This document shows, piece after piece, positions 1 through 64,000 of a DNA stretch of 64,000 nt. The notes below the pieces were generated by a model. That model ran no database searches. It was not told the DNA's origin and saw only the letters and a program-made list of their open reading frames with translations. Source of the stretch: Bacteriovoracaceae bacterium (lineage in GTDB: Bacteria > Bdellovibrionota > Bacteriovoracia > Bacteriovoracales > Bacteriovoracaceae); the NCBI GenBank assembly GCA_023701435.1, contig JAMPXB010000013.1, positions 1 through 64,000 of the forward strand, read 5' to 3'. Both the position numbers and the translations under genes were made by a program. Each line of letters starts with the position of its first letter. The stretch's first letter is position 1.

Positions 1-651
1 GCTAGTGGAGCAGTCACTTCGAGCTTTGTTTACGGATCTAAACCTCATGTTCCTGATTACATGATCAAAGATTCAGTTGAGTATCAGATAATTTCTAATC
101 ACCTGGGAAGTCCTGTGGTTGTGATTGACGCAAGCACAGGGACTATTGCTCAGAAGATAACTTATGATGAATTTGGTAACATTCTTTCTGATACTTCTCC
201 TGGATTTACGCCTTTTGGGTTTGCGGGTTGTTTGTATGATGTTGATACTAAGCTTTGCAGATTTGGGGCGAGGGATTATGATGCTAGTATTGGTAGGTGG
301 TTGAGTAAGGATCCGATATTGTTTAATGGAGAGGATGCTAATCTTTATGGGTACGTATTCAATGACCCGATTAACTATATTGATGTTGACGGCAGAAAGG
401 GATATTGGCTTGCAGTAGCTGGTTTAGCAGGCGCGTATTTAGTTTATCGCTGGGTTGTCGGGCCAATCATTGATAATGCATTTCCCAATGATGATTCCTT
501 TAAATATCCTATGCCTCCTGCGAGGAATACTGATCAACCAAAAGGATTCACTAATCCTCATGGAGGAGCACCTGCTGGTGATCTATCAGGCTTGCCTCCT
601 CGTTTTTCCGGTGAAAAACCAACTTGGGAACCGAAAAATTCATGTGGTTAA
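1..651 (+). CDS. RHS repeat-associated core domain protein, C-terminal part (5' end outside window)
   Basis: Frame open from base 1; YDEFGNIL...[38 protein letters not shown]...[21 protein letters not shown] is the classic RHS core, followed by a short variable tip. Confidence 0.9.
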
Positions 652-683
652 TACAACTTTGGTAAAATGATCCATGGAGGATA

Positions 684-986
684 ATGAAATATATAAAAAC
701 TTGCCCATATTGTTCTAAGCAAATTAATTTCAATGTGTCATTGGCACCTTTTCAGCAAGGTACAATTCACTGCAATCATTGTCATAATGATTCAGTTTTA
801 TCTTTAAGAAAAAGATACTATTTGATTTACTTTAGTGTGATTTGTTTATTGGCGGCGATTGTATTTTCGCCAAAGTTGATGAATTTAAATGGAATCTTTG
901 TCTTTTGTTTATTCTGTCTAATAAATATACCAACAGCTTTTTGGTTTTACAGGCAAAAAAGCCATCTAGAAATTATAAGAAAATAA
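684..986 (+). CDS. Small protein with CPYC / CNHC putative zinc ribbon and two TM segments; possible RHS-associated immunity protein
   Basis: 100-aa ORF directly downstream of the RHS tip; CxxC pairs and two hydrophobic stretches; preceded by ggagg. Confidence 0.6.
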   Translation: MKYIKTCPYCSKQINFNVSLAPFQQGTIHCNHCHNDSVLSLRKRYYLIYFSVICLLAAIVFSPKLMNLNGIFVFCLFCLINIPTAFWFYRQKSHLEIIRK

Positions 987-992
987 CTTATA

Positions 993-1025
993 AACCAGAA
1001 GAGTGTATTTCTCTTCTGGTTTTAT
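993..1025 (+). terminator. Rho-independent terminator
   Basis: Inverted repeat AACCAGAAGAG-tgtattt-CTCTTCTGGTT followed by T-rich tract. Confidence 0.8.
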
Positions 1026-1086
1026 TCAAATAACAGGTTTTTTGAGATCCTTAGAATACATTACCATTTGTGGATAACCCCACTAT

Positions 1087-2934
1087 TTATTTTGAAATTG
1101 TCTCAAAAGTACTAACCGGCGAATCCATTCCTTCAAAGTAATGATGTCCACCTAACACACCCAAAGTCTTCTCGTTCACCTTGAAGACTTGTGAGAAACC
1201 TTTGGTCTCTTTTAAGAATCGACCTGTATGTCTCCACTGAGTCTGATTTAAATCCAGAGCGTAGATGTGAGAAACATACTCATAGCTCATAGGCCCGGTT
1301 TTATACATCCCACCAAATACCATGAGTTCATTGTTAAGAATTTCAGCGGCAGGAGCGAAAGTTGCAAAAGGCATGGGCTGCATTTCTGTGACCGAACCAT
1401 CTTTGGGATCAATCGCCGTTACCTTGTTTAGAAGATCAAAGTGTGAAGCACCTTCGCTGATGCCACCCACCAGTACAAATTTTCCTTTGTGTTCAATGCC
1501 GGTTAAGGCCCGTCTTTTCAGAGGAAGTTTGTAAGGGGCGAGTTCGATTTTTTCGGTTTTTAGGTCGAAGATTTCGATGCTGTCGTGGAAAGTTCCGTCG
1601 GCGTCGTTATTAAACTTCGGTGTGCTATCCCAGCCGGCGGCGATATAAACTTTGTCATCAATGGTAACGGCAACATTGGAAGAGCGGGGAACATTCAGCA
1701 TGCCGATGGTTTCCCATTTGTTGAGTTTAATATCGTAGCGGTCAATTTCGCGTAGTGATTTCCACTTGGGTTTGTGATCAGGTGAATAGGCAAAACCGCC
1801 GAAGGCGTAAATGTAGTTGCCGAAAGCTGCCAGCTGATAACCATGGGCAGTTCGTGGTCTTGGCGCAAGCTCGCTCCACTGGTTGGCCTCAATGTCGTAG
1901 ACAATAAAAGTATCAGAGAAAGATTCAGGTGGGTAAGTGTGCTCGGCTCCCTGGTGGCCGCCGGCCATATAGATTTTGCCTTCGTGGGAGACGGTTCCGA
2001 ATGAGGAGCGAGGATTACCGATGAAGGGAGCGCGCTCTTTTTGTTTGTAGGAAGTCTCTCCGGTGAACTGAGGTGAGTAGAAATCCACTTCAGCAGTCTC
2101 GGGAACATCTAGCAAAGAGACCCACTTGTTGTTTTCGAGTTTGAATAAACGATAGTGGCCACTTTGGTTGGAAGCAAACACCAGTGAGTTGTCGGGCATG
2201 AAAGTGGGCGCCATTTCATCTTTAGGGTCAGTGGTGATTTGTTTTACTTCAGCAGTGACTCGGTCGATGGTGTAGACGTTCCAGTTGCCGTCTTTTTTTG
2301 AAGTGAAAGCCACCAGTCTTTCATCGAATGAAAGTGCCGGTGACATACCCTCACTCAAAACTTTTTTGGTGTTTTCCAAACGGTCAAAAAGCACGATCTC
2401 TTTTTTGCCATGATGGTTTCTTTGATAGACCACGAAATTGCCGTCGGAAGATGGGCGCGGGAAGTAGGCTTCCTCTTCCGGGGCCAGCATTTGGGCGGAG
2501 GTTAGGGAGTATTCGTTAAGGCCCGCACCCTGGGCGCTTACCAGTGTTTCGCGTTCAAAAAAGAAAATGGTGTTTTTGCCTTGAGGGCCGGGAGCGGAAT
2601 AAAAAATGAAGCGGCCGTTTTTAGAAAACTTGGGATGAAGGAGCATCCCTTTTTGTGGCAAGGCAAATTTCTGCGTCAATTTTTTATGTTTATTAACGTA
2701 GGTGAGGTGCAGGTTATCCGCGCCTTCGCCTTCAGCGTAGACGAACTCATTGCCGTCAGGGGTTACGTCCGGGTACAGCGCCCAGAGCTTGTTAGAGGCG
2801 CTATTAAGGGTCGTAGGGGCGCCTTGCTGGTTCTTTAGTTGCACTGACTTACCTTGGGCATCCTCTTTCATGTAAACAAAATCGGCAAAGGAGGAGCATG
2901 AGGCGAGTAGACCTAAGAGCACTAAATATTTCAT
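1087..2934 (-). CDS. Secreted protein with TolB-like WD40 N-terminal half and Kelch-repeat C-terminal half
   Basis: Signal peptide MKYLVLLGLLASCSSFA; repeated PxxSxDG...V.Y TolB-type blades, then GG-x-Y...W kelch motifs. Confidence 0.8.
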   Translation of the reverse strand: MKYLVLLGLLASCSSFADFVYMKEDAQGKSVQLKNQQGAPTTLNSASNKLWALYPDVTPDGNEFVYAEGEGADNLHLTYVNKHKKLTQKFALPQKGMLLHPKFSKNGRFIFYSAPGPQGKNTIFFFERETLVSAQGAGLNEYSLTSAQMLAPEEEAYFPRPSSDGNFVVYQRNHHGKKEIVLFDRLENTKKVLSEGMSPALSFDERLVAFTSKKDGNWNVYTIDRVTAEVKQITTDPKDEMAPTFMPDNSLVFASNQSGHYRLFKLENNKWVSLLDVPETAEVDFYSPQFTGETSYKQKERAPFIGNPRSSFGTVSHEGKIYMAGGHQGAEHTYPPESFSDTFIVYDIEANQWSELAPRPRTAHGYQLAAFGNYIYAFGGFAYSPDHKPKWKSLREIDRYDIKLNKWETIGMLNVPRSSNVAVTIDDKVYIAAGWDSTPKFNNDADGTFHDSIEIFDLKTEKIELAPYKLPLKRRALTGIEHKGKFVLVGGISEGASHFDLLNKVTAIDPKDGSVTEMQPMPFATFAPAAEILNNELMVFGGMYKTGPMSYEYVSHIYALDLNQTQWRHTGRFLKETKGFSQVFKVNEKTLGVLGGHHYFEGMDSPVSTFETISK

Positions 2935-3049
2935 ATGGTAATCTCCTTAATAAAAGGGTGTTTGATATATCAAACAGTTTCGGTCAGTAACTGGCCAGAA
3001 AAAAAAATACCGAATATCGAAGAACGAAAATTACCGCTACTATTGAGTC

Positions 3050-4306
3050 ATGGTCGGAGTCTATCTCACTCACTTTCAACAGCTCTCTCAGAACGTCAAA
3101 GTTTTCCTGCTTGGTAATGCCATTCAGGGAATGGGACTGTCTATCTACGCCTTGTTATTTAACCTCTACTTGAAAGAACTGGGCTTTGGTGAATCTTCCA
3201 TTGGGAACATGATCTCCACCACTTCGCTGGGAATCTCGCTAATGGCGATTCCAGCAGCACTGATCATTGAAAAGTTTCACGTTAAGCATTTGGTCGTGAC
3301 GGGTCTTCTGTGCTCCTCCCTCTTTTATTTTATGCAGGTGCTCTTCGTCGATGAAGGTTCGCTCTTTGCCTTTGGTCTGATGGCCAGCATGTTTCAGGCA
3401 CTCTTTAATATTTCGGTCTCACCTTTTTATCTACGAAACTCCACCCCCGAAGTGCGAGTGCATTTGTTCACGCTGAACTCAGGTCTCAACATGGGCGCCC
3501 ACATGGTGGGCTACCTGGTGGGAGGCTTTCTGCCAGAGCTGGTGGAATGGATGTTACCGGCCCTTTCCCGCATTGAGGTTTTTCGCCTTTCCATCATGAT
3601 GGCATTGGGACTGGTGCTCGCCTCTAATCTGATGTTTGTAAAAATTAAAAGGGTGCCGATTCCTAAAGTGAAGAAGCGCCTCTTTGAAGGGCTGCGCGAG
3701 AAGGACTGGAATGTTCTGGCCAAACTGATCATGCCGAAACTGTGCTTTGCTTTCGGTGGGGGACTGATTGTTCCTTTCATGAATTTATATCTGAAGGAGA
3801 AGTTTCAGCTCTCCACTGAGATGATTGGGATCTCCTATGCTTTGCTGCAGTTTTTTATTTTCGCCGGTATTTTCATCACGCCGTCGATTATTAAAAAAAC
3901 AACTCAGCTGCGCTTTATTATCCTGACCTCGCTTCTCTCCATTCCCTTTATGGTGGCGATGGGTCTCACCGGAAACGTCACGCTGGTCTTAAGTTGTTTC
4001 TTTATGCGTGGGATGTTGATGAATATGTCGAGCCCCATTACCAGCATGTTTGAGATGGAGCATGTGCGGGAAAAGGAATGCGTTTTTGCTTCCGCTGTTA
4101 TTATGTTCTTTTATCATCTGGTTTACACCTCCAGCACGCGCTTGGGCGGTTACCTGATCGAAACTTATTCTTTTGGACCGACTTTTTACATCGCAGGCGG
4201 CTGTTATGCAGCGGCGATTGTGCTCTACTACCGCTTCTTTAAAAAAGAAGATGAAGTGCCAAGTTGTGTGGTGGTAGAGATGCCGCTTGAAAAGAAAGCA
4301 GCTTAA
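3050..4306 (+). CDS. MFS transporter
   Basis: ~12 hydrophobic segments, MFS-like sequence (GMGLSIYALLFNLYLKELGF...). Confidence 0.8.
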   Translation: MVGVYLTHFQQLSQNVKVFLLGNAIQGMGLSIYALLFNLYLKELGFGESSIGNMISTTSLGISLMAIPAALIIEKFHVKHLVVTGLLCSSLFYFMQVLFVDEGSLFAFGLMASMFQALFNISVSPFYLRNSTPEVRVHLFTLNSGLNMGAHMVGYLVGGFLPELVEWMLPALSRIEVFRLSIMMALGLVLASNLMFVKIKRVPIPKVKKRLFEGLREKDWNVLAKLIMPKLCFAFGGGLIVPFMNLYLKEKFQLSTEMIGISYALLQFFIFAGIFITPSIIKKTTQLRFIILTSLLSIPFMVAMGLTGNVTLVLSCFFMRGMLMNMSSPITSMFEMEHVREKECVFASAVIMFFYHLVYTSSTRLGGYLIETYSFGPTFYIAGGCYAAAIVLYYRFFKKEDEVPSCVVVEMPLEKKAA

Positions 4307-4935
4307 GGGTTTCGTGCTTCGCGCATCAGCTGTTCTATAAAACCTTTCATAAATTCCACGCGGGCGTGACCCAGTGCCCGGGCACGAGGTGTATTCATGA
4401 GCTCCGGCAGTTTAAAGAGTTTCACAAAGTAGTGATCCAGCATAAAAGTCGAATCATCGAGCTGGCGATTCTCGGCCAGTGGATCGAAGGGATCATAAAA
4501 TTTTGATTTCATCTGAGTATTAACGGCGGCACATCTTAAAATGCCAATAGCACCCAAAGCGTCCAGACGGTCAGCATCCTGGACGATTTCCGCTTCCAGG
4601 CACGAGGGTTTAAGTCCCTTGGAGAAACTGTGTTCAATAATGGCCTTGCTTATAATTTCAATTTCGCTTTCAGAAAAACCGCACTTAAGTAACAGGGGGC
4701 GTGCCTCCTGGGCAGAAAGGGTCGAGGCGTTCTTGCGGTCCGGATGATCCTTAGGCACATTGACCAGGTCGTGGCAATAAACACCGGCGAGGACGCATTC
4801 CAGGGCCACAGCCTGATCTTTTGCCAGTTCCCGGGCGGTGCTTGCCACCCGTCCCACATGGGCCCAATCGTGGGCCGGATCAGGAGAATTATAATAAGGC
4901 TTAACTAAGGAAATAAGATTTTGAATGCGATTCAT
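4303..4935 (-). CDS. HD-domain phosphohydrolase
   Basis: AHDWAHVGRV, YCHDL, VQDADRLDALGAIG motifs of YedJ-like HD hydrolases. Confidence 0.85.
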   Translation of the reverse strand: MNRIQNLISLVKPYYNSPDPAHDWAHVGRVASTARELAKDQAVALECVLAGVYCHDLVNVPKDHPDRKNASTLSAQEARPLLLKCGFSESEIEIISKAIIEHSFSKGLKPSCLEAEIVQDADRLDALGAIGILRCAAVNTQMKSKFYDPFDPLAENRQLDDSTFMLDHYFVKLFKLPELMNTPRARALGHARVEFMKGFIEQLMREARNP

Positions 4936-4937
4936 TT

Positions 4938-5870
4938 TTATTCACGTGCAGTGGTAAACCAGCCCTTCTTTTTAAAATACCAAATCGCCACCACACTCAG
5001 CACGACCATGATGAAGATTAGAAAGTACAAGGCGTGGGAAGATTCCAGTCCGGGCAGTTCTTTAAAATTCATGCCATAAAAAGAGGCCAGGAAGTTAAGG
5101 GGAAGGAGGATGGTGGAAAAAACCGTCAGCACTTTCATCACATCATTGGCACGCTGGTCATTAAGAGCAATGTGCAGTTGGAAGAGGTGCTCAAAGTTGT
5201 CGGAAATGTCATCGAGCTCAAAGTAGATCTGATCCAGATTCTCTCTTAGATCCTGAAGCATGGATGGATATTCTTCCCAAAAATCCTTGGAGCGAAAAAG
5301 AGTATCTTTGGTTTGATTTAAAATGCGTTTAATTAAAAACAGCTGTCGCCGGAAGTGATAAATCCGGCTGGTTTCCAATTGTTCTCTTTTCTTGGAGAGA
5401 ATATCAGACTCAAAATCATCATAGAGATTTTGCAGATTATTGATGGGTTCCTCGTAACTTCTGATGATCGCCAGTATCACCTGGTGAACCTGACTTTGCA
5501 GCGTCTTGATGTTTTCGGATTTCTTGCTTCTTTCAATCACCTTATCCAGATAATCGAGCTTTACCCGGTGAATGGTCACTAAACGATTTTCAGTAATAAA
5601 CAGCGCAATTTTGCGGGTCAGTTCCTGAACGGTGGTGGCCGTGTCCTCACTTTGCGGGTCAAAGCTTCGCATGATCAGGAAGTGGCCTTCATCTGAGTAT
5701 TCATACTTAGGTAAGTGTTCAGGCCTTAATGTATCTTGGACTAAAAGTTGGGGGAGATTAAATTTGCTCGCAAGTATTTCGAAGTCTTCGCTTCGCGGTT
5801 CCTGGACATCATACCAGTCAAAGTCTTTATTTAGGAGTAGGTCCTCGCTTATCATTCCATAACGGTACAA
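4938..5870 (-). CDS. corA: CorA-family magnesium/divalent cation transporter
   Basis: C-terminal two TM helices with YGMN motif (FLASFYGMNFKELPG). Confidence 0.9.
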   Translation of the reverse strand: MYRYGMISEDLLLNKDFDWYDVQEPRSEDFEILASKFNLPQLLVQDTLRPEHLPKYEYSDEGHFLIMRSFDPQSEDTATTVQELTRKIALFITENRLVTIHRVKLDYLDKVIERSKKSENIKTLQSQVHQVILAIIRSYEEPINNLQNLYDDFESDILSKKREQLETSRIYHFRRQLFLIKRILNQTKDTLFRSKDFWEEYPSMLQDLRENLDQIYFELDDISDNFEHLFQLHIALNDQRANDVMKVLTVFSTILLPLNFLASFYGMNFKELPGLESSHALYFLIFIMVVLSVVAIWYFKKKGWFTTARE

Positions 5871-5896
5871 AAAAAAAGGCCCTCTTGCGAGGGCCT
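5870..5896 (-). terminator. Terminator of RRM gene
   Basis: GGCCCTC-ttgc-GAGGGCC stem with A-run on + strand (T-run on - strand). Confidence 0.8.
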
Positions 5897-5926
5897 AATT
5901 GTTTTCAATTTAATTGAAAGTCGGTA

Positions 5927-6301
5927 TTACCAACGGTTTCCACCACGGTCACCACCGCGATCGCCACCACGGCCACCACCGAAACCACCGCGTCCACCAC
6001 GGTCTCCACCGCGATCGCCGCCACGGCCGCCGCCGAAACCACCAGTACGTGGCTCCATAGGACGAGCTTCGTTAACAACGAGTGAACGACCACCCATGTC
6101 TGAACCATTTAGTTTTTCGATAGCTGCAGCAGCTTCGTCGCCAGAAGACATTTCAACAAAGCCGAAACCTTTTGAACGGCCAGTGTCTCTGTCCATAACG
6201 ATTTTTGCAGAATCAACTTGACCAAACTTTGAGAACATCTCGTTTAGTGATTCGCTAGTTGCAGAGAACGGTAAGTTACCTACGTAAATTTTGTTACCCA
6301 T
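5927..6301 (-). CDS. RNA-binding protein, RRM plus RGG/glycine-rich tail
   Basis: KIYVGNLPF (RNP2), KGFGFVEM (RNP1), tail GGFGGGRGGDRGGDRGG. Confidence 0.95.
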   Translation of the reverse strand: MGNKIYVGNLPFSATSESLNEMFSKFGQVDSAKIVMDRDTGRSKGFGFVEMSSGDEAAAAIEKLNGSDMGGRSLVVNEARPMEPRTGGFGGGRGGDRGGDRGGRGGFGGGRGGDRGGDRGGNRW

Positions 6302-6599
6302 AAAAACCTCCTTAAGGCCAGGGACGCGCTTTCAGAGGATCATGAGCAACCCGCTCGAAGAACACTTACAGCGACAAGTAATTGTGAAATAATTAGCACT
6401 AATTTCTCGTCTAAGCATAGCACAATTTTAAAGGGTTATAAAATTTAAAGGTATTTTTAAGAAAACCGGCCAAAGCGGTTAGAATCCCAAATTCGAGAAA
6501 CGCCGCAAAATTTCATAGAATCCAAGGGTTTGCTCTTTTATAAATAAGAAGCCCTCCTAAAAAGGAGGGCCATAAGCTTGGAAATGGACTGAGTAAATT

Positions 6600-6929
6600 T
6601 TACCAGCGATTAGTAGATTGACGATTATCGCGGTCTCGGTTACCGCCACGGCTTCCACCAAAACTACCACCTTCACGCTTTTCCATAGGGCGTGCTTCGT
6701 TCACTGTTAATGAACGTCCACCAAGATCAGAACCATGAAGTTGAGCGATGGCGGTATCAGCAGCTGCTGAATCATTCATTTCAACAAAGCCGAAGCCCTT
6801 AGAGCGACCGGTGTCTCTGTCGGTGATAATTTTAGAGGAGTCTACAGTTCCGAAAGCAGAAAACACTTCTGAAAGTGATTCGCTTGTAGCTGTGAATGGA
6901 AGATTACCAACATAAATTTTCTTACCCAT
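6600..6929 (-). CDS. RNA-binding protein, RRM (paralog of 5927..6301); start re-assigned to internal ATG
   Basis: KIYVGNLPF, KGFGFVEM; GGAGG RBS directly before ATG at 6929; ORF-track start at 6998 is an extension. Confidence 0.95.
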   Translation of the reverse strand: MGKKIYVGNLPFTATSESLSEVFSAFGTVDSSKIITDRDTGRSKGFGFVEMNDSAAADTAIAQLHGSDLGGRSLTVNEARPMEKREGGSFGGSRGGNRDRDNRQSTNRW

Positions 6930-7043
6930 AAAAACCTCCTTAAGGCTGTAGGTAGCGTAAAGAGGACCATGAGCAAAATTACACAAGATACTCGACACGA
7001 CTGAAGCTAGAAAACACCAGTACCGGGAAAAAAGACACTTAAA

Positions 7044-7123
7044 ATATTCTTAAGGGACAGAATGATCGGAATATTTAGATCGGCCATAAGGTTTCTTGAG
7101 TTTCATTTAGCGTTGTGTGAGAA
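7044..7123. repeat. ~80-bp direct repeat, copy 1 (partner 10527..10605)
   Basis: ATATTCTTAAGGGACAGAATGATCGGAATATTTAGATCGGCCATAAGGTTTCTTGAGTTTCATTTAGCGTTGTGTGAGAA; differs from copy 2 by two substitutions and one 1-nt indel. Confidence 0.98.
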
Positions 7124-7128
7124 CCTTT

Positions 7129-7590
7129 TTAACGAACATTAGTGTCCTTGAGGGCAGCAAGGAACATATCAAGTATTTCCTGATATTCATTTTCTTTTGT
7201 AAGTATGTTAGATGTGCTAGAGCGTTCAAAACCTTCTCTCAAACCATTTATGATGATTTCTTCCAGACTCTCAAAATAGGGCTTATTAATGAATTCGAAA
7301 GCCCCATACTTAGCAGCCTCTAGCATGAGATCGTGATTTCCATGCGCCGTGAAAAAAACGAAGGGAACCATATTGCCCATCGCACGAACTTCTTTGATGA
7401 TCTGAACTCCAGTGAGATCAGGCATGAAGATATCACATATCACGCAATGAATTTGGTTCTTTTGTAAAATGTTAAGTCCGGCTTTGCCATTATTTGCGGT
7501 AAAAACAGTCAAAGCGTGTTTTTTGAGAAGATATTTCAAGTTATGAAGTATTAAATCTTCGTCATCAATAATTAAAAGATTTTGTTTCAT
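7129..7590 (-). CDS. Response regulator receiver-domain protein
   Basis: LIIDDEDL..., ICDIFMPDLTG, FFTAHG, NKPY receiver motifs. Confidence 0.93.
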   Translation of the reverse strand: MKQNLLIIDDEDLILHNLKYLLKKHALTVFTANNGKAGLNILQKNQIHCVICDIFMPDLTGVQIIKEVRAMGNMVPFVFFTAHGNHDLMLEAAKYGAFEFINKPYFESLEEIIINGLREGFERSSTSNILTKENEYQEILDMFLAALKDTNVR

Positions 7591-7599
7591 AAAATTTCC

Positions 7600-8973
7600 T
7601 CAAATAAGACTTTGGGCCAATGCCCGTAAATGGTTAGGTTCATATTTTAATATGTTTGTACGATCGAGAAGAAAAGCCTTGAAAGTTTCCCGCGGAGAAA
7701 CTTTAAGTTCAGTCATCTTATTCACATAACCGTCCCCTACGGCCACAATCTTTGCCAATGGATAAATTTTTAAAGCAGTTAATGAATTAGGGTAACCAGA
7801 GCCGTCAATATATTCATGGTGTTGATAGACGATTTGTCGCACTTGTTCATTAACAAATGGAGATCCTTGTAAGACCTTCGCTCCCAAGAGCGGATGTTTT
7901 TCCCATTCGATTTTTTGATCGTTATCTAAATGATGGGGGGAATCTTTGCGAAGCTCCTCCGGTAATTCCATTAGTCCAATATCATGTAAGAGGCCTCCAA
8001 TGGCGATCGATTCCAGTGTTTTTTTGCCCACCCACTTTATTTGTTTGGAGATCAGAATGGAATAGAAGCTAACTAAAAAAGAGTGGGAAAAAAGATCGGG
8101 AATCATATACTCCATGTCATGGAGTTTTTTATGTAGATCTTTATCTTTTGTAATAAGAGAATAAACATTATTACAAAAGGATTTACCTTCTTCGATTAAG
8201 CTTGGTTTAATACCTTCGGTATAGGCTTCATTGATATATTTATCTGCGACGCTTTTAAGACTTTTAATAATGAGATCATCAGAATGAGGAGAAGCATCGA
8301 TCATTTTTCTCACCAGTTCATTCATTAAGTTAATGTATTCGAGTCTATCACTGGTATAAAAATAAAGATATTCGACTCCGGCATTGATGTAGTTTTGGAT
8401 AGTTGAGACAGGGAAGGGTTCACCCTGGTGGACGACACGAACATATTTATCAGGTGCAAGCCTCAAATAATGGTCAAAAGCCGCGATTCCCAGTTCTAGG
8501 GCTTCCTGAATGTTGACCTTGGTAAATTCATCGTCACTTAAGGATTTTTCTTTCTCCTCTCTTTTAAGAGGGTCGAAAGGGATGTGACGCCAAACATTTG
8601 GATCTGACCAGTGTCGTAACTTTTTAATGATTGCAAGAGGCGTCATCGTGGGGAGTAAAACTTCCATGATACCCAGGCGTTTTAGTATCCCCAAAGTCAT
8701 ACCATATTCGTTGAGTATACCAGCATAAGGCACATAAAACATAACCACTGTTTTTAGTTTGGATAACTTAATATAGCGTAAGATTTCCAGAGAAGAGTGA
8801 TTTTTTAATTCTAAATCCAAAAGGGTGATAGAATAGTTGTTTTTATGCAGTAGTGCCTGAGCCTCTTTTCCATTGAAAGCTCGATCATAACTTAAACCTA
8901 AATTACTGAGCTGAACAGAAAGGGCGTCAGCCCACTCTTTATGAGGAGAGGCAATTAGATAATTCGTGATCAA
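7600..8973 (-). CDS. Receiver-like domain plus HD-GYP domain protein (cyclic-di-GMP phosphodiesterase family)
   Basis: LLHDIGLMELP (HD) and HHEYIDGSGYPNSL (GYP) motifs. Confidence 0.9.
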   Translation of the reverse strand: MITNYLIASPHKEWADALSVQLSNLGLSYDRAFNGKEAQALLHKNNYSITLLDLELKNHSSLEILRYIKLSKLKTVVMFYVPYAGILNEYGMTLGILKRLGIMEVLLPTMTPLAIIKKLRHWSDPNVWRHIPFDPLKREEKEKSLSDDEFTKVNIQEALELGIAAFDHYLRLAPDKYVRVVHQGEPFPVSTIQNYINAGVEYLYFYTSDRLEYINLMNELVRKMIDASPHSDDLIIKSLKSVADKYINEAYTEGIKPSLIEEGKSFCNNVYSLITKDKDLHKKLHDMEYMIPDLFSHSFLVSFYSILISKQIKWVGKKTLESIAIGGLLHDIGLMELPEELRKDSPHHLDNDQKIEWEKHPLLGAKVLQGSPFVNEQVRQIVYQHHEYIDGSGYPNSLTALKIYPLAKIVAVGDGYVNKMTELKVSPRETFKAFLLDRTNILKYEPNHLRALAQSLI

Positions 8974-9045
8974 AAAGTAACCTCTTTTTACATTAAATGT
9001 TAATACAAATTTTAGAATATCATAACTAAAGAAACTTTAATAGAA

Positions 9046-10512
9046 GTGGGAGAACAGGTGGACTTATTAAACTTTTTTTTTGCTAACAATATAATATTAA
9101 GGGAGTGCTTTGATGCTTTAAAAGCGGGTGTCCTAATTACAGATCGAAACAGTCAAATAGTTTATGCCAATACTTACTCAAGAGATATATTAAGATGTGA
9201 TCTTACTGGGATGTCCCCTGCACCGTGGAGAAATAATGAGTCCCTTAAGCGCATCTTAAATGGAGAAGATCTCCCTGAGTTTAAGATGAGGATCACCATT
9301 GACAACACTGATTGTTGTTTAGCGATTAAGGCGATTCCTTTAAAAAATCAAGAAGGCTCTGTATTGGGTGCTTTCATTAATTTTCACGATATCACTGAGG
9401 ATTATCTGCAAGAAAAGATGATGTTGAAAAAACAAGGATTTTATCAGCGTTTATTGGATTTGATACCAGCCTATATCATCATGAAAAATCTCGATGGTAT
9501 TTATGTCTTTAGCAATAAATTTTTTAATGAAGCATTTAGCAATGGTCCGGTATTGGGAAAAAAAACTATACAACTGTTTTCATCTGAAACAAATAGGATG
9601 ATTAATGAAAACGATGCCCGGGTCATAAAGCAAGAAAAGGTCTTGGAGTTTATTGAAAACCTGCCCCATAAAGACGGAACTCTTCATATTTGCCGAACTA
9701 TTCGTTTCCCCACCTATGATGAAGAAAATAATATTGATGGGATTTGTGCCATCGCTTTAGATGAAACAGAAAAAATTGCCCAGCAAAAGAAGGCTGAAAA
9801 GGAGCGAGTTAATAATATCAACGCCACGAAGCTTGCTTCCTTGGGAACTTTAGCAGCTGAAATAGGTCATGAGATCAACAATCCATTAGGTATTATGAAA
9901 ACTTCAGTGATGGTCTTAAGAGAAATGATTGAAAAAAATGAACCCGTGAAAGATCAGCTCCATCAAGTGGGAATAATCGATCAGACGCTGGATAGAATAA
10001 ATAATATTGTTAAGGCGTTAAAGTTTTTATCTCGGGATAGTACTAATGAAGAATTCGCACTCTGTTCAGTGGGTGACATTATTGCCGATACCGAAATCCT
10101 TTGTCGCACAAAGTTAAAGTTGAAAAATGTGAAATATCATTTTGACCAGGGCGAGGTCGATTTGAACGAAACTATCCCCTGTAATAGAGTCCAAATTTCA
10201 CAAGTCCTGCTCAATGTTTTTGTAAATGCCATTGACGCCGTCTCTGAGCAGATCACCCCTGTCATTAAACTCAGACTGGAGCAAGATGAGGATTTTCTCT
10301 ATTTTAAAATTTCAGATAATGGACAGGGTGTTCCCCAAGAATTAAGGGCGAAGATTTTTGAACCATTTTTTACCACTAAAAAGTTAGGAATGGGAACAGG
10401 ACTAGGCTTAAGTATCTCGAAAGACATTATGGAAAAACATGCCGGTGATCTCCTGCTAAGTGAAACAGAAGATAACAATTGCTTTATAATAAAACTTCCT
10501 CGGAAACTTTAA
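9046..10512 (+). CDS. PAS-domain sensor histidine kinase (GTG start)
   Basis: Two PAS-like regions; H-box EIGHEINNPLG; N/G boxes NAIDAV, DNGQGVP, GTGLGLSISK. Confidence 0.95.
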   Translation: MGEQVDLLNFFFANNIILRECFDALKAGVLITDRNSQIVYANTYSRDILRCDLTGMSPAPWRNNESLKRILNGEDLPEFKMRITIDNTDCCLAIKAIPLKNQEGSVLGAFINFHDITEDYLQEKMMLKKQGFYQRLLDLIPAYIIMKNLDGIYVFSNKFFNEAFSNGPVLGKKTIQLFSSETNRMINENDARVIKQEKVLEFIENLPHKDGTLHICRTIRFPTYDEENNIDGICAIALDETEKIAQQKKAEKERVNNINATKLASLGTLAAEIGHEINNPLGIMKTSVMVLREMIEKNEPVKDQLHQVGIIDQTLDRINNIVKALKFLSRDSTNEEFALCSVGDIIADTEILCRTKLKLKNVKYHFDQGEVDLNETIPCNRVQISQVLLNVFVNAIDAVSEQITPVIKLRLEQDEDFLYFKISDNGQGVPQELRAKIFEPFFTTKKLGMGTGLGLSISKDIMEKHAGDLLLSETEDNNCFIIKLPRKL

Positions 10513-10526
10513 GGAGAACCTGCCTG

Positions 10527-10605
10527 ATATTCTTAAGGGAAAGAATGATCGGAATATTTAGATCGGCATAAGGTTTCTTGAGTTTCATTTAGCATTGTGT
10601 GAGAA
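10527..10605. repeat. ~80-bp direct repeat, copy 2 (partner 7044..7123)
   Basis: Nearly identical to 7044..7123; sits directly upstream of the gene at 10613. Confidence 0.98.
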
Positions 10606-10612
10606 TCCGGCC

Positions 10613-11629
10613 ATGTTGTTTCTTCACAAAATTCCGCTGATCACCTGGACGCCGAAAGGACTCTATTGTACCGCCGGTGATTTTTATATTGATCCTCATC
10701 GGGCAGTTGATCTTGCTGTCGTCACTCACGCTCACTCCGATCATGCCCGCCGTGGCAGTAAAAAATATATCTGTGTAGATAGCGGCGCTGAATTGTTGAA
10801 GACCAGACTGGGAAAGAAAATTGAAGTGGAAACTTACCGCTACGGTGAAACCTTTCAACTGGGTAAAGTTAAAGTCAGTCTGCACTCTGCCGGGCATATC
10901 CTGGGATCGGCGCAGGTTCGGGTGGAGCTGGATGGAGAGGTATGGGTCGCCTCGGGTGACTACAAACGTGATCATGATCCAAGTTGTGATCCTTTTGAAA
11001 GTGTGGCCTGTGATACCTTCATCACTGAAGCAACTTTCGGAACTCCCAAATTTGTCTGGCAAAAAAATATCAATCATGGGCAGATGATTCATGATTGGTG
11101 GATCAATAATGAAAAGAAGGGAATAAACTCAATTCTTTTTGGATATTCCCTGGGTAAGGCGCAGAGAATTCTGGCCGAACTTCATGCCTACGCTCATAAA
11201 CCTGTACTCATTCATTCGACCATTCATGAACTGACCGAATGCTACCGTAGACAGGACCGTAATATGGCACCCACTGAAATTATGAGCGAGAAAAACCTTA
11301 CTGGTGAGTTGATCCTGGCCCCGCCTTCTATCCTGACCGATGGTTGGACCCCTTATTTGGGAAGTTATAAAACGGCTTTCGCTTCGGGATGGATGCAAAA
11401 CTCCAACTGGAATCGCTATGATCGCGGATTTGTCATGTCTGATCATGCTGACTGGAACGATCTTAATCAAACCATTAAAGAATCAGGAGCCAGGAGAGTT
11501 TACGTCCAGCATCGGGACGGGGCGCTGGTCCGGCATTTAAAGAAAGAGGGCCTTGAAGCCTATCCGATTGCCGACCTGGATATTGAATTGTTCATGCCTA
11601 AGTCCGGTGAAAATCTGGTCTTGATATGA
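10613..11629 (+). CDS. MBL-fold ligase-associated DNA exonuclease / mRNA 3'-processing-factor-like protein
   Basis: VVTHAHSDHARRGS, HSAGHILGSAQV, SGDYKRDHDP, MSDHADWNDL motifs. Confidence 0.88.
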   Translation: MLFLHKIPLITWTPKGLYCTAGDFYIDPHRAVDLAVVTHAHSDHARRGSKKYICVDSGAELLKTRLGKKIEVETYRYGETFQLGKVKVSLHSAGHILGSAQVRVELDGEVWVASGDYKRDHDPSCDPFESVACDTFITEATFGTPKFVWQKNINHGQMIHDWWINNEKKGINSILFGYSLGKAQRILAELHAYAHKPVLIHSTIHELTECYRRQDRNMAPTEIMSEKNLTGELILAPPSILTDGWTPYLGSYKTAFASGWMQNSNWNRYDRGFVMSDHADWNDLNQTIKESGARRVYVQHRDGALVRHLKKEGLEAYPIADLDIELFMPKSGENLVLI

Positions 11630-14007
11630 AAGTCATCAAAATATCTGTTCAGGACTTTGCTCTGCCGGCACCCCGACGGGGCAGTATTGAGCCTTCTTCC
11701 GGCATCGGCACCAGCTTGCAGCTGGGCATGGAACTCCATCAAAAAGTTCAAGCGGCGAGAAAAAAAGATCATCCAGATTATCAGTGCGAGCTGCCTGTCT
11801 CTTGGACTTTTGAAAAAGATAATTATCAGTTTGAAGTGCAAGGCCGACTGGATGGATTCTTTCCGGGTGATAAGCCCCGGATTGAGGAAATTAAATCGAG
11901 CTTCAATATTTTTGAACTTTCTAAAAAATTAAAAGACCGAAGATTTGATCATCCTTATTTTGTGCAACTCCTCACTTATGGTTACTTCCATTGGCTGGAA
12001 CATGGAAAAAAACCAGCTCTCAGTTTTCACCTGATTTCCTCCCGCCGGGACGAAAGCCAGGATGTCGAAGTCTATTGGGACCTTAAAGAGTATGAGGCCT
12101 GGCTGGCCCGTCGTCTGGATGAATTGGTAGTGGAAGCGGTTAAAGCGGAAAAAAGATTTTTACGAAGAAATAAACTCTCAGGGAATATGCCCTTTCCATT
12201 CGCCCGTCCCCGCAGGGGCCAGCTGGAGTTGATTGATTTTATCGAAAAGGGCATGAGTGACGGCAAGAAGATGATGCTTCAGGCGCCGACTGGTTTAGGA
12301 AAAACGATCGGAGTACTCTATCCCTCCCTAAAAGAAGCCTTGGCACGCGGGCAGAGAGTGGTTTATCTCACTCCTAAGAATAGCCAGCAGAGTGTGGCGG
12401 AAGAAGCGGTGGAAAAACTGCAGGCTCAGGGCTGCGCCACCAAGTCCCTCACCATTACCGCTAAAAGTAAAATGTGCCTTAAGGCCGAGCCTCTATGTAA
12501 TCCGGAGTACTGCGAATTTGCCAAAAACTACTACGACAAATTAATTACTCATGATCTTAAGAATGAACTGGCCCGAAAAAAGAAACTCACTTCGCGAGTG
12601 ATGAAAAACTTAGGAAACAAGTATGAAGTCTGTCCCTTTGAGCTTCAACTGGAGGCGATTCCCGAAGCTGATACCGTCATTTGTGATTATAATTATGTCT
12701 TTGGTCATGATGGTGTTTTAGGAAAAATCAGTGCCGCCGGTTTTGAGCAGAATGGAAAACCCAATCTGGTGATTGATGAGGCCCACAACCTTCCGGCGCG
12801 ATCAATGGGAAACTTCTCGCCAGCGCTCTCCAGTTCCTTTTTAGAGGGCTTAAGAGAGGAATTTGAGGGGTTACCCAAGCGCTTTCAGCGGGAAGGGGAG
12901 GAGCTCCTTGATTTGTGTCTGGAGACCTTAAAAGAATTCACACCCGAGGTGCGGGAAACGAGGAAGCTGGCACTGGAGGCAGAAGCCTTTGTAGCGGTGA
13001 ATGAAGAATTAAAATCTTTCTTAAGCGCCTATCTTGACTCGGATACCGAAATTAAATCCAGAGATGTTGTTTTAAGAATGGTTTTTTATTGGGGAGAGTT
13101 CACTGACATTCTCTCAGAGCTCAGGCCCTCTCAGCAGGAATTTTTTATCACCGGCCAATATGACGGTAAACATCACTCGGTGAAGATTACCTGTTGTGAT
13201 GCCTCCAACCTGATTAAAGAACGTTATCAGTACTTTCAAAACACCGTCGCCTTCTCGGCGACTCTTAAGCCTTTTGATTATTATGCAAAATTGTCCGGTC
13301 TTGAAGGGACGGACTTAATTCAGGAGGAGTTTAAATCTCCCTTTAGTCAGGATAACCGTAAGGTGTTGATCATTCCGCAGATCTCTACCAAATTCTCGGT
13401 GAGAAACCAAAACTATCCCAAAATCGCTGATACCATAGAACGAGTGCTTAAACTCAAATCAGGTAACTACCTGGCCTTTTTTCCAAGTTTTGATTTTATG
13501 GAAAAGGTGCTGTCACTATTCTCTCCGCCCAACGGATTCAGGGTACTGAAGCAAAAAAGATATATGAGCAGTGATGAGGTTGAGAACACGCTCGAGTTAT
13601 TAAAAGTGCAATCATCTCCCATGATTCTTTTTGCCGTCCAAGGAGGAGTGTTTTCTGAAGGGGTAGATTATGCGGGAGATATGGTTATCGGCGCTTTTGT
13701 CGTGGGTCCACCGCTGCCAAGTTTTGATTTTGAACGTGAGCGCATGAAGGATTATTACGAGTCTTCCTATCAAGCAGGCTTTGATTATGCCTATACTTTT
13801 CCCGCTATGGCCCGTGCCGTTCAGGCCGCTGGAAGGGTCATCCGCTCAGAGAATGATAAGGGCATTATTATTCTGATGGATGACCGATTCCTGGAGAAGA
13901 GTTACGGCCAGTCCCTGCCGGATGACTGGTTCGACCAATCACCGCGGGAACTAGTTTCCAAAAGCATCTTAAGCGACATTCAAAACTTCTGGGATCGTCA
14001 CACGTGA
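11626..14007 (+). CDS. RecB-like PD-(D/E)XK nuclease fused to XPD/DinG-type superfamily 2 helicase
   Basis: N-term EIKSS...QLLTYGYFH; QAPTGLGKTIGVLYP (Walker A), four-Cys FeS region (CLKAEPLCNPEYC...C), VIDEAHNLPAR (DEAH), QAAGRVIRSENDKG (motif VI). Confidence 0.9.
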   Translation: MKVIKISVQDFALPAPRRGSIEPSSGIGTSLQLGMELHQKVQAARKKDHPDYQCELPVSWTFEKDNYQFEVQGRLDGFFPGDKPRIEEIKSSFNIFELSKKLKDRRFDHPYFVQLLTYGYFHWLEHGKKPALSFHLISSRRDESQDVEVYWDLKEYEAWLARRLDELVVEAVKAEKRFLRRNKLSGNMPFPFARPRRGQLELIDFIEKGMSDGKKMMLQAPTGLGKTIGVLYPSLKEALARGQRVVYLTPKNSQQSVAEEAVEKLQAQGCATKSLTITAKSKMCLKAEPLCNPEYCEFAKNYYDKLITHDLKNELARKKKLTSRVMKNLGNKYEVCPFELQLEAIPEADTVICDYNYVFGHDGVLGKISAAGFEQNGKPNLVIDEAHNLPARSMGNFSPALSSSFLEGLREEFEGLPKRFQREGEELLDLCLETLKEFTPEVRETRKLALEAEAFVAVNEELKSFLSAYLDSDTEIKSRDVVLRMVFYWGEFTDILSELRPSQQEFFITGQYDGKHHSVKITCCDASNLIKERYQYFQNTVAFSATLKPFDYYAKLSGLEGTDLIQEEFKSPFSQDNRKVLIIPQISTKFSVRNQNYPKIADTIERVLKLKSGNYLAFFPSFDFMEKVLSLFSPPNGFRVLKQKRYMSSDEVENTLELLKVQSSPMILFAVQGGVFSEGVDYAGDMVIGAFVVGPPLPSFDFERERMKDYYESSYQAGFDYAYTFPAMARAVQAAGRVIRSENDKGIIILMDDRFLEKSYGQSLPDDWFDQSPRELVSKSILSDIQNFWDRHT

Positions 14008-14255
14008 GTGATTTGCCGCTTGCTGATAACTGCCCGATAAATGGCAAGCAGGATAACTGCCCCAATTACCGAGGCTACAAAGCCTGCTGGCTCACCTTGA
14101 TCGTACCAGCCCAGAGAGCTTCCGAGAAAGTTAGCGACAAAGGCTCCCGCCACACCGAGAAGCATGGTGATGATCCATCCGCCAGGATCTCGTCCAGGCA
14201 TCAGAAATTTTGCGATTGCGCCTACAATGAGTCCTACTACTAAAGTCCAAAGCAT
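13998..14255 (-). CDS. GlsB/YeaQ/YmgE family (transglycosylase-associated) membrane protein
   Basis: LIVGAIAKFLMPGRDPGGWIITMLLGVAGAFVANFLG; AGGAGG RBS before ATG at 14255. Confidence 0.9.
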   Translation of the reverse strand: MLWTLVVGLIVGAIAKFLMPGRDPGGWIITMLLGVAGAFVANFLGSSLGWYDQGEPAGFVASVIGAVILLAIYRAVISKRQITHV

Positions 14256-14443
14256 ACCTGCCTCCTTGAGCTTGGGAACAACTGCTTTTAGTTCTGCAAG
14301 CTTTACGCCACTAAAATGGAAGTAAAAAGCTCCAGCACTGTTCATTTTTTCCTCCCTAGGGAAGTCCAACCCCCTTTTTATCAATAGTTCCAATTTTTAT
14401 TCCGAAAAGTATGGAAACGACCAACTTGAAAAAAGGAATTTTC

Positions 14444-15238
14444 ATGAAACGATTATTATTCGCTCTGGTACTTTGCGCGGATGTCGCCTTTGCCGGAAAC
14501 CTCGCTATCAATGTAAAAAACTTTAATTTTAACTATACCAGCCCTTCAGGCGAAGGGTCTGCGACCGCCTTCTCCCGCAATCAACTCATCGATCAAGGGG
14601 TCTTTGTTCGGGTGGAAAAAGTTGACCAAAATTTTCTCTTAAACGTATCAGGTGCAGAAACTCAGGAATTCGTTCTGGAGAATGCGCCGTCATTTATGAC
14701 GGAAGCTGAAACCATGTCGGTTACTGGATTTAATCTGGACCTGGGCCAACAACTTACCATGAATCTTTCCCAGGGAAGATTTAACTCCAGAAATGATTCA
14801 TTGAAGCTCGATGGCCTGACCTTAAACTGCAGCCGGGACGTGGCCAAGACTGAAGTTATGGATCAATTGATTGCAGGGTGTGTTCAGAAGATGGCCCTTA
14901 AAACTTCAAAGTTTTCTTCTCAAACCTCAGAAGAAGTTTTAGTTAAGGCCCTCGCTGACGTCGCTCCCCTGATCGCCGTTGGTGTGAATAGTATTGATAT
15001 GCAAATTAACGGTGGAAAATTCGTCTTGGCGGCAGACGTTCAGGCAGACGTTTCAGGCAAAGTTAAAGGTTCTGGAAACATCAGCTATGATGCTGTTACA
15101 GGAATGATGACTATTAAAATCACTGAAGTGAAATTTAGTTTCCTCAATATTACCAATAAGGTTTTTGAAGAACTAAAAAAGAATGAAAATGAAAAACTTA
15201 AAGTCAGCAAACCTTACGTCTATTTGAAACTAAAGTAA
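14444..15238 (+). CDS. Secreted protein of unknown function
   Basis: Signal peptide MKRLLFALVLCADVAFAG; coding-like ORF. Confidence 0.75.
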   Translation: MKRLLFALVLCADVAFAGNLAINVKNFNFNYTSPSGEGSATAFSRNQLIDQGVFVRVEKVDQNFLLNVSGAETQEFVLENAPSFMTEAETMSVTGFNLDLGQQLTMNLSQGRFNSRNDSLKLDGLTLNCSRDVAKTEVMDQLIAGCVQKMALKTSKFSSQTSEEVLVKALADVAPLIAVGVNSIDMQINGGKFVLAADVQADVSGKVKGSGNISYDAVTGMMTIKITEVKFSFLNITNKVFEELKKNENEKLKVSKPYVYLKLK

Positions 15239-15244
15239 CAAACT

Positions 15245-15272
15245 GAAGGCTGGTTTTTAACCAGCCTTTTTT
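15245..15272. terminator. Terminator between convergent genes
   Basis: AAGGCTGG-tttttaa-CCAGCCTT-TTTT. Confidence 0.85.
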
Positions 15273-15781
15273 GTGACCTCTACGACAATTAGATGATTTG
15301 AAAAAAGATTCACAATATCACCGTTCTCCAATTCAAGTAATTCGTCATTTCCCAGATCATAGGCAAAGAGCCAGTCGGTGGTGCACTGAAGCTCAATTTC
15401 TGCGGGAGAATCTTTAATCACTTCCACCGTGGCCTTACCCCAGTTGCGATTGATCATGACATTGAAGTCCTGTAACGGACCATCGAGGAGACGACAGAAT
15501 ATAGCTGCTTCACCCGGGAAGAAGAGCGGTGGTGTGTTCATCGTTAATTTTTTTTGCAGATAGGTATCAGTGAAAATGAGCTGGCAACCTTTTCCTTTCA
15601 ACAGATAAAGATGACGATCCACACCCGGAAAAAATGAGAATTCCCCATCCTGGGCCACGTCTGCCCTGGAGAGACGCAGAAGAAATTCACCGTTCTCGGG
15701 GAGGCGAAACAATTCTGTGGTTTGGCCGCCACCGTTTTTCCAGGGCATGGTTATAAAGTTATCTTTAGTAAAACGCTTCAT
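15257..15781 (-). CDS. HutD/Ves family protein
   Basis: MPWKNGGGQTTELFRLP, LLRLSRADVAQDGEFSFFPGVDRHLYLLKG. Confidence 0.9.
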   Translation of the reverse strand: MKRFTKDNFITMPWKNGGGQTTELFRLPENGEFLLRLSRADVAQDGEFSFFPGVDRHLYLLKGKGCQLIFTDTYLQKKLTMNTPPLFFPGEAAIFCRLLDGPLQDFNVMINRNWGKATVEVIKDSPAEIELQCTTDWLFAYDLGNDELLELENGDIVNLFSNHLIVVEVTKKAG

Positions 15782-15837
15782 AATGGTTCTCAAATATTGG
15801 CATCAGTTCTGCATTATCTTATCGAAAGGAGAGCACT

Positions 15838-16062
15838 ATGGAAAACATTCCTGGTAAACAGAAGTCTGACTATAATGATGGTGAGAATGTCACCCACTAT
15901 TTAGGTAATGATGACTATGAAGGGGCAAACTTGCCTGAGATTAATGAAGTAAAGTATAATAAACTGCTAGAAGGCAAAGAAGCTTTAGGAAATGAGTTAG
16001 AGGAAGAAGAGGAAATCGAAAAGAAATATTATTCTTCTATGGAAGATCAAGACTATGAATGA
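15838..16062 (+). CDS. Small acidic hypothetical protein
   Basis: 74-aa ORF with upstream AAGGAGAG; Asp/Glu-rich. Confidence 0.6.
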   Translation: MENIPGKQKSDYNDGENVTHYLGNDDYEGANLPEINEVKYNKLLEGKEALGNELEEEEEIEKKYYSSMEDQDYE

Positions 16063-16472
16063 AGTAAGCTCTGGGCCCAATCCAACACTTCTTTGATTCT
16101 AGGAACAACGAGCATCTGAGCTTGTGGATAAGTCAGCCATTTAAATTGGTGATGTTCAATGACCCCAGTTACGGGGTTAGGCAATAATTTAACCTCCCTA
16201 TCTTCCTTAATCCTTATTAGATAGTAGCGCGCTATTTTTCCTCTACCATAGGTCTTGGTTTCGATGAAGACCTTGTCATACGGAGTCGAAAATTTTGTCA
16301 AGCCGGTTTCTTCTGCCAGTTCTCTAATTGCCGCATCCCAAGGGTCTTCGTTTTCTTCCACCATGCCTTTGGGAAAGTCCCAATAACTATAGGCACGCAA
16401 AAAGAGGAATTCCCAATGATTTCCAGCTTTACGAATAGGGATGACACCAGCCGATAAGGATTTGGTTTTCAT
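16053..16472 (-). CDS. NUDIX hydrolase
   Basis: Nudix box G-x5-E...WDAAIRELAEETGL. Confidence 0.93.
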   Translation of the reverse strand: MKTKSLSAGVIPIRKAGNHWEFLFLRAYSYWDFPKGMVEENEDPWDAAIRELAEETGLTKFSTPYDKVFIETKTYGRGKIARYYLIRIKEDREVKLLPNPVTGVIEHHQFKWLTYPQAQMLVVPRIKEVLDWAQSLLHS

Positions 16473-16598
16473 ATTTAACTATTAACTCAGGATCGTTATC
16501 TCCGATAGTTTTAGTCTTCTCATGCAAGGAATTGTCATAGATGTATTGATTGATCAGAATAGGGATGGGGGTTAGCCTAATAAGATCAGGAGTTACCT

Positions 16599-17366
16599 AT
16601 GATTAAATCTTTGATCCTATTTCCTTTTCTTATTTCCAGTGCTTTGAGTGCAACTATTATTCCTTTTGAAAGGGATGTTCCTCGAGTGGAGCGCTTCGAT
16701 TATATTACCGCTAACAATCGCGAATCTAAGCACTACCTAAGTCATTTTGGCAGTTATGCTGATGAGCTTTATTATCGAGGATTTGGTATTCACAATGTTG
16801 GTCCCAATGACATTGTTCCCACGACTCCGGAGTGGATAGATTATCCTAGTCGAGAATTCTTTTTCAACACCAATGATCATGCCCGCCGAGACACTTTTAT
16901 CTGGATCACAGATTCAATTGGCTCAAATTCTGTTTCTGATTATGCTGAAACGATTTTGTTCTTTTTACCACGACAGAATCAGATGCATGTAGAAGAGCAT
17001 GATGAGTCGTTAGCGGTGACTTTAACTACAGGCGAGGAAGTAAGTTTCTTTAAAAAGTATAAGACCTTGGATGGTGGAGTTCTGAAAGAAGAGCCGGTGG
17101 ATCTGAACCCGATTCGTTCTGAAAGAAAGCATGCTCAGCTAGCTTACTCCGGGAAAGGGATCATTTTAAGATCTGACGCCTGGGGCGCTGATCCCCGTCT
17201 GGCCAAGACCGTTCAAGTCTTGAAGGCCGGCCTGCCCGCCTGTAACATTTCCGGGCCAACCTTCTGGACACAAGAGGGTTTCCCGAAATTTAAATTTGTA
17301 AGAGATGAAGATGCCTATGCGGTTATTATGGAAAAATGCGGTCAAGAATACTTGCCAGAGATGTAG
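16599..17366 (+). CDS. Secreted hypothetical protein
   Basis: Signal peptide MIKSLILFPFLISSALSA; strong ORF. Confidence 0.75.
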   Translation: MIKSLILFPFLISSALSATIIPFERDVPRVERFDYITANNRESKHYLSHFGSYADELYYRGFGIHNVGPNDIVPTTPEWIDYPSREFFFNTNDHARRDTFIWITDSIGSNSVSDYAETILFFLPRQNQMHVEEHDESLAVTLTTGEEVSFFKKYKTLDGGVLKEEPVDLNPIRSERKHAQLAYSGKGIILRSDAWGADPRLAKTVQVLKAGLPACNISGPTFWTQEGFPKFKFVRDEDAYAVIMEKCGQEYLPEM

Positions 17367-17697
17367 CCTTCTTTCTCTGTGGATAGTTATTTCTTGTGCC
17401 AATTTGACGGAATCAGGCAGCAAGGTCACTTTCATCGAGTCCAATGAAGGGGCCTTTGAGATGCAAGAAATAGCGGATAAGCTGATTGCCAAAGAAGAGT
17501 GCAAGTACCTGGGTTTTATAGATGCTGATACGGCCCTTTTTCCCGGGTCGTATTCAGTTCACGAGAACGAGATTCACTCTGCTTTACGAAACCGGGCGGC
17601 AAAGGTCGGGGCCAATTTAGTCATTGCTAACTTTTATCAAAAGCCGGCACAAGGGATTGTTCTCTTGTGCCCGGAAGAATTCTTAAGCCAGCACTAA
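17305..17697 (+). CDS. DUF4156-like lipoprotein (start uncertain)
   Basis: LLSLWIVISCANL lipobox-like; RNRAAKVGANLVIANF; overlaps the upstream gene, so the true start may be a non-ATG codon further in. Confidence 0.55.
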   Translation: MKMPMRLLWKNAVKNTCQRCSLLSLWIVISCANLTESGSKVTFIESNEGAFEMQEIADKLIAKEECKYLGFIDADTALFPGSYSVHENEIHSALRNRAAKVGANLVIANFYQKPAQGIVLLCPEEFLSQH

Positions 17698-18884
17698 ATT
17701 CCAATTTCCAACTGTAAGCGGTAGATCCACTGACCTGCATAAAGGTCCTTAACGTGATTCATTTCCTCAGCATAAGTAATATCGGTTTGAACTTTGATTT
17801 TATGGCCATCAATATACTTACTTAGAGCACCGGTATATTGATTCTGATCATTGGCGCCTTCCAGGGTGTCGCGGTCGGCCCATATTTTGGTAAAGCGCAG
17901 CGCCGGTTCAATGTTGTTCTCAAGAAGATACCCGATTTGAGTATTTAAGCCCTGGCCTTTATAAATAACAACTTGATTGGCCCCATCCATGAAAACTGGA
18001 TCACTCGTCCAGCGATTGGCATATTCGGCCATCCAGGAAAATCCCTGGTACTTGAAAATTAAATCGGCAAAGTAAGTCTCAAGATCTGCATTAAGCCCTT
18101 CGGTTTCGTATTGGCGGCCTAGTTGTCCGCCAGGGCGAGTGGCCTTCTTGTTGGCAGAGTAGACTGCACCGAGTGCAAGTTTCGGCGATGTTTCGCGGGA
18201 TAAGTCCGCCTCAAAATAGTCGCCATTGTCCTTGAAGTTTCCCAAAGGAAGCCATTCAATTCTGGAAGTGTAGGCGAGTCCATTATCTTGGTTATTAGTA
18301 GAGCGACCGTCACCGTTTGAAATAGCGAGTTTGATCCAAAAAGGTTTTTCGACTCCGATGCGATGGTACACCTGTGCTCCTATATCTCGATCCAGATTGA
18401 AGGTAGCGTTTAGCAGTGAGCGGTCAACAAATTGCTGTGCACCGGAAGATATGACGCGTTCACGGTTCCCAGGCAATTTGGTCTGACCATACCAAAGAAC
18501 AGTGGAATCAGATAATTTCCAACCGACCACGGCGTCTCGTAAAATGTTGGGATATTCGGTGCGGTCATAATCAAAGTCTCCGCGGGTGAATGAGAATTGA
18601 AACTTATAAAGAAGTCGAGGATCAAGCAGGTGACCTTCCAGGCGTAGACGGGCCCTACGAACCTCGAAGTTGATAGCTTCAGGTGATAAATCTTCAGAGT
18701 CAGTGGACTCGTAGGTAAATCTATTTTGAACGCGAAAACGAAAGTGTGCCTTAAAATGGTGAGGCTCATGTTCAAATACCAGACCATCTTTAAAATAAGT
18801 GATGGTATCACCAACGGTGGAAATTTCCTGGGCGCAAACATGGGTGGTCATAGTTAAAAGCAGGCATCCAAAAATCAGTTTCAA
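17694..18884 (-). CDS. Phosphate-selective porin O/P-like outer membrane protein
   Basis: Signal peptide; FRFRVQNRFTYES...FEVRRARLRLEGHLLDPRLLYKFQFSF. Confidence 0.85.
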   Translation of the reverse strand: MKLIFGCLLLTMTTHVCAQEISTVGDTITYFKDGLVFEHEPHHFKAHFRFRVQNRFTYESTDSEDLSPEAINFEVRRARLRLEGHLLDPRLLYKFQFSFTRGDFDYDRTEYPNILRDAVVGWKLSDSTVLWYGQTKLPGNRERVISSGAQQFVDRSLLNATFNLDRDIGAQVYHRIGVEKPFWIKLAISNGDGRSTNNQDNGLAYTSRIEWLPLGNFKDNGDYFEADLSRETSPKLALGAVYSANKKATRPGGQLGRQYETEGLNADLETYFADLIFKYQGFSWMAEYANRWTSDPVFMDGANQVVIYKGQGLNTQIGYLLENNIEPALRFTKIWADRDTLEGANDQNQYTGALSKYIDGHKIKVQTDITYAEEMNHVKDLYAGQWIYRLQLEIGI

Positions 18885-18969
18885 AACGAATCCCTTTTTA
18901 ATTAGATTAAATAGGTATTCTAATTTTAAAATCCTTTAATGTCTAAGGCACTTGGGCTATTTTTAAGTT

Positions 18970-20019
18970 ATGCAAAAAATCGGAGTCGTAGAAGGCTTCT
19001 TCGGTCCTGAGTGGCCGCAAGCTGATCGTAAAAGTTATGCCCAATTTCTCTCTCAGTATGGAGGGGATTTTTATATTTATGCCCCGAAGCGCGACTTTCA
19101 TTTACGTAAGGGCTGGCGTGAAGAATGGGATGAGAATTATATCAGTCACTTGAAAGAACTGATTGCAACCTTTCATTCTTGTAATGTTCAATTTGGATTG
19201 GGATTTACTCCCTTTGGTTTAGGAAATGAACTAACGGCCGAAGATAAAGAGCATCTGAAAGAAAAGCTGCATATCATGCAGAAACTTGGCATAGATTTAT
19301 TGGGTCTCTTCTTTGATGACATGCCGGTCACGGATAATCTGGCGCAAACTCAAATTGCAGCTCTGAAAATCATTCAAGAACATTTTGAAAAAAAGATTAT
19401 TTTCTGTCCCTCTTTTTACACTCCTGATCCCATTCTCGATAAGGTCTTTGGTCAGCGTCCTGAGCATTATCTGGAAGACATTGCCGAAGGTGTTTCACTG
19501 GATGTGGCGATTGCCTGGACTGGACCGAAAGTCATTTCACCTGCTATCGATCAAGAGCATTTAAGGGAAGTAGAGAAGTTACTTAAAAGAAGGCCATTTA
19601 TCTGGGAAAATATTTTTGCCAATGATGGACCGCGGAACTGCAAATTTTTAAAACTTAAAGAATTTAGTGGGCGGGAGAAGAATATTTTCCAGCAAACGGA
19701 AGCCTTTGCTTTTAATCTGATGAATCAACCACAGTTATCTAAAATCTTATATCTGGCTTCTTGCAATGTTTTAAAAATGAATCAAGAGAGCGGAGCTGCT
19801 TTTCTAGAAGCCTTAAATGAATTGTGCTCACCGGACTTTAAAGACTTCATACTGAGTCATAAAGACACATTTTTGAATAAAGGCTTGGATCAAATTGACT
19901 CAGTCGATAAAGAGAAGTGGCTTGCAGAATTACAAGGCATTAATGACCCTGGTGCCCTGGAAATCAGCGATTGGCTCTCCGGTAAGTACCTGGTTGGCCC
20001 GGAGTGCCTGACCGATTAG
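18970..20019 (+). CDS. GH84-type beta-N-acetylglucosaminidase (O-GlcNAcase/NagJ-like) catalytic domain
   Basis: IGVVEGFFGPEW...YIYAPKRD...LGLFFDDMPV...WTGPKVISP. Confidence 0.85.
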   Translation: MQKIGVVEGFFGPEWPQADRKSYAQFLSQYGGDFYIYAPKRDFHLRKGWREEWDENYISHLKELIATFHSCNVQFGLGFTPFGLGNELTAEDKEHLKEKLHIMQKLGIDLLGLFFDDMPVTDNLAQTQIAALKIIQEHFEKKIIFCPSFYTPDPILDKVFGQRPEHYLEDIAEGVSLDVAIAWTGPKVISPAIDQEHLREVEKLLKRRPFIWENIFANDGPRNCKFLKLKEFSGREKNIFQQTEAFAFNLMNQPQLSKILYLASCNVLKMNQESGAAFLEALNELCSPDFKDFILSHKDTFLNKGLDQIDSVDKEKWLAELQGINDPGALEISDWLSGKYLVGPECLTD

Positions 20020-20045
20020 TATCAAGTTATGCTTAGATTCTGGTT

Positions 20046-20564
20046 ATGCGACTTTTCCTGGGAATTGAAATTCCGCCAGACATTAAAAATAAGATTCATC
20101 ACTTCCTCGAGCCCTTACAAAAGACACCAAAGGGATGGGAAAATCCCCATGACTATCATCAGACCCTGCTTTTCATCGGGGAGTCGAGTGAAGCAGACTT
20201 AGTGATCATTTCTCATCGACTCAAGCAGATTTCTTTTCACCCCTTTGAACTTACCTTTGATCAATTTCAATTTTTTAACCGCCGTATTATGTATTTGGGT
20301 CTCAAGCCTTCTGTGGAATTATTAGAGCTAAAAAAACATATTGATCAAGTTTTTCCTGAATGGGTTAAGCCTGAATCAAAACCGTTTATACCCCATCTCA
20401 CCGTGAAACGTTGGCAAAGATATGAATATGACGAGTTGTCATCGGGGTTATTCTCGAGAGAATTTATTTGTCCGGGTTTTATTGTGACAGGTATCGCCTT
20501 ATTTAAGTCTGAGAAAGATAATGAAAATCAAAAGTATCATATTATTGAGCGAGAATATTTCTAA
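20046..20564 (+). CDS. thpR: RNA 2',3'-cyclic phosphodiesterase
   Basis: Two HxT motifs: YHQTLLFIGE and PHLTVKR; MRLFLGIEIP N-terminus. Confidence 0.9.
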   Translation: MRLFLGIEIPPDIKNKIHHFLEPLQKTPKGWENPHDYHQTLLFIGESSEADLVIISHRLKQISFHPFELTFDQFQFFNRRIMYLGLKPSVELLELKKHIDQVFPEWVKPESKPFIPHLTVKRWQRYEYDELSSGLFSREFICPGFIVTGIALFKSEKDNENQKYHIIEREYF

Positions 20565-20597
20565 AAAATTAATTGAAAAGAGCGATAAGAACAAACC

Positions 20598-20708
20598 ATG
20601 AGACGAAAAAATCGCGCCCCTAACATGACTCCTGAAAGATTTATTATCGGCCTTGTTTTAGGGTGGGCAACGTATTACTCAGTTAAACTCTTAATTGCCG
20701 ACCTGTAA
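20598..20708 (+). CDS. 36-aa single-TM small protein
   Basis: Hand translation MRRKNRAPNMTPERFIIGLVLGWATYYSVKLLIADL*; below the ORF-track length cutoff. Confidence 0.45.
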   Translation: MRRKNRAPNMTPERFIIGLVLGWATYYSVKLLIADL

Positions 20709-20709
20709 T

Positions 20710-21237
20710 TTATTCGGCTTCTCCTTCATTATCATCTGTCTCTTCTGACATCACTCTTCCTGTACGAGGGTTGAGCAATATTTCAACTTCTTTTCCTTCA
20801 TGCTTGCCTTCAAACTCATAGACCCAATTTCCTCGATCATTTTTTTCAAAGGCCCACTGGCCGGAAATTTCTTTGCCATCTTTTTTGGCAGCTGCGACTG
20901 CTGCTTTTAGATTGAGCATGCCTTGACCAGGATCAAACTCATCTTTTTCAATCAGTCCACCGGAGGCTTTTTCCAGTCCGCCCTTAGAATCCAGGAAAAT
21001 TTCTACCAGTGTATTTTCCGCTGATTTCACTTTTTTCTGAGTCGGGGTATCAACCACAATGACTCCACCGGGGACGTAAGGGGTCTTGTTTTCAATGACT
21101 ATTTTTTCGGCTTTGGGTTTGGCCGGTGCTTTTTCAATTTCTTTTTCTTTTAGAACCGGGGCTTGTGCATAAGTTAATGAGGTCAGGGCAAAGAACAAGG
21201 CCGCCGTTGATATTTTCGATTTCATGATTCCTCCCAA
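20710..21237 (-). CDS. Secreted PepSY-like domain protein (paralog of 38717..39151)
   Basis: Signal peptide; GQWAFEKNDRGNWVYEFEGKHEGKEVEILLNPRTGRVMSEE. Confidence 0.7.
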   Translation of the reverse strand: MGGIMKSKISTAALFFALTSLTYAQAPVLKEKEIEKAPAKPKAEKIVIENKTPYVPGGVIVVDTPTQKKVKSAENTLVEIFLDSKGGLEKASGGLIEKDEFDPGQGMLNLKAAVAAAKKDGKEISGQWAFEKNDRGNWVYEFEGKHEGKEVEILLNPRTGRVMSEETDDNEGEAE

Positions 21238-21311
21238 ACTTCTAATATTATGCTATATCTATTTTAACATAGCTTTTTAATTTGTAACTACTTGGAATTA
21301 GGCGGATTTTT

Positions 21312-22397
21312 ATGAGCACGATGATCTTGTTGTATCTTATTGGTGGATTAGTGGCCCTGGTAGGGGGAGGAGAACTCTTAATCCGTGGAGCCTCTAAAAT
21401 AGCGGCAGCCATGGGAGTTTCTTCATTAGTCATTGGCCTTACTATTGTGGCCTTTGGAACGAGCTCTCCAGAGTTGGTAGTAAGTCTTAAGGCCAGTTTA
21501 ACTGGTCAAGCCGATCTCGCTGTGGCCAACGTTGTAGGCAGTAACATTTTTAATATCCTTTTCATCTTGGGTGCCTGTGCCGCCTTTGCTCCACTCGTTG
21601 TGTCTTCACAACTGGTGCGTTTGGATGTGCCAATTATGATTGGATCAGCTTTATTAATGATTCTATTTTCACTCAATGGAAATATCAGTTTATGGGAAGG
21701 GGCAGCTCTCTTTTCTATTTTAGTCATCTACACCATATTTCTTATTTATAAGAGTCGCAAAGACAGTAAAGAGAGCAACAGCGAACAAAAAGAGGTCGTT
21801 AAAATGACCCCTAAAGTAATTGTGACTAATCTGGTGTTTATTGCTATTGGTTTAGGTTTACTCATTTTAGGTGGGGATTGGTTTGTGACTGCTGCCACTG
21901 AAATAGCTAAATCTTTGGGAGTTTCCGATACTGTTATTGGTCTAACCATCGTCGCTATCGGAACTTCTTTACCGGAAGTAGCGACTTCTTTTTTAGCTAC
22001 TATTAAAGGTGAAAGAGATATTGCGATTGGAAACGTGGTGGGCAGTAACATTTATAATGTCTTCGCCATCTTGGGCTTAAGTTCAATGTTAACTCCTTCA
22101 GGTCTTAACGTTGCCAATGACCTCTTAACTTTTGACCTTCCTTTAATGTTGGGAACGGCCGTAGCCTGTTTACCGATCTTTATTGTGGGATTTAGGATTA
22201 ATCGTTGGGAAGGGTATATGTTTTTGGGGACCTATGTTCTCTATACCATTTACCTAATACTCAATGCCACTGAGCATGCTTACTTTGAAAACTATAAATC
22301 TGGTGTCATTTATTTGGTTGGACCTATTCTGTTACTGACCTTATCGATCATTAGTTTTCAGGCCATCAAGCAGATTAGAAACTTCCGCGCTCAATAA
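21312..22397 (+). CDS. Calcium/sodium antiporter, CaCA family (YrbG-like)
   Basis: Duplicated alpha motifs: GLTIVAFGTSSPELVVS...NVVGSNIFNI and GLTIVAIGTSLPEVATS...NVVGSNIYNV. Confidence 0.95.
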   Translation: MSTMILLYLIGGLVALVGGGELLIRGASKIAAAMGVSSLVIGLTIVAFGTSSPELVVSLKASLTGQADLAVANVVGSNIFNILFILGACAAFAPLVVSSQLVRLDVPIMIGSALLMILFSLNGNISLWEGAALFSILVIYTIFLIYKSRKDSKESNSEQKEVVKMTPKVIVTNLVFIAIGLGLLILGGDWFVTAATEIAKSLGVSDTVIGLTIVAIGTSLPEVATSFLATIKGERDIAIGNVVGSNIYNVFAILGLSSMLTPSGLNVANDLLTFDLPLMLGTAVACLPIFIVGFRINRWEGYMFLGTYVLYTIYLILNATEHAYFENYKSGVIYLVGPILLLTLSIISFQAIKQIRNFRAQ

Positions 22398-22519
22398 AAG
22401 AAAAACAGAAGGCCCGGGTCATTTCATGATGGCCCGGGTCCTGATTTAAGGCATCGCGAATTTTAACTCAGAGAAAGGAAGTTTAAACTTGAGAAAAATA
22501 GTGAACAGGGCGGAATGCA

Positions 22520-24580
22520 ATGTCACGAATCATCATTTTCTTGTTACTTTTCTCGCTTGATCTCCCTGCTTTTGAAATTAATTCTTCCCATGAGTTGAGG
22601 AGACTTTTTCATCGCTTTGATCGTGATCAGGATAAAAAGATTACGGTCGAAGACAAAATTCCTGAGACTTCCGTTTTTCATGTCACAACTAAATCCCAAA
22701 AAAGCCTTCCTGTTCAAGGCAGTTACTATATATCAAACCTGGCCCAGGAACTTAAATTTTCGGAAATAAAAAATACCAAAATAAACATTTCCAAGATTTT
22801 CATCAATCCAGTGGACCGAATTTCTTTTGTGATCAAAGAGCGGTTTTGGGATGGGCTTACCCGTAGAATCGATGCTTCCACCTTGAATCAAGTGATAAAA
22901 GATTCCAAAATAAAATCAGATAAAAATTATCTTTATGTGTCTTTTAATGATGAGGCCAATTTTTCATACTATAAAAAATTGGCCCGTCCGGATCTGGAAG
23001 TCATCAAATTGCCTGAAATCATCCCTCCTGGTTATATTTCCTCATTGGGGAATAAGCAGGGTCTACTGTCACTTGCCATGAAAGATCACAAGGGTGTTCC
23101 CTATGTGGTACCGGGAGGACGTTTTAATGAAATGTATGGCTGGGACAGCTACTTCCATGTCTTAGGCACTATCAATGATGGCAGAAGAGATCTTGCTCAA
23201 GGCATGGTGGAAAACATGATTTATGAGATTAATCATTACGGAAAAATTCTCAATGCTAATCGCACTTATTATTTAACACGTTCACAACCACCGTTTCTCA
23301 CATCCATGATTCGTGCTGTTTATGATGAACAAGGCAAGGCCTGGCTTGCAGACGCCTTGAGAGCGGCGATCATGGAATATGAGACCGTCTGGATGGGAAC
23401 AGAGCGGCTCACTCCTTTGGGTCTTAGCCGTTATGCTGGCTTTGATGAAGGCATTCCTCCAGAGGTGGAACCCGGACATTTTGATCATGTGTTAGCTCCA
23501 TTTGCCAAGAAGTATGGGACTACGATCGCTCAGCTAACGGCTGACTTCAATGCCGGTAAAATCCAGGATCCCGAGCTCAAGGATTTTTTTTATCAGGATC
23601 GGGCGGGAAGGGAGTCAGGGCATGATACGACCTACCGCTTTCGAGTGAATGGTAAGGATCGGGCCGCCGATTTTGTCACTGTCGATCTGAATTCACTTCT
23701 TTATAAATATGAATTGGATATCTACTTGATGATCAAAAAACACTTCAATGGGGAGTTTTTAGGAAACTCGGCAGATAAGTTTCTGCAGGCATCAATCAAG
23801 CGAAAAAAATTGATGAAGCAGTACTTATGGAATGAAAAAGAAGGTCTTTTTTTTGATTATAATTGGAAATTAAACAAACAGTCTGATTACTTAAGTGCTA
23901 CCACCCTTTATCCGCTTTGGGCCAGTGAGGGTCATGAAATAAAATACCGACTGCTCTCTCCTGTAGAGGCGAGACGTTTAGTGCAGAATTCTTTGAGCAA
24001 GCTGGAGGAGGCGGGAGGTCTTGCCGCTACTTCTTCTGAGTCTTTGAAGAAGTATGGTGACCCCCAAAGTGAACGGCAATGGGACTATCCCAATGGCTGG
24101 GCTCCGCACCAGATTCTTGCCTGGCAGGGAATGAGTGATTATGGATTCTCAGTTGAGACCGAGCGACTAATTTACAAATGGCTCTATATGATTACCCGGA
24201 ATTTTAAAGACTATCATGGAACCATTCCGGAGAAATACGATGTCGTTTCCATGTCTCATAAAGTGTTTGCTGAGTATGGCAACGTTGGCACCAAGTTTTC
24301 TTATATTACATTGGAGGGCTTTGGTTGGGTGAATGCTTCTTATCAACTGGGGCTTAAAAGACTTCCGGAGAAACTGCAAAACAATTTAAGAAATCTCACG
24401 CCACCCCAGTGGTTATGGTCTAAAGACACAACGGAAACCAACCAGTGGATCTTCAATGGCCAGATCATTTTCACGACCGATGGTATAGATACCTCCGCCT
24501 TCTTCCGGGTCACCACCGCGGTTCATTTGGACACCGTTAAAGTCACCTTGGAAGACCCCTACACCATCAGCCTTCGTTAA
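22520..24580 (+). CDS. treA: Periplasmic trehalase (GH37), with N-terminal EF-hand-like segment
   Basis: PGGRFNEMYGWDSYF and QWDYPNGWAPHQ trehalase signatures; signal peptide; FDRDQDKKITVED EF-hand-like loop. Confidence 0.93.
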   Translation: MSRIIIFLLLFSLDLPAFEINSSHELRRLFHRFDRDQDKKITVEDKIPETSVFHVTTKSQKSLPVQGSYYISNLAQELKFSEIKNTKINISKIFINPVDRISFVIKERFWDGLTRRIDASTLNQVIKDSKIKSDKNYLYVSFNDEANFSYYKKLARPDLEVIKLPEIIPPGYISSLGNKQGLLSLAMKDHKGVPYVVPGGRFNEMYGWDSYFHVLGTINDGRRDLAQGMVENMIYEINHYGKILNANRTYYLTRSQPPFLTSMIRAVYDEQGKAWLADALRAAIMEYETVWMGTERLTPLGLSRYAGFDEGIPPEVEPGHFDHVLAPFAKKYGTTIAQLTADFNAGKIQDPELKDFFYQDRAGRESGHDTTYRFRVNGKDRAADFVTVDLNSLLYKYELDIYLMIKKHFNGEFLGNSADKFLQASIKRKKLMKQYLWNEKEGLFFDYNWKLNKQSDYLSATTLYPLWASEGHEIKYRLLSPVEARRLVQNSLSKLEEAGGLAATSSESLKKYGDPQSERQWDYPNGWAPHQILAWQGMSDYGFSVETERLIYKWLYMITRNFKDYHGTIPEKYDVVSMSHKVFAEYGNVGTKFSYITLEGFGWVNASYQLGLKRLPEKLQNNLRNLTPPQWLWSKDTTETNQWIFNGQIIFTTDGIDTSAFFRVTTAVHLDTVKVTLEDPYTISLR

Positions 24581-27500
24581 AGTTGGATCTGTTGGCATGA
24601 AATCACTCTTGTTCCATCCAAGACAATCACTAATGACATTTCCACTGCCGTCGAGCACCGATAGAATTTCTTCTGCATTATCTGGGTTCGCACAGACTGG
24701 AGGAGTCTGCAGACCAAGAGCAGCCTTGTCCCAATCAACCCATTCCCAGGCATTACCGGCCATATCCCACACAGTAGATCCATTGCTGAGTTCAAAAGTT
24801 CGACCTTGTTCCCGGCCGCCGCCAATCGGATCAAGAGCACTATCTCCGGTATCCGTGTACGGATCATTGATATTGGATACTTGTTTTGTTCCACTCATGG
24901 CATTGCCGTTACTGTTACCTGTATAGAGCATCACTTTTTCCGGCACAGTATTGAACAGCCAGTTAGCATTAACACTTTCAATATTTCGGGCAATGGCCAT
25001 CCATTCCTGGTTAGAAATCAAATCAAAGTGATTCTGATCTTCCCAACCTAAATTGCCGCAAGCTGTTTGTGCGTTTTCAATTGTTATATTAAGCCAAGGT
25101 GTGCTCGCCGGCTGAGAAACAGCTTTGCCTCCCACATTCTTGGCCTCAAACTGCATCACACAGAAGCGATCATTGATGACTTCTGAGCCCACTGGAACAA
25201 GACCGGTGTCATCCCATGCCGGCACTTCCACAAATCCATCAGGACAAGTTTTCACTTCCAAAGTGACCTGAGCCGTGGTCGATCCATAAGCATTGGTCGC
25301 CGTTACATCAAACACCTCTGGTGCCATGAGTGCAGTTGGGGTACCTGTGATTTCACAAGTGTTATTATCGAGTATTGCCCATAATGGTAGATCGGGAACA
25401 ACCACACAAGTTTGGATTGGTGAGCCGTTGGTTGAGAACACCGCTGGACGTCCGGCCATTGGTGAGTTGATGTAAGCTGGAAAGCCTTTTGAGTCTGTGT
25501 AATCAAGGGTAGGTTTATCTGCTCCCACAGTAATGGTGACGGAAGCCTCTAATGAGCTACCAGCATTGTTACTGGCGGTGATGGCATAAGTTTGAGTGAC
25601 TGTTTCCAGTGGAATACCCGAGATAATACACGTTTCAGCATTGATGGTCAGACCATTAACGAGATCTGGAACGCTGATACAAGAAGTAATCGTTGAGCCG
25701 TTAGCATTTAAAGTGGTAGGCTGGATGGTCATATTTGCACCCACAAAGCCTGAGGTTCCGGTGGCCCCTGTATAACTCAATTCAGGAACGCCTGCGTTTA
25801 CAATAAGTGTGACCATCGCTGCAATTGAATCCCCAACGGCATTTTTGGCCACGATGCTGAATGTGGCACTAAGTTCTGAATCTGCTGAACCTGAGATGAC
25901 ACAGGTTTGCTGATCAATTGTGGCCCATGCTGGCAGATCAGGAGTTACCAGACACTGGTTAATCGGGGAGCCATTTTCTTGTAGCAGAGTTGGAACAACT
26001 GAAACTGTGTCTTGGTAATTATAGTTAGTAACTGAACCGTCATAACTAATAACAGGAACTGATTGGCCAACGGTGATCGTTACCGCTGCCACAGCTGAAG
26101 AACCACCGGTGGTCATAACCGTCACGTTATAATTTGTTGAGCCTTGATTGGCGTCTGGTGTACCAGAAATTACGCAGGTCTGTGGATCAATTGAAGCCCA
26201 TGCTGGTAAGGCTGCAGTACAACTCTCAATGGCAGAACCATTACCATTGAGAACTGTTGGAGTAATTGTCATCGCCACACCGACTTCCCCAACCGTTCCA
26301 GTTGCGCCCTCATAACTTAGTTCTGGAGCAGCCGAAGATACGCTGATGGTGACTTCAGCACCGGTGGAAAAACCAGAACTGTTTTCTGCTGTAATGGTAT
26401 ACACAGTTGCCATCAGCACATCATCAGGTGTTCCGGTAATGGTACATGTTGTAGCATTCAGAGTTGCCCAGGTTGGAAGTGATGGAGAACTTGTACAACC
26501 GAGGATTGATGAACCGTTATCATTAAGAGCCGTCGGAGCAATAGTTGTTGGTACGCCAAAGACTGCATTGGTTCCCAGTGAACCAATGTAGCTAAGAGTT
26601 GGTACACCGGCACTTACTTCCAGTGTTACGGTTGCTCCATCGGAGGCACCGGTGGAGTTAGTGGCGGTGATGGTATAGGTAGCCGCGGCCATCTGGGCCG
26701 AAGGCGTACCAGTGATGGTGCAAGTCGTACTGTTAAGGGTCAACCATCCAGGAAGTGCTGGGGAGCTGCTACAATTCTGAATAGCAGAACCATTGAGATC
26801 AAGTGTCGTTGGGGCCACGTTCATCTCAACACCGATTTCCCCAACTGTTCCGGTGGCTCCGGCATAACTCAGAGTAGGAACATTGATTCCGACCGAGAGA
26901 GTTACGGTGGCGACAGTGCTGCCTTTACTATTGACCGCAGTCACCGAATATTCTGTCGGTACCATGTCAGCATTAGGTGTACCTGTGATAACACAAGTTG
27001 AACTATTAATAGATGCCCATGCCGGAAGTCCTGGTGAAGCAGTACAGCCCGTGATCGTTGCACCATGATCGTTAAGAGTCGTTGGTGTTACAACCATTCC
27101 AAAACCAATTTCTCCATTGGTTCCTGTTGCTCCTGCATAGCTTAAGGCCGGGGCTGCAGCATCTACACTTAATGTAACATTGGCTCCAGTTGAAGTACCG
27201 GTGCTGTTGGTTGCAGTAATCGTGTAAATCGTTGCCATCATTACCGCATCTGGAACTCCGGTAATGGTACAAGTTGTTTGGGTGAGAGTTGCCCACAATG
27301 GGAGTGATGGTGAAATATTACACTGAGTAACTTCTGAACCATTTTCATTTAAGGTTGTTGGGGTCACTGTCATTGGAACTGCAATGACACCGGCCGTGCC
27401 AAGGGCACCAATGTAACTAATGTCTGGAACGGACATTCCCACACCAATAGTGACAGAGGCGGTAGATGAACCGATTCCGTTAGTGACAGTAATCGTAAAA

Positions 27501-30500
27501 GTAGAAGAACTTAAGTCTGTATCGGGAGTACCAGAGATGACACAAGTGTTGTTGTCCAAACTTGCCCACAATGGAAGGCCCGGCGAGACACTGCAAGCAC
27601 TAATAGCACTACCATTATCATTTAGAGTCGATGGAGTGACCGTCATTGGCGACCCAATAGATCCTTGAGTGCCGGTAGAAGCAGCATAACTTAAAGTCGG
27701 AACAGCAGCTTCAACTTCCAGTGTGACAGTGGCTCCGGCAGATGGACCTGCGGAGTTGGTCGCAACAATGGTATAGCTTGTCGGTGCTAAATATGAATCA
27801 GGAACACCAGTGATCACACAAGTTGTTGGGTTAAGAGTAGCCCATAGTGGCAGTGATGGTGTGGCCTGACACTGAGTAATTGCCGAACCATTATTGCTGA
27901 TAGTGGTAGGAGCGACGTTCATGGAAACATTGATAGTTCCTACCGTTCCAGCTGCTCCAGTGTAGCTTAAGCTCGGTACGGTATTTCCCGTAGATAAAGT
28001 AACTTCAGCAGTACTTGATCCAACACCGTTGGTGACAGTCACTACGTAAGTGATTGGTCCAAAATTTGCTGATGGTGAACCTGTGATTTCACAGGTACTT
28101 GCATTAAAACTTAATCCACCGGCGAGTGCTGGTGAAATACTACAATTGGTAATTGCCGAACCATTTTCAATTAAGGTGGTCGGAGCAACGAACATTGGAA
28201 AACCAATTGTTCCGTTAGTACCTGTTGCTCCGGCATAACTAATTGTTGGAACAGCAGCATTTACTTCAATTGTGACGGTCGCCCCGGAAGATGTACCAAC
28301 ACCGTTCACGGCGCTGATGGTATAAGTAGTGGCTGCTTGGGCTAAATCAGGTGTACCGGTAATAGCACAGGTCTGCATATTAAGGGTCGCCCAAGCTGGC
28401 AGCGTAGGAGAGTTTGTACAAAGGGTAATGTCAGAGCCATTTTCTTTTAAGAGGGTCGGGTTAATAGTCAGCAGTGTGCCCATGTCGGCGACAATGCTGG
28501 CCCCACCATAGCTGATTTCAGGCACGGCTGGATTAACGGCCAGGGTTATATTGGCACTAGATGAACCTGCGCTATTGGTTGCGGTAATCGAATAGATTGT
28601 TGATGGCAAATAATCATCAGGTGTTCCTGAAATTACACAAGTCGTAGGATTAATACTTGCCCATAGAGGAAGCGCAGGAGAATAAGTACAGCTTGTTATG
28701 CTTGCGCCGTTTTCATTTAGTGTTGTCGGTGTCACGCTCATCGGCACATTAATATCGCCGACAGTTCCCGTTGCTCCACTGTAACTAATGGTTGGGGCAG
28801 AAGCACCCACACTTAAAGTCACATCGGCCGTATTTGATCCGACTGCATTGGTGGCAGTAATGGTATAGGTTGTCGCAACCAAAACGGCGTTAGGTGTACC
28901 GGTAATCTGACAGGTCGAAGTATTAAGTGTCGCCCATACTGGAAGTAGTGGTGAACTGCTACAGCCAATAATGGACGAACCGTTACTGCTTAAAGTGGTA
29001 GGGGTTACGGTCATTGGAATAGTCATTGTACCGTTGGTTCCCACTGAACCAACATAGCTCAAAGTTGGCGCAATCGGATTGACAGTCAGAGTAACCGTAG
29101 CTCCGTTAGATGGACCAATTGAGTTTTGGGCGGTGATGGTATAAGTGGTCGCAGAAAGAGCGGCATTAGGTGTACCGCTGATTTCACAAGTCGTTGCATT
29201 TAGTGTTGCCCAAAGCGGTAGAGCAGGGTTACTCGAGCAAGCAATAATCGCCGATCCGTTGTTATTGAGTGTGGTCGGAATAACATTCATCGGCTGATTA
29301 AAATTAACTGTCGTTCCTGTTGCGCCTGCATAACTAATGATTGGTACGGCCTGATCTACCGATAGAGTTGCGATTGCCCCAGCCGAGTTACCAGCAGCAT
29401 TAGTCGCTACGATGGTGAAGTTTGTCGACGCCATTGCACCATTAGGTGTTCCTGAAATTTCACAAGTATTGATATCAAGAGTAGCCCATAATGGAAGTGC
29501 TGGAGTGCTGACACAATTGGTGATGGATGCTCCATTGCTATTTAGAATGACAGGCGCAACAGTGATGGGAACGCCAATACTTCCATTACCAGCGGCTCCG
29601 GAAAAACTTAGAGTCGGCACAGCAGGGTTCACGGAGATAGTAACTTGCGCTCCGACTGAATCACCTGAAGTGTTGCTGGCAACAACGGTATAGGTAACAT
29701 TGTTAATAGTTGTTTCTGGAGTACCAGAAATAACACAGGAAGTGTTGTCAATGGTAGCCCACACAGGAAGTGCCGGTGTAATCTGGCAATTTTGAATAGG
29801 GTCATTGTAGTTAATCAGGGTCGATGGCTGAATATACAAGACATCGTTATAGCTAATAGTTTTTCCAGTTGATGAAGCATAACTGACTAGTGGAACTTGC
29901 TGGCCAGCGGTCAAAATAATGTTTGTACTGGCAGAACCAACCGAGTTGGTGGCAGTTATTGTGTGAGTGCTATTGGAATTAGCTGGAGGGGTTCCTGTGA
30001 TGATACAAGACGTATTATCAAGTGTGGCCCATGCCGGTAGTGCCGGTGAGGCGATACAACTGGTGATGGAACTTCCATTGGAATTCAATGTTGATGGTAT
30101 AACGCTCATGGCGACACCAATAGTTTCGCCATGGGTGTCTGAGCCTGAGTAGCTAATAACCGGGGCCATAGCATCAACACTTAAAGTGACGGTCGCATCG
30201 GTAAAGTTTCCAGATGTGTTGGTGGCAGTAATAGTGAAGATGGTGGCCATGAGGGTCTCAGTCGGCACACCCGTAATAGTACAATTCGTTGGGTTGATAT
30301 AGGCCCAGTCAGGTAAAGCCGGACTACTCACGCAACTTGTAACAGATATACCATTATTATCGAAAACTGATGGAGTCACAGTCATGTTGACTCCATAAAC
30401 ACCATTGGTACCGAAAGAGCCAACATAGCTAAGAGTTGGAGCATCTGAATCTACCGAGATGGTAACAGTCGCGGGAGCTGATGATCCCCTTGCATTTATT

Positions 30501-33500
30501 GCGACAATGGAATAAGTCGTGGTTGTAAGCGATTCCGTGGGTGTTCCGGAAATTACGCAGGTGTTCTGATTAATGCTTGCCCAGGCCGGAAGGGCCGGTG
30601 TGATGTTACAAGTAGTAACTGTTGCACCGTTGCTGGAGAGGACCATTGGAGAGATGGACATTGGTCCACCGATACTGCCATTGGTTCCGGTTGTTCCATC
30701 ATAACTTAAAATTGGTACGGCTGGATTAACGGTCAAGGTAACATTTGCCCCAAGAGAAGGGCCTGTAGTGTTTGTTGCCGTGATGGTATATGTCGTTGAG
30801 GCAACCGTACTATTTGGCGTACCAGAAATTACACAAGTTGTAGGATTGAGTGTGGCCCAGCCTGGCAGTGCCGGTGAACTGCTGCAACCGCTAATAGCAG
30901 AACCATTTTGATTTAAGGTAGTTGGGGTAATGGACATTGAGATGCCAAAGGTCCCAGTGGTTCCGGTCGCTCCGGCATAACTTAAATTTGGTACAGCTCC
31001 GAGAACATTAATAGTTACAGAAGCTCCTGCGGAGGTTCCTGCCGAGTTGGTGGCGGAGATGACATAGGTGTCGGAACTGATTGCATCCGGAGTACCAGTG
31101 ATCACGCAAGTCGTAGGATTTAGCGTAGCCCAAGTAGGTAGAGCAGGATTACTAGTGCAAGCAGAGATGGTTGCACCATTAGCATTAAGTGTTGTGGGCG
31201 AAACAGTCATCGGAGTACCGAATGACCCTGTTGTTCCGGTCGCTCCGGCATAACTTAAGGACGGTACCAGGGCATTTACAGTAAGAGTTACCGAAGCAGG
31301 ATTAGATAATCCTGCCGAGTTTTGAGCTCTAATATTATAAGTCGTAGCACTGAGAACAGCATTCGGCGTTCCGGTAATTTCACACGTTGTGGCATTAAGG
31401 GTTGCCCATCCAGGCAATCCTGGTGAACTGGTACAACCAGTGATAGAAGATCCATTTTGATTAAGGACAGTGGGAACCACCGTCATCGCCGCTCCAAAAT
31501 TGCCAGTGGTTCCAGTGGCACCAGTATAACTTAAATTAGGAACGGTCTGAGTATCCACTCTCAAAGTGACATTGGCCGTCGTCGGTCCAATAGTGTTAGT
31601 TGCGGTTACGGTGTAAGTCGTAGATGCCAATGTTGCATCTGGAGTACCGGAGATCACACAAGTTGCAGCGTTGATGTTTGCCCATGCTGGTAGCGCTGGT
31701 GATATGCTACAAGCAGTTACTGAACCGTTCTCAGAAAATGTTGTTGGAGCAACCGACATGGCGTAACCAACGGCTCCTGTCGTTCCAAAAGCTCCTGCAT
31801 AACTTAAACTTGGAAGAGTAGCATTTACTGTCAGAGCAACAGTGGCTCCAGCTGATGTTCCCGCTGTATTGGTTGCCGTAATAGTATAAGTCGTTGTTGC
31901 AAGTGTTGAAGTCGGTGTCCCGGTAATAACACAAGTCGTAGCATTTAGAGTCGCCCATGCTGGAAGGGCCGGAGAGCTGCTACAGCCTGTGATAGAAGCA
32001 CCATTAGTTGCAAGAGTGGTTGGTGATACAGTCATACCAACGCCGAAGCTTCCGGTGGTTCCCGTGGCCCCTGCATAACTAAGGGTAGGTACAGCTGGAT
32101 TAACTGTAATAGTTAAGGTTGCTCCAGCAGAAGGTCCAGCAGAGTTAGTTGCTGTGATGGTGTAGGTGGTTGCACTTGCAACTACCGTTGGAGTACCCGA
32201 GATCACACAAGTGACAGCATTGATAGTTAATCCTGCTGGCAGGGCCGGTGAGCTGGTACAATTGGTAATGGACGCACCATTAGTTGCTTTATTCGTCGGA
32301 GTGATCGACATCGCAGAGCCAAAGCTTCCGGTTTTTCCGGTAGCGCCGGCATAACTTAATGAAGGTACTGAAGGATTAACTGCGAGAGTCACGTTCGCTG
32401 TTGTCGATCCCAATGCATTGGTGACAGTAACAGTATATGCAGTAGAGCTTAAAATGGCATTGGGAGTACCTGAGATTTCACAAGTAGTGTTATGAATGGA
32501 CGCCCATGCTGGCAATGCCGGTGAAATAGTACAACTAGTAATGCTCGAACCATTTGCACTGAACGATGCCGGTGATACCACCATCGACACTCCAAAAGCA
32601 CCTGTCGTTCCAGTCGACCCAACATAGCTGATGGTTGGAGCCGCGATATAATCAACGTTAATGACGAGAGTTGCTCCACTGGAGATTCCCACCGAGTTTG
32701 TGGCGGTAATGATATAAGTTGAATCTAATTCAGCGTCCGGCGTTCCCGAAATTACACACGTTACTGGATCAATTGTTGCCCAAGCAGGCAATGCCGGAGT
32801 ACTGCTGCAAGCGGTGATTGAAGCTCCATTTCCGCTTAGAGTAGTCGGAGTAATCGTCATTGGATTATTCAAAAAGCCATTGGCGCCAGTCGCTCCCACA
32901 TAACTTAGTGTTGGAACTTTTGCAGAGACACTTAGAGCTACTGTACTGGAAGCCGAGCCAGCCGAATTGGTTGCAGTTATGGTGTAAGTCGTGGAGCTCA
33001 AGGCGGCATTGGGAGTACCTGAGATCACACAAGTGGAAGAATTGATCGTGGCCCAAGCAGGCAGCGCCGGTGAGCTGGTACAACTTGTAATAGCCGCTCC
33101 TCTCTCTAGAAGAGTCGAAGGAGTGATACTCATGGCCGAACCAAAGGTTCCGCTTGTTCCAGTCGAGCCGGAATAGCTGATAACTGGCACAACGGCATTA
33201 ACTCTCAATGTGATATTGGCCGAAGCAGATGATCCGGCAGAGTTAGTGGCGACAACACTATAAGTAGTGGAGGCGAGAGTTGCATTTGGAGTTCCGGAGA
33301 TCACGCAAGTGGAAGTATTGATCGTTGCCCACAGCGGAAGACTTGGTGAAATGGTACAACTGGTAATGGTTGAACCATTATCAACAAGAGTTGTCGGTGA
33401 CACGTTCATAGCAGTGCCAAAAGAACCGGTAGTACCGGTTGCACCAGAGTAGCTTAGCATTGGCGCTGATGCAGAAACACTTAAAGTAACACTGGCGGCG

Positions 33501-35533
33501 CTTGAGGTACCGGCAGCATTAGTTGCTCTGATGTTATAAACCGAAGCCATTAAGACCGAAGTCGGTGTTCCGGTAATTTTACAATTAACAGAATTAAGAA
33601 CGGCCCATGATGGAAGGGCAGGGGTACTGGTACAAGAAGTAATGGCTGAACCATTGGCCTTAATAGTAGTAGGAGAAACAGTCATTGGAACACCAACCGC
33701 ACCGGATGTTCCAAGAGCTCCGACATAACTTAATGTTGGAGCGGCTGGATTTACTGTCAGAGTGACATTGGCGCTCGATGAACCAACAGAGTTGGTAGAT
33801 GTAATACTATAAGTAACGGAAGCCAGAATCGTTGTTGGAGTTCCGCTAATGGCACAAGTTGTAGGATTAAGAGTAGCCCAAATTGGAAGAGCAGGGGTGC
33901 TGCTACAATTGGTAATGCTGGCACCATTGGCATTTAATGTCGATGGCACAACATTTAAAGAATTACCAAGGGTAATGGTCTTGCCAGTTGAGGAGGCATA
34001 ACTAATTGTAGGAACAGCTGCATTTACACTTAAAGTGACGCTAGCCCCAGTGGATGATCCAGCCGCATTATGGGCAGTTACTGTATAGCTTGTGACGCTT
34101 AAAGTTGAGGTCGGGGTACCTGAGATTACACAAGTACCTGGATGAATGGTTGCCCATGATGGTAAGGCAGGGCTGATGGTACATCCAGTAATTGCAGTGC
34201 CGTTGGTAGTCAGAGTTGTTGGGCTTACGGACATTGAGGTTCCGACCGAACCATTGGTACCTGTTGCTCCGGTGTAGCTTAATACTGGTGCCGAAGGATT
34301 AATTTTCAAGCTGACTGTTGCAGGCAAAGAAGAGCCTAGAGTGTTAGTCGCAATAACTGAATAGGTCGTTGTTCCCATGATGGAAGTCGGCGTACCTGAG
34401 ATCACACAAGTGACAGGATCAATTGTTACTCCCGCAGGAAGAGCAGGAGAAATAGTACAACTGGTAATAGCGGCCCCGTTAGGCACGTAAGTTGTTGGTG
34501 CGACATTAAAACTACTGCTGAGACCAATGGTCGTTCCTGCAGCAGCGGCATAACCAAGAAGAGGTCTTGGATTAAGAGAAAGAGTTGCTGTTCCAATATT
34601 TGAAAAAGCGGTGCCCGCCCTGACTTCGTAATTAAATGAGGCGAGTCCGCTTTGATATTGATAACTGGTAACTCCAACCGTACATACGCCGCCTCCACAT
34701 AGGCAGGCGCGTGTGACAGCGGCGTTATTTTGAGTGGAGATATAGCAATTCGTGGCTAAATCATTTTCACTATCTGTGTAAGGTAAAGTGATGATACTTT
34801 GAGCGCCAAGAGTCAGATTGGTTGGTGTAATACTGTAAACAATAGGAGCATCATCTACCGAAACAATGTTTAAAGTTGCTGTTGCTGTGTTTGAAGTAAG
34901 TCCATTTGATACAGTGAAATTAAAACCAGCCGACCCAAAATAGTTAGCTGTTGGCTTAACTGTTACCTTACAGATTCCAAGAGAGCAGGCACAGCTTTGG
35001 GTCATGGCAACGTTAGAAAGAGCAGATACTGTACATGAAGTAGCTTCCTCACCATTTGAATCAACATAATTTAATGTAACTGATCGTTCAGTGTCTTCAC
35101 TGATGGAGAGTGAAAAGTTTTGTACTACTGGCGCATTATCCGTCGGAGCTTGGGGAGTTACAGTAACGGCATTGGACTGAGTTTCACTGACACTATTTTT
35201 GGCTACGGCATAGACGGTATAGGTCTGACCATTGGTTAAGCCGGTTAAAATATAATAAGTGCCGGTAACAGGTATTGTTGTATAAGTGTCGGAAGTTCCC
35301 ATCCGGTATTTCAATTCATAAGAATCTGCATGTGTACTGGTGGTCCATGAGATAGAGGCGGTACCATTTCCTGCAGAGTAACTGGAAATGTTGAAATATG
35401 AAGGGGCGTTGGTTTGAAAATTACTGTCCAAATTATCGCCGGTCTGGGCACCGCCAGACTTCGCACCAGGTGCACCATCGTTACATCCTGCGAGAAGGCT
35501 TAATAATGTCAGAACAGTTAAAATAAACTTCAT
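24413..35533 (-). CDS. Giant 3706-aa lipoprotein: Fn3-like N-terminus, cadherin-like segments, ~34 tandem ~92-aa Ig-like (putative Ig / He_PIG-type) repeats, C-terminal FGE/SUMF1-like domain
   Basis: MKFILTVLTLLSLLAGC lipobox; repeating unit VPxLSYAGATGT..GxxMxVxPTTLxxNGSxITxCxxSPALPxWATLNxxTCxISGTPxxxxxxTTYTITATNSAGxSxGAxVTLxVNA; C-term CVMQFEAKN..., DMAGNAWEWV, MNRGG, GFRCVFRP. Confidence 0.95.
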   Translation of the reverse strand: MKFILTVLTLLSLLAGCNDGAPGAKSGGAQTGDNLDSNFQTNAPSYFNISSYSAGNGTASISWTTSTHADSYELKYRMGTSDTYTTIPVTGTYYILTGLTNGQTYTVYAVAKNSVSETQSNAVTVTPQAPTDNAPVVQNFSLSISEDTERSVTLNYVDSNGEEATSCTVSALSNVAMTQSCACSLGICKVTVKPTANYFGSAGFNFTVSNGLTSNTATATLNIVSVDDAPIVYSITPTNLTLGAQSIITLPYTDSENDLATNCYISTQNNAAVTRACLCGGGVCTVGVTSYQYQSGLASFNYEVRAGTAFSNIGTATLSLNPRPLLGYAAAAGTTIGLSSSFNVAPTTYVPNGAAITSCTISPALPAGVTIDPVTCVISGTPTSIMGTTTYSVIATNTLGSSLPATVSLKINPSAPVLSYTGATGTNGSVGTSMSVSPTTLTTNGTAITGCTISPALPSWATIHPGTCVISGTPTSTLSVTSYTVTAHNAAGSSTGASVTLSVNAAVPTISYASSTGKTITLGNSLNVVPSTLNANGASITNCSSTPALPIWATLNPTTCAISGTPTTILASVTYSITSTNSVGSSSANVTLTVNPAAPTLSYVGALGTSGAVGVPMTVSPTTIKANGSAITSCTSTPALPSWAVLNSVNCKITGTPTSVLMASVYNIRATNAAGTSSAASVTLSVSASAPMLSYSGATGTTGSFGTAMNVSPTTLVDNGSTITSCTISPSLPLWATINTSTCVISGTPNATLASTTYSVVATNSAGSSASANITLRVNAVVPVISYSGSTGTSGTFGSAMSITPSTLLERGAAITSCTSSPALPAWATINSSTCVISGTPNAALSSTTYTITATNSAGSASSTVALSVSAKVPTLSYVGATGANGFLNNPMTITPTTLSGNGASITACSSTPALPAWATIDPVTCVISGTPDAELDSTYIITATNSVGISSGATLVINVDYIAAPTISYVGSTGTTGAFGVSMVVSPASFSANGSSITSCTISPALPAWASIHNTTCEISGTPNAILSSTAYTVTVTNALGSTTANVTLAVNPSVPSLSYAGATGKTGSFGSAMSITPTNKATNGASITNCTSSPALPAGLTINAVTCVISGTPTVVASATTYTITATNSAGPSAGATLTITVNPAVPTLSYAGATGTTGSFGVGMTVSPTTLATNGASITGCSSSPALPAWATLNATTCVITGTPTSTLATTTYTITATNTAGTSAGATVALTVNATLPSLSYAGAFGTTGAVGYAMSVAPTTFSENGSVTACSISPALPAWANINAATCVISGTPDATLASTTYTVTATNTIGPTTANVTLRVDTQTVPNLSYTGATGTTGNFGAAMTVVPTVLNQNGSSITGCTSSPGLPGWATLNATTCEITGTPNAVLSATTYNIRAQNSAGLSNPASVTLTVNALVPSLSYAGATGTTGSFGTPMTVSPTTLNANGATISACTSNPALPTWATLNPTTCVITGTPDAISSDTYVISATNSAGTSAGASVTINVLGAVPNLSYAGATGTTGTFGISMSITPTTLNQNGSAISGCSSSPALPGWATLNPTTCVISGTPNSTVASTTYTITATNTTGPSLGANVTLTVNPAVPILSYDGTTGTNGSIGGPMSISPMVLSSNGATVTTCNITPALPAWASINQNTCVISGTPTESLTTTTYSIVAINARGSSAPATVTISVDSDAPTLSYVGSFGTNGVYGVNMTVTPSVFDNNGISVTSCVSSPALPDWAYINPTNCTITGVPTETLMATIFTITATNTSGNFTDATVTLSVDAMAPVISYSGSDTHGETIGVAMSVIPSTLNSNGSSITSCIASPALPAWATLDNTSCIITGTPPANSNSTHTITATNSVGSASTNIILTAGQQVPLVSYASSTGKTISYNDVLYIQPSTLINYNDPIQNCQITPALPVWATIDNTSCVISGTPETTINNVTYTVVASNTSGDSVGAQVTISVNPAVPTLSFSGAAGNGSIGVPITVAPVILNSNGASITNCVSTPALPLWATLDINTCEISGTPNGAMASTNFTIVATNAAGNSAGAIATLSVDQAVPIISYAGATGTTVNFNQPMNVIPTTLNNNGSAIIACSSNPALPLWATLNATTCEISGTPNAALSATTYTITAQNSIGPSNGATVTLTVNPIAPTLSYVGSVGTNGTMTIPMTVTPTTLSSNGSSIIGCSSSPLLPVWATLNTSTCQITGTPNAVLVATTYTITATNAVGSNTADVTLSVGASAPTISYSGATGTVGDINVPMSVTPTTLNENGASITSCTYSPALPLWASINPTTCVISGTPDDYLPSTIYSITATNSAGSSSANITLAVNPAVPEISYGGASIVADMGTLLTINPTLLKENGSDITLCTNSPTLPAWATLNMQTCAITGTPDLAQAATTYTISAVNGVGTSSGATVTIEVNAAVPTISYAGATGTNGTIGFPMFVAPTTLIENGSAITNCSISPALAGGLSFNASTCEITGSPSANFGPITYVVTVTNGVGSSTAEVTLSTGNTVPSLSYTGAAGTVGTINVSMNVAPTTISNNGSAITQCQATPSLPLWATLNPTTCVITGVPDSYLAPTSYTIVATNSAGPSAGATVTLEVEAAVPTLSYAASTGTQGSIGSPMTVTPSTLNDNGSAISACSVSPGLPLWASLDNNTCVISGTPDTDLSSSTFTITVTNGIGSSTASVTIGVGMSVPDISYIGALGTAGVIAVPMTVTPTTLNENGSEVTQCNISPSLPLWATLTQTTCTITGVPDAVMMATIYTITATNSTGTSTGANVTLSVDAAAPALSYAGATGTNGEIGFGMVVTPTTLNDHGATITGCTASPGLPAWASINSSTCVITGTPNADMVPTEYSVTAVNSKGSTVATVTLSVGINVPTLSYAGATGTVGEIGVEMNVAPTTLDLNGSAIQNCSSSPALPGWLTLNSTTCTITGTPSAQMAAATYTITATNSTGASDGATVTLEVSAGVPTLSYIGSLGTNAVFGVPTTIAPTALNDNGSSILGCTSSPSLPTWATLNATTCTITGTPDDVLMATVYTITAENSSGFSTGAEVTISVSSAAPELSYEGATGTVGEVGVAMTITPTVLNGNGSAIESCTAALPAWASIDPQTCVISGTPDANQGSTNYNVTVMTTGGSSAVAAVTITVGQSVPVISYDGSVTNYNYQDTVSVVPTLLQENGSPINQCLVTPDLPAWATIDQQTCVISGSADSELSATFSIVAKNAVGDSIAAMVTLIVNAGVPELSYTGATGTSGFVGANMTIQPTTLNANGSTITSCISVPDLVNGLTINAETCIISGIPLETVTQTYAITASNNAGSSLEASVTITVGADKPTLDYTDSKGFPAYINSPMAGRPAVFSTNGSPIQTCVVVPDLPLWAILDNNTCEITGTPTALMAPEVFDVTATNAYGSTTAQVTLEVKTCPDGFVEVPAWDDTGLVPVGSEVINDRFCVMQFEAKNVGGKAVSQPASTPWLNITIENAQTACGNLGWEDQNHFDLISNQEWMAIARNIESVNANWLFNTVPEKVMLYTGNSNGNAMSGTKQVSNINDPYTDTGDSALDPIGGGREQGRTFELSNGSTVWDMAGNAWEWVDWDKAALGLQTPPVCANPDNAEEILSVLDGSGNVISDCLGWNKSDFMPTDPTLTKADGVGVFQGDFNGVQMNRGGDPEEGGGIYTIGRENDLAIEDPLVGFRCVFRP
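25255..34580 (-). repeat. ~34 tandem coding repeats of ~270-280 bp within the giant gene (approximate limits)
   Basis: Counted by hand from the protein translation; each unit has ...SYxGxxGT... and C...C...GTP. Confidence 0.9.
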
Positions 35534-35727
35534 ATTTTAAAAATTATTCTTCAACTCCAAATCACGCATTAGAGATTTCAAATCTACTTATCGGCACATT
35601 TTGAGTTTTCTTTTCAGGAACTTAGGTGGGAATAAAGAGGGTAAAATTCGGAAAAAAATACCCAGGTTGGGAATGTGGGATCGGGTACTTAGCGTTCTAA
35701 GATTAAGTACCCGAAAAAACTCGTTGG

Positions 35728-36177
35728 TTACAGTTGGGCTTCCATGCTGCTGGTTAAAGGTAAATTAATGTCCATGGTGATATTGGCCTTTAATAGTCTT
35801 GAAACAGGACAATTAACCTTTGCCCGTTCAGCAGCATCTTTAATCGTGGTAGAGGTGGCCCCGGGAACTTCTGCCAGTACCGAGAGATGAATATCGGTGA
35901 TGCTCCAATCGCCAGAACCTTTATCTAATGTCACTTCGGCTTCCACATTAATTGAATTGGCCTTTAAATTTTTCTTTTCCAATTCACCTGCAAAGGCCAT
36001 AGCAAAACATCCAGCGTGGGCGGCTCCAATGAGTTCTTCTGGATTTGTTCCTGGCTCATTTTCAAATCTTTTTGCAAATGAATATGGTACTCGCACCAGC
36101 ACACCACTTTCTGTACTAAGTGCTCCCTTGCCCTGTTTTAAAGTTCCCTGCCACATTGATTTAGCTGTTCTTTTCAC
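35728..36177 (-). CDS. osmC: OsmC family peroxiredoxin (GTG start)
   Basis: VKRTAKSMWQGTLKQGKGALSTESGVL...NPEELIGAAHAGCFAMAF...CPVSRLL; AGGAGG RBS before GTG at 36177. Confidence 0.93.
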   Translation of the reverse strand: MKRTAKSMWQGTLKQGKGALSTESGVLVRVPYSFAKRFENEPGTNPEELIGAAHAGCFAMAFAGELEKKNLKANSINVEAEVTLDKGSGDWSITDIHLSVLAEVPGATSTTIKDAAERAKVNCPVSRLLKANITMDINLPLTSSMEAQL

Positions 36178-36268
36178 ACAAATCCTCCTGTTAAGATGTT
36201 CAATAGAATATTCCAGCAAAACCAATGCCGCGTTTTTCAAAACCAACTATTGTTGTTATTTTTGTTTG

Positions 36269-37420
36269 ATGAAAAAACTTTTATATCTGCTTTACTTGAT
36301 GTCGGCTCTTCTTTTGATGACCAACTGTCGTCATCATCTGCCCGTTGCTAAATTAAAATTAGCAGAGTTTCCGCCTGATAAAATAAAAGATGGTCTTGCT
36401 ATGGAGGCTTTTTCAGGACTTTATTACGACGGCTTAAACGACCAAGGGGAAATGATTTTTTGGACCCATTCAGATCGTGGACCTAATGCTGAAAGTTTTA
36501 AAGATCACAAAACGAAATTAATACACAGACCTTTTGTGGATCCTGGTTATCGCCCGCGATGGATTAAGTTCACTTATAATCCCCGCACTCAGCAAATCCA
36601 GTATATCGATGAAATACTATTGGCCCTTCCTAATGGTGAGCCTTTGACCGGACTGCCAAACCTTCCTGCTCAGAAATCCCGCACAGGGGATGAGACGCCA
36701 GTAACGTTAAGAAATCAAAAACTAAATCTTGATCCCATGGGAATAGATCCTGAAGGAATTTGCAAATGGGGTAGTTACATCTGGATGGGGGAAGAGTATG
36801 GCCCTTCTCTTTTGAAGTTTGATTTAAACGGAAAACTGGTGAAGCGATTTGTACCACAAGGGTACTTTAGTCGCCAGCGTGAGGGGATTAAAGAGGTGTT
36901 GCCGGAAAAGTTAATGACCAGAAAACTCAATCGTGGTTTTGAAGGCATTGCCTGCGCGCAAGATAAACTTTATGTAGGACTGCAGTCGCCACTACCAACT
37001 TACGGGAATAACACCATCATCCTGGAATTTGATCCAATTAAAGAAGAGGTCACCAAGGTTCTCTATTACCCTCTGGAAAAAGAGGCGGATAAATTAGGTG
37101 ATCTAGTTATCTTTAAAAATCAATTGCTGGTGTTGGAGCAGAATAGCGAGACTGGCCCGGAAAGTTTTCATCGGGTCTTTGGTGTAGACATTTCAAATCT
37201 TAACCATGGTGCTATTGTTCCGAAAAAACCGATCATTGATCTGGTGAAAATTGGATATGATTTTGCTGACAAGGTTGAAGGCCTTGCGGTGACAGAAGCC
37301 GGAGAATTATTTTTTGTGAATGATAATGACTTCGGATTAACAGGGCCTATTGACCCTGCCAGTCATAAAGCTGTGATTGATAACTCTAAAAAAAGTGTCT
37401 TAGGACACATTCAACTTTAG
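36269..37420 (+). CDS. Phytase-like (esterase-like activity of phytase) lipoprotein
   Basis: Start re-assigned: MKKLLYLLYLMSALLLMTNC lipobox; FSGLYYDG...WTHSDRGPN, DPEGI...GEEYGP, NRGFEGIA, NDNDFG. Confidence 0.85.
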   Translation: MKKLLYLLYLMSALLLMTNCRHHLPVAKLKLAEFPPDKIKDGLAMEAFSGLYYDGLNDQGEMIFWTHSDRGPNAESFKDHKTKLIHRPFVDPGYRPRWIKFTYNPRTQQIQYIDEILLALPNGEPLTGLPNLPAQKSRTGDETPVTLRNQKLNLDPMGIDPEGICKWGSYIWMGEEYGPSLLKFDLNGKLVKRFVPQGYFSRQREGIKEVLPEKLMTRKLNRGFEGIACAQDKLYVGLQSPLPTYGNNTIILEFDPIKEEVTKVLYYPLEKEADKLGDLVIFKNQLLVLEQNSETGPESFHRVFGVDISNLNHGAIVPKKPIIDLVKIGYDFADKVEGLAVTEAGELFFVNDNDFGLTGPIDPASHKAVIDNSKKSVLGHIQL

Positions 37421-38601
37421 TTCTTACAAATGCCCTTACTGCCCAGAGGTCTTTCCAAAAACTTGGTAATGACTTCTGAGGCTCCGGCGATCTTGAATAA
37501 ACCATCCAAGTGTCCCCCTCGCCCTTCAAGCACGAAAACTTCGGAATTTCTTCCAAGCGTACAAAGTTTTTTGGAGGCATTCATGGCAACTTCTGGCGGA
37601 AAGATCAAATCATACTGGGCCGGAATAAATAAAAATTCCGCTTTGATTTTCTTGGCATTATTCTCGACATTAAAACTCTGAATCGCACGGGCGGTATAGA
37701 GGATTGAATTTCCATCAATCATTGCGGCCCGGGCTTCACCACGCGCCTGCAGGGCAGCTTCCGCCGCAAATTTGTGATCATAACTATGAAGAGGGTCCTT
37801 GCCAGCTTGAGCAGGACCATTGCCAAAGGTCTGGGCCCAATCAAGATAGACGGCAGATAAAGTGATCATCTTTAATGATTCGGCTACGCCTTGAACTGGA
37901 GCTTCTTTATCGTAGTAATCGCCCTTATTCCATTTTGGATCAAGCTTAACTGGCATTGACCATAGATTGAGAAGACTAATCACATAGGGAGGAAGAGACA
38001 GGCCTGGTGGAACAACGGCGATCACGCGAGGAACAGCATCTGGATAGGTCGCGGCCCATTCAATTGATTGAGCGGCACCCCCTGAAGGTCCGGCAACGGC
38101 ATATAGTTTTTTTATTCCTAATGAATCAATGAGCTTCTTTTGAACCTGGACAAAATCTTTCACCCCGACCAAAGGAAAGCTCATTCCAAAAGGCTTTCCC
38201 GTTTCAGGATTGATGCTAGCGGGACCGGTGGTTTTAGTAAAAGGATCATTGGGTGAAAGGTTTACCAAAGTATCCGAACTGATAATGAAATACTTATTTG
38301 TGTCCAGAGCTTTGCCTGGGCCAATGATGGAATCCCAGTAACCAGGAGTCGCGTCGGTTTGGGCATATTTCCCTGCTGCATGTGAAGTACCGGAAAAATG
38401 ATGGGCGACCAAAATGGCATTGGATTTGTCTGAGTTTAATTTTCCATAAGACTCATAACCAATTCTTAAGTTTTTAATAATTTTACCGGAAACGGTTTTA
38501 TAAGATTTGAGTTGAAATTCTTTTTTTTCAACCAGATCCTCCGCCGCAATAAGGTGTTGGGTCAGGGTAGCGAACACGAGAGTCATAAAGAGTTTTTTCA
38601 T
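37417..38601 (-). CDS. Secreted alpha/beta hydrolase, homoserine O-acetyltransferase (MetX)-like
   Basis: Signal peptide MKKLFMTLVFATLTQHLIAA; AVAGPSGGAAQSIEWA nucleophile elbow; IPAQYDLIFPPE, GRGGHLDGL. Confidence 0.85.
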   Translation of the reverse strand: MKKLFMTLVFATLTQHLIAAEDLVEKKEFQLKSYKTVSGKIIKNLRIGYESYGKLNSDKSNAILVAHHFSGTSHAAGKYAQTDATPGYWDSIIGPGKALDTNKYFIISSDTLVNLSPNDPFTKTTGPASINPETGKPFGMSFPLVGVKDFVQVQKKLIDSLGIKKLYAVAGPSGGAAQSIEWAATYPDAVPRVIAVVPPGLSLPPYVISLLNLWSMPVKLDPKWNKGDYYDKEAPVQGVAESLKMITLSAVYLDWAQTFGNGPAQAGKDPLHSYDHKFAAEAALQARGEARAAMIDGNSILYTARAIQSFNVENNAKKIKAEFLFIPAQYDLIFPPEVAMNASKKLCTLGRNSEVFVLEGRGGHLDGLFKIAGASEVITKFLERPLGSKGICKN

Positions 38602-38716
38602 TCTTATTTTATAGTGAGAGACTAAGGTTTTGTAAAGACTCGGGTTTTGCCCTCTCACCCATGACTCCTGATTGCTTTGTGGCATCTTTAAATGGTTATT
38701 TAATCAAGGAGTGATT

Positions 38717-39151
38717 ATGAAAAAATTTCTTCTCATTATCTCAGTCGTTTCGATTCCATTTTCCGTTATGGCCAAAGTTAATTTGGGGACGGAAGCATTA
38801 AAGTATGTCCCCAATGGAAAAGTTGAAGTTCAGGAAAAAGACGAAGTAAAAGTTAAAACCACACAAGGAACTTTTATTGAAATGGAATTCAATCGAGATG
38901 GAACTCTGGATGAAGCTTCCGGTGACCTGGCGGTTAAAGACAATTTTAACCCTGGGAATAACCTCTTGCCCTTAAATGATGCGGTCGCGGCGATGGCCAA
39001 AGCGGGCAAGAAAGTTGAAGGTGAATGGTCTTTTGATAAAGGCTTTATGAAAGATTGGGAATATGAATTTGAGGGTGTCGAGAACGGTAAAAAATATGAA
39101 TATGTCCTGAATGCTAAAACAGGGAAACTGCTGGAAAGCAAAACTGAATAA
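38717..39151 (+). CDS. Secreted PepSY-like domain protein (paralog of 20710..21237)
   Basis: GEWSFDKGFMKDWEYEFEGVENGKKYEYVLNAKTGKLLESK. Confidence 0.7.
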   Translation: MKKFLLIISVVSIPFSVMAKVNLGTEALKYVPNGKVEVQEKDEVKVKTTQGTFIEMEFNRDGTLDEASGDLAVKDNFNPGNNLLPLNDAVAAMAKAGKKVEGEWSFDKGFMKDWEYEFEGVENGKKYEYVLNAKTGKLLESKTE

Positions 39152-39165
39152 TTAAAGGATTTTAT

Positions 39166-39627
39166 ATGGATACTCAAGTAAACCCGATACCACAGGGTTA
39201 CCATTCACTAACCCCGTATCTGATTGTTAAAAATGCCTCCAAGGCCATTGAATTTTATAAAAAGGCTTTCGGTGCTGAGGAGAAGTTTCGTATGGATGCT
39301 CCTCAAGGTAAAATAGGGCATTGTGAATTGCAGATTGGAGACTCTCGAATCATGCTGGCCGATGAATTTCCGAAAATGGGGTCAACGGCCCCTACCCAGG
39401 GAGTAAATTCCTTTTCCTTGCTTCTGTATGTAGACAATGTGGATGTAATATTTCAGCGGGCCATTGATGCTGGAGCCAAGGTGATCAGACCTTTAACCAA
39501 TGAGTTTTATGGTGACAGGATGGGAACATTGGAAGATCCCTTCGGACATCACTGGAGTCTGGCAACTCATGTAGAAAATGTATCCAATGCAGAAATAACC
39601 GAACGGGCTAAAAAAATGTGGAGTTAA
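39166..39627 (+). CDS. VOC/PhnB-like glyoxalase family protein
   Basis: TPYLIVKNASKAIEFYKKAFGAEEKFRM...GDRMGTLEDPFGHHWSLATH. Confidence 0.92.
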   Translation: MDTQVNPIPQGYHSLTPYLIVKNASKAIEFYKKAFGAEEKFRMDAPQGKIGHCELQIGDSRIMLADEFPKMGSTAPTQGVNSFSLLLYVDNVDVIFQRAIDAGAKVIRPLTNEFYGDRMGTLEDPFGHHWSLATHVENVSNAEITERAKKMWS

Positions 39628-39633
39628 GTTAGT

Positions 39634-39676
39634 ATCAGGTGAGTGCTTTTTTAAAAGTACTCACCTGATTTTTTTA
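39634..39676. terminator. Terminator
   Basis: ATCAGGTGAGT...ACTCACCTGAT followed by T-run. Confidence 0.85.
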
Positions 39677-39679
39677 AAT

Positions 39680-39988
39680 TTAATCTAGTTCTAAACCATC
39701 ATCTGTCTTAAGCAAGTAACCTGAAATCACATCTCCTTTTTGAAAACCACAATATTTCGCGGAGATGTACTCATCGAGGACAAATTCAATATCAAGGGGA
39801 CAGTAGATATGGGGGGACCAGCGCTGGCCTGATTGAGAGAGGTTAATGTCAAGTTTGATTAGACACGAATAGGGGTGATCTGCATTGGTTACAACCTCTT
39901 TAACGATGCTTGAAAACTGGGCTTCGTAAGTTGAGCAAGCAATAGAGTTGAAAGGAAATAAGATTGAGAGGGCAATGATTAATCTCAT
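39680..39988 (-). CDS. Small secreted hypothetical protein
   Basis: Signal peptide MRLIIALSILFPFNSIACS. Confidence 0.6.
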   Translation of the reverse strand: MRLIIALSILFPFNSIACSTYEAQFSSIVKEVVTNADHPYSCLIKLDINLSQSGQRWSPHIYCPLDIEFVLDEYISAKYCGFQKGDVISGYLLKTDDGLELD

Positions 39989-40056
39989 AAAGTCCACCTT
40001 GGTTAGTTGTAGGGACTCTTACCACACAAATTTCTGCTGGCAGTATTAAGATTATG

Positions 40057-40599
40057 TCAGGATCTCTTTAACTCAAACCTGACTGCGGATTTATCCTCCC
40101 CAGGGAAATCCTCTTCCACATACTCTGTTACAAAACTCATGCCTAGTTTTCTCATAACATTTTGTGATGACTGGTTAGCCTTCATGGTGACTGCAAAAAC
40201 AGAATCAATCTGATACCTCTCAAATCCTAAAGTGATGAGAGCACGCGAAACCTCCGTGGCATAACCTTTGCCCCAGAACTTTTTTTGGAGTCGGTAACCG
40301 AGTTCAATGTTCTTTGTATCGTCTGGTGTTTTCTTGCCTGGCCTGAAGTGAAACCACCCCATAAATTCATTGTTTTCCTTACTGTAGGCCAGCCAGAAAC
40401 CAAATTGAGAATGATGCTTCTCGATGACTTTCATAATCCGTTCCATCGCCGCCTTCACTTCTTCCAGTGTAGAAGGTCTGGCATTACTTAAATATTTCAT
40501 GACCTCGGGATCACTATCTAACTCGAGCAGAAGAGGCCAATCGTCCCTTGAAATCTCAGTGAGTCTCACGCGGCTTGTTTCCAGAAAAATCTTATTCAT
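40057..40599 (-). CDS. GNAT acetyltransferase (RimJ/RimL-like)
   Basis: LETSRVRLTEISRDDWPLLLELDSDPEVMKYL...ELGYRLQKKFWGKGYATEVSRALI. Confidence 0.93.
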   Translation of the reverse strand: MNKIFLETSRVRLTEISRDDWPLLLELDSDPEVMKYLSNARPSTLEEVKAAMERIMKVIEKHHSQFGFWLAYSKENNEFMGWFHFRPGKKTPDDTKNIELGYRLQKKFWGKGYATEVSRALITLGFERYQIDSVFAVTMKANQSSQNVMRKLGMSFVTEYVEEDFPGEDKSAVRFELKRS

Positions 40600-40688
40600 A
40601 AAGTGGGTTCTCATTTTTACAACAATTGGATTCTACGGGCTTTTTTATATGAAAAACGACTCATTTTGTCCGCTAAAGTGCCGATAAG

Positions 40689-41840
40689 ATGAGAATGAAA
40701 TTCTATCTCTCACTGCTCCTCATCACCTTACCACAAATAACCTGGGGCTTAAATTGTGCCGTGAAAAGTCATCAAGGTATAGCCAGAGAAATTCAGGAGG
40801 AAATCGAAAAGAATCCTTTTGCCTGCAATCCTCAGAAAGTTCACCTGACTTTTGATGATGGCCCTTCAGGGGTGACGACTTCCCAGATTTTAAAAGAACT
40901 GGAACTTCGTAAAGTGAAGGCCACTTTTTTTGTAACCACGACTAATTTAGAAAACTCTCAGCGTGAACAGAATATACAAATCATTAACCGTGCCCTCTCC
41001 GAAGGGCATTTAATTGCTAGTCATGGCCATCAACATTCGGCCTATGATTTACGCATTAGTCCGCAAGGGAAAGTATTGGAAAAGGGGTTCACCCAAGCCG
41101 AGCGGGAACAACAAATCCATAAAAGCACTTCCTTGTTAGATGCGGCTACCAATAAGAAATTTTCCGCTCAGCCACTGCGTTTATTTCGTCTGCCATACGG
41201 CAGGGGAGCCGCTCCTTCCCAAGCTGAATTAAACTATCTGGAAGAAAAAGGAATGATGAATTTTACCTCCATTAATTACGGAGAGCGCTTAAAGGAGTAT
41301 CGTCAGCAAAGCCCTGCCTTGCAAACCCTGTCTGGCTCCGACTATTCTCATCTGGGGTGGAACCACGACTCCAAAGATTCCTCCCATGGGGCCGGGATGC
41401 CGGACAAAAAAGTATTGAATAAATTTATCTTGGATAACATCAAGAGTCTTTGTGCTGCCAAGTCCACACAGGTATCACTCTTCCATGATATTAAGCTCAT
41501 GAATACCGTCGCTATTCCCGTTATTGTGGACATCGGTCAATGCCTGGGTCTTAAGTTTATCTCTGCTCAGGAGATGATGAAGGACGCCAATGCCCTTACC
41601 CGCAGCGGTACTCTCATCAGTAAACAAACCATTGCTGCTGGGCCCGTTGAAATTGTTAATAAGATCCTCTCCGAAGGACTTCAAAGTGAAAATTGTGAGA
41701 CTAAAGTGGAAGGAACATGCTTTAGTCAGCAATATCAGCGTAGCTATCAAGAATGTGAGGGTGGAGATTCGGTTTGCTATCAAGGCAAATGGCATGCCCG
41801 TACTGATCCCTTAATTATTTTAAACTGTGCTGGGGAATAA
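40689..41840 (+). CDS. Polysaccharide deacetylase (NodB homology)
   Basis: LTFDDGPSGVTT, HGHQHSAYD, RLPYGRG. Confidence 0.93.
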   Translation: MRMKFYLSLLLITLPQITWGLNCAVKSHQGIAREIQEEIEKNPFACNPQKVHLTFDDGPSGVTTSQILKELELRKVKATFFVTTTNLENSQREQNIQIINRALSEGHLIASHGHQHSAYDLRISPQGKVLEKGFTQAEREQQIHKSTSLLDAATNKKFSAQPLRLFRLPYGRGAAPSQAELNYLEEKGMMNFTSINYGERLKEYRQQSPALQTLSGSDYSHLGWNHDSKDSSHGAGMPDKKVLNKFILDNIKSLCAAKSTQVSLFHDIKLMNTVAIPVIVDIGQCLGLKFISAQEMMKDANALTRSGTLISKQTIAAGPVEIVNKILSEGLQSENCETKVEGTCFSQQYQRSYQECEGGDSVCYQGKWHARTDPLIILNCAGE

Positions 41841-41875
41841 AACAAAGACCCGTAAAAACAGATCTTTGTTTTATC
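41838..41875. terminator. Terminator
   Basis: AAAACAAAGA...TCTTTGTTTT inverted repeat. Confidence 0.75.
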
Positions 41876-41883
41876 CTTAACGT

Positions 41884-42351
41884 TTATTGAAATGTAGGAA
41901 AATGTATATTCACCAGTTTGGAATGGAAAATCAGTGTATCGCGGCCATTATTTTTAACACATACATTGAAGACACAATTAGAGTTAGCGGCACATCTCTT
42001 AACATCCTGAGCGACTTGATTCTCCCCAGCCGAGCGGAACTCCGCTTGCAGATAAGAAGCCTCGAATGGTCGAACTGGACGGTCGACGAAAGCACAAACT
42101 CCAACCGGGAGATATTGCCCTTCCGTTCCTGCGCCTCGAGCGGTAGCCGAATTAAACTCAATGGACAGATTACTTCGATTGCCATTTCCTGGATTGACCG
42201 AATAAGTATACGGAACTTTTCCACGGCATAGGAATGGATAACTTCCAGGCCAGACATCCGAACAAGTAATACCATAACTAAGAGAAGGGATGACTACCGT
42301 CAGGGCCAAAACAGATTGCAGGGATCGTTTGAATAACGTGTTCATTTTCAC
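41884..42351 (-). CDS. Secreted hypothetical protein
   Basis: Signal peptide (LQSVLALTVVIPSLSYG); Cys-rich. Confidence 0.65.
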   Translation of the reverse strand: MKMNTLFKRSLQSVLALTVVIPSLSYGITCSDVWPGSYPFLCRGKVPYTYSVNPGNGNRSNLSIEFNSATARGAGTEGQYLPVGVCAFVDRPVRPFEASYLQAEFRSAGENQVAQDVKRCAANSNCVFNVCVKNNGRDTLIFHSKLVNIHFPTFQ

Positions 42352-42552
42352 TCCTGATGAAAAAATTAGAATTCAGATCATATGGATGATGCATTCCGTA
42401 CGTGAACCAAGTGAAATGAAATTGTTGTTTAATTTAGATAATCAACGTTCTTGGTTATATTGTTGCGACTGAAAACTTTCCAAAGAAGTTACGCGGATCT
42501 TACATTGTAATTAGTCCAGGACTTACAATAGACCCATAGCAAGGAGGTTTTT

Positions 42553-42930
42553 ATGTTGAGCCAGGCTAACCCCATTCCAACAATTGGTGTAAAAAATATA
42601 CAAACTGCCCGGGATTTTTATGAAAAAAAACTGGGACTTACTCCCATGGGGAGCGGTGACGAATATGTTCAGCACTTTAAAGCTGGCAATGGATCAATTG
42701 AAATTTATAAGAGTGATTTTGCAGGTACAAATAAGGCTACCGCTATGACATGGACTGTAGGAGATGCAATTGACGAAGAGGTAAAATCTCTTAGGAATAA
42801 GGGTGTTGAGTTTGAGCATTACACTCTTCCCGAAACTAAGCTTGAAGGTGATATTCATGTCATGCACGATATGAAAGCCGCTTGGTTTAAAGATCCTGAC
42901 GGTAATATCCTCTGTATTCATGATCACTAA
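42553..42930 (+). CDS. VOC family protein
   Basis: IPTIGVKNIQTARDFYEKKLGLTP...KDPDGNILCIHDH; GGAGG RBS. Confidence 0.9.
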   Translation: MLSQANPIPTIGVKNIQTARDFYEKKLGLTPMGSGDEYVQHFKAGNGSIEIYKSDFAGTNKATAMTWTVGDAIDEEVKSLRNKGVEFEHYTLPETKLEGDIHVMHDMKAAWFKDPDGNILCIHDH

Positions 42931-42932
42931 CC

Positions 42933-42961
42933 CTATGAGGCCGCCGTTTGGACGGCCTCAC
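42933..42961. terminator. Terminator
   Basis: GAGGCCG...CGGCCTC hairpin between convergent genes. Confidence 0.7.
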
Positions 42962-42971
42962 TAATATCTCA

Positions 42972-43178
42972 TTATCGGCAATTAAGTCTGAATTTTTCCC
43001 AATTCCCAACACGTGTGGCGTCAGTATGAATGACGTTCGTGATCCGTCCTCCACCACCCACGGCGGTTACATAGTGACCGTCATAGGTACGGATGGTGCA
43101 TTTAAATTCTTGGGCCTGGGCCATTGAGAAGCTACTGAGCCCTAGTAAAACGACAAGTGATGAATAGATGAAAGCCAT
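42972..43178 (-). CDS. Small secreted protein resembling a single fascin-like beta-trefoil repeat
   Basis: Signal peptide plus YDGHYVTAVGGGGRITNVIHTDATRVGNWEKFRL. Confidence 0.55.
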   Translation of the reverse strand: MAFIYSSLVVLLGLSSFSMAQAQEFKCTIRTYDGHYVTAVGGGGRITNVIHTDATRVGNWEKFRLNCR

Positions 43179-43380
43179 TTTAATAAATCTCCTTTGATTT
43201 ACTTTGATAGAGAACGAATGAGGCTTAACTTAAAACAGTGAACGCTCTCCCACAGCCACCGATGCATTGGCCTTCAGCAAAACTTAAGATTTTTAAGGAT
43301 GATGTAAAAAGCTGTCAGCTTTGATTGAAATAAAGCATAATTTTTTAATAAAGCTGAAACTACCGAATTTAGGAATTGAT

Positions 43381-43719
43381 ATGCTCAATCTTGTTTTATT
43401 CACCCTCTTCATGATGTTATCTGCGGCATTTGCCCAAGCCTCAGTAAGCAAGCAAGAAAAACTATTGTTGTGTAATGCGGTTGATGCGCTACTTGATCAG
43501 CAACAATCGGAAATGGAGATTGATATAAAAAAATGTTTAAGAAATAGAACCATTGAATCAACACTTATATCTGAGGGAGTGTTTTTGGTTCAAGGGGACA
43601 TTAATGTCAAAGCTATGTCTGCACCGTTTTTAAAATTGCATTGTGAACTGTCCTACGTCATTGCTCCTGAGATAGGTAATATCATTGGTGGATTGGAGAC
43701 AGGGGTTACTTGTAAATAA
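43381..43719 (+). CDS. Small secreted hypothetical protein
   Basis: Signal peptide MLNLVLFTLFMMLSAAFAQA. Confidence 0.55.
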   Translation: MLNLVLFTLFMMLSAAFAQASVSKQEKLLLCNAVDALLDQQQSEMEIDIKKCLRNRTIESTLISEGVFLVQGDINVKAMSAPFLKLHCELSYVIAPEIGNIIGGLETGVTCK

Positions 43720-43741
43720 ATCCTGATATTTTTTACATGTT

Positions 43742-44020
43742 TTGTTCTTTTACTCCCACGCAAGTTTTAGTATGTCCTCTTTTGCTATTAGTTCTGAAAA
43801 GCTGGTAAAAGCTTGCCAAAAAGTAGGGATTGAAAAAGTGACAGCTCAAGCAGAAGCTTATGACCTCACAGTACGGACAGAAGAAATCAAAGAGTGTGGT
43901 GTAGATAATAGACCATTAAATTTTTTGGCAAAGTATGTGTGGTTCTGTGCCACGACCACTGGTGGCGAAAAAGAAATTAAGGTGATCACTCAAAAGCCCG
44001 CTTTTAAAGACTGTTTCTAG
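43742..44020 (+). CDS. Hypothetical protein (start uncertain)
   Basis: ORF only. Confidence 0.4.
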   Translation: MFFYSHASFSMSSFAISSEKLVKACQKVGIEKVTAQAEAYDLTVRTEEIKECGVDNRPLNFLAKYVWFCATTTGGEKEIKVITQKPAFKDCF

Positions 44021-44021
44021 G

Positions 44022-44279
44022 CTATTTGTTAGAAAGCTTTGTTTTCGGAAGGGCCTTCTTACAACGCAATTCTTGAGGGATGGATTCTGACATCTTTTCT
44101 GTGCAGTAATATACTTGACCACGACAGCTGACGGTATGGGATTGAAATCCGATAGGGCTGTAGTCTCGTTTTAAAATCTTCACTTCTTCTTCGGGACAGC
44201 CAACATGGCTGGTGAACTTTTTCTCAAAACTTGAGCAACTGGTTAGGATAAATAGTGTCATTAGAATAGTAATTTTCAT
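44022..44279 (-). CDS. Small lipoprotein
   Basis: MKITILMTLFILTSCSS lipobox. Confidence 0.6.
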   Translation of the reverse strand: MKITILMTLFILTSCSSFEKKFTSHVGCPEEEVKILKRDYSPIGFQSHTVSCRGQVYYCTEKMSESIPQELRCKKALPKTKLSNK

Positions 44280-44347
44280 GAAAGCTTTTTCGGATGACAG
44301 GAGAAAAACTTTAATTTTGTAAAAATCGCAATTAAATTCCGAAAAAT

Positions 44348-45170
44348 TTAAATCGAAGAAATATTAGGTTGTCCTGGAGTTGATATGCCATAAGGAACGG
44401 AAGCATTCCGAATAACACTGAAGACACTGGCCATCGCAACAACAGGATCCTTTGATTTTGGAATAGAGTTAATATAAAACATGGCGCGAGCAAAACGATC
44501 CGCAGACTTATTTGTTCCAGGAAGCATTACTGTTCCTCCAATCTCTTTCCAGTATTCGGCTAAGGCCAGTTGTTTTCGAAAATAGGAGAGTTCGTCATGA
44601 CCTGATACTGGCGATCATGATGAATAGCCAGTTTACCATTAATATACTCAATAATGGCGCTATCACCGGATGCATCTGATAGAGATAGGTGGACCGTAGC
44701 AAGCCGCTTTTCACCAGGAACAGTGGCAGTGATCAAAGTGAAAGGTTCTGTTTTTAAGGCTTCGACGGCTTCTTTGACAGTTGCAAAATTATCTAAGACA
44801 TATTGGCCCCAAATTGAAATGGGCAGGGTCGGTTTTTGTTTATCAGGCTTAGGATACTCTGATTCTGCTAACCAGAAAATATTCATACCGAGACCATTTT
44901 CTTCATTCCGTCAGTGGTTGAAACATCATGGCCTGAAGCAATGATACGTCCATGTTTTGAGGTCCAGGTTAATGATTGAGGACCTGCTTCACCAGTTCAT
45001 TTCAAGCCTTGGGGAAAGATCCTAAGATTGGTTTCAATGTCATTCTTCCAATCCATGGTTCTTGCCGTTATGACTTCATTATTAACTCCAAAGTAAACGG
45101 CTCGAGTACAGGCCAGAGAGGAATGGTGAGTCATGAGAGCGGAGAGTATAATGACAACGAATTGCTTCAT
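44348..45170 (-). pseudogene. Decayed choloylglycine hydrolase / penicillin acylase family (linear amide C-N hydrolase) gene
   Basis: Hand translation: MKQFVVIILSALMTHHSSLACTRAVYFGVNNEVITARTMDWKNDIETNLRIFPQGLK*; TGA at 44999-44997; frameshift near 44903 (DGM-ENGLGMNIFWLAESEYP); second frameshift near 44573 (NSPIFE-QLALAEYWKEIGGTVMLPGTNKSADRFARAMFYINSIPKSKDPVVAMASVFSVIRNASVPYGISTPGQPNISS). Confidence 0.88.
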
Positions 45171-45305
45171 AGGATCTCCATTTTGAGTGTAAGTATCATA
45201 GGAGAAAATTGATCGCTATCAGTGAGGCGTTAAGATTATATATGAGATGGCAATAGCCAGCAGTGTCTTCACCTTATGCACACAAAGCACTATAACGAAC
45301 CTTGG

Positions 45306-46217
45306 ATGAAGAGTTTATTGGTCAGCCTTCTCTTATTCTTTCATTTGAATCTTCAAGCTCAAACCAGATATGAACTTGAACGGATTAATTTTTATCCTAA
45401 AGTTAAGGCTTATGCTAAGTTAGAATATTTCTATCAGACGCTTTTTATCACCACACCCAATAATACATTAAATAGCAGTGAAGTTCGAAACTATAAAAAT
45501 ACTTTTACTACTACATACGCCTATAAGTTAGATTGGCTGTTTTTAGGTACAACTGTTTCTTATGAAGTGGCTACCGAGAATGCTGCTAATTATGGTATCC
45601 CTTCGAACGAGAGGTTTTCTAGTCAAGGCTTTAAGGAACCGGCATTTTTTTTTAAAACACGTTTGCGGGATCAGCATAACGATAAAGGTAATATAGATTT
45701 ATATTTATCATATTCTGATAGTTACGGTTCCAGAGAAATTGGAAAAAGCTCCGCAAATCGTTTGAATGGCGGAAATATTCTTACCAGCCGAATTACTCAT
45801 GGAATTCATGAGTATGAATGGGAATTCTGTAATAATCTTGAATATTCATTTTTGGGAAAAGGTGAGGAACAGAATGATTTTACCAATATCAAGCATTATC
45901 TGGGTTCATATAACATCATAAGTTATTTTTTTCTCGCTCAATATCAAGTGAATTCATGGCTGTTTTTGAATTCTGGAATAGGTATTGAATACCGTACCGT
46001 TCAGGAAATATCAGACCAGCTCGGAGAAAAGCGTGAAATTCAGGAAGGGACGGGAAGTCTCTTTCGGGTGGGAATAAAAAGACCTCTAAGTGAATGGTCA
46101 TTGGCCGAATTTAGCTATGAGCTCAGGCGCAGTAGTTATTTTGTGAATGGAATATCAACTTTTGATGGTGATTCTTCCCAAAACTCTTTTTTGCTCTCCT
46201 TTATACAGGGATTCTAA
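45306..46217 (+). CDS. Secreted / outer-membrane beta-barrel-like hypothetical protein
   Basis: Signal peptide MKSLLVSLLLFFHLNLQAQ; aromatic-rich alternating strands. Confidence 0.6.
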   Translation: MKSLLVSLLLFFHLNLQAQTRYELERINFYPKVKAYAKLEYFYQTLFITTPNNTLNSSEVRNYKNTFTTTYAYKLDWLFLGTTVSYEVATENAANYGIPSNERFSSQGFKEPAFFFKTRLRDQHNDKGNIDLYLSYSDSYGSREIGKSSANRLNGGNILTSRITHGIHEYEWEFCNNLEYSFLGKGEEQNDFTNIKHYLGSYNIISYFFLAQYQVNSWLFLNSGIGIEYRTVQEISDQLGEKREIQEGTGSLFRVGIKRPLSEWSLAEFSYELRRSSYFVNGISTFDGDSSQNSFLLSFIQGF

Positions 46218-46759
46218 AATCTTTGCTTAAACCCAAGAGCAAGAGAAACTTCATCCTGAGGGTTTATAACGCTACTATTATTAATATAATTTACGATGGT
46301 GATATCATTCATACCAGCTTCCACATAAAATATTTTTGATTCTTTTTTATTATAGGCAACAGAGATCCCCAGATTCATAATTCCTCGTATTGAGCCGATA
46401 GGGTAGTAGTTATCCGGAGCTGTTCCATAATCGTGCGTTTGATATTTAATGCCTAATACGTGAAATATGTTTAAACCTGTATATACGGATATCCGTTTCC
46501 AGTGGAAAAGCTTATAGGTTTGTCTCAGAGTCACTGTCTCTATTAGTGGCCCTCCAGAAATTTCTGAGGGCACAATTCCGTACATGCCACCAATAGAATA
46601 GCGGGAAAATTCTTTTCCTAATCCCAGGGAGATTAGTCCTATTTCCCCTGCAAACTGTGAATTGAAATGATTAATATAAGTTAAGCCTTGGGCATGCAGG
46701 GATAGAAGCAGACCAAAGCTAAAAATCAACTTTTTGATGTCTAATTCCTCCTGGTTCAA
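46214..46759 (-). CDS. Secreted hypothetical protein, probably outer-membrane
   Basis: Signal-like segment LIFSFGLLLSLHAQG; C-terminal F. Confidence 0.55.
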   Translation of the reverse strand: MNQEELDIKKLIFSFGLLLSLHAQGLTYINHFNSQFAGEIGLISLGLGKEFSRYSIGGMYGIVPSEISGGPLIETVTLRQTYKLFHWKRISVYTGLNIFHVLGIKYQTHDYGTAPDNYYPIGSIRGIMNLGISVAYNKKESKIFYVEAGMNDITIVNYINNSSVINPQDEVSLALGFKQRF

Positions 46760-47513
46760 TCATTAACTCGTAGTATGAGCCTTTAGAAGGAGCTCCTATG
46801 GTGATATGTATGGCATTGCCGAAGGTTGATTCCTCCGGGTTGTGATTATGGCCGGTGAAAAAATAATGGATGGCATGTAACTTTGTCAGGTCTTGCCATC
46901 TTTGTATTTGATCCTCAGTAAACCTTTCCCGGTCATTAGGTGGTACATGAGCAATGAGGATGCGTTCACTTGCGTTTGATCCAGAAAGTTGAGCTTCTAC
47001 CCAGGCAGTGTCGGGAACGGTTCCAGAGTTTTCCCAGTTATTATTATCAAAAATGATGAAGTGAACTCCCATGTAGGAAAAAGAAAAATCGCTGTGACCA
47101 AACATTCTTTTATAAATCGGATCACCATTGGCCAATAGGTCGTGGTTTCCAACCGCCACGAGATAGGGATACTTAAGTTTGTTTAAAAAACGTCTCGAAT
47201 TATCATATTCCTCGAGAAGTCCGAGATTTGTGATATCTCCCGCCACGATGACAAAACTATAAGGGCCACGGGAGTTAATGGTGCCTACTAACTCATTTAG
47301 TTCTTCATAATAATTATGAGTGTCAGCAATGAGAGCTATTTTAAAATGGGGTGTTTCAGTAGCTTCTTGTATTTGAATCCGGGCGAGATTCACGGCGTTT
47401 AGTCTTTGTTTGGGTGTATTTGCTGAATAAGTTGAAAGTTTGTACTTACAACTTGAGTATAATAGAAAAATGGTAAGGCATAAAAAAAACTTCACCATGC
47501 GTTTAGATAGCAC
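46719..47513 (-). CDS. Calcineurin-like metallophosphoesterase (secreted)
   Basis: IADTHN, VAGDITN, VGNHD, AHVPP, FTGHNHN motifs. Confidence 0.92.
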   Translation of the reverse strand: MLSKRMVKFFLCLTIFLLYSSCKYKLSTYSANTPKQRLNAVNLARIQIQEATETPHFKIALIADTHNYYEELNELVGTINSRGPYSFVIVAGDITNLGLLEEYDNSRRFLNKLKYPYLVAVGNHDLLANGDPIYKRMFGHSDFSFSYMGVHFIIFDNNNWENSGTVPDTAWVEAQLSGSNASERILIAHVPPNDRERFTEDQIQRWQDLTKLHAIHYFFTGHNHNPEESTFGNAIHITIGAPSKGSYYELMIEPGGIRHQKVDF

Positions 47514-47637
47514 TATCCAATCTTAGTGCCAAATTAGTTGCATCAATCTGAATAGCATTGAGTAATCATCCCAAATACATTCTTAATTCGGGTCAAGAGG
47601 ATGTATAAAGCTATTTATAGGGCATACCATTAAAAGT

Positions 47638-48642
47638 ATGAGAACCTTAATCTTAACTCTTCTCTCTATTGTTATACTCCAGAATTGTGCCAAGCCAACA
47701 GCTACAGTATTTGAAGACAAACGTTTAGAGCAAGAGGAAGTTGTTAAGCTTTGTTTCATAGGTGATTTAGGTAAGGACTCCACCCATCAGCAAACTATGG
47801 CAGATGCTCTAGGACGTGAAGAATGCCACCGGATATTTTTATTGGGTGATCTAGTTTATCCAAAAGGAATTAGTTCGGTGGATGATCCAGAATTTGAAAA
47901 GAAGTTTCTTGATTATTATAAGCCCTTATTAGATCAAGACCCGGATTTAATTATTCCACTTGTCCTTGGTAATCACGATCACAAGAAAGATCCTTCGGCT
48001 TGGAAAGATGTAAGTAAACGCTATGAAGGTTTCTTCTTTCCCAATTATTATTACATGATTGACTACGGAGGCCTTTGCCTCGTCGCACTTGATACCAGCT
48101 TTTATTATTACACCGAAAAAGTTGTTGAGGCTACGGAGCAAGCCAGGTGGCTTTTTCAATTACAATCTAGGCTTAAAGATTGTGAAGTAAAAGTGGCCGT
48201 CACCCATCATCCGCTTAAAGGTGATGGTTACGATAAAACTGATGACTGGGAAGGGGCATCGGGACCATTGAAGGCTTTTCTTGAAACCTATATCATTGGT
48301 AAATTTGATATTCATGTTGCTGGACACGTTCACATCCTGGCCGATGATGGGAGAGATGAAAAAACCCGCATGCTCATAAGCGGTGCAGGTGGAGAAAATC
48401 GTAGTGGCGGAAGATCCGGATTCGTGGTTCTCAGATGGGAACCGCATAATCCTAAACGCATAGGGTATTCTTTGCGGTATGTTGACACCGAAGTGAATGT
48501 CTTTGATGAATCTCAAGCAGAATCAGAATATGACCGGCAGGAACAAGTAGCTTCCGAACAAGAAGAACATATCATTCATAAAAGTCGAGTGGAGCCGTTG
48601 TGGCCAACCAAATTTTTCAGATCTTTATTAGATAAGTTATGA
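47638..48642 (+). CDS. Calcineurin-like metallophosphoesterase (purple acid phosphatase-like) lipoprotein
   Basis: FIGDLGKDS, LLGDLVYPKG, VLGNHDHK, VTHHPLKG, VAGHVHILADDG. Confidence 0.92.
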   Translation: MRTLILTLLSIVILQNCAKPTATVFEDKRLEQEEVVKLCFIGDLGKDSTHQQTMADALGREECHRIFLLGDLVYPKGISSVDDPEFEKKFLDYYKPLLDQDPDLIIPLVLGNHDHKKDPSAWKDVSKRYEGFFFPNYYYMIDYGGLCLVALDTSFYYYTEKVVEATEQARWLFQLQSRLKDCEVKVAVTHHPLKGDGYDKTDDWEGASGPLKAFLETYIIGKFDIHVAGHVHILADDGRDEKTRMLISGAGGENRSGGRSGFVVLRWEPHNPKRIGYSLRYVDTEVNVFDESQAESEYDRQEQVASEQEEHIIHKSRVEPLWPTKFFRSLLDKL

Positions 48643-48685
48643 TGATATCTACAATTTAAGGGAAATTATAACGATGGAGATTCTC

Positions 48686-49127
48686 ATGGCTTCAAATCAA
48701 GAAAACCAAATAGAAATGTTATACTCAGAATCATAGGGGTGGTTTCTCTTCCTGGGTATTTTGCAAATCATTCTTGGGATCGTTGTCTATGCCTATCCCA
48801 TCGCAAGTACTGTCGGAATTAGAGTCACTGTTGCTTCACTACTTCTCATTGGAGTCTTTGCTCAGCTGATTCAATTTTTCGTGCTGTGGAGTAAGCTTAA
48901 AAACTCTCTCAGACTATTACGATCCATCGTTATGATGGTGGCCGGCGAGTTGATGCTCCGTTTTACGGGACAGGGAATGGAGGTTATCGCGATCGCCGAT
49001 TGGGCGCAAGATGCACGAAGATCCTCAGATTGCTTACTATGGTACAAAGGGTAAGGGCCAAAAACTTCGCAGCGGGATGACCTTTACAATTGAACCGATG
49101 ATTAAGCTACGAGATCTTAACTCTTAG
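48686..49127 (+). pseudogene. Mosaic remnant: HdeD/DUF308-like membrane protein (premature TAG at 48734) running into a methionine aminopeptidase C-terminal fragment in another frame
   Basis: MASNQENQIEMLYSES*GWFLFLGILQIILGIVVYAYPIASTVGIRVTVASLLLIGVFAQLIQF then, from 49011, MHEDPQIAYYGTKGKGQKLRSGMTFTIEPMIKLRDLNS*. Confidence 0.75.
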
Positions 49128-49306
49128 AGAAGAAGAGACTGAAGAGTTTACGAAATGGTTTTAGGGCTATGTGGTTATTCAGAACCGAAATAACCTCTGT
49201 CGATTAGATTAATCAGTTTTTAGATCATTTTTACCGAGGGTAATTCAACAATATTAATAACATATTTATTTAGCTCAAATTTGAGCTGAATGGAGGAGAT
49301 ATTGTT

Positions 49307-49709
49307 ATGAATAATTTAAGAATTGACCCTTTATTTGATCCGGTGACTAATTCATTAATTATTTCAGAAAAATTTAAAATCAAGCAATGTCCTAAGGGCA
49401 TTTCAAAAATGTAGAGAAGAATTAATGCTAAATTCAACCTACCAATTAGAAGTTCATTTAATTGAAAGTTATTATTATGGTGGAGCGAAAGGAAGACAAA
49501 GATTGGAGCGAAAAGTAGAAATTAGTGAGTTTGGTTTAGCACTTCTTCTTTTGTATATTAATAGTCCAAAAGCGCGTCAGATTTCTGCAGAGATTCTCTA
49601 TCGATTCTTTAAACTGAAAACATACGTTGAAGGATTGAATGATCGTCAGATAGGAGCAATTAAAGGTTACTATCGAAAGCAAATGAGAGGGCCGGGTATT
49701 AAACCTTAG
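49307..49709 (+). pseudogene. Hypothetical gene apparently split by a frameshift near 49360-49412
   Basis: ATG 49307 ORF stops at 49412-49414; downstream part (AFQKCREELMLNSTYQLEVHLIESYYYGG...) continues in another frame to 49709. Confidence 0.45.
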
Positions 49710-49829
49710 AAAAATAAAAAGCTCTGTGTGGTAAACAGTCAATGTTAAAAAAGTTTAATTGATTCTCTTTGTACCTTCTATGCATTAAGCTAACTTTAAA
49801 GTAGTTAAATAAATTGAGAAGAGGAAAGT

Positions 49830-50180
49830 ATGTCAGACGAAAATCAAACATGTCCAAAATGTGAATCTCCTGATGGTTACCAAGATGGTTTGCAATGGGT
49901 TTGTCCAGAATGTTTTCATGAGTGGACTCTTGGAGAAGCTGTAGCGGAGCAAGAAGAGGTTGTTGCCCAGTTTTTAGATGCAAACGGCGTTCAGCTACAA
50001 AATGGTGATTCCGTTACCGTGATTAAGGATCTTAAGGCCGGAAATAGCACAATTAAATCTGGCACCAAAGTGAAGAATATTCGCTTATTGGATGAGCCTG
50101 TGAATGGGCACGATATTTCCTGCAAGATAGATGGAATCGGATCAATGTATCTCAAATGTTCAGTCGTCAAAAAAGCCTAG
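49830..50180 (+). CDS. yjdM: Zinc-ribbon protein YjdM/PhnA
   Basis: CPKCESPDGYQDGLQWVCPECFHEW...DANGVQLQNGDSVTVIKDLK. Confidence 0.95.
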   Translation: MSDENQTCPKCESPDGYQDGLQWVCPECFHEWTLGEAVAEQEEVVAQFLDANGVQLQNGDSVTVIKDLKAGNSTIKSGTKVKNIRLLDEPVNGHDISCKIDGIGSMYLKCSVVKKA

Positions 50181-50218
50181 ACCAGTCAAAAAACTTTAAA
50201 TCAGATAAAATGAAATAT

Positions 50219-50247
50219 AAAGCCCAGCGGATTAAACTGGGCTTTAG
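50219..50247. terminator. Bidirectional terminator
   Basis: AAAGCCCAG-cggattaaa-CTGGGCTTT. Confidence 0.85.
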
Positions 50248-50252
50248 TATAA

Positions 50253-50717
50253 TTACTTTTTTAGTATTAGTTGGGGACCTGATCCTTTTTTACACAACTT
50301 ATCTTCTGGGTTTCTTAATGGGCATTCAGTAAGTGATAGGCAGCCACATCCAATACATTTATCAAGGTGATCTCTAATTTGCATAAGGGCTTTAATTTTT
50401 GATTCAATTTCATTTCTCCAAACCTTACTAATTCGAGTCCAATCAGCATCAGTTAGCTTTCTATCTTTAGGGAGGTTATCCAGCATCGATTTTATTTCTT
50501 CTAGCGAATATCCAATGCCTTGCGCTGCTTTCACTAATGAAACAATTCTTAAAGATTCTCTTGGGAATTGTCTTTGATTTCCATTATTTCGAAATGACGA
50601 AATTATTCCCTTTTCCTCATAGAAGTGAATTGTAGAGATCGGAAGACCACTTCTTTTAGAAAGTTCACCAACAGAAAGAATTGCTTTTAGTTTTGAATAA
50701 AATTGTTCATTACTCAC
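50253..50717 (-). CDS. soxR: Redox-sensitive MerR-family regulator SoxR (GTG start)
   Basis: MerR HTH (LSVGELSKRSGLPISTIHFYEEKGII) and [2Fe-2S] motif CIGCGCLSLTEC (CX2CXCX5C). Confidence 0.94.
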   Translation of the reverse strand: MSNEQFYSKLKAILSVGELSKRSGLPISTIHFYEEKGIISSFRNNGNQRQFPRESLRIVSLVKAAQGIGYSLEEIKSMLDNLPKDRKLTDADWTRISKVWRNEIESKIKALMQIRDHLDKCIGCGCLSLTECPLRNPEDKLCKKGSGPQLILKK

Positions 50718-50729
50718 GGTATTTCTCCC

Positions 50730-50760
50730 TTGACCTCAAGTTAACTTGAGGTTGTATCTT
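50730..50760 (+). promoter_or_regulatory. SoxR box within a MerR-type promoter
   Basis: Perfect palindrome CCTCAAGTTAACTTGAGG at 50734-50751, between TTGACC (50730-50735) and TATCTT (50755-50760), 19-bp spacer. Confidence 0.9.
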
Positions 50761-50796
50761 GTAGCATTATTACGTCAATTTCAAGAGAGGTTTAAA

Positions 50797-51150
50797 ATGT
50801 TAGGATATGAAATGGCTAAAACAGTTCACTTTGTTTCTATTTTAGGAGTCTTTATTGCTACAGGGTATTCATTTGCACTGATGAATAGCGAGAGTAAGGC
50901 GAAGAAAATTGCAGATAATTTACAGGCTGTTTTTGGAATATTAATTTTTGTTAGTGCCTTTTGGCTAGCCTCGGTACTTGATCTGAATTCGAATTTCCCA
51001 CGATGGGGAAAATTGAAAACGGTCTTATGGTTTCTGCTTACTATTCTTGGAATATTTTCAACAAAGAAAAAGTATGCTTCAAGAGGGCTGTTTGCAGTAA
51101 TTTTTATTCTAGGATTTCTTGCGATTGGAATAGCTGTATTTAAACCATAG
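50797..51150 (+). CDS. Small polytopic membrane protein, putative SoxR target
   Basis: ~4 TM segments, AGAGAGG RBS, directly downstream of the SoxR box. Confidence 0.8.
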   Translation: MLGYEMAKTVHFVSILGVFIATGYSFALMNSESKAKKIADNLQAVFGILIFVSAFWLASVLDLNSNFPRWGKLKTVLWFLLTILGIFSTKKKYASRGLFAVIFILGFLAIGIAVFKP

Positions 51151-51222
51151 GTATAAAAAAAGCCCTGTGTGGTAGACAGGGCTTAGAATCTTTCACTTAT
51201 TACGAAGCTCCTGAAAGTAATT
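51151..51222. repeat. Diverged copy of the tRNA-His-linked terminator repeat
   Basis: AAAAAAAGCCCTGTGTGGTAGACAGGGCTTAGAATCTTTCACTTATTACGAAGCTC; similar to 53073 and 56153 copies through the TTTCACTyATT segment. Confidence 0.65.
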
Positions 51223-51225
51223 TTT

Positions 51226-52842
51226 CTATCCTTTTGCAGACACTGTATTAATTTTTCGATAAAAATATCCGCAGGCATAAACCAACCCACCTATTATTAA
51301 AAGCGATATAATTCTTTGCCCCTGACCGAGCATGCCGAAGGAATTAAAAACGAAATAAGCGATAGCAATAAAAATAACTGGAAAGACTGATTTTGCAGTT
51401 GTGGCATCTTGCTGCTTCATTCCGCGATAGAGAATAATAAATGCGTAAACGGTCCAAAGTTGAGGCACACCATATTCACCAACAATCTCTTTAAGTCGGT
51501 AAATTCCTATAATAAATTGTGAATGGGCTATCCCAAGTATAATTTCTTGATGAATTCGACTTTTCTCCGAGTTATAAATGGCAATAACTCCATAAAGAAA
51601 ACCAAAGAAGACGAGAACCAAATTAGGTGTAGAGCCTTGTGAAAAACTTAAACTTAGAATTCCATAAGCAGTCACTAGGGCCAAAATGATTGTTACCCCA
51701 TTAAACTCTGGTCGAATCGGATATCTTTTTGAAAATGAAAATGCAATTAAGATGCAGGCAACAGTTGCATACCGAAAAATGTCATTCATCGCTACAAAGA
51801 AGATAGCATGCGCAAGTATAACCGAAATGAATAAGTAAATTACAGGAGCGCTATTCAGCTTCTCGTTACTCAGTTTTGAGTTAGCAGTTTGAAGAAGAAC
51901 AAGAAGACTAACAGAAAAAATCACAGCAAATGCGGTCGCAAAATATGGATTGATCTTGTCTAGAATATAGAAAACATGTCCATAGAAGAATAGATATACA
52001 GGAAAGAATTGCTGTGCTTCTGACAAAGTAAGCTTTGCTTCGTTTTTAACTGTATAAAGTAATGTAGCAAGTGAAAAAATAATCATTTGAATTGTTTGTA
52101 ATAGGACAACTGGCCATTTTAGGTCAGCTTGCGAGCTAATCGAAACGACAACCACAAGAAAGAGTGAGAAATAGGCACATAATACAATGATTGAACGAAT
52201 TTTGAGTTTAATCGCTGTCGCTGCATATATACAATTCCAGGCCAGTAGATAAATCGAAAAATAATTTAGAGAAGAAAAACTATCTTTCAAAAGAACTGCG
52301 CCTAAATAAGTTCCAGCGGCTGCCATTATTGCAAATGTTTCTTCTTTAAATTTTGAAAGAAGCCATAGGGACATGACACTAACCAGAGCAGTGCCTATCA
52401 AACCGATTAAGGGCGAAAAAAGTAAGTGATAGAAAACACAACCGTAAATTGTAAGATGAAGAATGGCAATTCCTGCAGCGGGTAGTATCGAGAAGTAGGT
52501 GCGGTCTTCAATCTTGTTAAAGGCCGGAACGAAAATGAGTGATAGCCCAAATAAGGTAGCTAGGACCATTTGCCTTACAGGTGTAAGCCATCCACTATCA
52601 ATCGAAAACTTTATTAGAAGAACTATTGCAAAAAGAAGACAACCTGCCCCTACATACCCCAAGACATTACTAGGCTTTGGGTTTTCCTTAACTTTCATTT
52701 CGTTATAAATAGGTTCCGAAATGGGAAGCGGCGGTGGTGTTTGATTAGCTACGACTGGGAATATTATTTCTTCAAGTTTCTGAAGACGATCTTTGAGAGC
52801 ATTTATTTCGTTTAAAATAGACTGCTGACCATTTTCTTCCAT
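51226..52842 (-). CDS. DUF2339 polytopic membrane protein
   Basis: N-terminal coiled coil plus proline-rich segment, then many TMs (NVLGYVGAGCLLFAIVLLIKFSIDSGWLTPVRQ). Confidence 0.88.
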   Translation of the reverse strand: MEENGQQSILNEINALKDRLQKLEEIIFPVVANQTPPPLPISEPIYNEMKVKENPKPSNVLGYVGAGCLLFAIVLLIKFSIDSGWLTPVRQMVLATLFGLSLIFVPAFNKIEDRTYFSILPAAGIAILHLTIYGCVFYHLLFSPLIGLIGTALVSVMSLWLLSKFKEETFAIMAAAGTYLGAVLLKDSFSSLNYFSIYLLAWNCIYAATAIKLKIRSIIVLCAYFSLFLVVVVSISSQADLKWPVVLLQTIQMIIFSLATLLYTVKNEAKLTLSEAQQFFPVYLFFYGHVFYILDKINPYFATAFAVIFSVSLLVLLQTANSKLSNEKLNSAPVIYLFISVILAHAIFFVAMNDIFRYATVACILIAFSFSKRYPIRPEFNGVTIILALVTAYGILSLSFSQGSTPNLVLVFFGFLYGVIAIYNSEKSRIHQEIILGIAHSQFIIGIYRLKEIVGEYGVPQLWTVYAFIILYRGMKQQDATTAKSVFPVIFIAIAYFVFNSFGMLGQGQRIISLLIIGGLVYACGYFYRKINTVSAKG

Positions 52843-52925
52843 GACACCCTTCTTAAAGTGATGATGATTGAAGTTAAAACACATTAACTTTGATTGTACA
52901 TAATACGGGATTTTTAGAAACTTAA

Positions 52926-53063
52926 GATCCCTCCCTTCCTGGAGCACAAGAAGAACTTCGAAACTACAGCGATCGTGCTCTCAAAGAAAGAACTGGAAGA
53001 TCACCGATTCAGCCAGACAATGTTCCTGATGAAAAGGATGAGATGGAGAAATTGGAGTTGTAA
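52926..53063 (+). pseudogene. C-terminal remnant of a truncated gene
   Basis: Open frame without start: DPSLPGAQEELRNYSDRALKERTGRSPIQPDNVPDEKDEMEKLEL*, followed at once by the repeat/terminator at 53073. Confidence 0.4.
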
Positions 53064-53072
53064 AAAAGCTAA

Positions 53073-53154
53073 AAATAAAAAAAGCCCTGTGGGTTAAACA
53101 GGGCTTTAGTATGTTTCACTCATTGCTGAGATCATCACTGAATTTAATGGGGTG
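53073..53154. repeat. 82-bp direct repeat, distal copy (partner 56153..56234)
   Basis: AAATAAAAAAAGCCCTGTGGGTTAAACAGGGCTTTAGTATGTTTCACTCATTGCTGAGATCATCACTGAATTTAATGGGGTG; one mismatch to partner. Confidence 0.98.
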
Positions 53155-53231
53155 GCGTTCGATAGGGGGGACAGTCATGAGCACAGCTATATTCTTGCTA
53201 CAGCTTTTTCAGATCTAACCATCTCAATTCA

Positions 53232-53565
53232 TTACAGAAAATTACAATTTGTAATGCCTCTTTAAATACTGTCTTTGTTGGTGAGTGTGATATGTGGGCC
53301 AGAAAACACCCTAAGAATTTAGGGATTGGTTCTGGTGGGGCGAAGGTGTCGCGCCCTTCTTCGTAAACCCCACTAGTTTTTAAATTCTAGCAGATCCTTG
53401 AAAAACCTCAAGAAGTCTCATGCATTACAGGGTCAGAGTGTAATTGTCCGGATTTTATGTTTAGATTTCAACCATGTTTCTTCGTAATTAAAGGCGGTTA
53501 AGTTTTTTCCTACTGTGACCGAAAGGAAGTGTAATGTTACAATTTTAACTATTACACTTGTTACA
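53232..53565. promoter_or_regulatory. Cluster of ATTACA/TGTAAT inverted repeats, candidate operator or centromere-like array
   Basis: ATTACA 53232; palindrome ATTACAATTTGTAAT 53242-53256; ATTACA 53424 / TGTAAT 53439; TGTAAT 53530, GTTACA 53536, ATTACA 53551, GTTACA 53560. Confidence 0.7.
53336..53374. other. Structured inverted repeat (nested hairpin) of unknown role
   Basis: GTGGGG(53336)...CCCCAC(53369) enclosing CGAAG(53342)...CTTCG(53360). Confidence 0.5.
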
Positions 53566-53576
53566 GGCTGGGCTTT

Positions 53577-54092
53577 GTGAAGAATAAAAAATTAACTCGA
53601 GAAGATATTTTCGAAGTGGCGTTCAAGTTAGAAAAAGCTGGAATTGAGCCTAGTTCAAAACTTATTCGTGAAGAAGTCGGATCAGGAAGTCTAACGACAA
53701 TCACAAAGTATTTAAAAGAGTGGCAATCAGGTAAACAACATAATAGGAGCGAGAACATTGTCTCCATTCCAGATATTTTGGGCCAAGTCGACAACGAACT
53801 TCTTAAGGACTATTTTTCCAATGAACTCCCACAAGTCACAGCATTGATTTTTTCATATCTATCTCCTGAGAGAGCTGCTGAGGTTCTTAAAGAATTTGAG
53901 CCTTCAAGAAGAGAGAAGATATTATCCAGGATGGAAAATATTGGTTATGTACAAACCCAAACGGTCCAACAGATAGCATTGACAATAATGTCTGAATTCA
54001 ATTCAGTTATTCTTGCCAAGGGAGAGAAAGTTGGTGGTAAGAGTTTTGTTAAATCTATTAGAAAAGAATTAGCAAAAGAAGGGAGTTTATGA
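53577..54092 (+). CDS. KfrA_N-like DNA-binding domain fused to FliG middle (FliG_M) domain
   Basis: GTG start; LTREDIFEVAFKLEKAGIEPSSKLIREEVGSGSLTTITKYLKEWQ (KfrA_N-like) then DNELLKDYFSNELPQVTALIFSYLSPERAAEVLKEFEPSRREKILSRMENIGYVQ (FliG_M; ELPQ in place of EHPQ). Confidence 0.8.
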   Translation: MKNKKLTREDIFEVAFKLEKAGIEPSSKLIREEVGSGSLTTITKYLKEWQSGKQHNRSENIVSIPDILGQVDNELLKDYFSNELPQVTALIFSYLSPERAAEVLKEFEPSRREKILSRMENIGYVQTQTVQQIALTIMSEFNSVILAKGEKVGGKSFVKSIRKELAKEGSL

Positions 54093-54721
54093 CTAGTCGA
54101 AGAATAAAGTCGGAACAGACCGTGAATAATTCGATCGATTATTATAATTTCTGCAACGCAAATAATGATCTTCCAGTTTTGAGGATTTTAAACGAAAGGT
54201 TTAATCGTTTAATGAGGATTACATTCTCAAATCATTTGCGAATGATTATTACGACTGATTTTAAGGAGTCGAAAACCATATTTAAAAATTGGATTGAGCA
54301 TAACTCAAACATGAGTTTCATGTTTGTTGTGAGTCTCCAAAAACTTGGCGCCCCTATTCTTATAAAATTTGATAGAATACTTGCCTATCGGATAATTGAT
54401 ATCCTAACTGGCGGTTCTGGTGTATCTGATGTCGAACTTGAGGATAAAGAAATCACCACAATAGAAATCGGTTTATTAAGGGAAACCTGTCTGAAGTTGA
54501 TCAATGATCTGAACGAAGCATGGGGCCCTGTTTGTGAAATAAAGGCCAGTTATGTTAGGGCCGAAGTGAATGCTCAATTTATAGGATTTACTCCATCTGA
54601 ATCCAAGATGATTAAGGTTGATTACAATATTTGTTTTAATAATACAGTTGGTACTTTAGAAGTCTTATACCCATACTCAACGCTATTTCCATTAAGGAAT
54701 GAGTTATTCGCTTCTCTCTAG
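54089..54721 (+). CDS. Stand-alone FliM middle-domain protein (no CheY-binding N-terminus, no SpoA/FliN C-terminus)
   Basis: LPVLRILNERFNRLMRITFSNHLR..., GAPILIKFDRILAYRIIDILTGGSG, KEITTIEIGLLRETCLKLINDLNEAW, YVRAEVNAQFIGFTPSESKMIKVDYNI, YPYSTLFPLRNEL; ATGA overlap with upstream gene. Confidence 0.85.
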   Translation: MTSRRIKSEQTVNNSIDYYNFCNANNDLPVLRILNERFNRLMRITFSNHLRMIITTDFKESKTIFKNWIEHNSNMSFMFVVSLQKLGAPILIKFDRILAYRIIDILTGGSGVSDVELEDKEITTIEIGLLRETCLKLINDLNEAWGPVCEIKASYVRAEVNAQFIGFTPSESKMIKVDYNICFNNTVGTLEVLYPYSTLFPLRNELFASL

Positions 54722-54964
54722 TATAGGACTCAACTCATCCACCCTCGTGTCCGAAAGGGTCTGGCCCGCATCTCGGCTTAGGCCGTGGCTTTGAATGTCG
54801 CTGTTTTTCTGGAATATTAAATTGATGAATAAATATCTTCTTTGGATGGAAGATGAGATTGATTGTCACTAACCTTATTTGGCGTAGTCACGTGTTTCAA
54901 TTAGATGAATATTTTGAAAAGTTTAAGTACGTAGTTATCTTTAAGAAACTATCCTTTTAAACAT

Positions 54965-55420
54965 CTATTTAAAGAATATCCACATAGGTCTTCTTAGTGG
55001 ATCTTGATTATCATACTCAAAGGTTATTCTAAGCTCAGGAATCTCAACTTTATATCTGTCTTCTTCAACATCTGTAGCCGTTGTTGGAAGTTCTGTTTCG
55101 ATCCATTTGTAATCCTTGAAACGTTTTTTTAAAAAATTATATGCATCGAAATTAACCCAGTAAGGCATAGAAGTTCCTAATACTTTCCCCGAAGATTTAC
55201 TTACAGATGTTGAAAAATCCTTGTAAGCATATTCTTCACTGATATCATCTTCTGGTCTTACTTCTAGAGGTTGGCCAAAAGTTTTAATTAATTCATCTTT
55301 TGTCGCGACTTTTTGAACATGGATGATTTTGTCAAAAATATCCCTTGAGCTATCAGTTTGTGATAACTGAGAAGAGCATCCAAAAGAAAACATTAGTGAT
55401 ATTAAAATGAAAAATTTCAT
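54965..55420 (-). CDS. Lipoprotein of unknown function
   Basis: MKFFILISLMFSFGCSS lipobox; TKDELIKTFGQPLEVRPEDDISEEYAYKDF (SmpA/OmlA-like 'GxP' style, tentative). Confidence 0.7.
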   Translation of the reverse strand: MKFFILISLMFSFGCSSQLSQTDSSRDIFDKIIHVQKVATKDELIKTFGQPLEVRPEDDISEEYAYKDFSTSVSKSSGKVLGTSMPYWVNFDAYNFLKKRFKDYKWIETELPTTATDVEEDRYKVEIPELRITFEYDNQDPLRRPMWIFFK

Positions 55421-56112
55421 TTTGGTTCTCTCTTTTTAATTATCCCCTTTATGAAGGAGAAACTGGCAGGATTGAGTTTTTTAAGAAGAGTTGGATTTGA
55501 ATAATACAACTCAATATGGTTTGCATAATCTTCGCTTACGGATTCCGACGAATCGGGAATGATTAAAGTTTTGGGAGGTATTTTGATATTCTTTTTTCGA
55601 TCAATGATCCACCCAGAAGACTTAGCAAAGCCAGCCATTTCTTCATTGCTTAAATCAAGAATAGTAAGATGACCGACTTCATGAATAAGCACAGCAAGCT
55701 TATTTGGAGCTTCAAAAAATTTATCAAATACAATTAGAGTTCTTGTAAGAGGTATTCCAGCTGCGGGGTTGTGAGCATTACCTCCGACATCGCCTCTAAG
55801 TTCTTCTCCAAGCCTGTAATTCTTGAGCCATTGAGGAAGTTTCGCAAGATATTCATCAACTACTTTTTTTTCATCTGGTTTCCATTTTTTGATATTTGTT
55901 TTTATTTTTTTGAAGGTTTGAGCTGTTGAATCTTTATAATAGTTGAAGCGAGTTAATTCTCGGCAATGAGCTTTCCTGGTGTGGGCCCTGACATTTGTAC
56001 TGTCGGTTTTAGTGTATGACTCGATCCACTGTTCACGTACATAAATTTCATGAGGGCTGCAAAGCCCAGCAAAAGCGAGTGATGAAAATAGAATGAGGAA
56101 AATAAATGCCAT
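55417..56112 (-). CDS. Secreted HExxH zinc metallopeptidase-like protein
   Basis: Signal peptide MAFIFLILFSSLAFAG; LIHEVGHL; downstream ESVSEDYANHIE. Confidence 0.75.
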   Translation of the reverse strand: MAFIFLILFSSLAFAGLCSPHEIYVREQWIESYTKTDSTNVRAHTRKAHCRELTRFNYYKDSTAQTFKKIKTNIKKWKPDEKKVVDEYLAKLPQWLKNYRLGEELRGDVGGNAHNPAAGIPLTRTLIVFDKFFEAPNKLAVLIHEVGHLTILDLSNEEMAGFAKSSGWIIDRKKNIKIPPKTLIIPDSSESVSEDYANHIELYYSNPTLLKKLNPASFSFIKGIIKKREPK

Positions 56113-56152
56113 TATAAAATTCTAACAGCGTCAGAGTGGGGGTCAACTTTAG

Positions 56153-56234
56153 AAATAAAAAAAGCCCTGTGGGTTAAACAGGGCTTTAGTATGTTTCACT
56201 CATTGCTGAGATCATCATTGAATTTAATGGGGTG
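56153..56234. repeat. 82-bp direct repeat, tRNA-proximal copy (partner 53073..53154)
   Basis: Includes terminator hairpin GCCCTGT...ACAGGGC and the last bases of tRNA-His. Confidence 0.98.
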
Positions 56235-56304
56235 ACCGATGGGGATCGAACCCACGACAACCAGAATCACAATCTGGCGCTCTACCGACTGAACTACGGT
56301 CACC
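56228..56304 (-). tRNA. hisT: tRNA-His (anticodon GTG), CCA encoded
   Basis: GGTGACCGTAGTTCAGTCGGTAGAGCGCCAGATTGTGATTCTGGTTGTCGTGGGTTCGATCCCCATCGGTCACCCCA; cloverleaf with G-1:C73. Confidence 0.97.
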
Positions 56305-56425
56305 ATTGAATTAGACAGACAATTTATAGGGACTCTTAATCATCGTCAATGGGAAAACTAAAATAATGCACCATGTAGAAGACTGTAAAAGTTGCATTTT
56401 TTTCAAGTGAACCGATAATTAAAGA

Positions 56426-57028
56426 ATGAAAACACTTCTTTATTTAGTCCTTTTCCTCAGTTTTACCTCACAGGCCTCAATTGTAGGAATTTCTACCCAT
56501 CCTTTAAGTGACGAGGGACGGGTTTTAAGTGCTGAAATGACGGGCTACATGTCTGAGCGAAATGAAATGGGAGCGGGCATACGCTATACCCAGGAACTGG
56601 AACGTTACAAAATTCTGGATTTTGCCGTCAGTGGCGGGCAGGATTCCCGTGGGCTCACTGTTACCACCGGCCTTGATTATGAACTCTTGAGTGAGGATAT
56701 GTGGCAGCCACGAGTGTCTCTTAAACCTTACTTGCAGTATCAAAGATTCGAATCTCAAACCAGCAATCTTATCGGCGCGGCCCCTACTATTCGCAAAGGT
56801 CTTAGCTTCTCGGGTCAGGAATTTTTTCCTTATCTGGCGCTGCCGGCCGGGATGAAAATAGATAGCTCTACTGATGAATTTGTTTATTATGCTTCTACCA
56901 CTATCGGCGTAAGTATGCCGTTTCCCGGTGGTAATAACGAAAAAGTTCTTCTCTCGCTAGAAGGCAATAAGGACATGGGATCTTCTTCTGATTACATCGG
57001 ATGTTTGGTCTCTTGGGTTTGGAAATAA
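56426..57028 (+). CDS. Secreted hypothetical protein, probable outer-membrane barrel
   Basis: Signal peptide MKTLLYLVLFLSFTSQA. Confidence 0.65.
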   Translation: MKTLLYLVLFLSFTSQASIVGISTHPLSDEGRVLSAEMTGYMSERNEMGAGIRYTQELERYKILDFAVSGGQDSRGLTVTTGLDYELLSEDMWQPRVSLKPYLQYQRFESQTSNLIGAAPTIRKGLSFSGQEFFPYLALPAGMKIDSSTDEFVYYASTTIGVSMPFPGGNNEKVLLSLEGNKDMGSSSDYIGCLVSWVWK

Positions 57029-57029
57029 T

Positions 57030-57743
57030 ATGATTTTCTTTTCTGATTTTGATGGCACGCTGACTACTGATGGTGAACTGACTCGCGATTTTTTCGAGGT
57101 TATTGATCATATTCATAAGCATGGTCATGAGCTGGTGATTGTCTCGGGCCGCTCGCTTTCCTGGGGTCATTTTTTTCTGACTCACTTTCCGCTCAAGGCC
57201 TGCATTATGGAAGGCGGAGGAGTGGTGCTTCACCGTGATGAGCGGGGAGAGATTGTTCAGGAGCCGTTAGTTGCTAACACTGAGCTGGAGAGACTGACTC
57301 ACTTTACTGGTCAGCTTAAGCATCATTTTCCTCATGTGCCGTTGTCGGCCGATAGCTTTGGCCGCCTGACGGACCGGGCGATTGAATTTCATTTAATGGA
57401 CGAGCAGTGGATTGATGACGTCATGAAGTTCATGGAGCAGGAGAATATTAATTATTCCAAATCCAATGTGCATATTAATTACTGGTGCGGAAACATCTCT
57501 AAATATTTAGGGGTGAAACACTTCCTTCATCACTACCGTGCAGGTCTGACTCAGAAGGAAGCCTGGTTTTTTGGGGATGCTCCCAATGATGAGAGTATGT
57601 TTGAACTTTTTCATAACTCAGTAGGGGTAAGTAATATTGAGCACTGTCTTGATCGCTTGAAGCATAAACCTCGGATCATTCTGGAAGGGCCTGACAATAT
57701 CGGACCCAAAGGTGTTCTGAATTTCGTCAAATCAGTGTGCTAA
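57030..57743 (+). CDS. HAD superfamily hydrolase (phosphatase)
   Basis: FFSDFDGTLTTDG, VSGRS, FFGDAPNDESMFELF. Confidence 0.9.
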   Translation: MIFFSDFDGTLTTDGELTRDFFEVIDHIHKHGHELVIVSGRSLSWGHFFLTHFPLKACIMEGGGVVLHRDERGEIVQEPLVANTELERLTHFTGQLKHHFPHVPLSADSFGRLTDRAIEFHLMDEQWIDDVMKFMEQENINYSKSNVHINYWCGNISKYLGVKHFLHHYRAGLTQKEAWFFGDAPNDESMFELFHNSVGVSNIEHCLDRLKHKPRIILEGPDNIGPKGVLNFVKSVC

Positions 57744-58381
57744 AAAAGATCCTGCTTGGAACTGTTACCTTTGGCCTCTTGATCATTAGTCTTTCGTTTA
57801 TTCCCCTGGGGGAAGACGACCCTCATCCGGAAATGGAGATCTATCTTCTCTCCAATGAAATCCATACGGGCATTGTTGTTCCGGTTAAAAATGATGTTTT
57901 TGATTGGGAAACTTTCATCAGTAAAGAGGACTATTTAGAGCGTCCCAGTGAGTGGATTGAAATGGGCTGGGGGGATCGGCAGTTTTATTTTGAGATGCCT
58001 ACTTTGGATAAATTGACCTTGAAGCTGGCCTTTGATGCTTTGTTTTTGCCTGATCCGGCGATTGTCCACGTGAACTATCTAGATGCCCATCCCCGAGAAT
58101 ATGCCAGTCATAAAGTGCTTAAAATTTCCAAGGCCACATATAAAAAATTAGTCGATGAGATGATTAAGCGATTTGAGCTACAAGATGGAAAACCCATCCT
58201 CATTCCCAATAAAGGTTACACCAATACAGATAATTTTTATGAAAGTTACGGATCATTCAGCGTGCTTCGAACCTGTAACGTCTGGACAGCAGAAATCTTA
58301 GGGGAAGCAGACCTCAAACGGCCGGTCTGGTCCCCTACGAAATATGGGCTGGAGTTTCTTTACCAATCGATTGGGAAATAA
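57737..58381 (+). CDS. DUF2459 / TIGR02117-like protein
   Basis: [16 protein letters not shown]...[16 protein letters not shown]...[16 protein letters not shown]. Confidence 0.85.
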
Positions 58382-59901
58382 TCTTTCAGAAATTTACCGC
58401 TCCAGTGCTTGCCGGTATTGATTCCATCAAAGATCGGATCAATCACGCGGGCGGCACCATCAACGATATCTAATGGCGGTTGGAAATCGTGAAGCTGCTG
58501 CTTACGTTCAGATAACTCTGCTGGATCTTCATCTGTTACCCAACCAGTATCAACGGCATTGATAAAGATCCCGTCTTTGGCAAAATCAGTGGCCGCAGTA
58601 TGGGTCATCATGTTCAAGGCAGCTTTGGCCATATTGGTGTGAGGATGACGATCTTCTTTATAAAAACGGTGGAACTTACCTTCCATCGCCGAGACGTTCA
58701 CAATGTGTTTCTTCCCGGTGTAGTCCTTTCTCATCAACCCCACGAGGTGATTACAAAGAACGAATGGGGCCACCGCGTTTACCAGCTGAACTTCCAGCAT
58801 TTCTACAGTGTGAACTTCACCCAGGCGCTGACGCCAGCTATTGGTTTTACGTAAGTCCACTTGCTGAAGATCTGCATCCAGTTTTCCAACCGGGAAAACC
58901 TCTTCGGCCACCAGTGAATTATCAAAGCTGTATGGGATCTGAGAGAGCTTAGCCGAGGCACGCAGACCAATTCCCGGAGCTCGGTCATTCCATGCCACCG
59001 GCATATTTTTATTTTCGCCAACCTCAATTGGTTGCAATCGATTGATACACTGCTGGTGCTCATTTAAAAGATAGGCCGCTTCCGGAGTTATCTCATCCAT
59101 TCCCTTAGACTCATTCTCAATGAGGTGAGTATAGAATCCAGCAGGACGACGAACGGTTTGAGCCGCGTTGTTGATCAGAATGTCCAGGCGTTCATATTTT
59201 TGCTCAATATAGCGGCAGAAAATTTCAACACTTGGAGTATGACGGAGATCGAGACCATAAATACGTAAACGGTCTTTCCAAACAGGATAGTCTTTTTCTT
59301 TGCTGTAACGAAGAGCCGAGTCTACCGGAAAACGGGTGGTGGCAATAACAGTGGCTCCCGCACGCAGAAGCATCAAGGTTGCCTGGTATCCGATCTTCAA
59401 ACGCGAACCTGTGATCAGGGCCACTTGTCCCGTGAGGTCAGCAGTCTGAAAACGTTTAGCATAGTTTAAGTCAGCACAACTTGGGCACATAGTATCGTAG
59501 AAGTGATGAACTTTAGTGAACTTGGAACGGCATACGTAACAGTCGTGAGGTGTTGCATATTCTCTGGCCTGTTCTTCAGTCGGTTGAAACTCAATTTGTG
59601 CCGGTGCCGTAAAAATTGAAACATCACGTGCGGTACGAATTCCCGTTAATCTTCTGGCGTTTCGATTGGCCTCTTTTTCATTTTGCTTACGTAATTTTTT
59701 AACGTCTTTCTGGCGCTTCTTAACCTCTTCACGATCAGGTCTTGAAATTGTTCCAGCGGCCTTAAACATGGCCAGTCTTTGCTCATGAGTTAAAAGGGTT
59801 AATTGCTCACTTTTGGAAGCAAAGCTTTGGAGAACTTTTAGGCATGTTTCGATTTCATCAGTACTGCAATCGAAAGCGATCAGGTCGTTATTTTCATTCA
59901 T
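58360..59901 (-). CDS. SDR family oxidoreductase with N-terminal zinc-ribbon extension
   Basis: CYVCRSKF...CPSC zinc ribbon; [57 protein letters not shown]. Confidence 0.88.
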
Positions 59902-59938
59902 GTCCTGTATCTAACATTGAGCGTAGTTCTGGTCAACT

Positions 59939-61009
59939 TTATGCTAGGAATTGTTGGACTTTCTCTTTAATCATTTCCTCGACTTGTACCCGATTTAATT
60001 GGAGTTTTTCTTCCAGCCAACGGGCCAAGTCCTCAGGAAGAGGTGCAATGAAATAAGTCATCTTATCTTTGGGGTAGGTGAGTTTGAGGGCGGTCGCATG
60101 GAGGGCATGCCGTGGAATTTCCAGGACTAGATGGTCGTTCTCGGTGGCGACATGATCCTTAAATCGCATAAAAATTCCGGGATCACCGTTATAGAGCTTC
60201 TCCCCCAGGAGTGGGTAACCATTGTAAGCCGCATGGACCCTGATTTGGTGCTGTCTGCCTGATAGCGGGAAGGCCATGGCGAGCACGTAATTATCTTTTT
60301 CTAAAATAAGTTCAAAATGCGTTTCCGATTCCTTGCCGAATTCAGAATCTTCCGGCCATACCGACATCATGCCACGGGGGATTTTTCCTTCCTCACGATC
60401 CATCCGTTCCCGGGCGGTAAAAGGAAAAGTTTTGGCCTCTGCTCTTTTATGGGCAATGAAAAAATAGCATTTTCTTACCTTGTCATTCTCAAACAGCTGG
60501 GCCACTCGTTGAGAGACCTTAGGATTTTTTCCCAGGAGCAGAAGACCGGAAGTTTCACGATCAATGCGGTGAATGGAATGAATCGTTTTTTTATAAATGG
60601 TTTCAAAAAAAACGGTGGCACAATAGAAGAGGTTTTTTCCCGCAGGATGGGTAATCATGAAAGGCGGCTTGTTGATCACCAGCAGTTCCTCATCCTCAAA
60701 GACGATGCCCGGTTTTTGATCTCGCGGTACCGGTTTCCCATACCAATACTCATCCTCAATCATCCCGTCATTATGGGTAGTGATAGTGACCTTTTCGCCG
60801 TAATGAACTTTCACACTAGGCTTGTGCGGAGATTTTCTGCCGGAGATTTCGACCTCACCCTTTTCAATTTTCTTTTTAAGATATTGCCGGGAAAGAGTCG
60901 GCATGCATTTTTGCACAAACTGATCGAGGCGCTGACCATCCTGCTCAAGTTGAACAGGATGGGTCACCACGTATTTTTCGGTACTAAAAGATTTTTCGAT
61001 TTCACTCAT
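59939..61009 (-). CDS. RluA-family pseudouridine synthase with S4 domain
   Basis: RLDQFVQKCMPTLSRQYLKKKIEKGEVEI (S4); HSIHRIDRETSGLLLLGKN. Confidence 0.93.
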   Translation of the reverse strand: MSEIEKSFSTEKYVVTHPVQLEQDGQRLDQFVQKCMPTLSRQYLKKKIEKGEVEISGRKSPHKPSVKVHYGEKVTITTHNDGMIEDEYWYGKPVPRDQKPGIVFEDEELLVINKPPFMITHPAGKNLFYCATVFFETIYKKTIHSIHRIDRETSGLLLLGKNPKVSQRVAQLFENDKVRKCYFFIAHKRAEAKTFPFTARERMDREEGKIPRGMMSVWPEDSEFGKESETHFELILEKDNYVLAMAFPLSGRQHQIRVHAAYNGYPLLGEKLYNGDPGIFMRFKDHVATENDHLVLEIPRHALHATALKLTYPKDKMTYFIAPLPEDLARWLEEKLQLNRVQVEEMIKEKVQQFLA

Positions 61010-63198
61010 TTCTGAGTGTCATAGCGCATTTTTAGCAGATATTGAAGCGAAGAGATGGCCCCATTCTCACTATATTGATACTTGTCCTGAAGAGTGCGGA
61101 TAATGTTGATGATCATGTCCCGAATCTCGGTTTCGACATTATGATGACCGCCTTTCTTTTCCGCCAGATAAAGCACTAGATTTCGTCCAATCTTATCAAT
61201 GATCTTTTTCTGCTCTTTTCGGAAAGACTCCTGAAGCAGATCAACCAGGTCTTCAAAGACTTCGGAATACACGATCGGTTTTCCCCGGTGATCTAGGGCA
61301 TAGGCCCCCAGGCGGGCAATCAGATTGGAGCGAAATTTTTCAGGAACTTCATTGATATGCACATTGGATTCAAACTCCTTGATGAAGTAGGAATCAGGAG
61401 CCTCGAACTTACCGGTGACGGTATTTTTAACTTTCTCGCCCTTAATGACTGCATTAATGGAAAGAATGTAGCGGGAAATGTAGTCTTCATATGAGCGCTC
61501 ATCAACTAGGCCCAGGGACTCGCGGACCTCGTTATCAAGCTTATCCAGGTTCCAGGTCTCGATCAGATCAATAAACTTATGGGGATTATGATATTCACCC
61601 TGATGAGAGATATTCAAGAAATCATACTCAGCTTTCTTTTCGCTCAAATCTCTTAGGTAATCCAGGATCTCTACAAAGCTCACTGACTTATGGTTATAGG
61701 CGAGGTCATAGATAATCTGTTTCACTTCTCTAGGTGAGATACCGAACTTGCCTTCATACATCGAGTCGTTTTCATACTCGTTCTGAATGTCCTCCACACC
61801 CATTTTCAGGATCTGTCTGGATTCAGAATCAAAAGAATCCGGTGTCTCTTTCTCAGCATAAAGAAGACACTTCTCCAGTGGAGAAAGAGCTTCAGCAATC
61901 TTGCCCAGTTTTTCGTCATGGAAGTTTTTGGCGACCGGAGCCCTCATTCTGGTCATCACCGACCACAGGCAAAGAGCAGTCAGGGAGCGCGGCTCAAAAG
62001 TGGCTTCTTCTTTTAGTTTGGAGATTTGTTCAGCGTAAATTTTTTCTTCTTCGCGGAAGTTCATCAGGTAAGGGACCCGTAAGAAATTAAAGCGGCCCTT
62101 AAATGAATTAAAGTCCGGATGTTGCTTAAAGGCCGCGAAGTGGATTTCATTTGAGGAACCGATAAAGAAAATATCAAGCTCCGTCAAAATACCATGAAGA
62201 TTAATGGTCTTTGATTCCATCGTCATCAAGAGGTACTTAAAAGTATCCAGTGGTCGTTTTAATAAATCAGAGAATTCCAAAATCCCGCGATTGGCCAGGA
62301 CCACTTCGCCGGAAATTGAAAATAAATTAAGTGACTGAAGACTTGGAGGCAATGAAGCCAGTCGTCGATCCATGGTAATCTGCTGAAGGTTGGCATCGAC
62401 ATGCAGTTGCGGTTCAATCGTTGTCGCACCGATGGAGTAGCGGCGGTTAATAAAAAGACGTTCCACCCGGATGTGCTTAAACACTTCCTGATAGCTTCCT
62501 TTGTAATTTTTTAAAAGAGCATCAAAGATCAGACGGTTTCTCTGAGAAAGGTCGCCATTGTAGAGATAAGATTTACGAATGGTTTCGAGTCTTGAACCAT
62601 CATTTTGAAAAGCATCTTCTATCAACTTTTGACGGGTCTTAATTGGTAAAAGAAGTAGGGGATGATCTTTTAATTCAGAAGTAATAATGGCCGAGATATC
62701 TTTGTCTTCGAGGAAGGCATAGGATTGGATGTTTTTATCCCCTGCGCTGCCCGATAGACCCAAAGTGCCTTTAACAAACTGATCAATAGGGAAGATCCAG
62801 CTAAAGCTGAAAAGTGACCCTTCATCGGTTAGTGAATAATCTTCTGCGGACAGCATGATTTTTTTAATCAAACTGGATTTGGAGGAACCATTGGGCCCCA
62901 CCAGCAGGATGAATTTATTATTGTATCCTTCCTCCATAAAGTTTTGAAGGAATTGGAAAATTTTCTTTTGGGTTCTGACCTGACCAAATACCGGCGGAGC
63001 ATCGGCATGTTCCCGGGTGAACAGGTTGAAGGTACCGTTGGGACTTTTGCCGTAGTAGTTAAACATGTCCCGCAGATAAATATTGGTCGGACGTAATTCC
63101 TTCTCCGGATTTTTTTCAAAAAGTTTCATGTAGTCGTCGAACGCCAATACGTTTTGGTAGCGGCCTTCTTCTTTATTTACTTCTTCCATCCATTTCAT
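61006..63198 (-). CDS. prkA: PrkA family serine protein kinase / AAA ATPase
   Basis: ILLVGPNGSSKSSLI Walker A; GILEFSDLLKRPLDTFKYLL; C-terminal PrkA domain; start may be 63237. Confidence 0.92.
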   Translation of the reverse strand: MKWMEEVNKEEGRYQNVLAFDDYMKLFEKNPEKELRPTNIYLRDMFNYYGKSPNGTFNLFTREHADAPPVFGQVRTQKKIFQFLQNFMEEGYNNKFILLVGPNGSSKSSLIKKIMLSAEDYSLTDEGSLFSFSWIFPIDQFVKGTLGLSGSAGDKNIQSYAFLEDKDISAIITSELKDHPLLLLPIKTRQKLIEDAFQNDGSRLETIRKSYLYNGDLSQRNRLIFDALLKNYKGSYQEVFKHIRVERLFINRRYSIGATTIEPQLHVDANLQQITMDRRLASLPPSLQSLNLFSISGEVVLANRGILEFSDLLKRPLDTFKYLLMTMESKTINLHGILTELDIFFIGSSNEIHFAAFKQHPDFNSFKGRFNFLRVPYLMNFREEEKIYAEQISKLKEEATFEPRSLTALCLWSVMTRMRAPVAKNFHDEKLGKIAEALSPLEKCLLYAEKETPDSFDSESRQILKMGVEDIQNEYENDSMYEGKFGISPREVKQIIYDLAYNHKSVSFVEILDYLRDLSEKKAEYDFLNISHQGEYHNPHKFIDLIETWNLDKLDNEVRESLGLVDERSYEDYISRYILSINAVIKGEKVKNTVTGKFEAPDSYFIKEFESNVHINEVPEKFRSNLIARLGAYALDHRGKPIVYSEVFEDLVDLLQESFRKEQKKIIDKIGRNLVLYLAEKKGGHHNVETEIRDMIINIIRTLQDKYQYSENGAISSLQYLLKMRYDTQK

Positions 63199-63298
63199 AT
63201 AACCTGATCCTGTGAAGAGACATTCTGATAAGTCCATTATACCAAAGATAATCGTAATCTTGGGTACTCTTAGCATTTTAGGCATAATTTTGCTCTTC

Positions 63299-64000
63299 AT
63301 GCGCCCACGACCTCACGCACCGGTGAAAATGAAGCGGCCAGAGACGCCTGAGAAGCTATTTACTCAAGTGATCGAAGCTTCTCAAGCTGAGATTCTCCAA
63401 TTGTGGGAGGAGGGCGATCGCTTTTTCCCTAAAGAGGGAACCCGCTGCGAAGAGGAAATTCAACATGAAAAGACCATTGGGCGCAGTTACTACCAATGCA
63501 ATCCACATTTTTGGCAATGCTATTGGCAAAATGGCGTAGAGGTCAATCCTTCGATCAAAGTTGATTTGTTCGGTCAGACGTTCCATGTGGTCGCTCAACC
63601 GGTCTTCGAACCTATCAAGGCCTTCTCGAACGATCCCCGTTTCTATGAGCTCTTTAAGAAAACAGGGGCGGGAATAAATCTGCAATATGGTTATATGGTC
63701 GAACTTTCGGTTAAAGAAATACCGGGGGTCAGCCAACCAATGCTTCTTGCGGATACCTGCCGTGATACTTATTTGCCCGAAAGAATTTATGGCTATGGGA
63801 AAGACGGTTTTATTTGGGATAATTTCGGAAGAAATATTTTCATTGATAAATTCTATGTTACTAACCGTCAGGTTAATGAATGGAGAATTTTAAAAGGTGA
63901 AGCAAGCAAAGTAGAAGCAGACAGAAAAAAGTGGCCGCTACCGGCCCTGCTGTCACTGAAAGAGCAGATTAACTACTGCGCTTTTTATGGCAAAAGACTT
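63299..64000 (+). CDS. Formylglycine-generating-enzyme (SUMF1)-like domain protein, 3' end outside window
   Basis: Open frame to window edge (absent from ORF track): MRPRPHAPVKMKRPETPEKLF...FGRNIFIDKFYVTNRQVNEW...WPLPALLSLKEQINYCAFYGKRL. Confidence 0.8.
   Translation, partial: MRPRPHAPVKMKRPETPEKLFTQVIEASQAEILQLWEEGDRFFPKEGTRCEEEIQHEKTIGRSYYQCNPHFWQCYWQNGVEVNPSIKVDLFGQTFHVVAQPVFEPIKAFSNDPRFYELFKKTGAGINLQYGYMVELSVKEIPGVSQPMLLADTCRDTYLPERIYGYGKDGFIWDNFGRNIFIDKFYVTNRQVNEWRILKGEASKVEADRKKWPLPALLSLKEQINYCAFYGKRL

Follow-up and report, generated by a model that had tools for sequence, protein, structure and literature searches.

A KfrA_N-FliG_M fusion gene paired with a minimal FliM gene in the tRNA-His region of a Bacteriovoracaceae genome

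In the flagellar C-ring, the middle domains of FliG (FliG_M) and FliM (FliM_M) contact each other through two motifs, EHPQ in FliG and GGXG in FliM. A co-evolution study places this contact at G132-G135 and the end of the 131-147 loop of FliM, and at E126-Q129, A132, I162 and A163 on the FliG side (PMC4642947). The KfrA proteins of the IncU plasmid RA3 and its relatives have an N-terminal KfrA_N helix-turn-helix (HTH) domain followed by a long alpha-helical tail, and are partnered by KfrC. RA3 KfrA oligomerises, interacts with segrosome proteins and represses its own promoter via five TGTATTGTA repeats around the -10 element, a motif that is unique on the plasmid (PMC7783346). Type II toxin-antitoxin operons, which consist of two overlapping genes with an autorepressor-like DNA-binding protein encoded upstream and have a patchy, mobile distribution, and elements integrated at tRNA genes, which are flanked by direct repeats including the tRNA 3' end, are the other described systems with which the present locus can be compared.

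The locus lies in a 64,000-nucleotide stretch of a Bacteriovoracaceae genome, here called the window, and consists of two plus-strand genes. Gene A (53577..54092) has a GTG start and encodes a protein of 171 aa in which KfrA_N is fused to FliG_M, and gene B (54089..54721) has an ATG start and encodes a protein of 210 aa that contains the FliM middle domain only. The open reading frame ends meet in an ATGA stop/start overlap (54089..54092, plus strand), and these coordinates bear out the gene positions, the overlap and the co-translation proposed in a preliminary description of this DNA. Pfam finds KfrA_N in A residues 7-70 (53595..53786, plus strand; 3.6e-13, 50.6 bits against a cut-off of 26.1), with a GSGSLTTI(S/T)K core conserved across five homologues, and FliG_M in residues 76-144 (53802..54008, plus strand; 2.3e-16), a segment that also matches FliG chains in the PDB; both scores are well over the gathering cut-offs. 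Against the full FliG profile the alignment of A spans only positions 113-207 of 338, and in the profile search FliG_N, which binds FliF, and FliG_C, which carries the torque helix, are absent from the 171-aa protein, the sub-matches of the Pfam FliG_N and FliG_C models landing on the same middle segment. Gene B matches the Pfam FliM profile (1.4e-30) with residues 26-206, covering profile positions 12-192 of 192, and has no Pfam match to the FliN-like SpoA domain. Aligned with native FliM, it is devoid of the LSQDEVDALL CheY-binding peptide and stops short of the C-terminal domain, and it falls below the NCBIfam fliM cut-off (110.9 versus 219.6 bits). The Pfam results thus agree with the domain assignment that had been made by eye, including the attachment of rotor sequence to a KfrA-type DNA-binding domain. 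ELPQ occupies the position of the EHPQ FliM-contact motif (A83-86; 53823..53834, plus strand), where five homologues all keep E, P and Q but vary at H, and GGSG occupies the GGXG FliG-contact position (B108-111; 54410..54421, plus strand), with GG invariant in all homologues. Together with the alignments and the profile coverage, these motif positions uphold the proposal that only the FliG_M-FliM_M contact pair has been retained.

Structure models agree with this assignment. AlphaFold models A (mean pLDDT 80.8) with a helical DNA-binding head (helices 8-20, 27-34 and 39-54), a poorly predicted linker at about residues 55-60, and then residues 73-149 folded as FliG_M helices, with no long coiled-coil tail. 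Superposition of the FliG part on 4fq0_C, which is FliG in the Helicobacter pylori FliG-FliM complex, gives 1.0 A over 74 columns. For B, the model (pTM 0.81) has as its top PDB match 4fhr_A (E 8.7e-18), the FliM chain of the Thermotoga maritima FliG-FliM complex. Foldseek searches with the B model also match FliY, CheC and CheX, phosphatase-fold proteins of the same superfamily; B is nevertheless far closer to FliM, and a CheC-type catalytic motif is not apparent by eye. Compared with the C-ring complexes (4FHR, 3SOH, 4FQ0), A and B are predicted to have the same folds and have mostly the same contact residues, but they are reduced to the middle domains. Compared with plasmid KfrA proteins, A shares the HTH domain but carries FliG_M in place of the long tail, its partner gene encodes FliM_M rather than KfrC, and it sits at a chromosomal locus without a plasmid partition system. 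By their defining features the two proteins are neither FliG, FliM nor a typical KfrA, and the pair looks like a KfrA autoregulator that uses a rotor contact as its pairing device.

The residues at this contact were compared among the homologues, with the second FliM contact cluster taken as 144-147. On the B side, the positions of FliM G132, G133, T144, I146 and E147 hold the same residue in all five proteins, so that invariant residues make up 5/7 of the contact positions against 30/178 overall (P 0.0016). On the A side, the positions of FliG E126, P128, Q129 and A132 are invariant in the five homologues (4/8 of the contact positions against 10/100 overall, P 0.003). The contact residues have thus been selectively retained, which does not amount to proof of binding; they are also conserved in native FliG and FliM, so part of the enrichment may reflect constraint from the fold. 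Three positions that are near-invariant in native proteins have changed: that of FliG H127 is occupied by L, L, H, H or T across the five A proteins, that of FliG A163 is a charged residue in every A, and FliM F131 is kept in no B. As judged from these alignments, the changes speak against binding of A and B to native partners, and the two proteins may have co-adapted away from those partners and become partly insulated from the native rotor.

Upstream of A there is an operator-like inverted repeat, AAGTGTAAT-15-ATTACACTT (53527..53559, unstranded), found by repeat search. A consensus scan places a sigma-70-like promoter (GTGACC-17-TACAAT; 53515..53543, plus strand) with its -10 element inside this palindrome, and a terminator-like hairpin after B (54785..54801, plus strand). 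An overlapping element, ATTACACTTGTTACAG (53551..53566, plus strand), has half-sites 9 bp apart and was found in a RTTACACTTGTTACAG scan to be common to the host genome (G000) and another carrier of the pair, G110. With zero mismatches allowed, a search of eight genomes finds the 16-mer RTTACACTTGTTACAG at two sites only, both upstream of A, one in G000 and the other in G110, whose A proteins are only 36% identical despite the common sequence. In a third carrier, G001, the corresponding place upstream of A has arms of 14 bp with the sequence of the host repeat, and the form GTGTAA-(15..20)-TTACAC occurs once in G000 (a 3.6-Mb genome) and once in G001, both at the A promoter. Remaining palindrome matches lie inside open reading frames, except one in G059, which precedes a protease-like gene. 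The 70 bp upstream of the five A genes hold 10 TGTAAY half-sites against 0.87 expected, a number reached in 0 of 2000 dinucleotide shuffles; the operator-like repeat is clear in G000 and G001 and weak in G110, G061 and G059, where one or two half-sites are present. As in RA3 KfrA, there are thus TGTA-type repeats over the protein's own promoter that are unique on the replicon (PMC7783346), a likeness which for A is one of sequence. By analogy, A may be an autorepressor and the repeat its candidate operator. Because the full operator form occurs once in the host genome, autorepression rather than a flagellar regulon is indicated; a regulon of this kind was considered and is unsupported, the operator-like sequence being confined to the A promoter in the host. 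An operator-like GTGTAATTGTTACAATTTCAGGTACTTACAC that resembles the window's operator lies upstream of a trypsin-like lipoprotein gene in G059 (G059:C29, L163:1501-1531).

Full-length A was found in 5 of 375 Bdellovibrionota genomes, scoring 242-256 bits where native FliG reaches about 77 bits at most, and the carriers represent five genera of one family, by record titles the Bacteriovoracaceae. The gene pair, which it had been proposed to look for elsewhere, therefore recurs in four further genomes; it is missing from 125 of the 130 genomes of the family, in nearly all of which native fliG is present. B directly follows A in all five carriers (G000, G001, G059, G061 and G110), with a junction of ATGA in G000, G061 and G110, TAGTG in G059 and a gap of about 10 nt in G001. 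Between genomes A is 27-40% and B 30-48% identical, against 75-81% for native FliG and FliM in the same genomes. In a FliM tree with phylum-level outgroups, B is robustly recovered as a single clade (100/99) next to native Bacteriovoracaceae FliM (94/93), a placement suggesting that B descended from a native-type fliM; a tree with close native sequences only, in which the midpoint root splits B owing to long branches, was not used for transfer history. A phage or plasmid origin was considered and rejected, since no full-length A was found in viral contigs, phages or plasmids, where partial matches to A were KfrA_N proteins and searches with B matched only ordinary FliM. A wider scan of genome contigs, with sensitivity limited by its pattern seeds, recovered only the same four relatives above the native-FliG level, and neither PHROGs nor PADLOC gave a match for A or B.

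Several B-type genes occur outside complete pairs. In G060, B lies at a contig end, its upstream part falling beyond the contig. A stand-alone B-type FliM_M gene without A is present in G044 (G044:C6, L145:1501-2136), with an AGTGTA-21-TACACT repeat upstream, and 12 of its 35 invariant residues are changed. In a close relative of the host, G082 (G082:C17, L220:11699-12112), where A is absent, a truncated B relic of 137 aa and 66% identity lies beside a repeat copy in the tRNA-His region. The relic and the lone B suggest that B depends on A, an argument that is weak since the B of G059, where A is present, is divergent at 18 of 53 positions, nearly as much as the lone B.

The host carries a full-length fliG (G000:C4:62545) and fliM (G000:C48:23269) on other contigs than the pair, so A and B are extra genes. 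In the window, nothing flagellar was recognised near the pair, the ten proteins searched against Pfam including six window neighbours, and neither a flagellar gene nor a conserved neighbour was recognised around it in any carrier genome. The surroundings are unrelated among carriers, so that a neighbourhood common to them was also rejected. In the window the surroundings of the pair are chromosomal, and the variable region is anchored at a tRNA-His(GTG) gene (56228..56303, minus strand; RNA search), the only RNA element found around the pair. An 85-bp direct repeat, consisting of CACCCCA and a terminator hairpin, is present in a left copy (53070..53154, minus strand) and a right copy (56150..56234, minus strand) that are 98% identical, the right copy overlapping the last 7 nt of the tRNA, as in tRNA-integrated elements. 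The repeats bound a 3.08-kb unit that holds A, B and two unrelated minus-strand genes, one with a lipoprotein-like start that is separate from the A/B operon (54965..55420) and one for a secreted-type protein (55417..56112), both without Pfam matches and both present without A/B in G094 and G084. This unit differs from typical tRNA-integrated elements in that no recombinase or integrase was recognised in it, such genes being found in related arrays; no partition or other maintenance gene was found in it either. Degenerate repeat copies lie further left (51143..51210, minus strand; 49702-49738 and, weakly, 50219-50250), those at about 49.7 and 51.1 kb sharing the tRNA orientation, and related repeats recur beside tRNA-His in same-genus genomes, with nine matches in G094 and five in G084. 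G087 has conserved genes on the left flank (45276-48642) and on the right flank, but nothing that matches the window from 48.6 kb to tRNA-His. Because the interval is repeat-bounded and variable, has no match in G087 and has a B relic in G082, the pair is accessory cargo of a hypervariable tRNA-His region, in keeping with the earlier suggestion that it belongs to a mobile element. In the other carrier genomes no flanking direct repeats of at least 20 bp were found around the pair; within about 7 kb of the G061 pair, however, lie a tmRNA gene and an integrase-like open reading frame.

Other features of the region were recorded in their own right. Repeats of about 85 bp beside tRNA-His, each with the CACCCCA tRNA 3' end, a small hairpin and a terminator, form an array at 49702-56234 and in G094:C15, G084:C52, G091:C9, G100:C45 and others, where they bound units of 0.4-4 kb with varying cargo that includes RES-domain, acetyltransferase-like, methylase-like and unassigned genes. 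The array resembles a cassette-like integration hotspot, and the two-gene unit at 54965-56112 (minus strand) is found again in further tRNA-His arrays of this genus, often between repeats. Serine recombinase genes at L216:2046-3134 (G084, directly beside tRNA-His) and L219:9525-10355 (G091) and a tyrosine integrase gene at L221:3914-4441 (G104) are candidate movers of the array units. Elsewhere in the window, 24413-35533 (minus strand) encodes a repetitive protein of 3706 aa whose numerous Ig-like repeats are nearly identical and whose C-terminal domain is of another kind.

Sequence comparison and modelling establish the architecture, the apparently obligate pairing, the retention of contact residues, the uniqueness of the operator-like repeat and the accessory location. 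The preferred reading, given a probability of about 0.6, takes A and B for a mobile module of two proteins, joined by the rotor contact and subject to autorepression. The two genes would be translated together as a dedicated pair and belong to the accessory cargo of the tRNA-His-anchored variable region; B, as FliM_M, would bind the FliG_M of A through the contact that joins FliG to FliM in the C-ring, and the KfrA_N domain of A would bind the TGTAAY repeats over the A promoter. We infer from this arrangement that the A-B complex represses its own operon, like plasmid KfrA proteins. Beyond autoregulation, the leading guess, put at well below even odds, is action on the flagellar switch, where B or the A-B complex would cap native FliG or FliM and lower motility, with A as an antidote-like autorepressing partner. 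More doubtful is a version in which repression of the operon by A is governed by B or by the host's rotor proteins, released A and B cap the C-ring, and the islet both senses and tunes motility. Interference with the rotor would explain why the FliG_M/FliM_M contact in particular has been kept. The fast divergence and the changes at H127, A163 and F131 would instead follow from insulation from the rotor, and a rotor-independent role is almost as likely as action on the flagellar switch.

One such role, possible though with the odds against it, is that of a KfrA-like DNA scaffold independent of the rotor, in which FliG_M and FliM_M replace the KfrA coiled coil, multimerise and stabilise or organise element DNA around the operator. 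The genome-unique operator-like repeat, the three changed contact positions, the low identity of A and B (27-48%) beside that of native FliG and FliM, and the oligomerisation and segrosome contacts of RA3 KfrA (PMC7783346) favour a scaffold; yet the unit is chromosomal and has no partition gene, integrase or other maintenance gene, and a scaffold leaves unexplained why this contact was kept over any other oligomerisation domain. An unlikely alternative is a motility module resembling a type II toxin-antitoxin system, in which B would be a dominant-negative FliM fragment that blocks the rotor and A a DNA-binding antidote, FliG_M decoy and autorepressor. The layout is that of type II operons, with the DNA-binding gene first, the partner second, an ATGA overlap and an operator over the promoter; the distribution is patchy and mobile, a RES-type toxin gene lies in a sister array, and G082 and G044, which lack A, both have a damaged B. 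That damage fits plain co-dependence equally well, however, the changes on the contact side argue against strong binding to native FliG, and A and B have no PADLOC match and no known toxin or antitoxin fold.

The preliminary description had also offered a regulator that reads C-ring assembly, and such a checkpoint controlling flagellar genes has a precedent in principle, in that polar flagellates couple transcription to MS-ring and rotor formation through FlrBC and FleSR (PMC7064773). Its chances are now slim: the strong operator, a perfect palindrome in G000 and G001, is found only at the pair's own promoter and at no other site in the host genome, exact copies of the 16-mer lie only at A promoters, and the pair is missing from most of a family that nearly always has native fliG. 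It is similarly improbable that A and B are decaying duplicates or pseudogenes of fliG and fliM without function, for which the fast divergence and the relics in G082 and G044 could be cited, since the fusion, gene order, open frames and contact residues have been kept in five genera and an operator-like repeat is retained. Splitting of the native fliG and fliM of a flagellar operon, which has domain similarity alone in its favour, is ruled out for practical purposes by the complete native genes on other contigs, the absence of flagellar neighbours and the placement of B as a separate clade beside native FliM.

As far as found, the A/B architecture is real, recurring and undescribed; a search of the open-access literature on KfrA with FliG gave no relevant report, in line with the initial statement that no described system of this architecture is known. 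The mobile, autorepressed module proposed here would be the first known case of the minimal FliG_M-FliM_M contact working outside a complete rotor and wired to DNA, and would offer a natural minimal system for studying that contact and its specificity. The array of repeats at tRNA-His in which the pair lies is itself an undescribed-looking cargo site. A and B would illustrate the recruitment of components of a large machine into mobile regulatory modules and, if they act on the rotor, would represent a mobile-element route to motility control in bacteria whose predation needs swimming.
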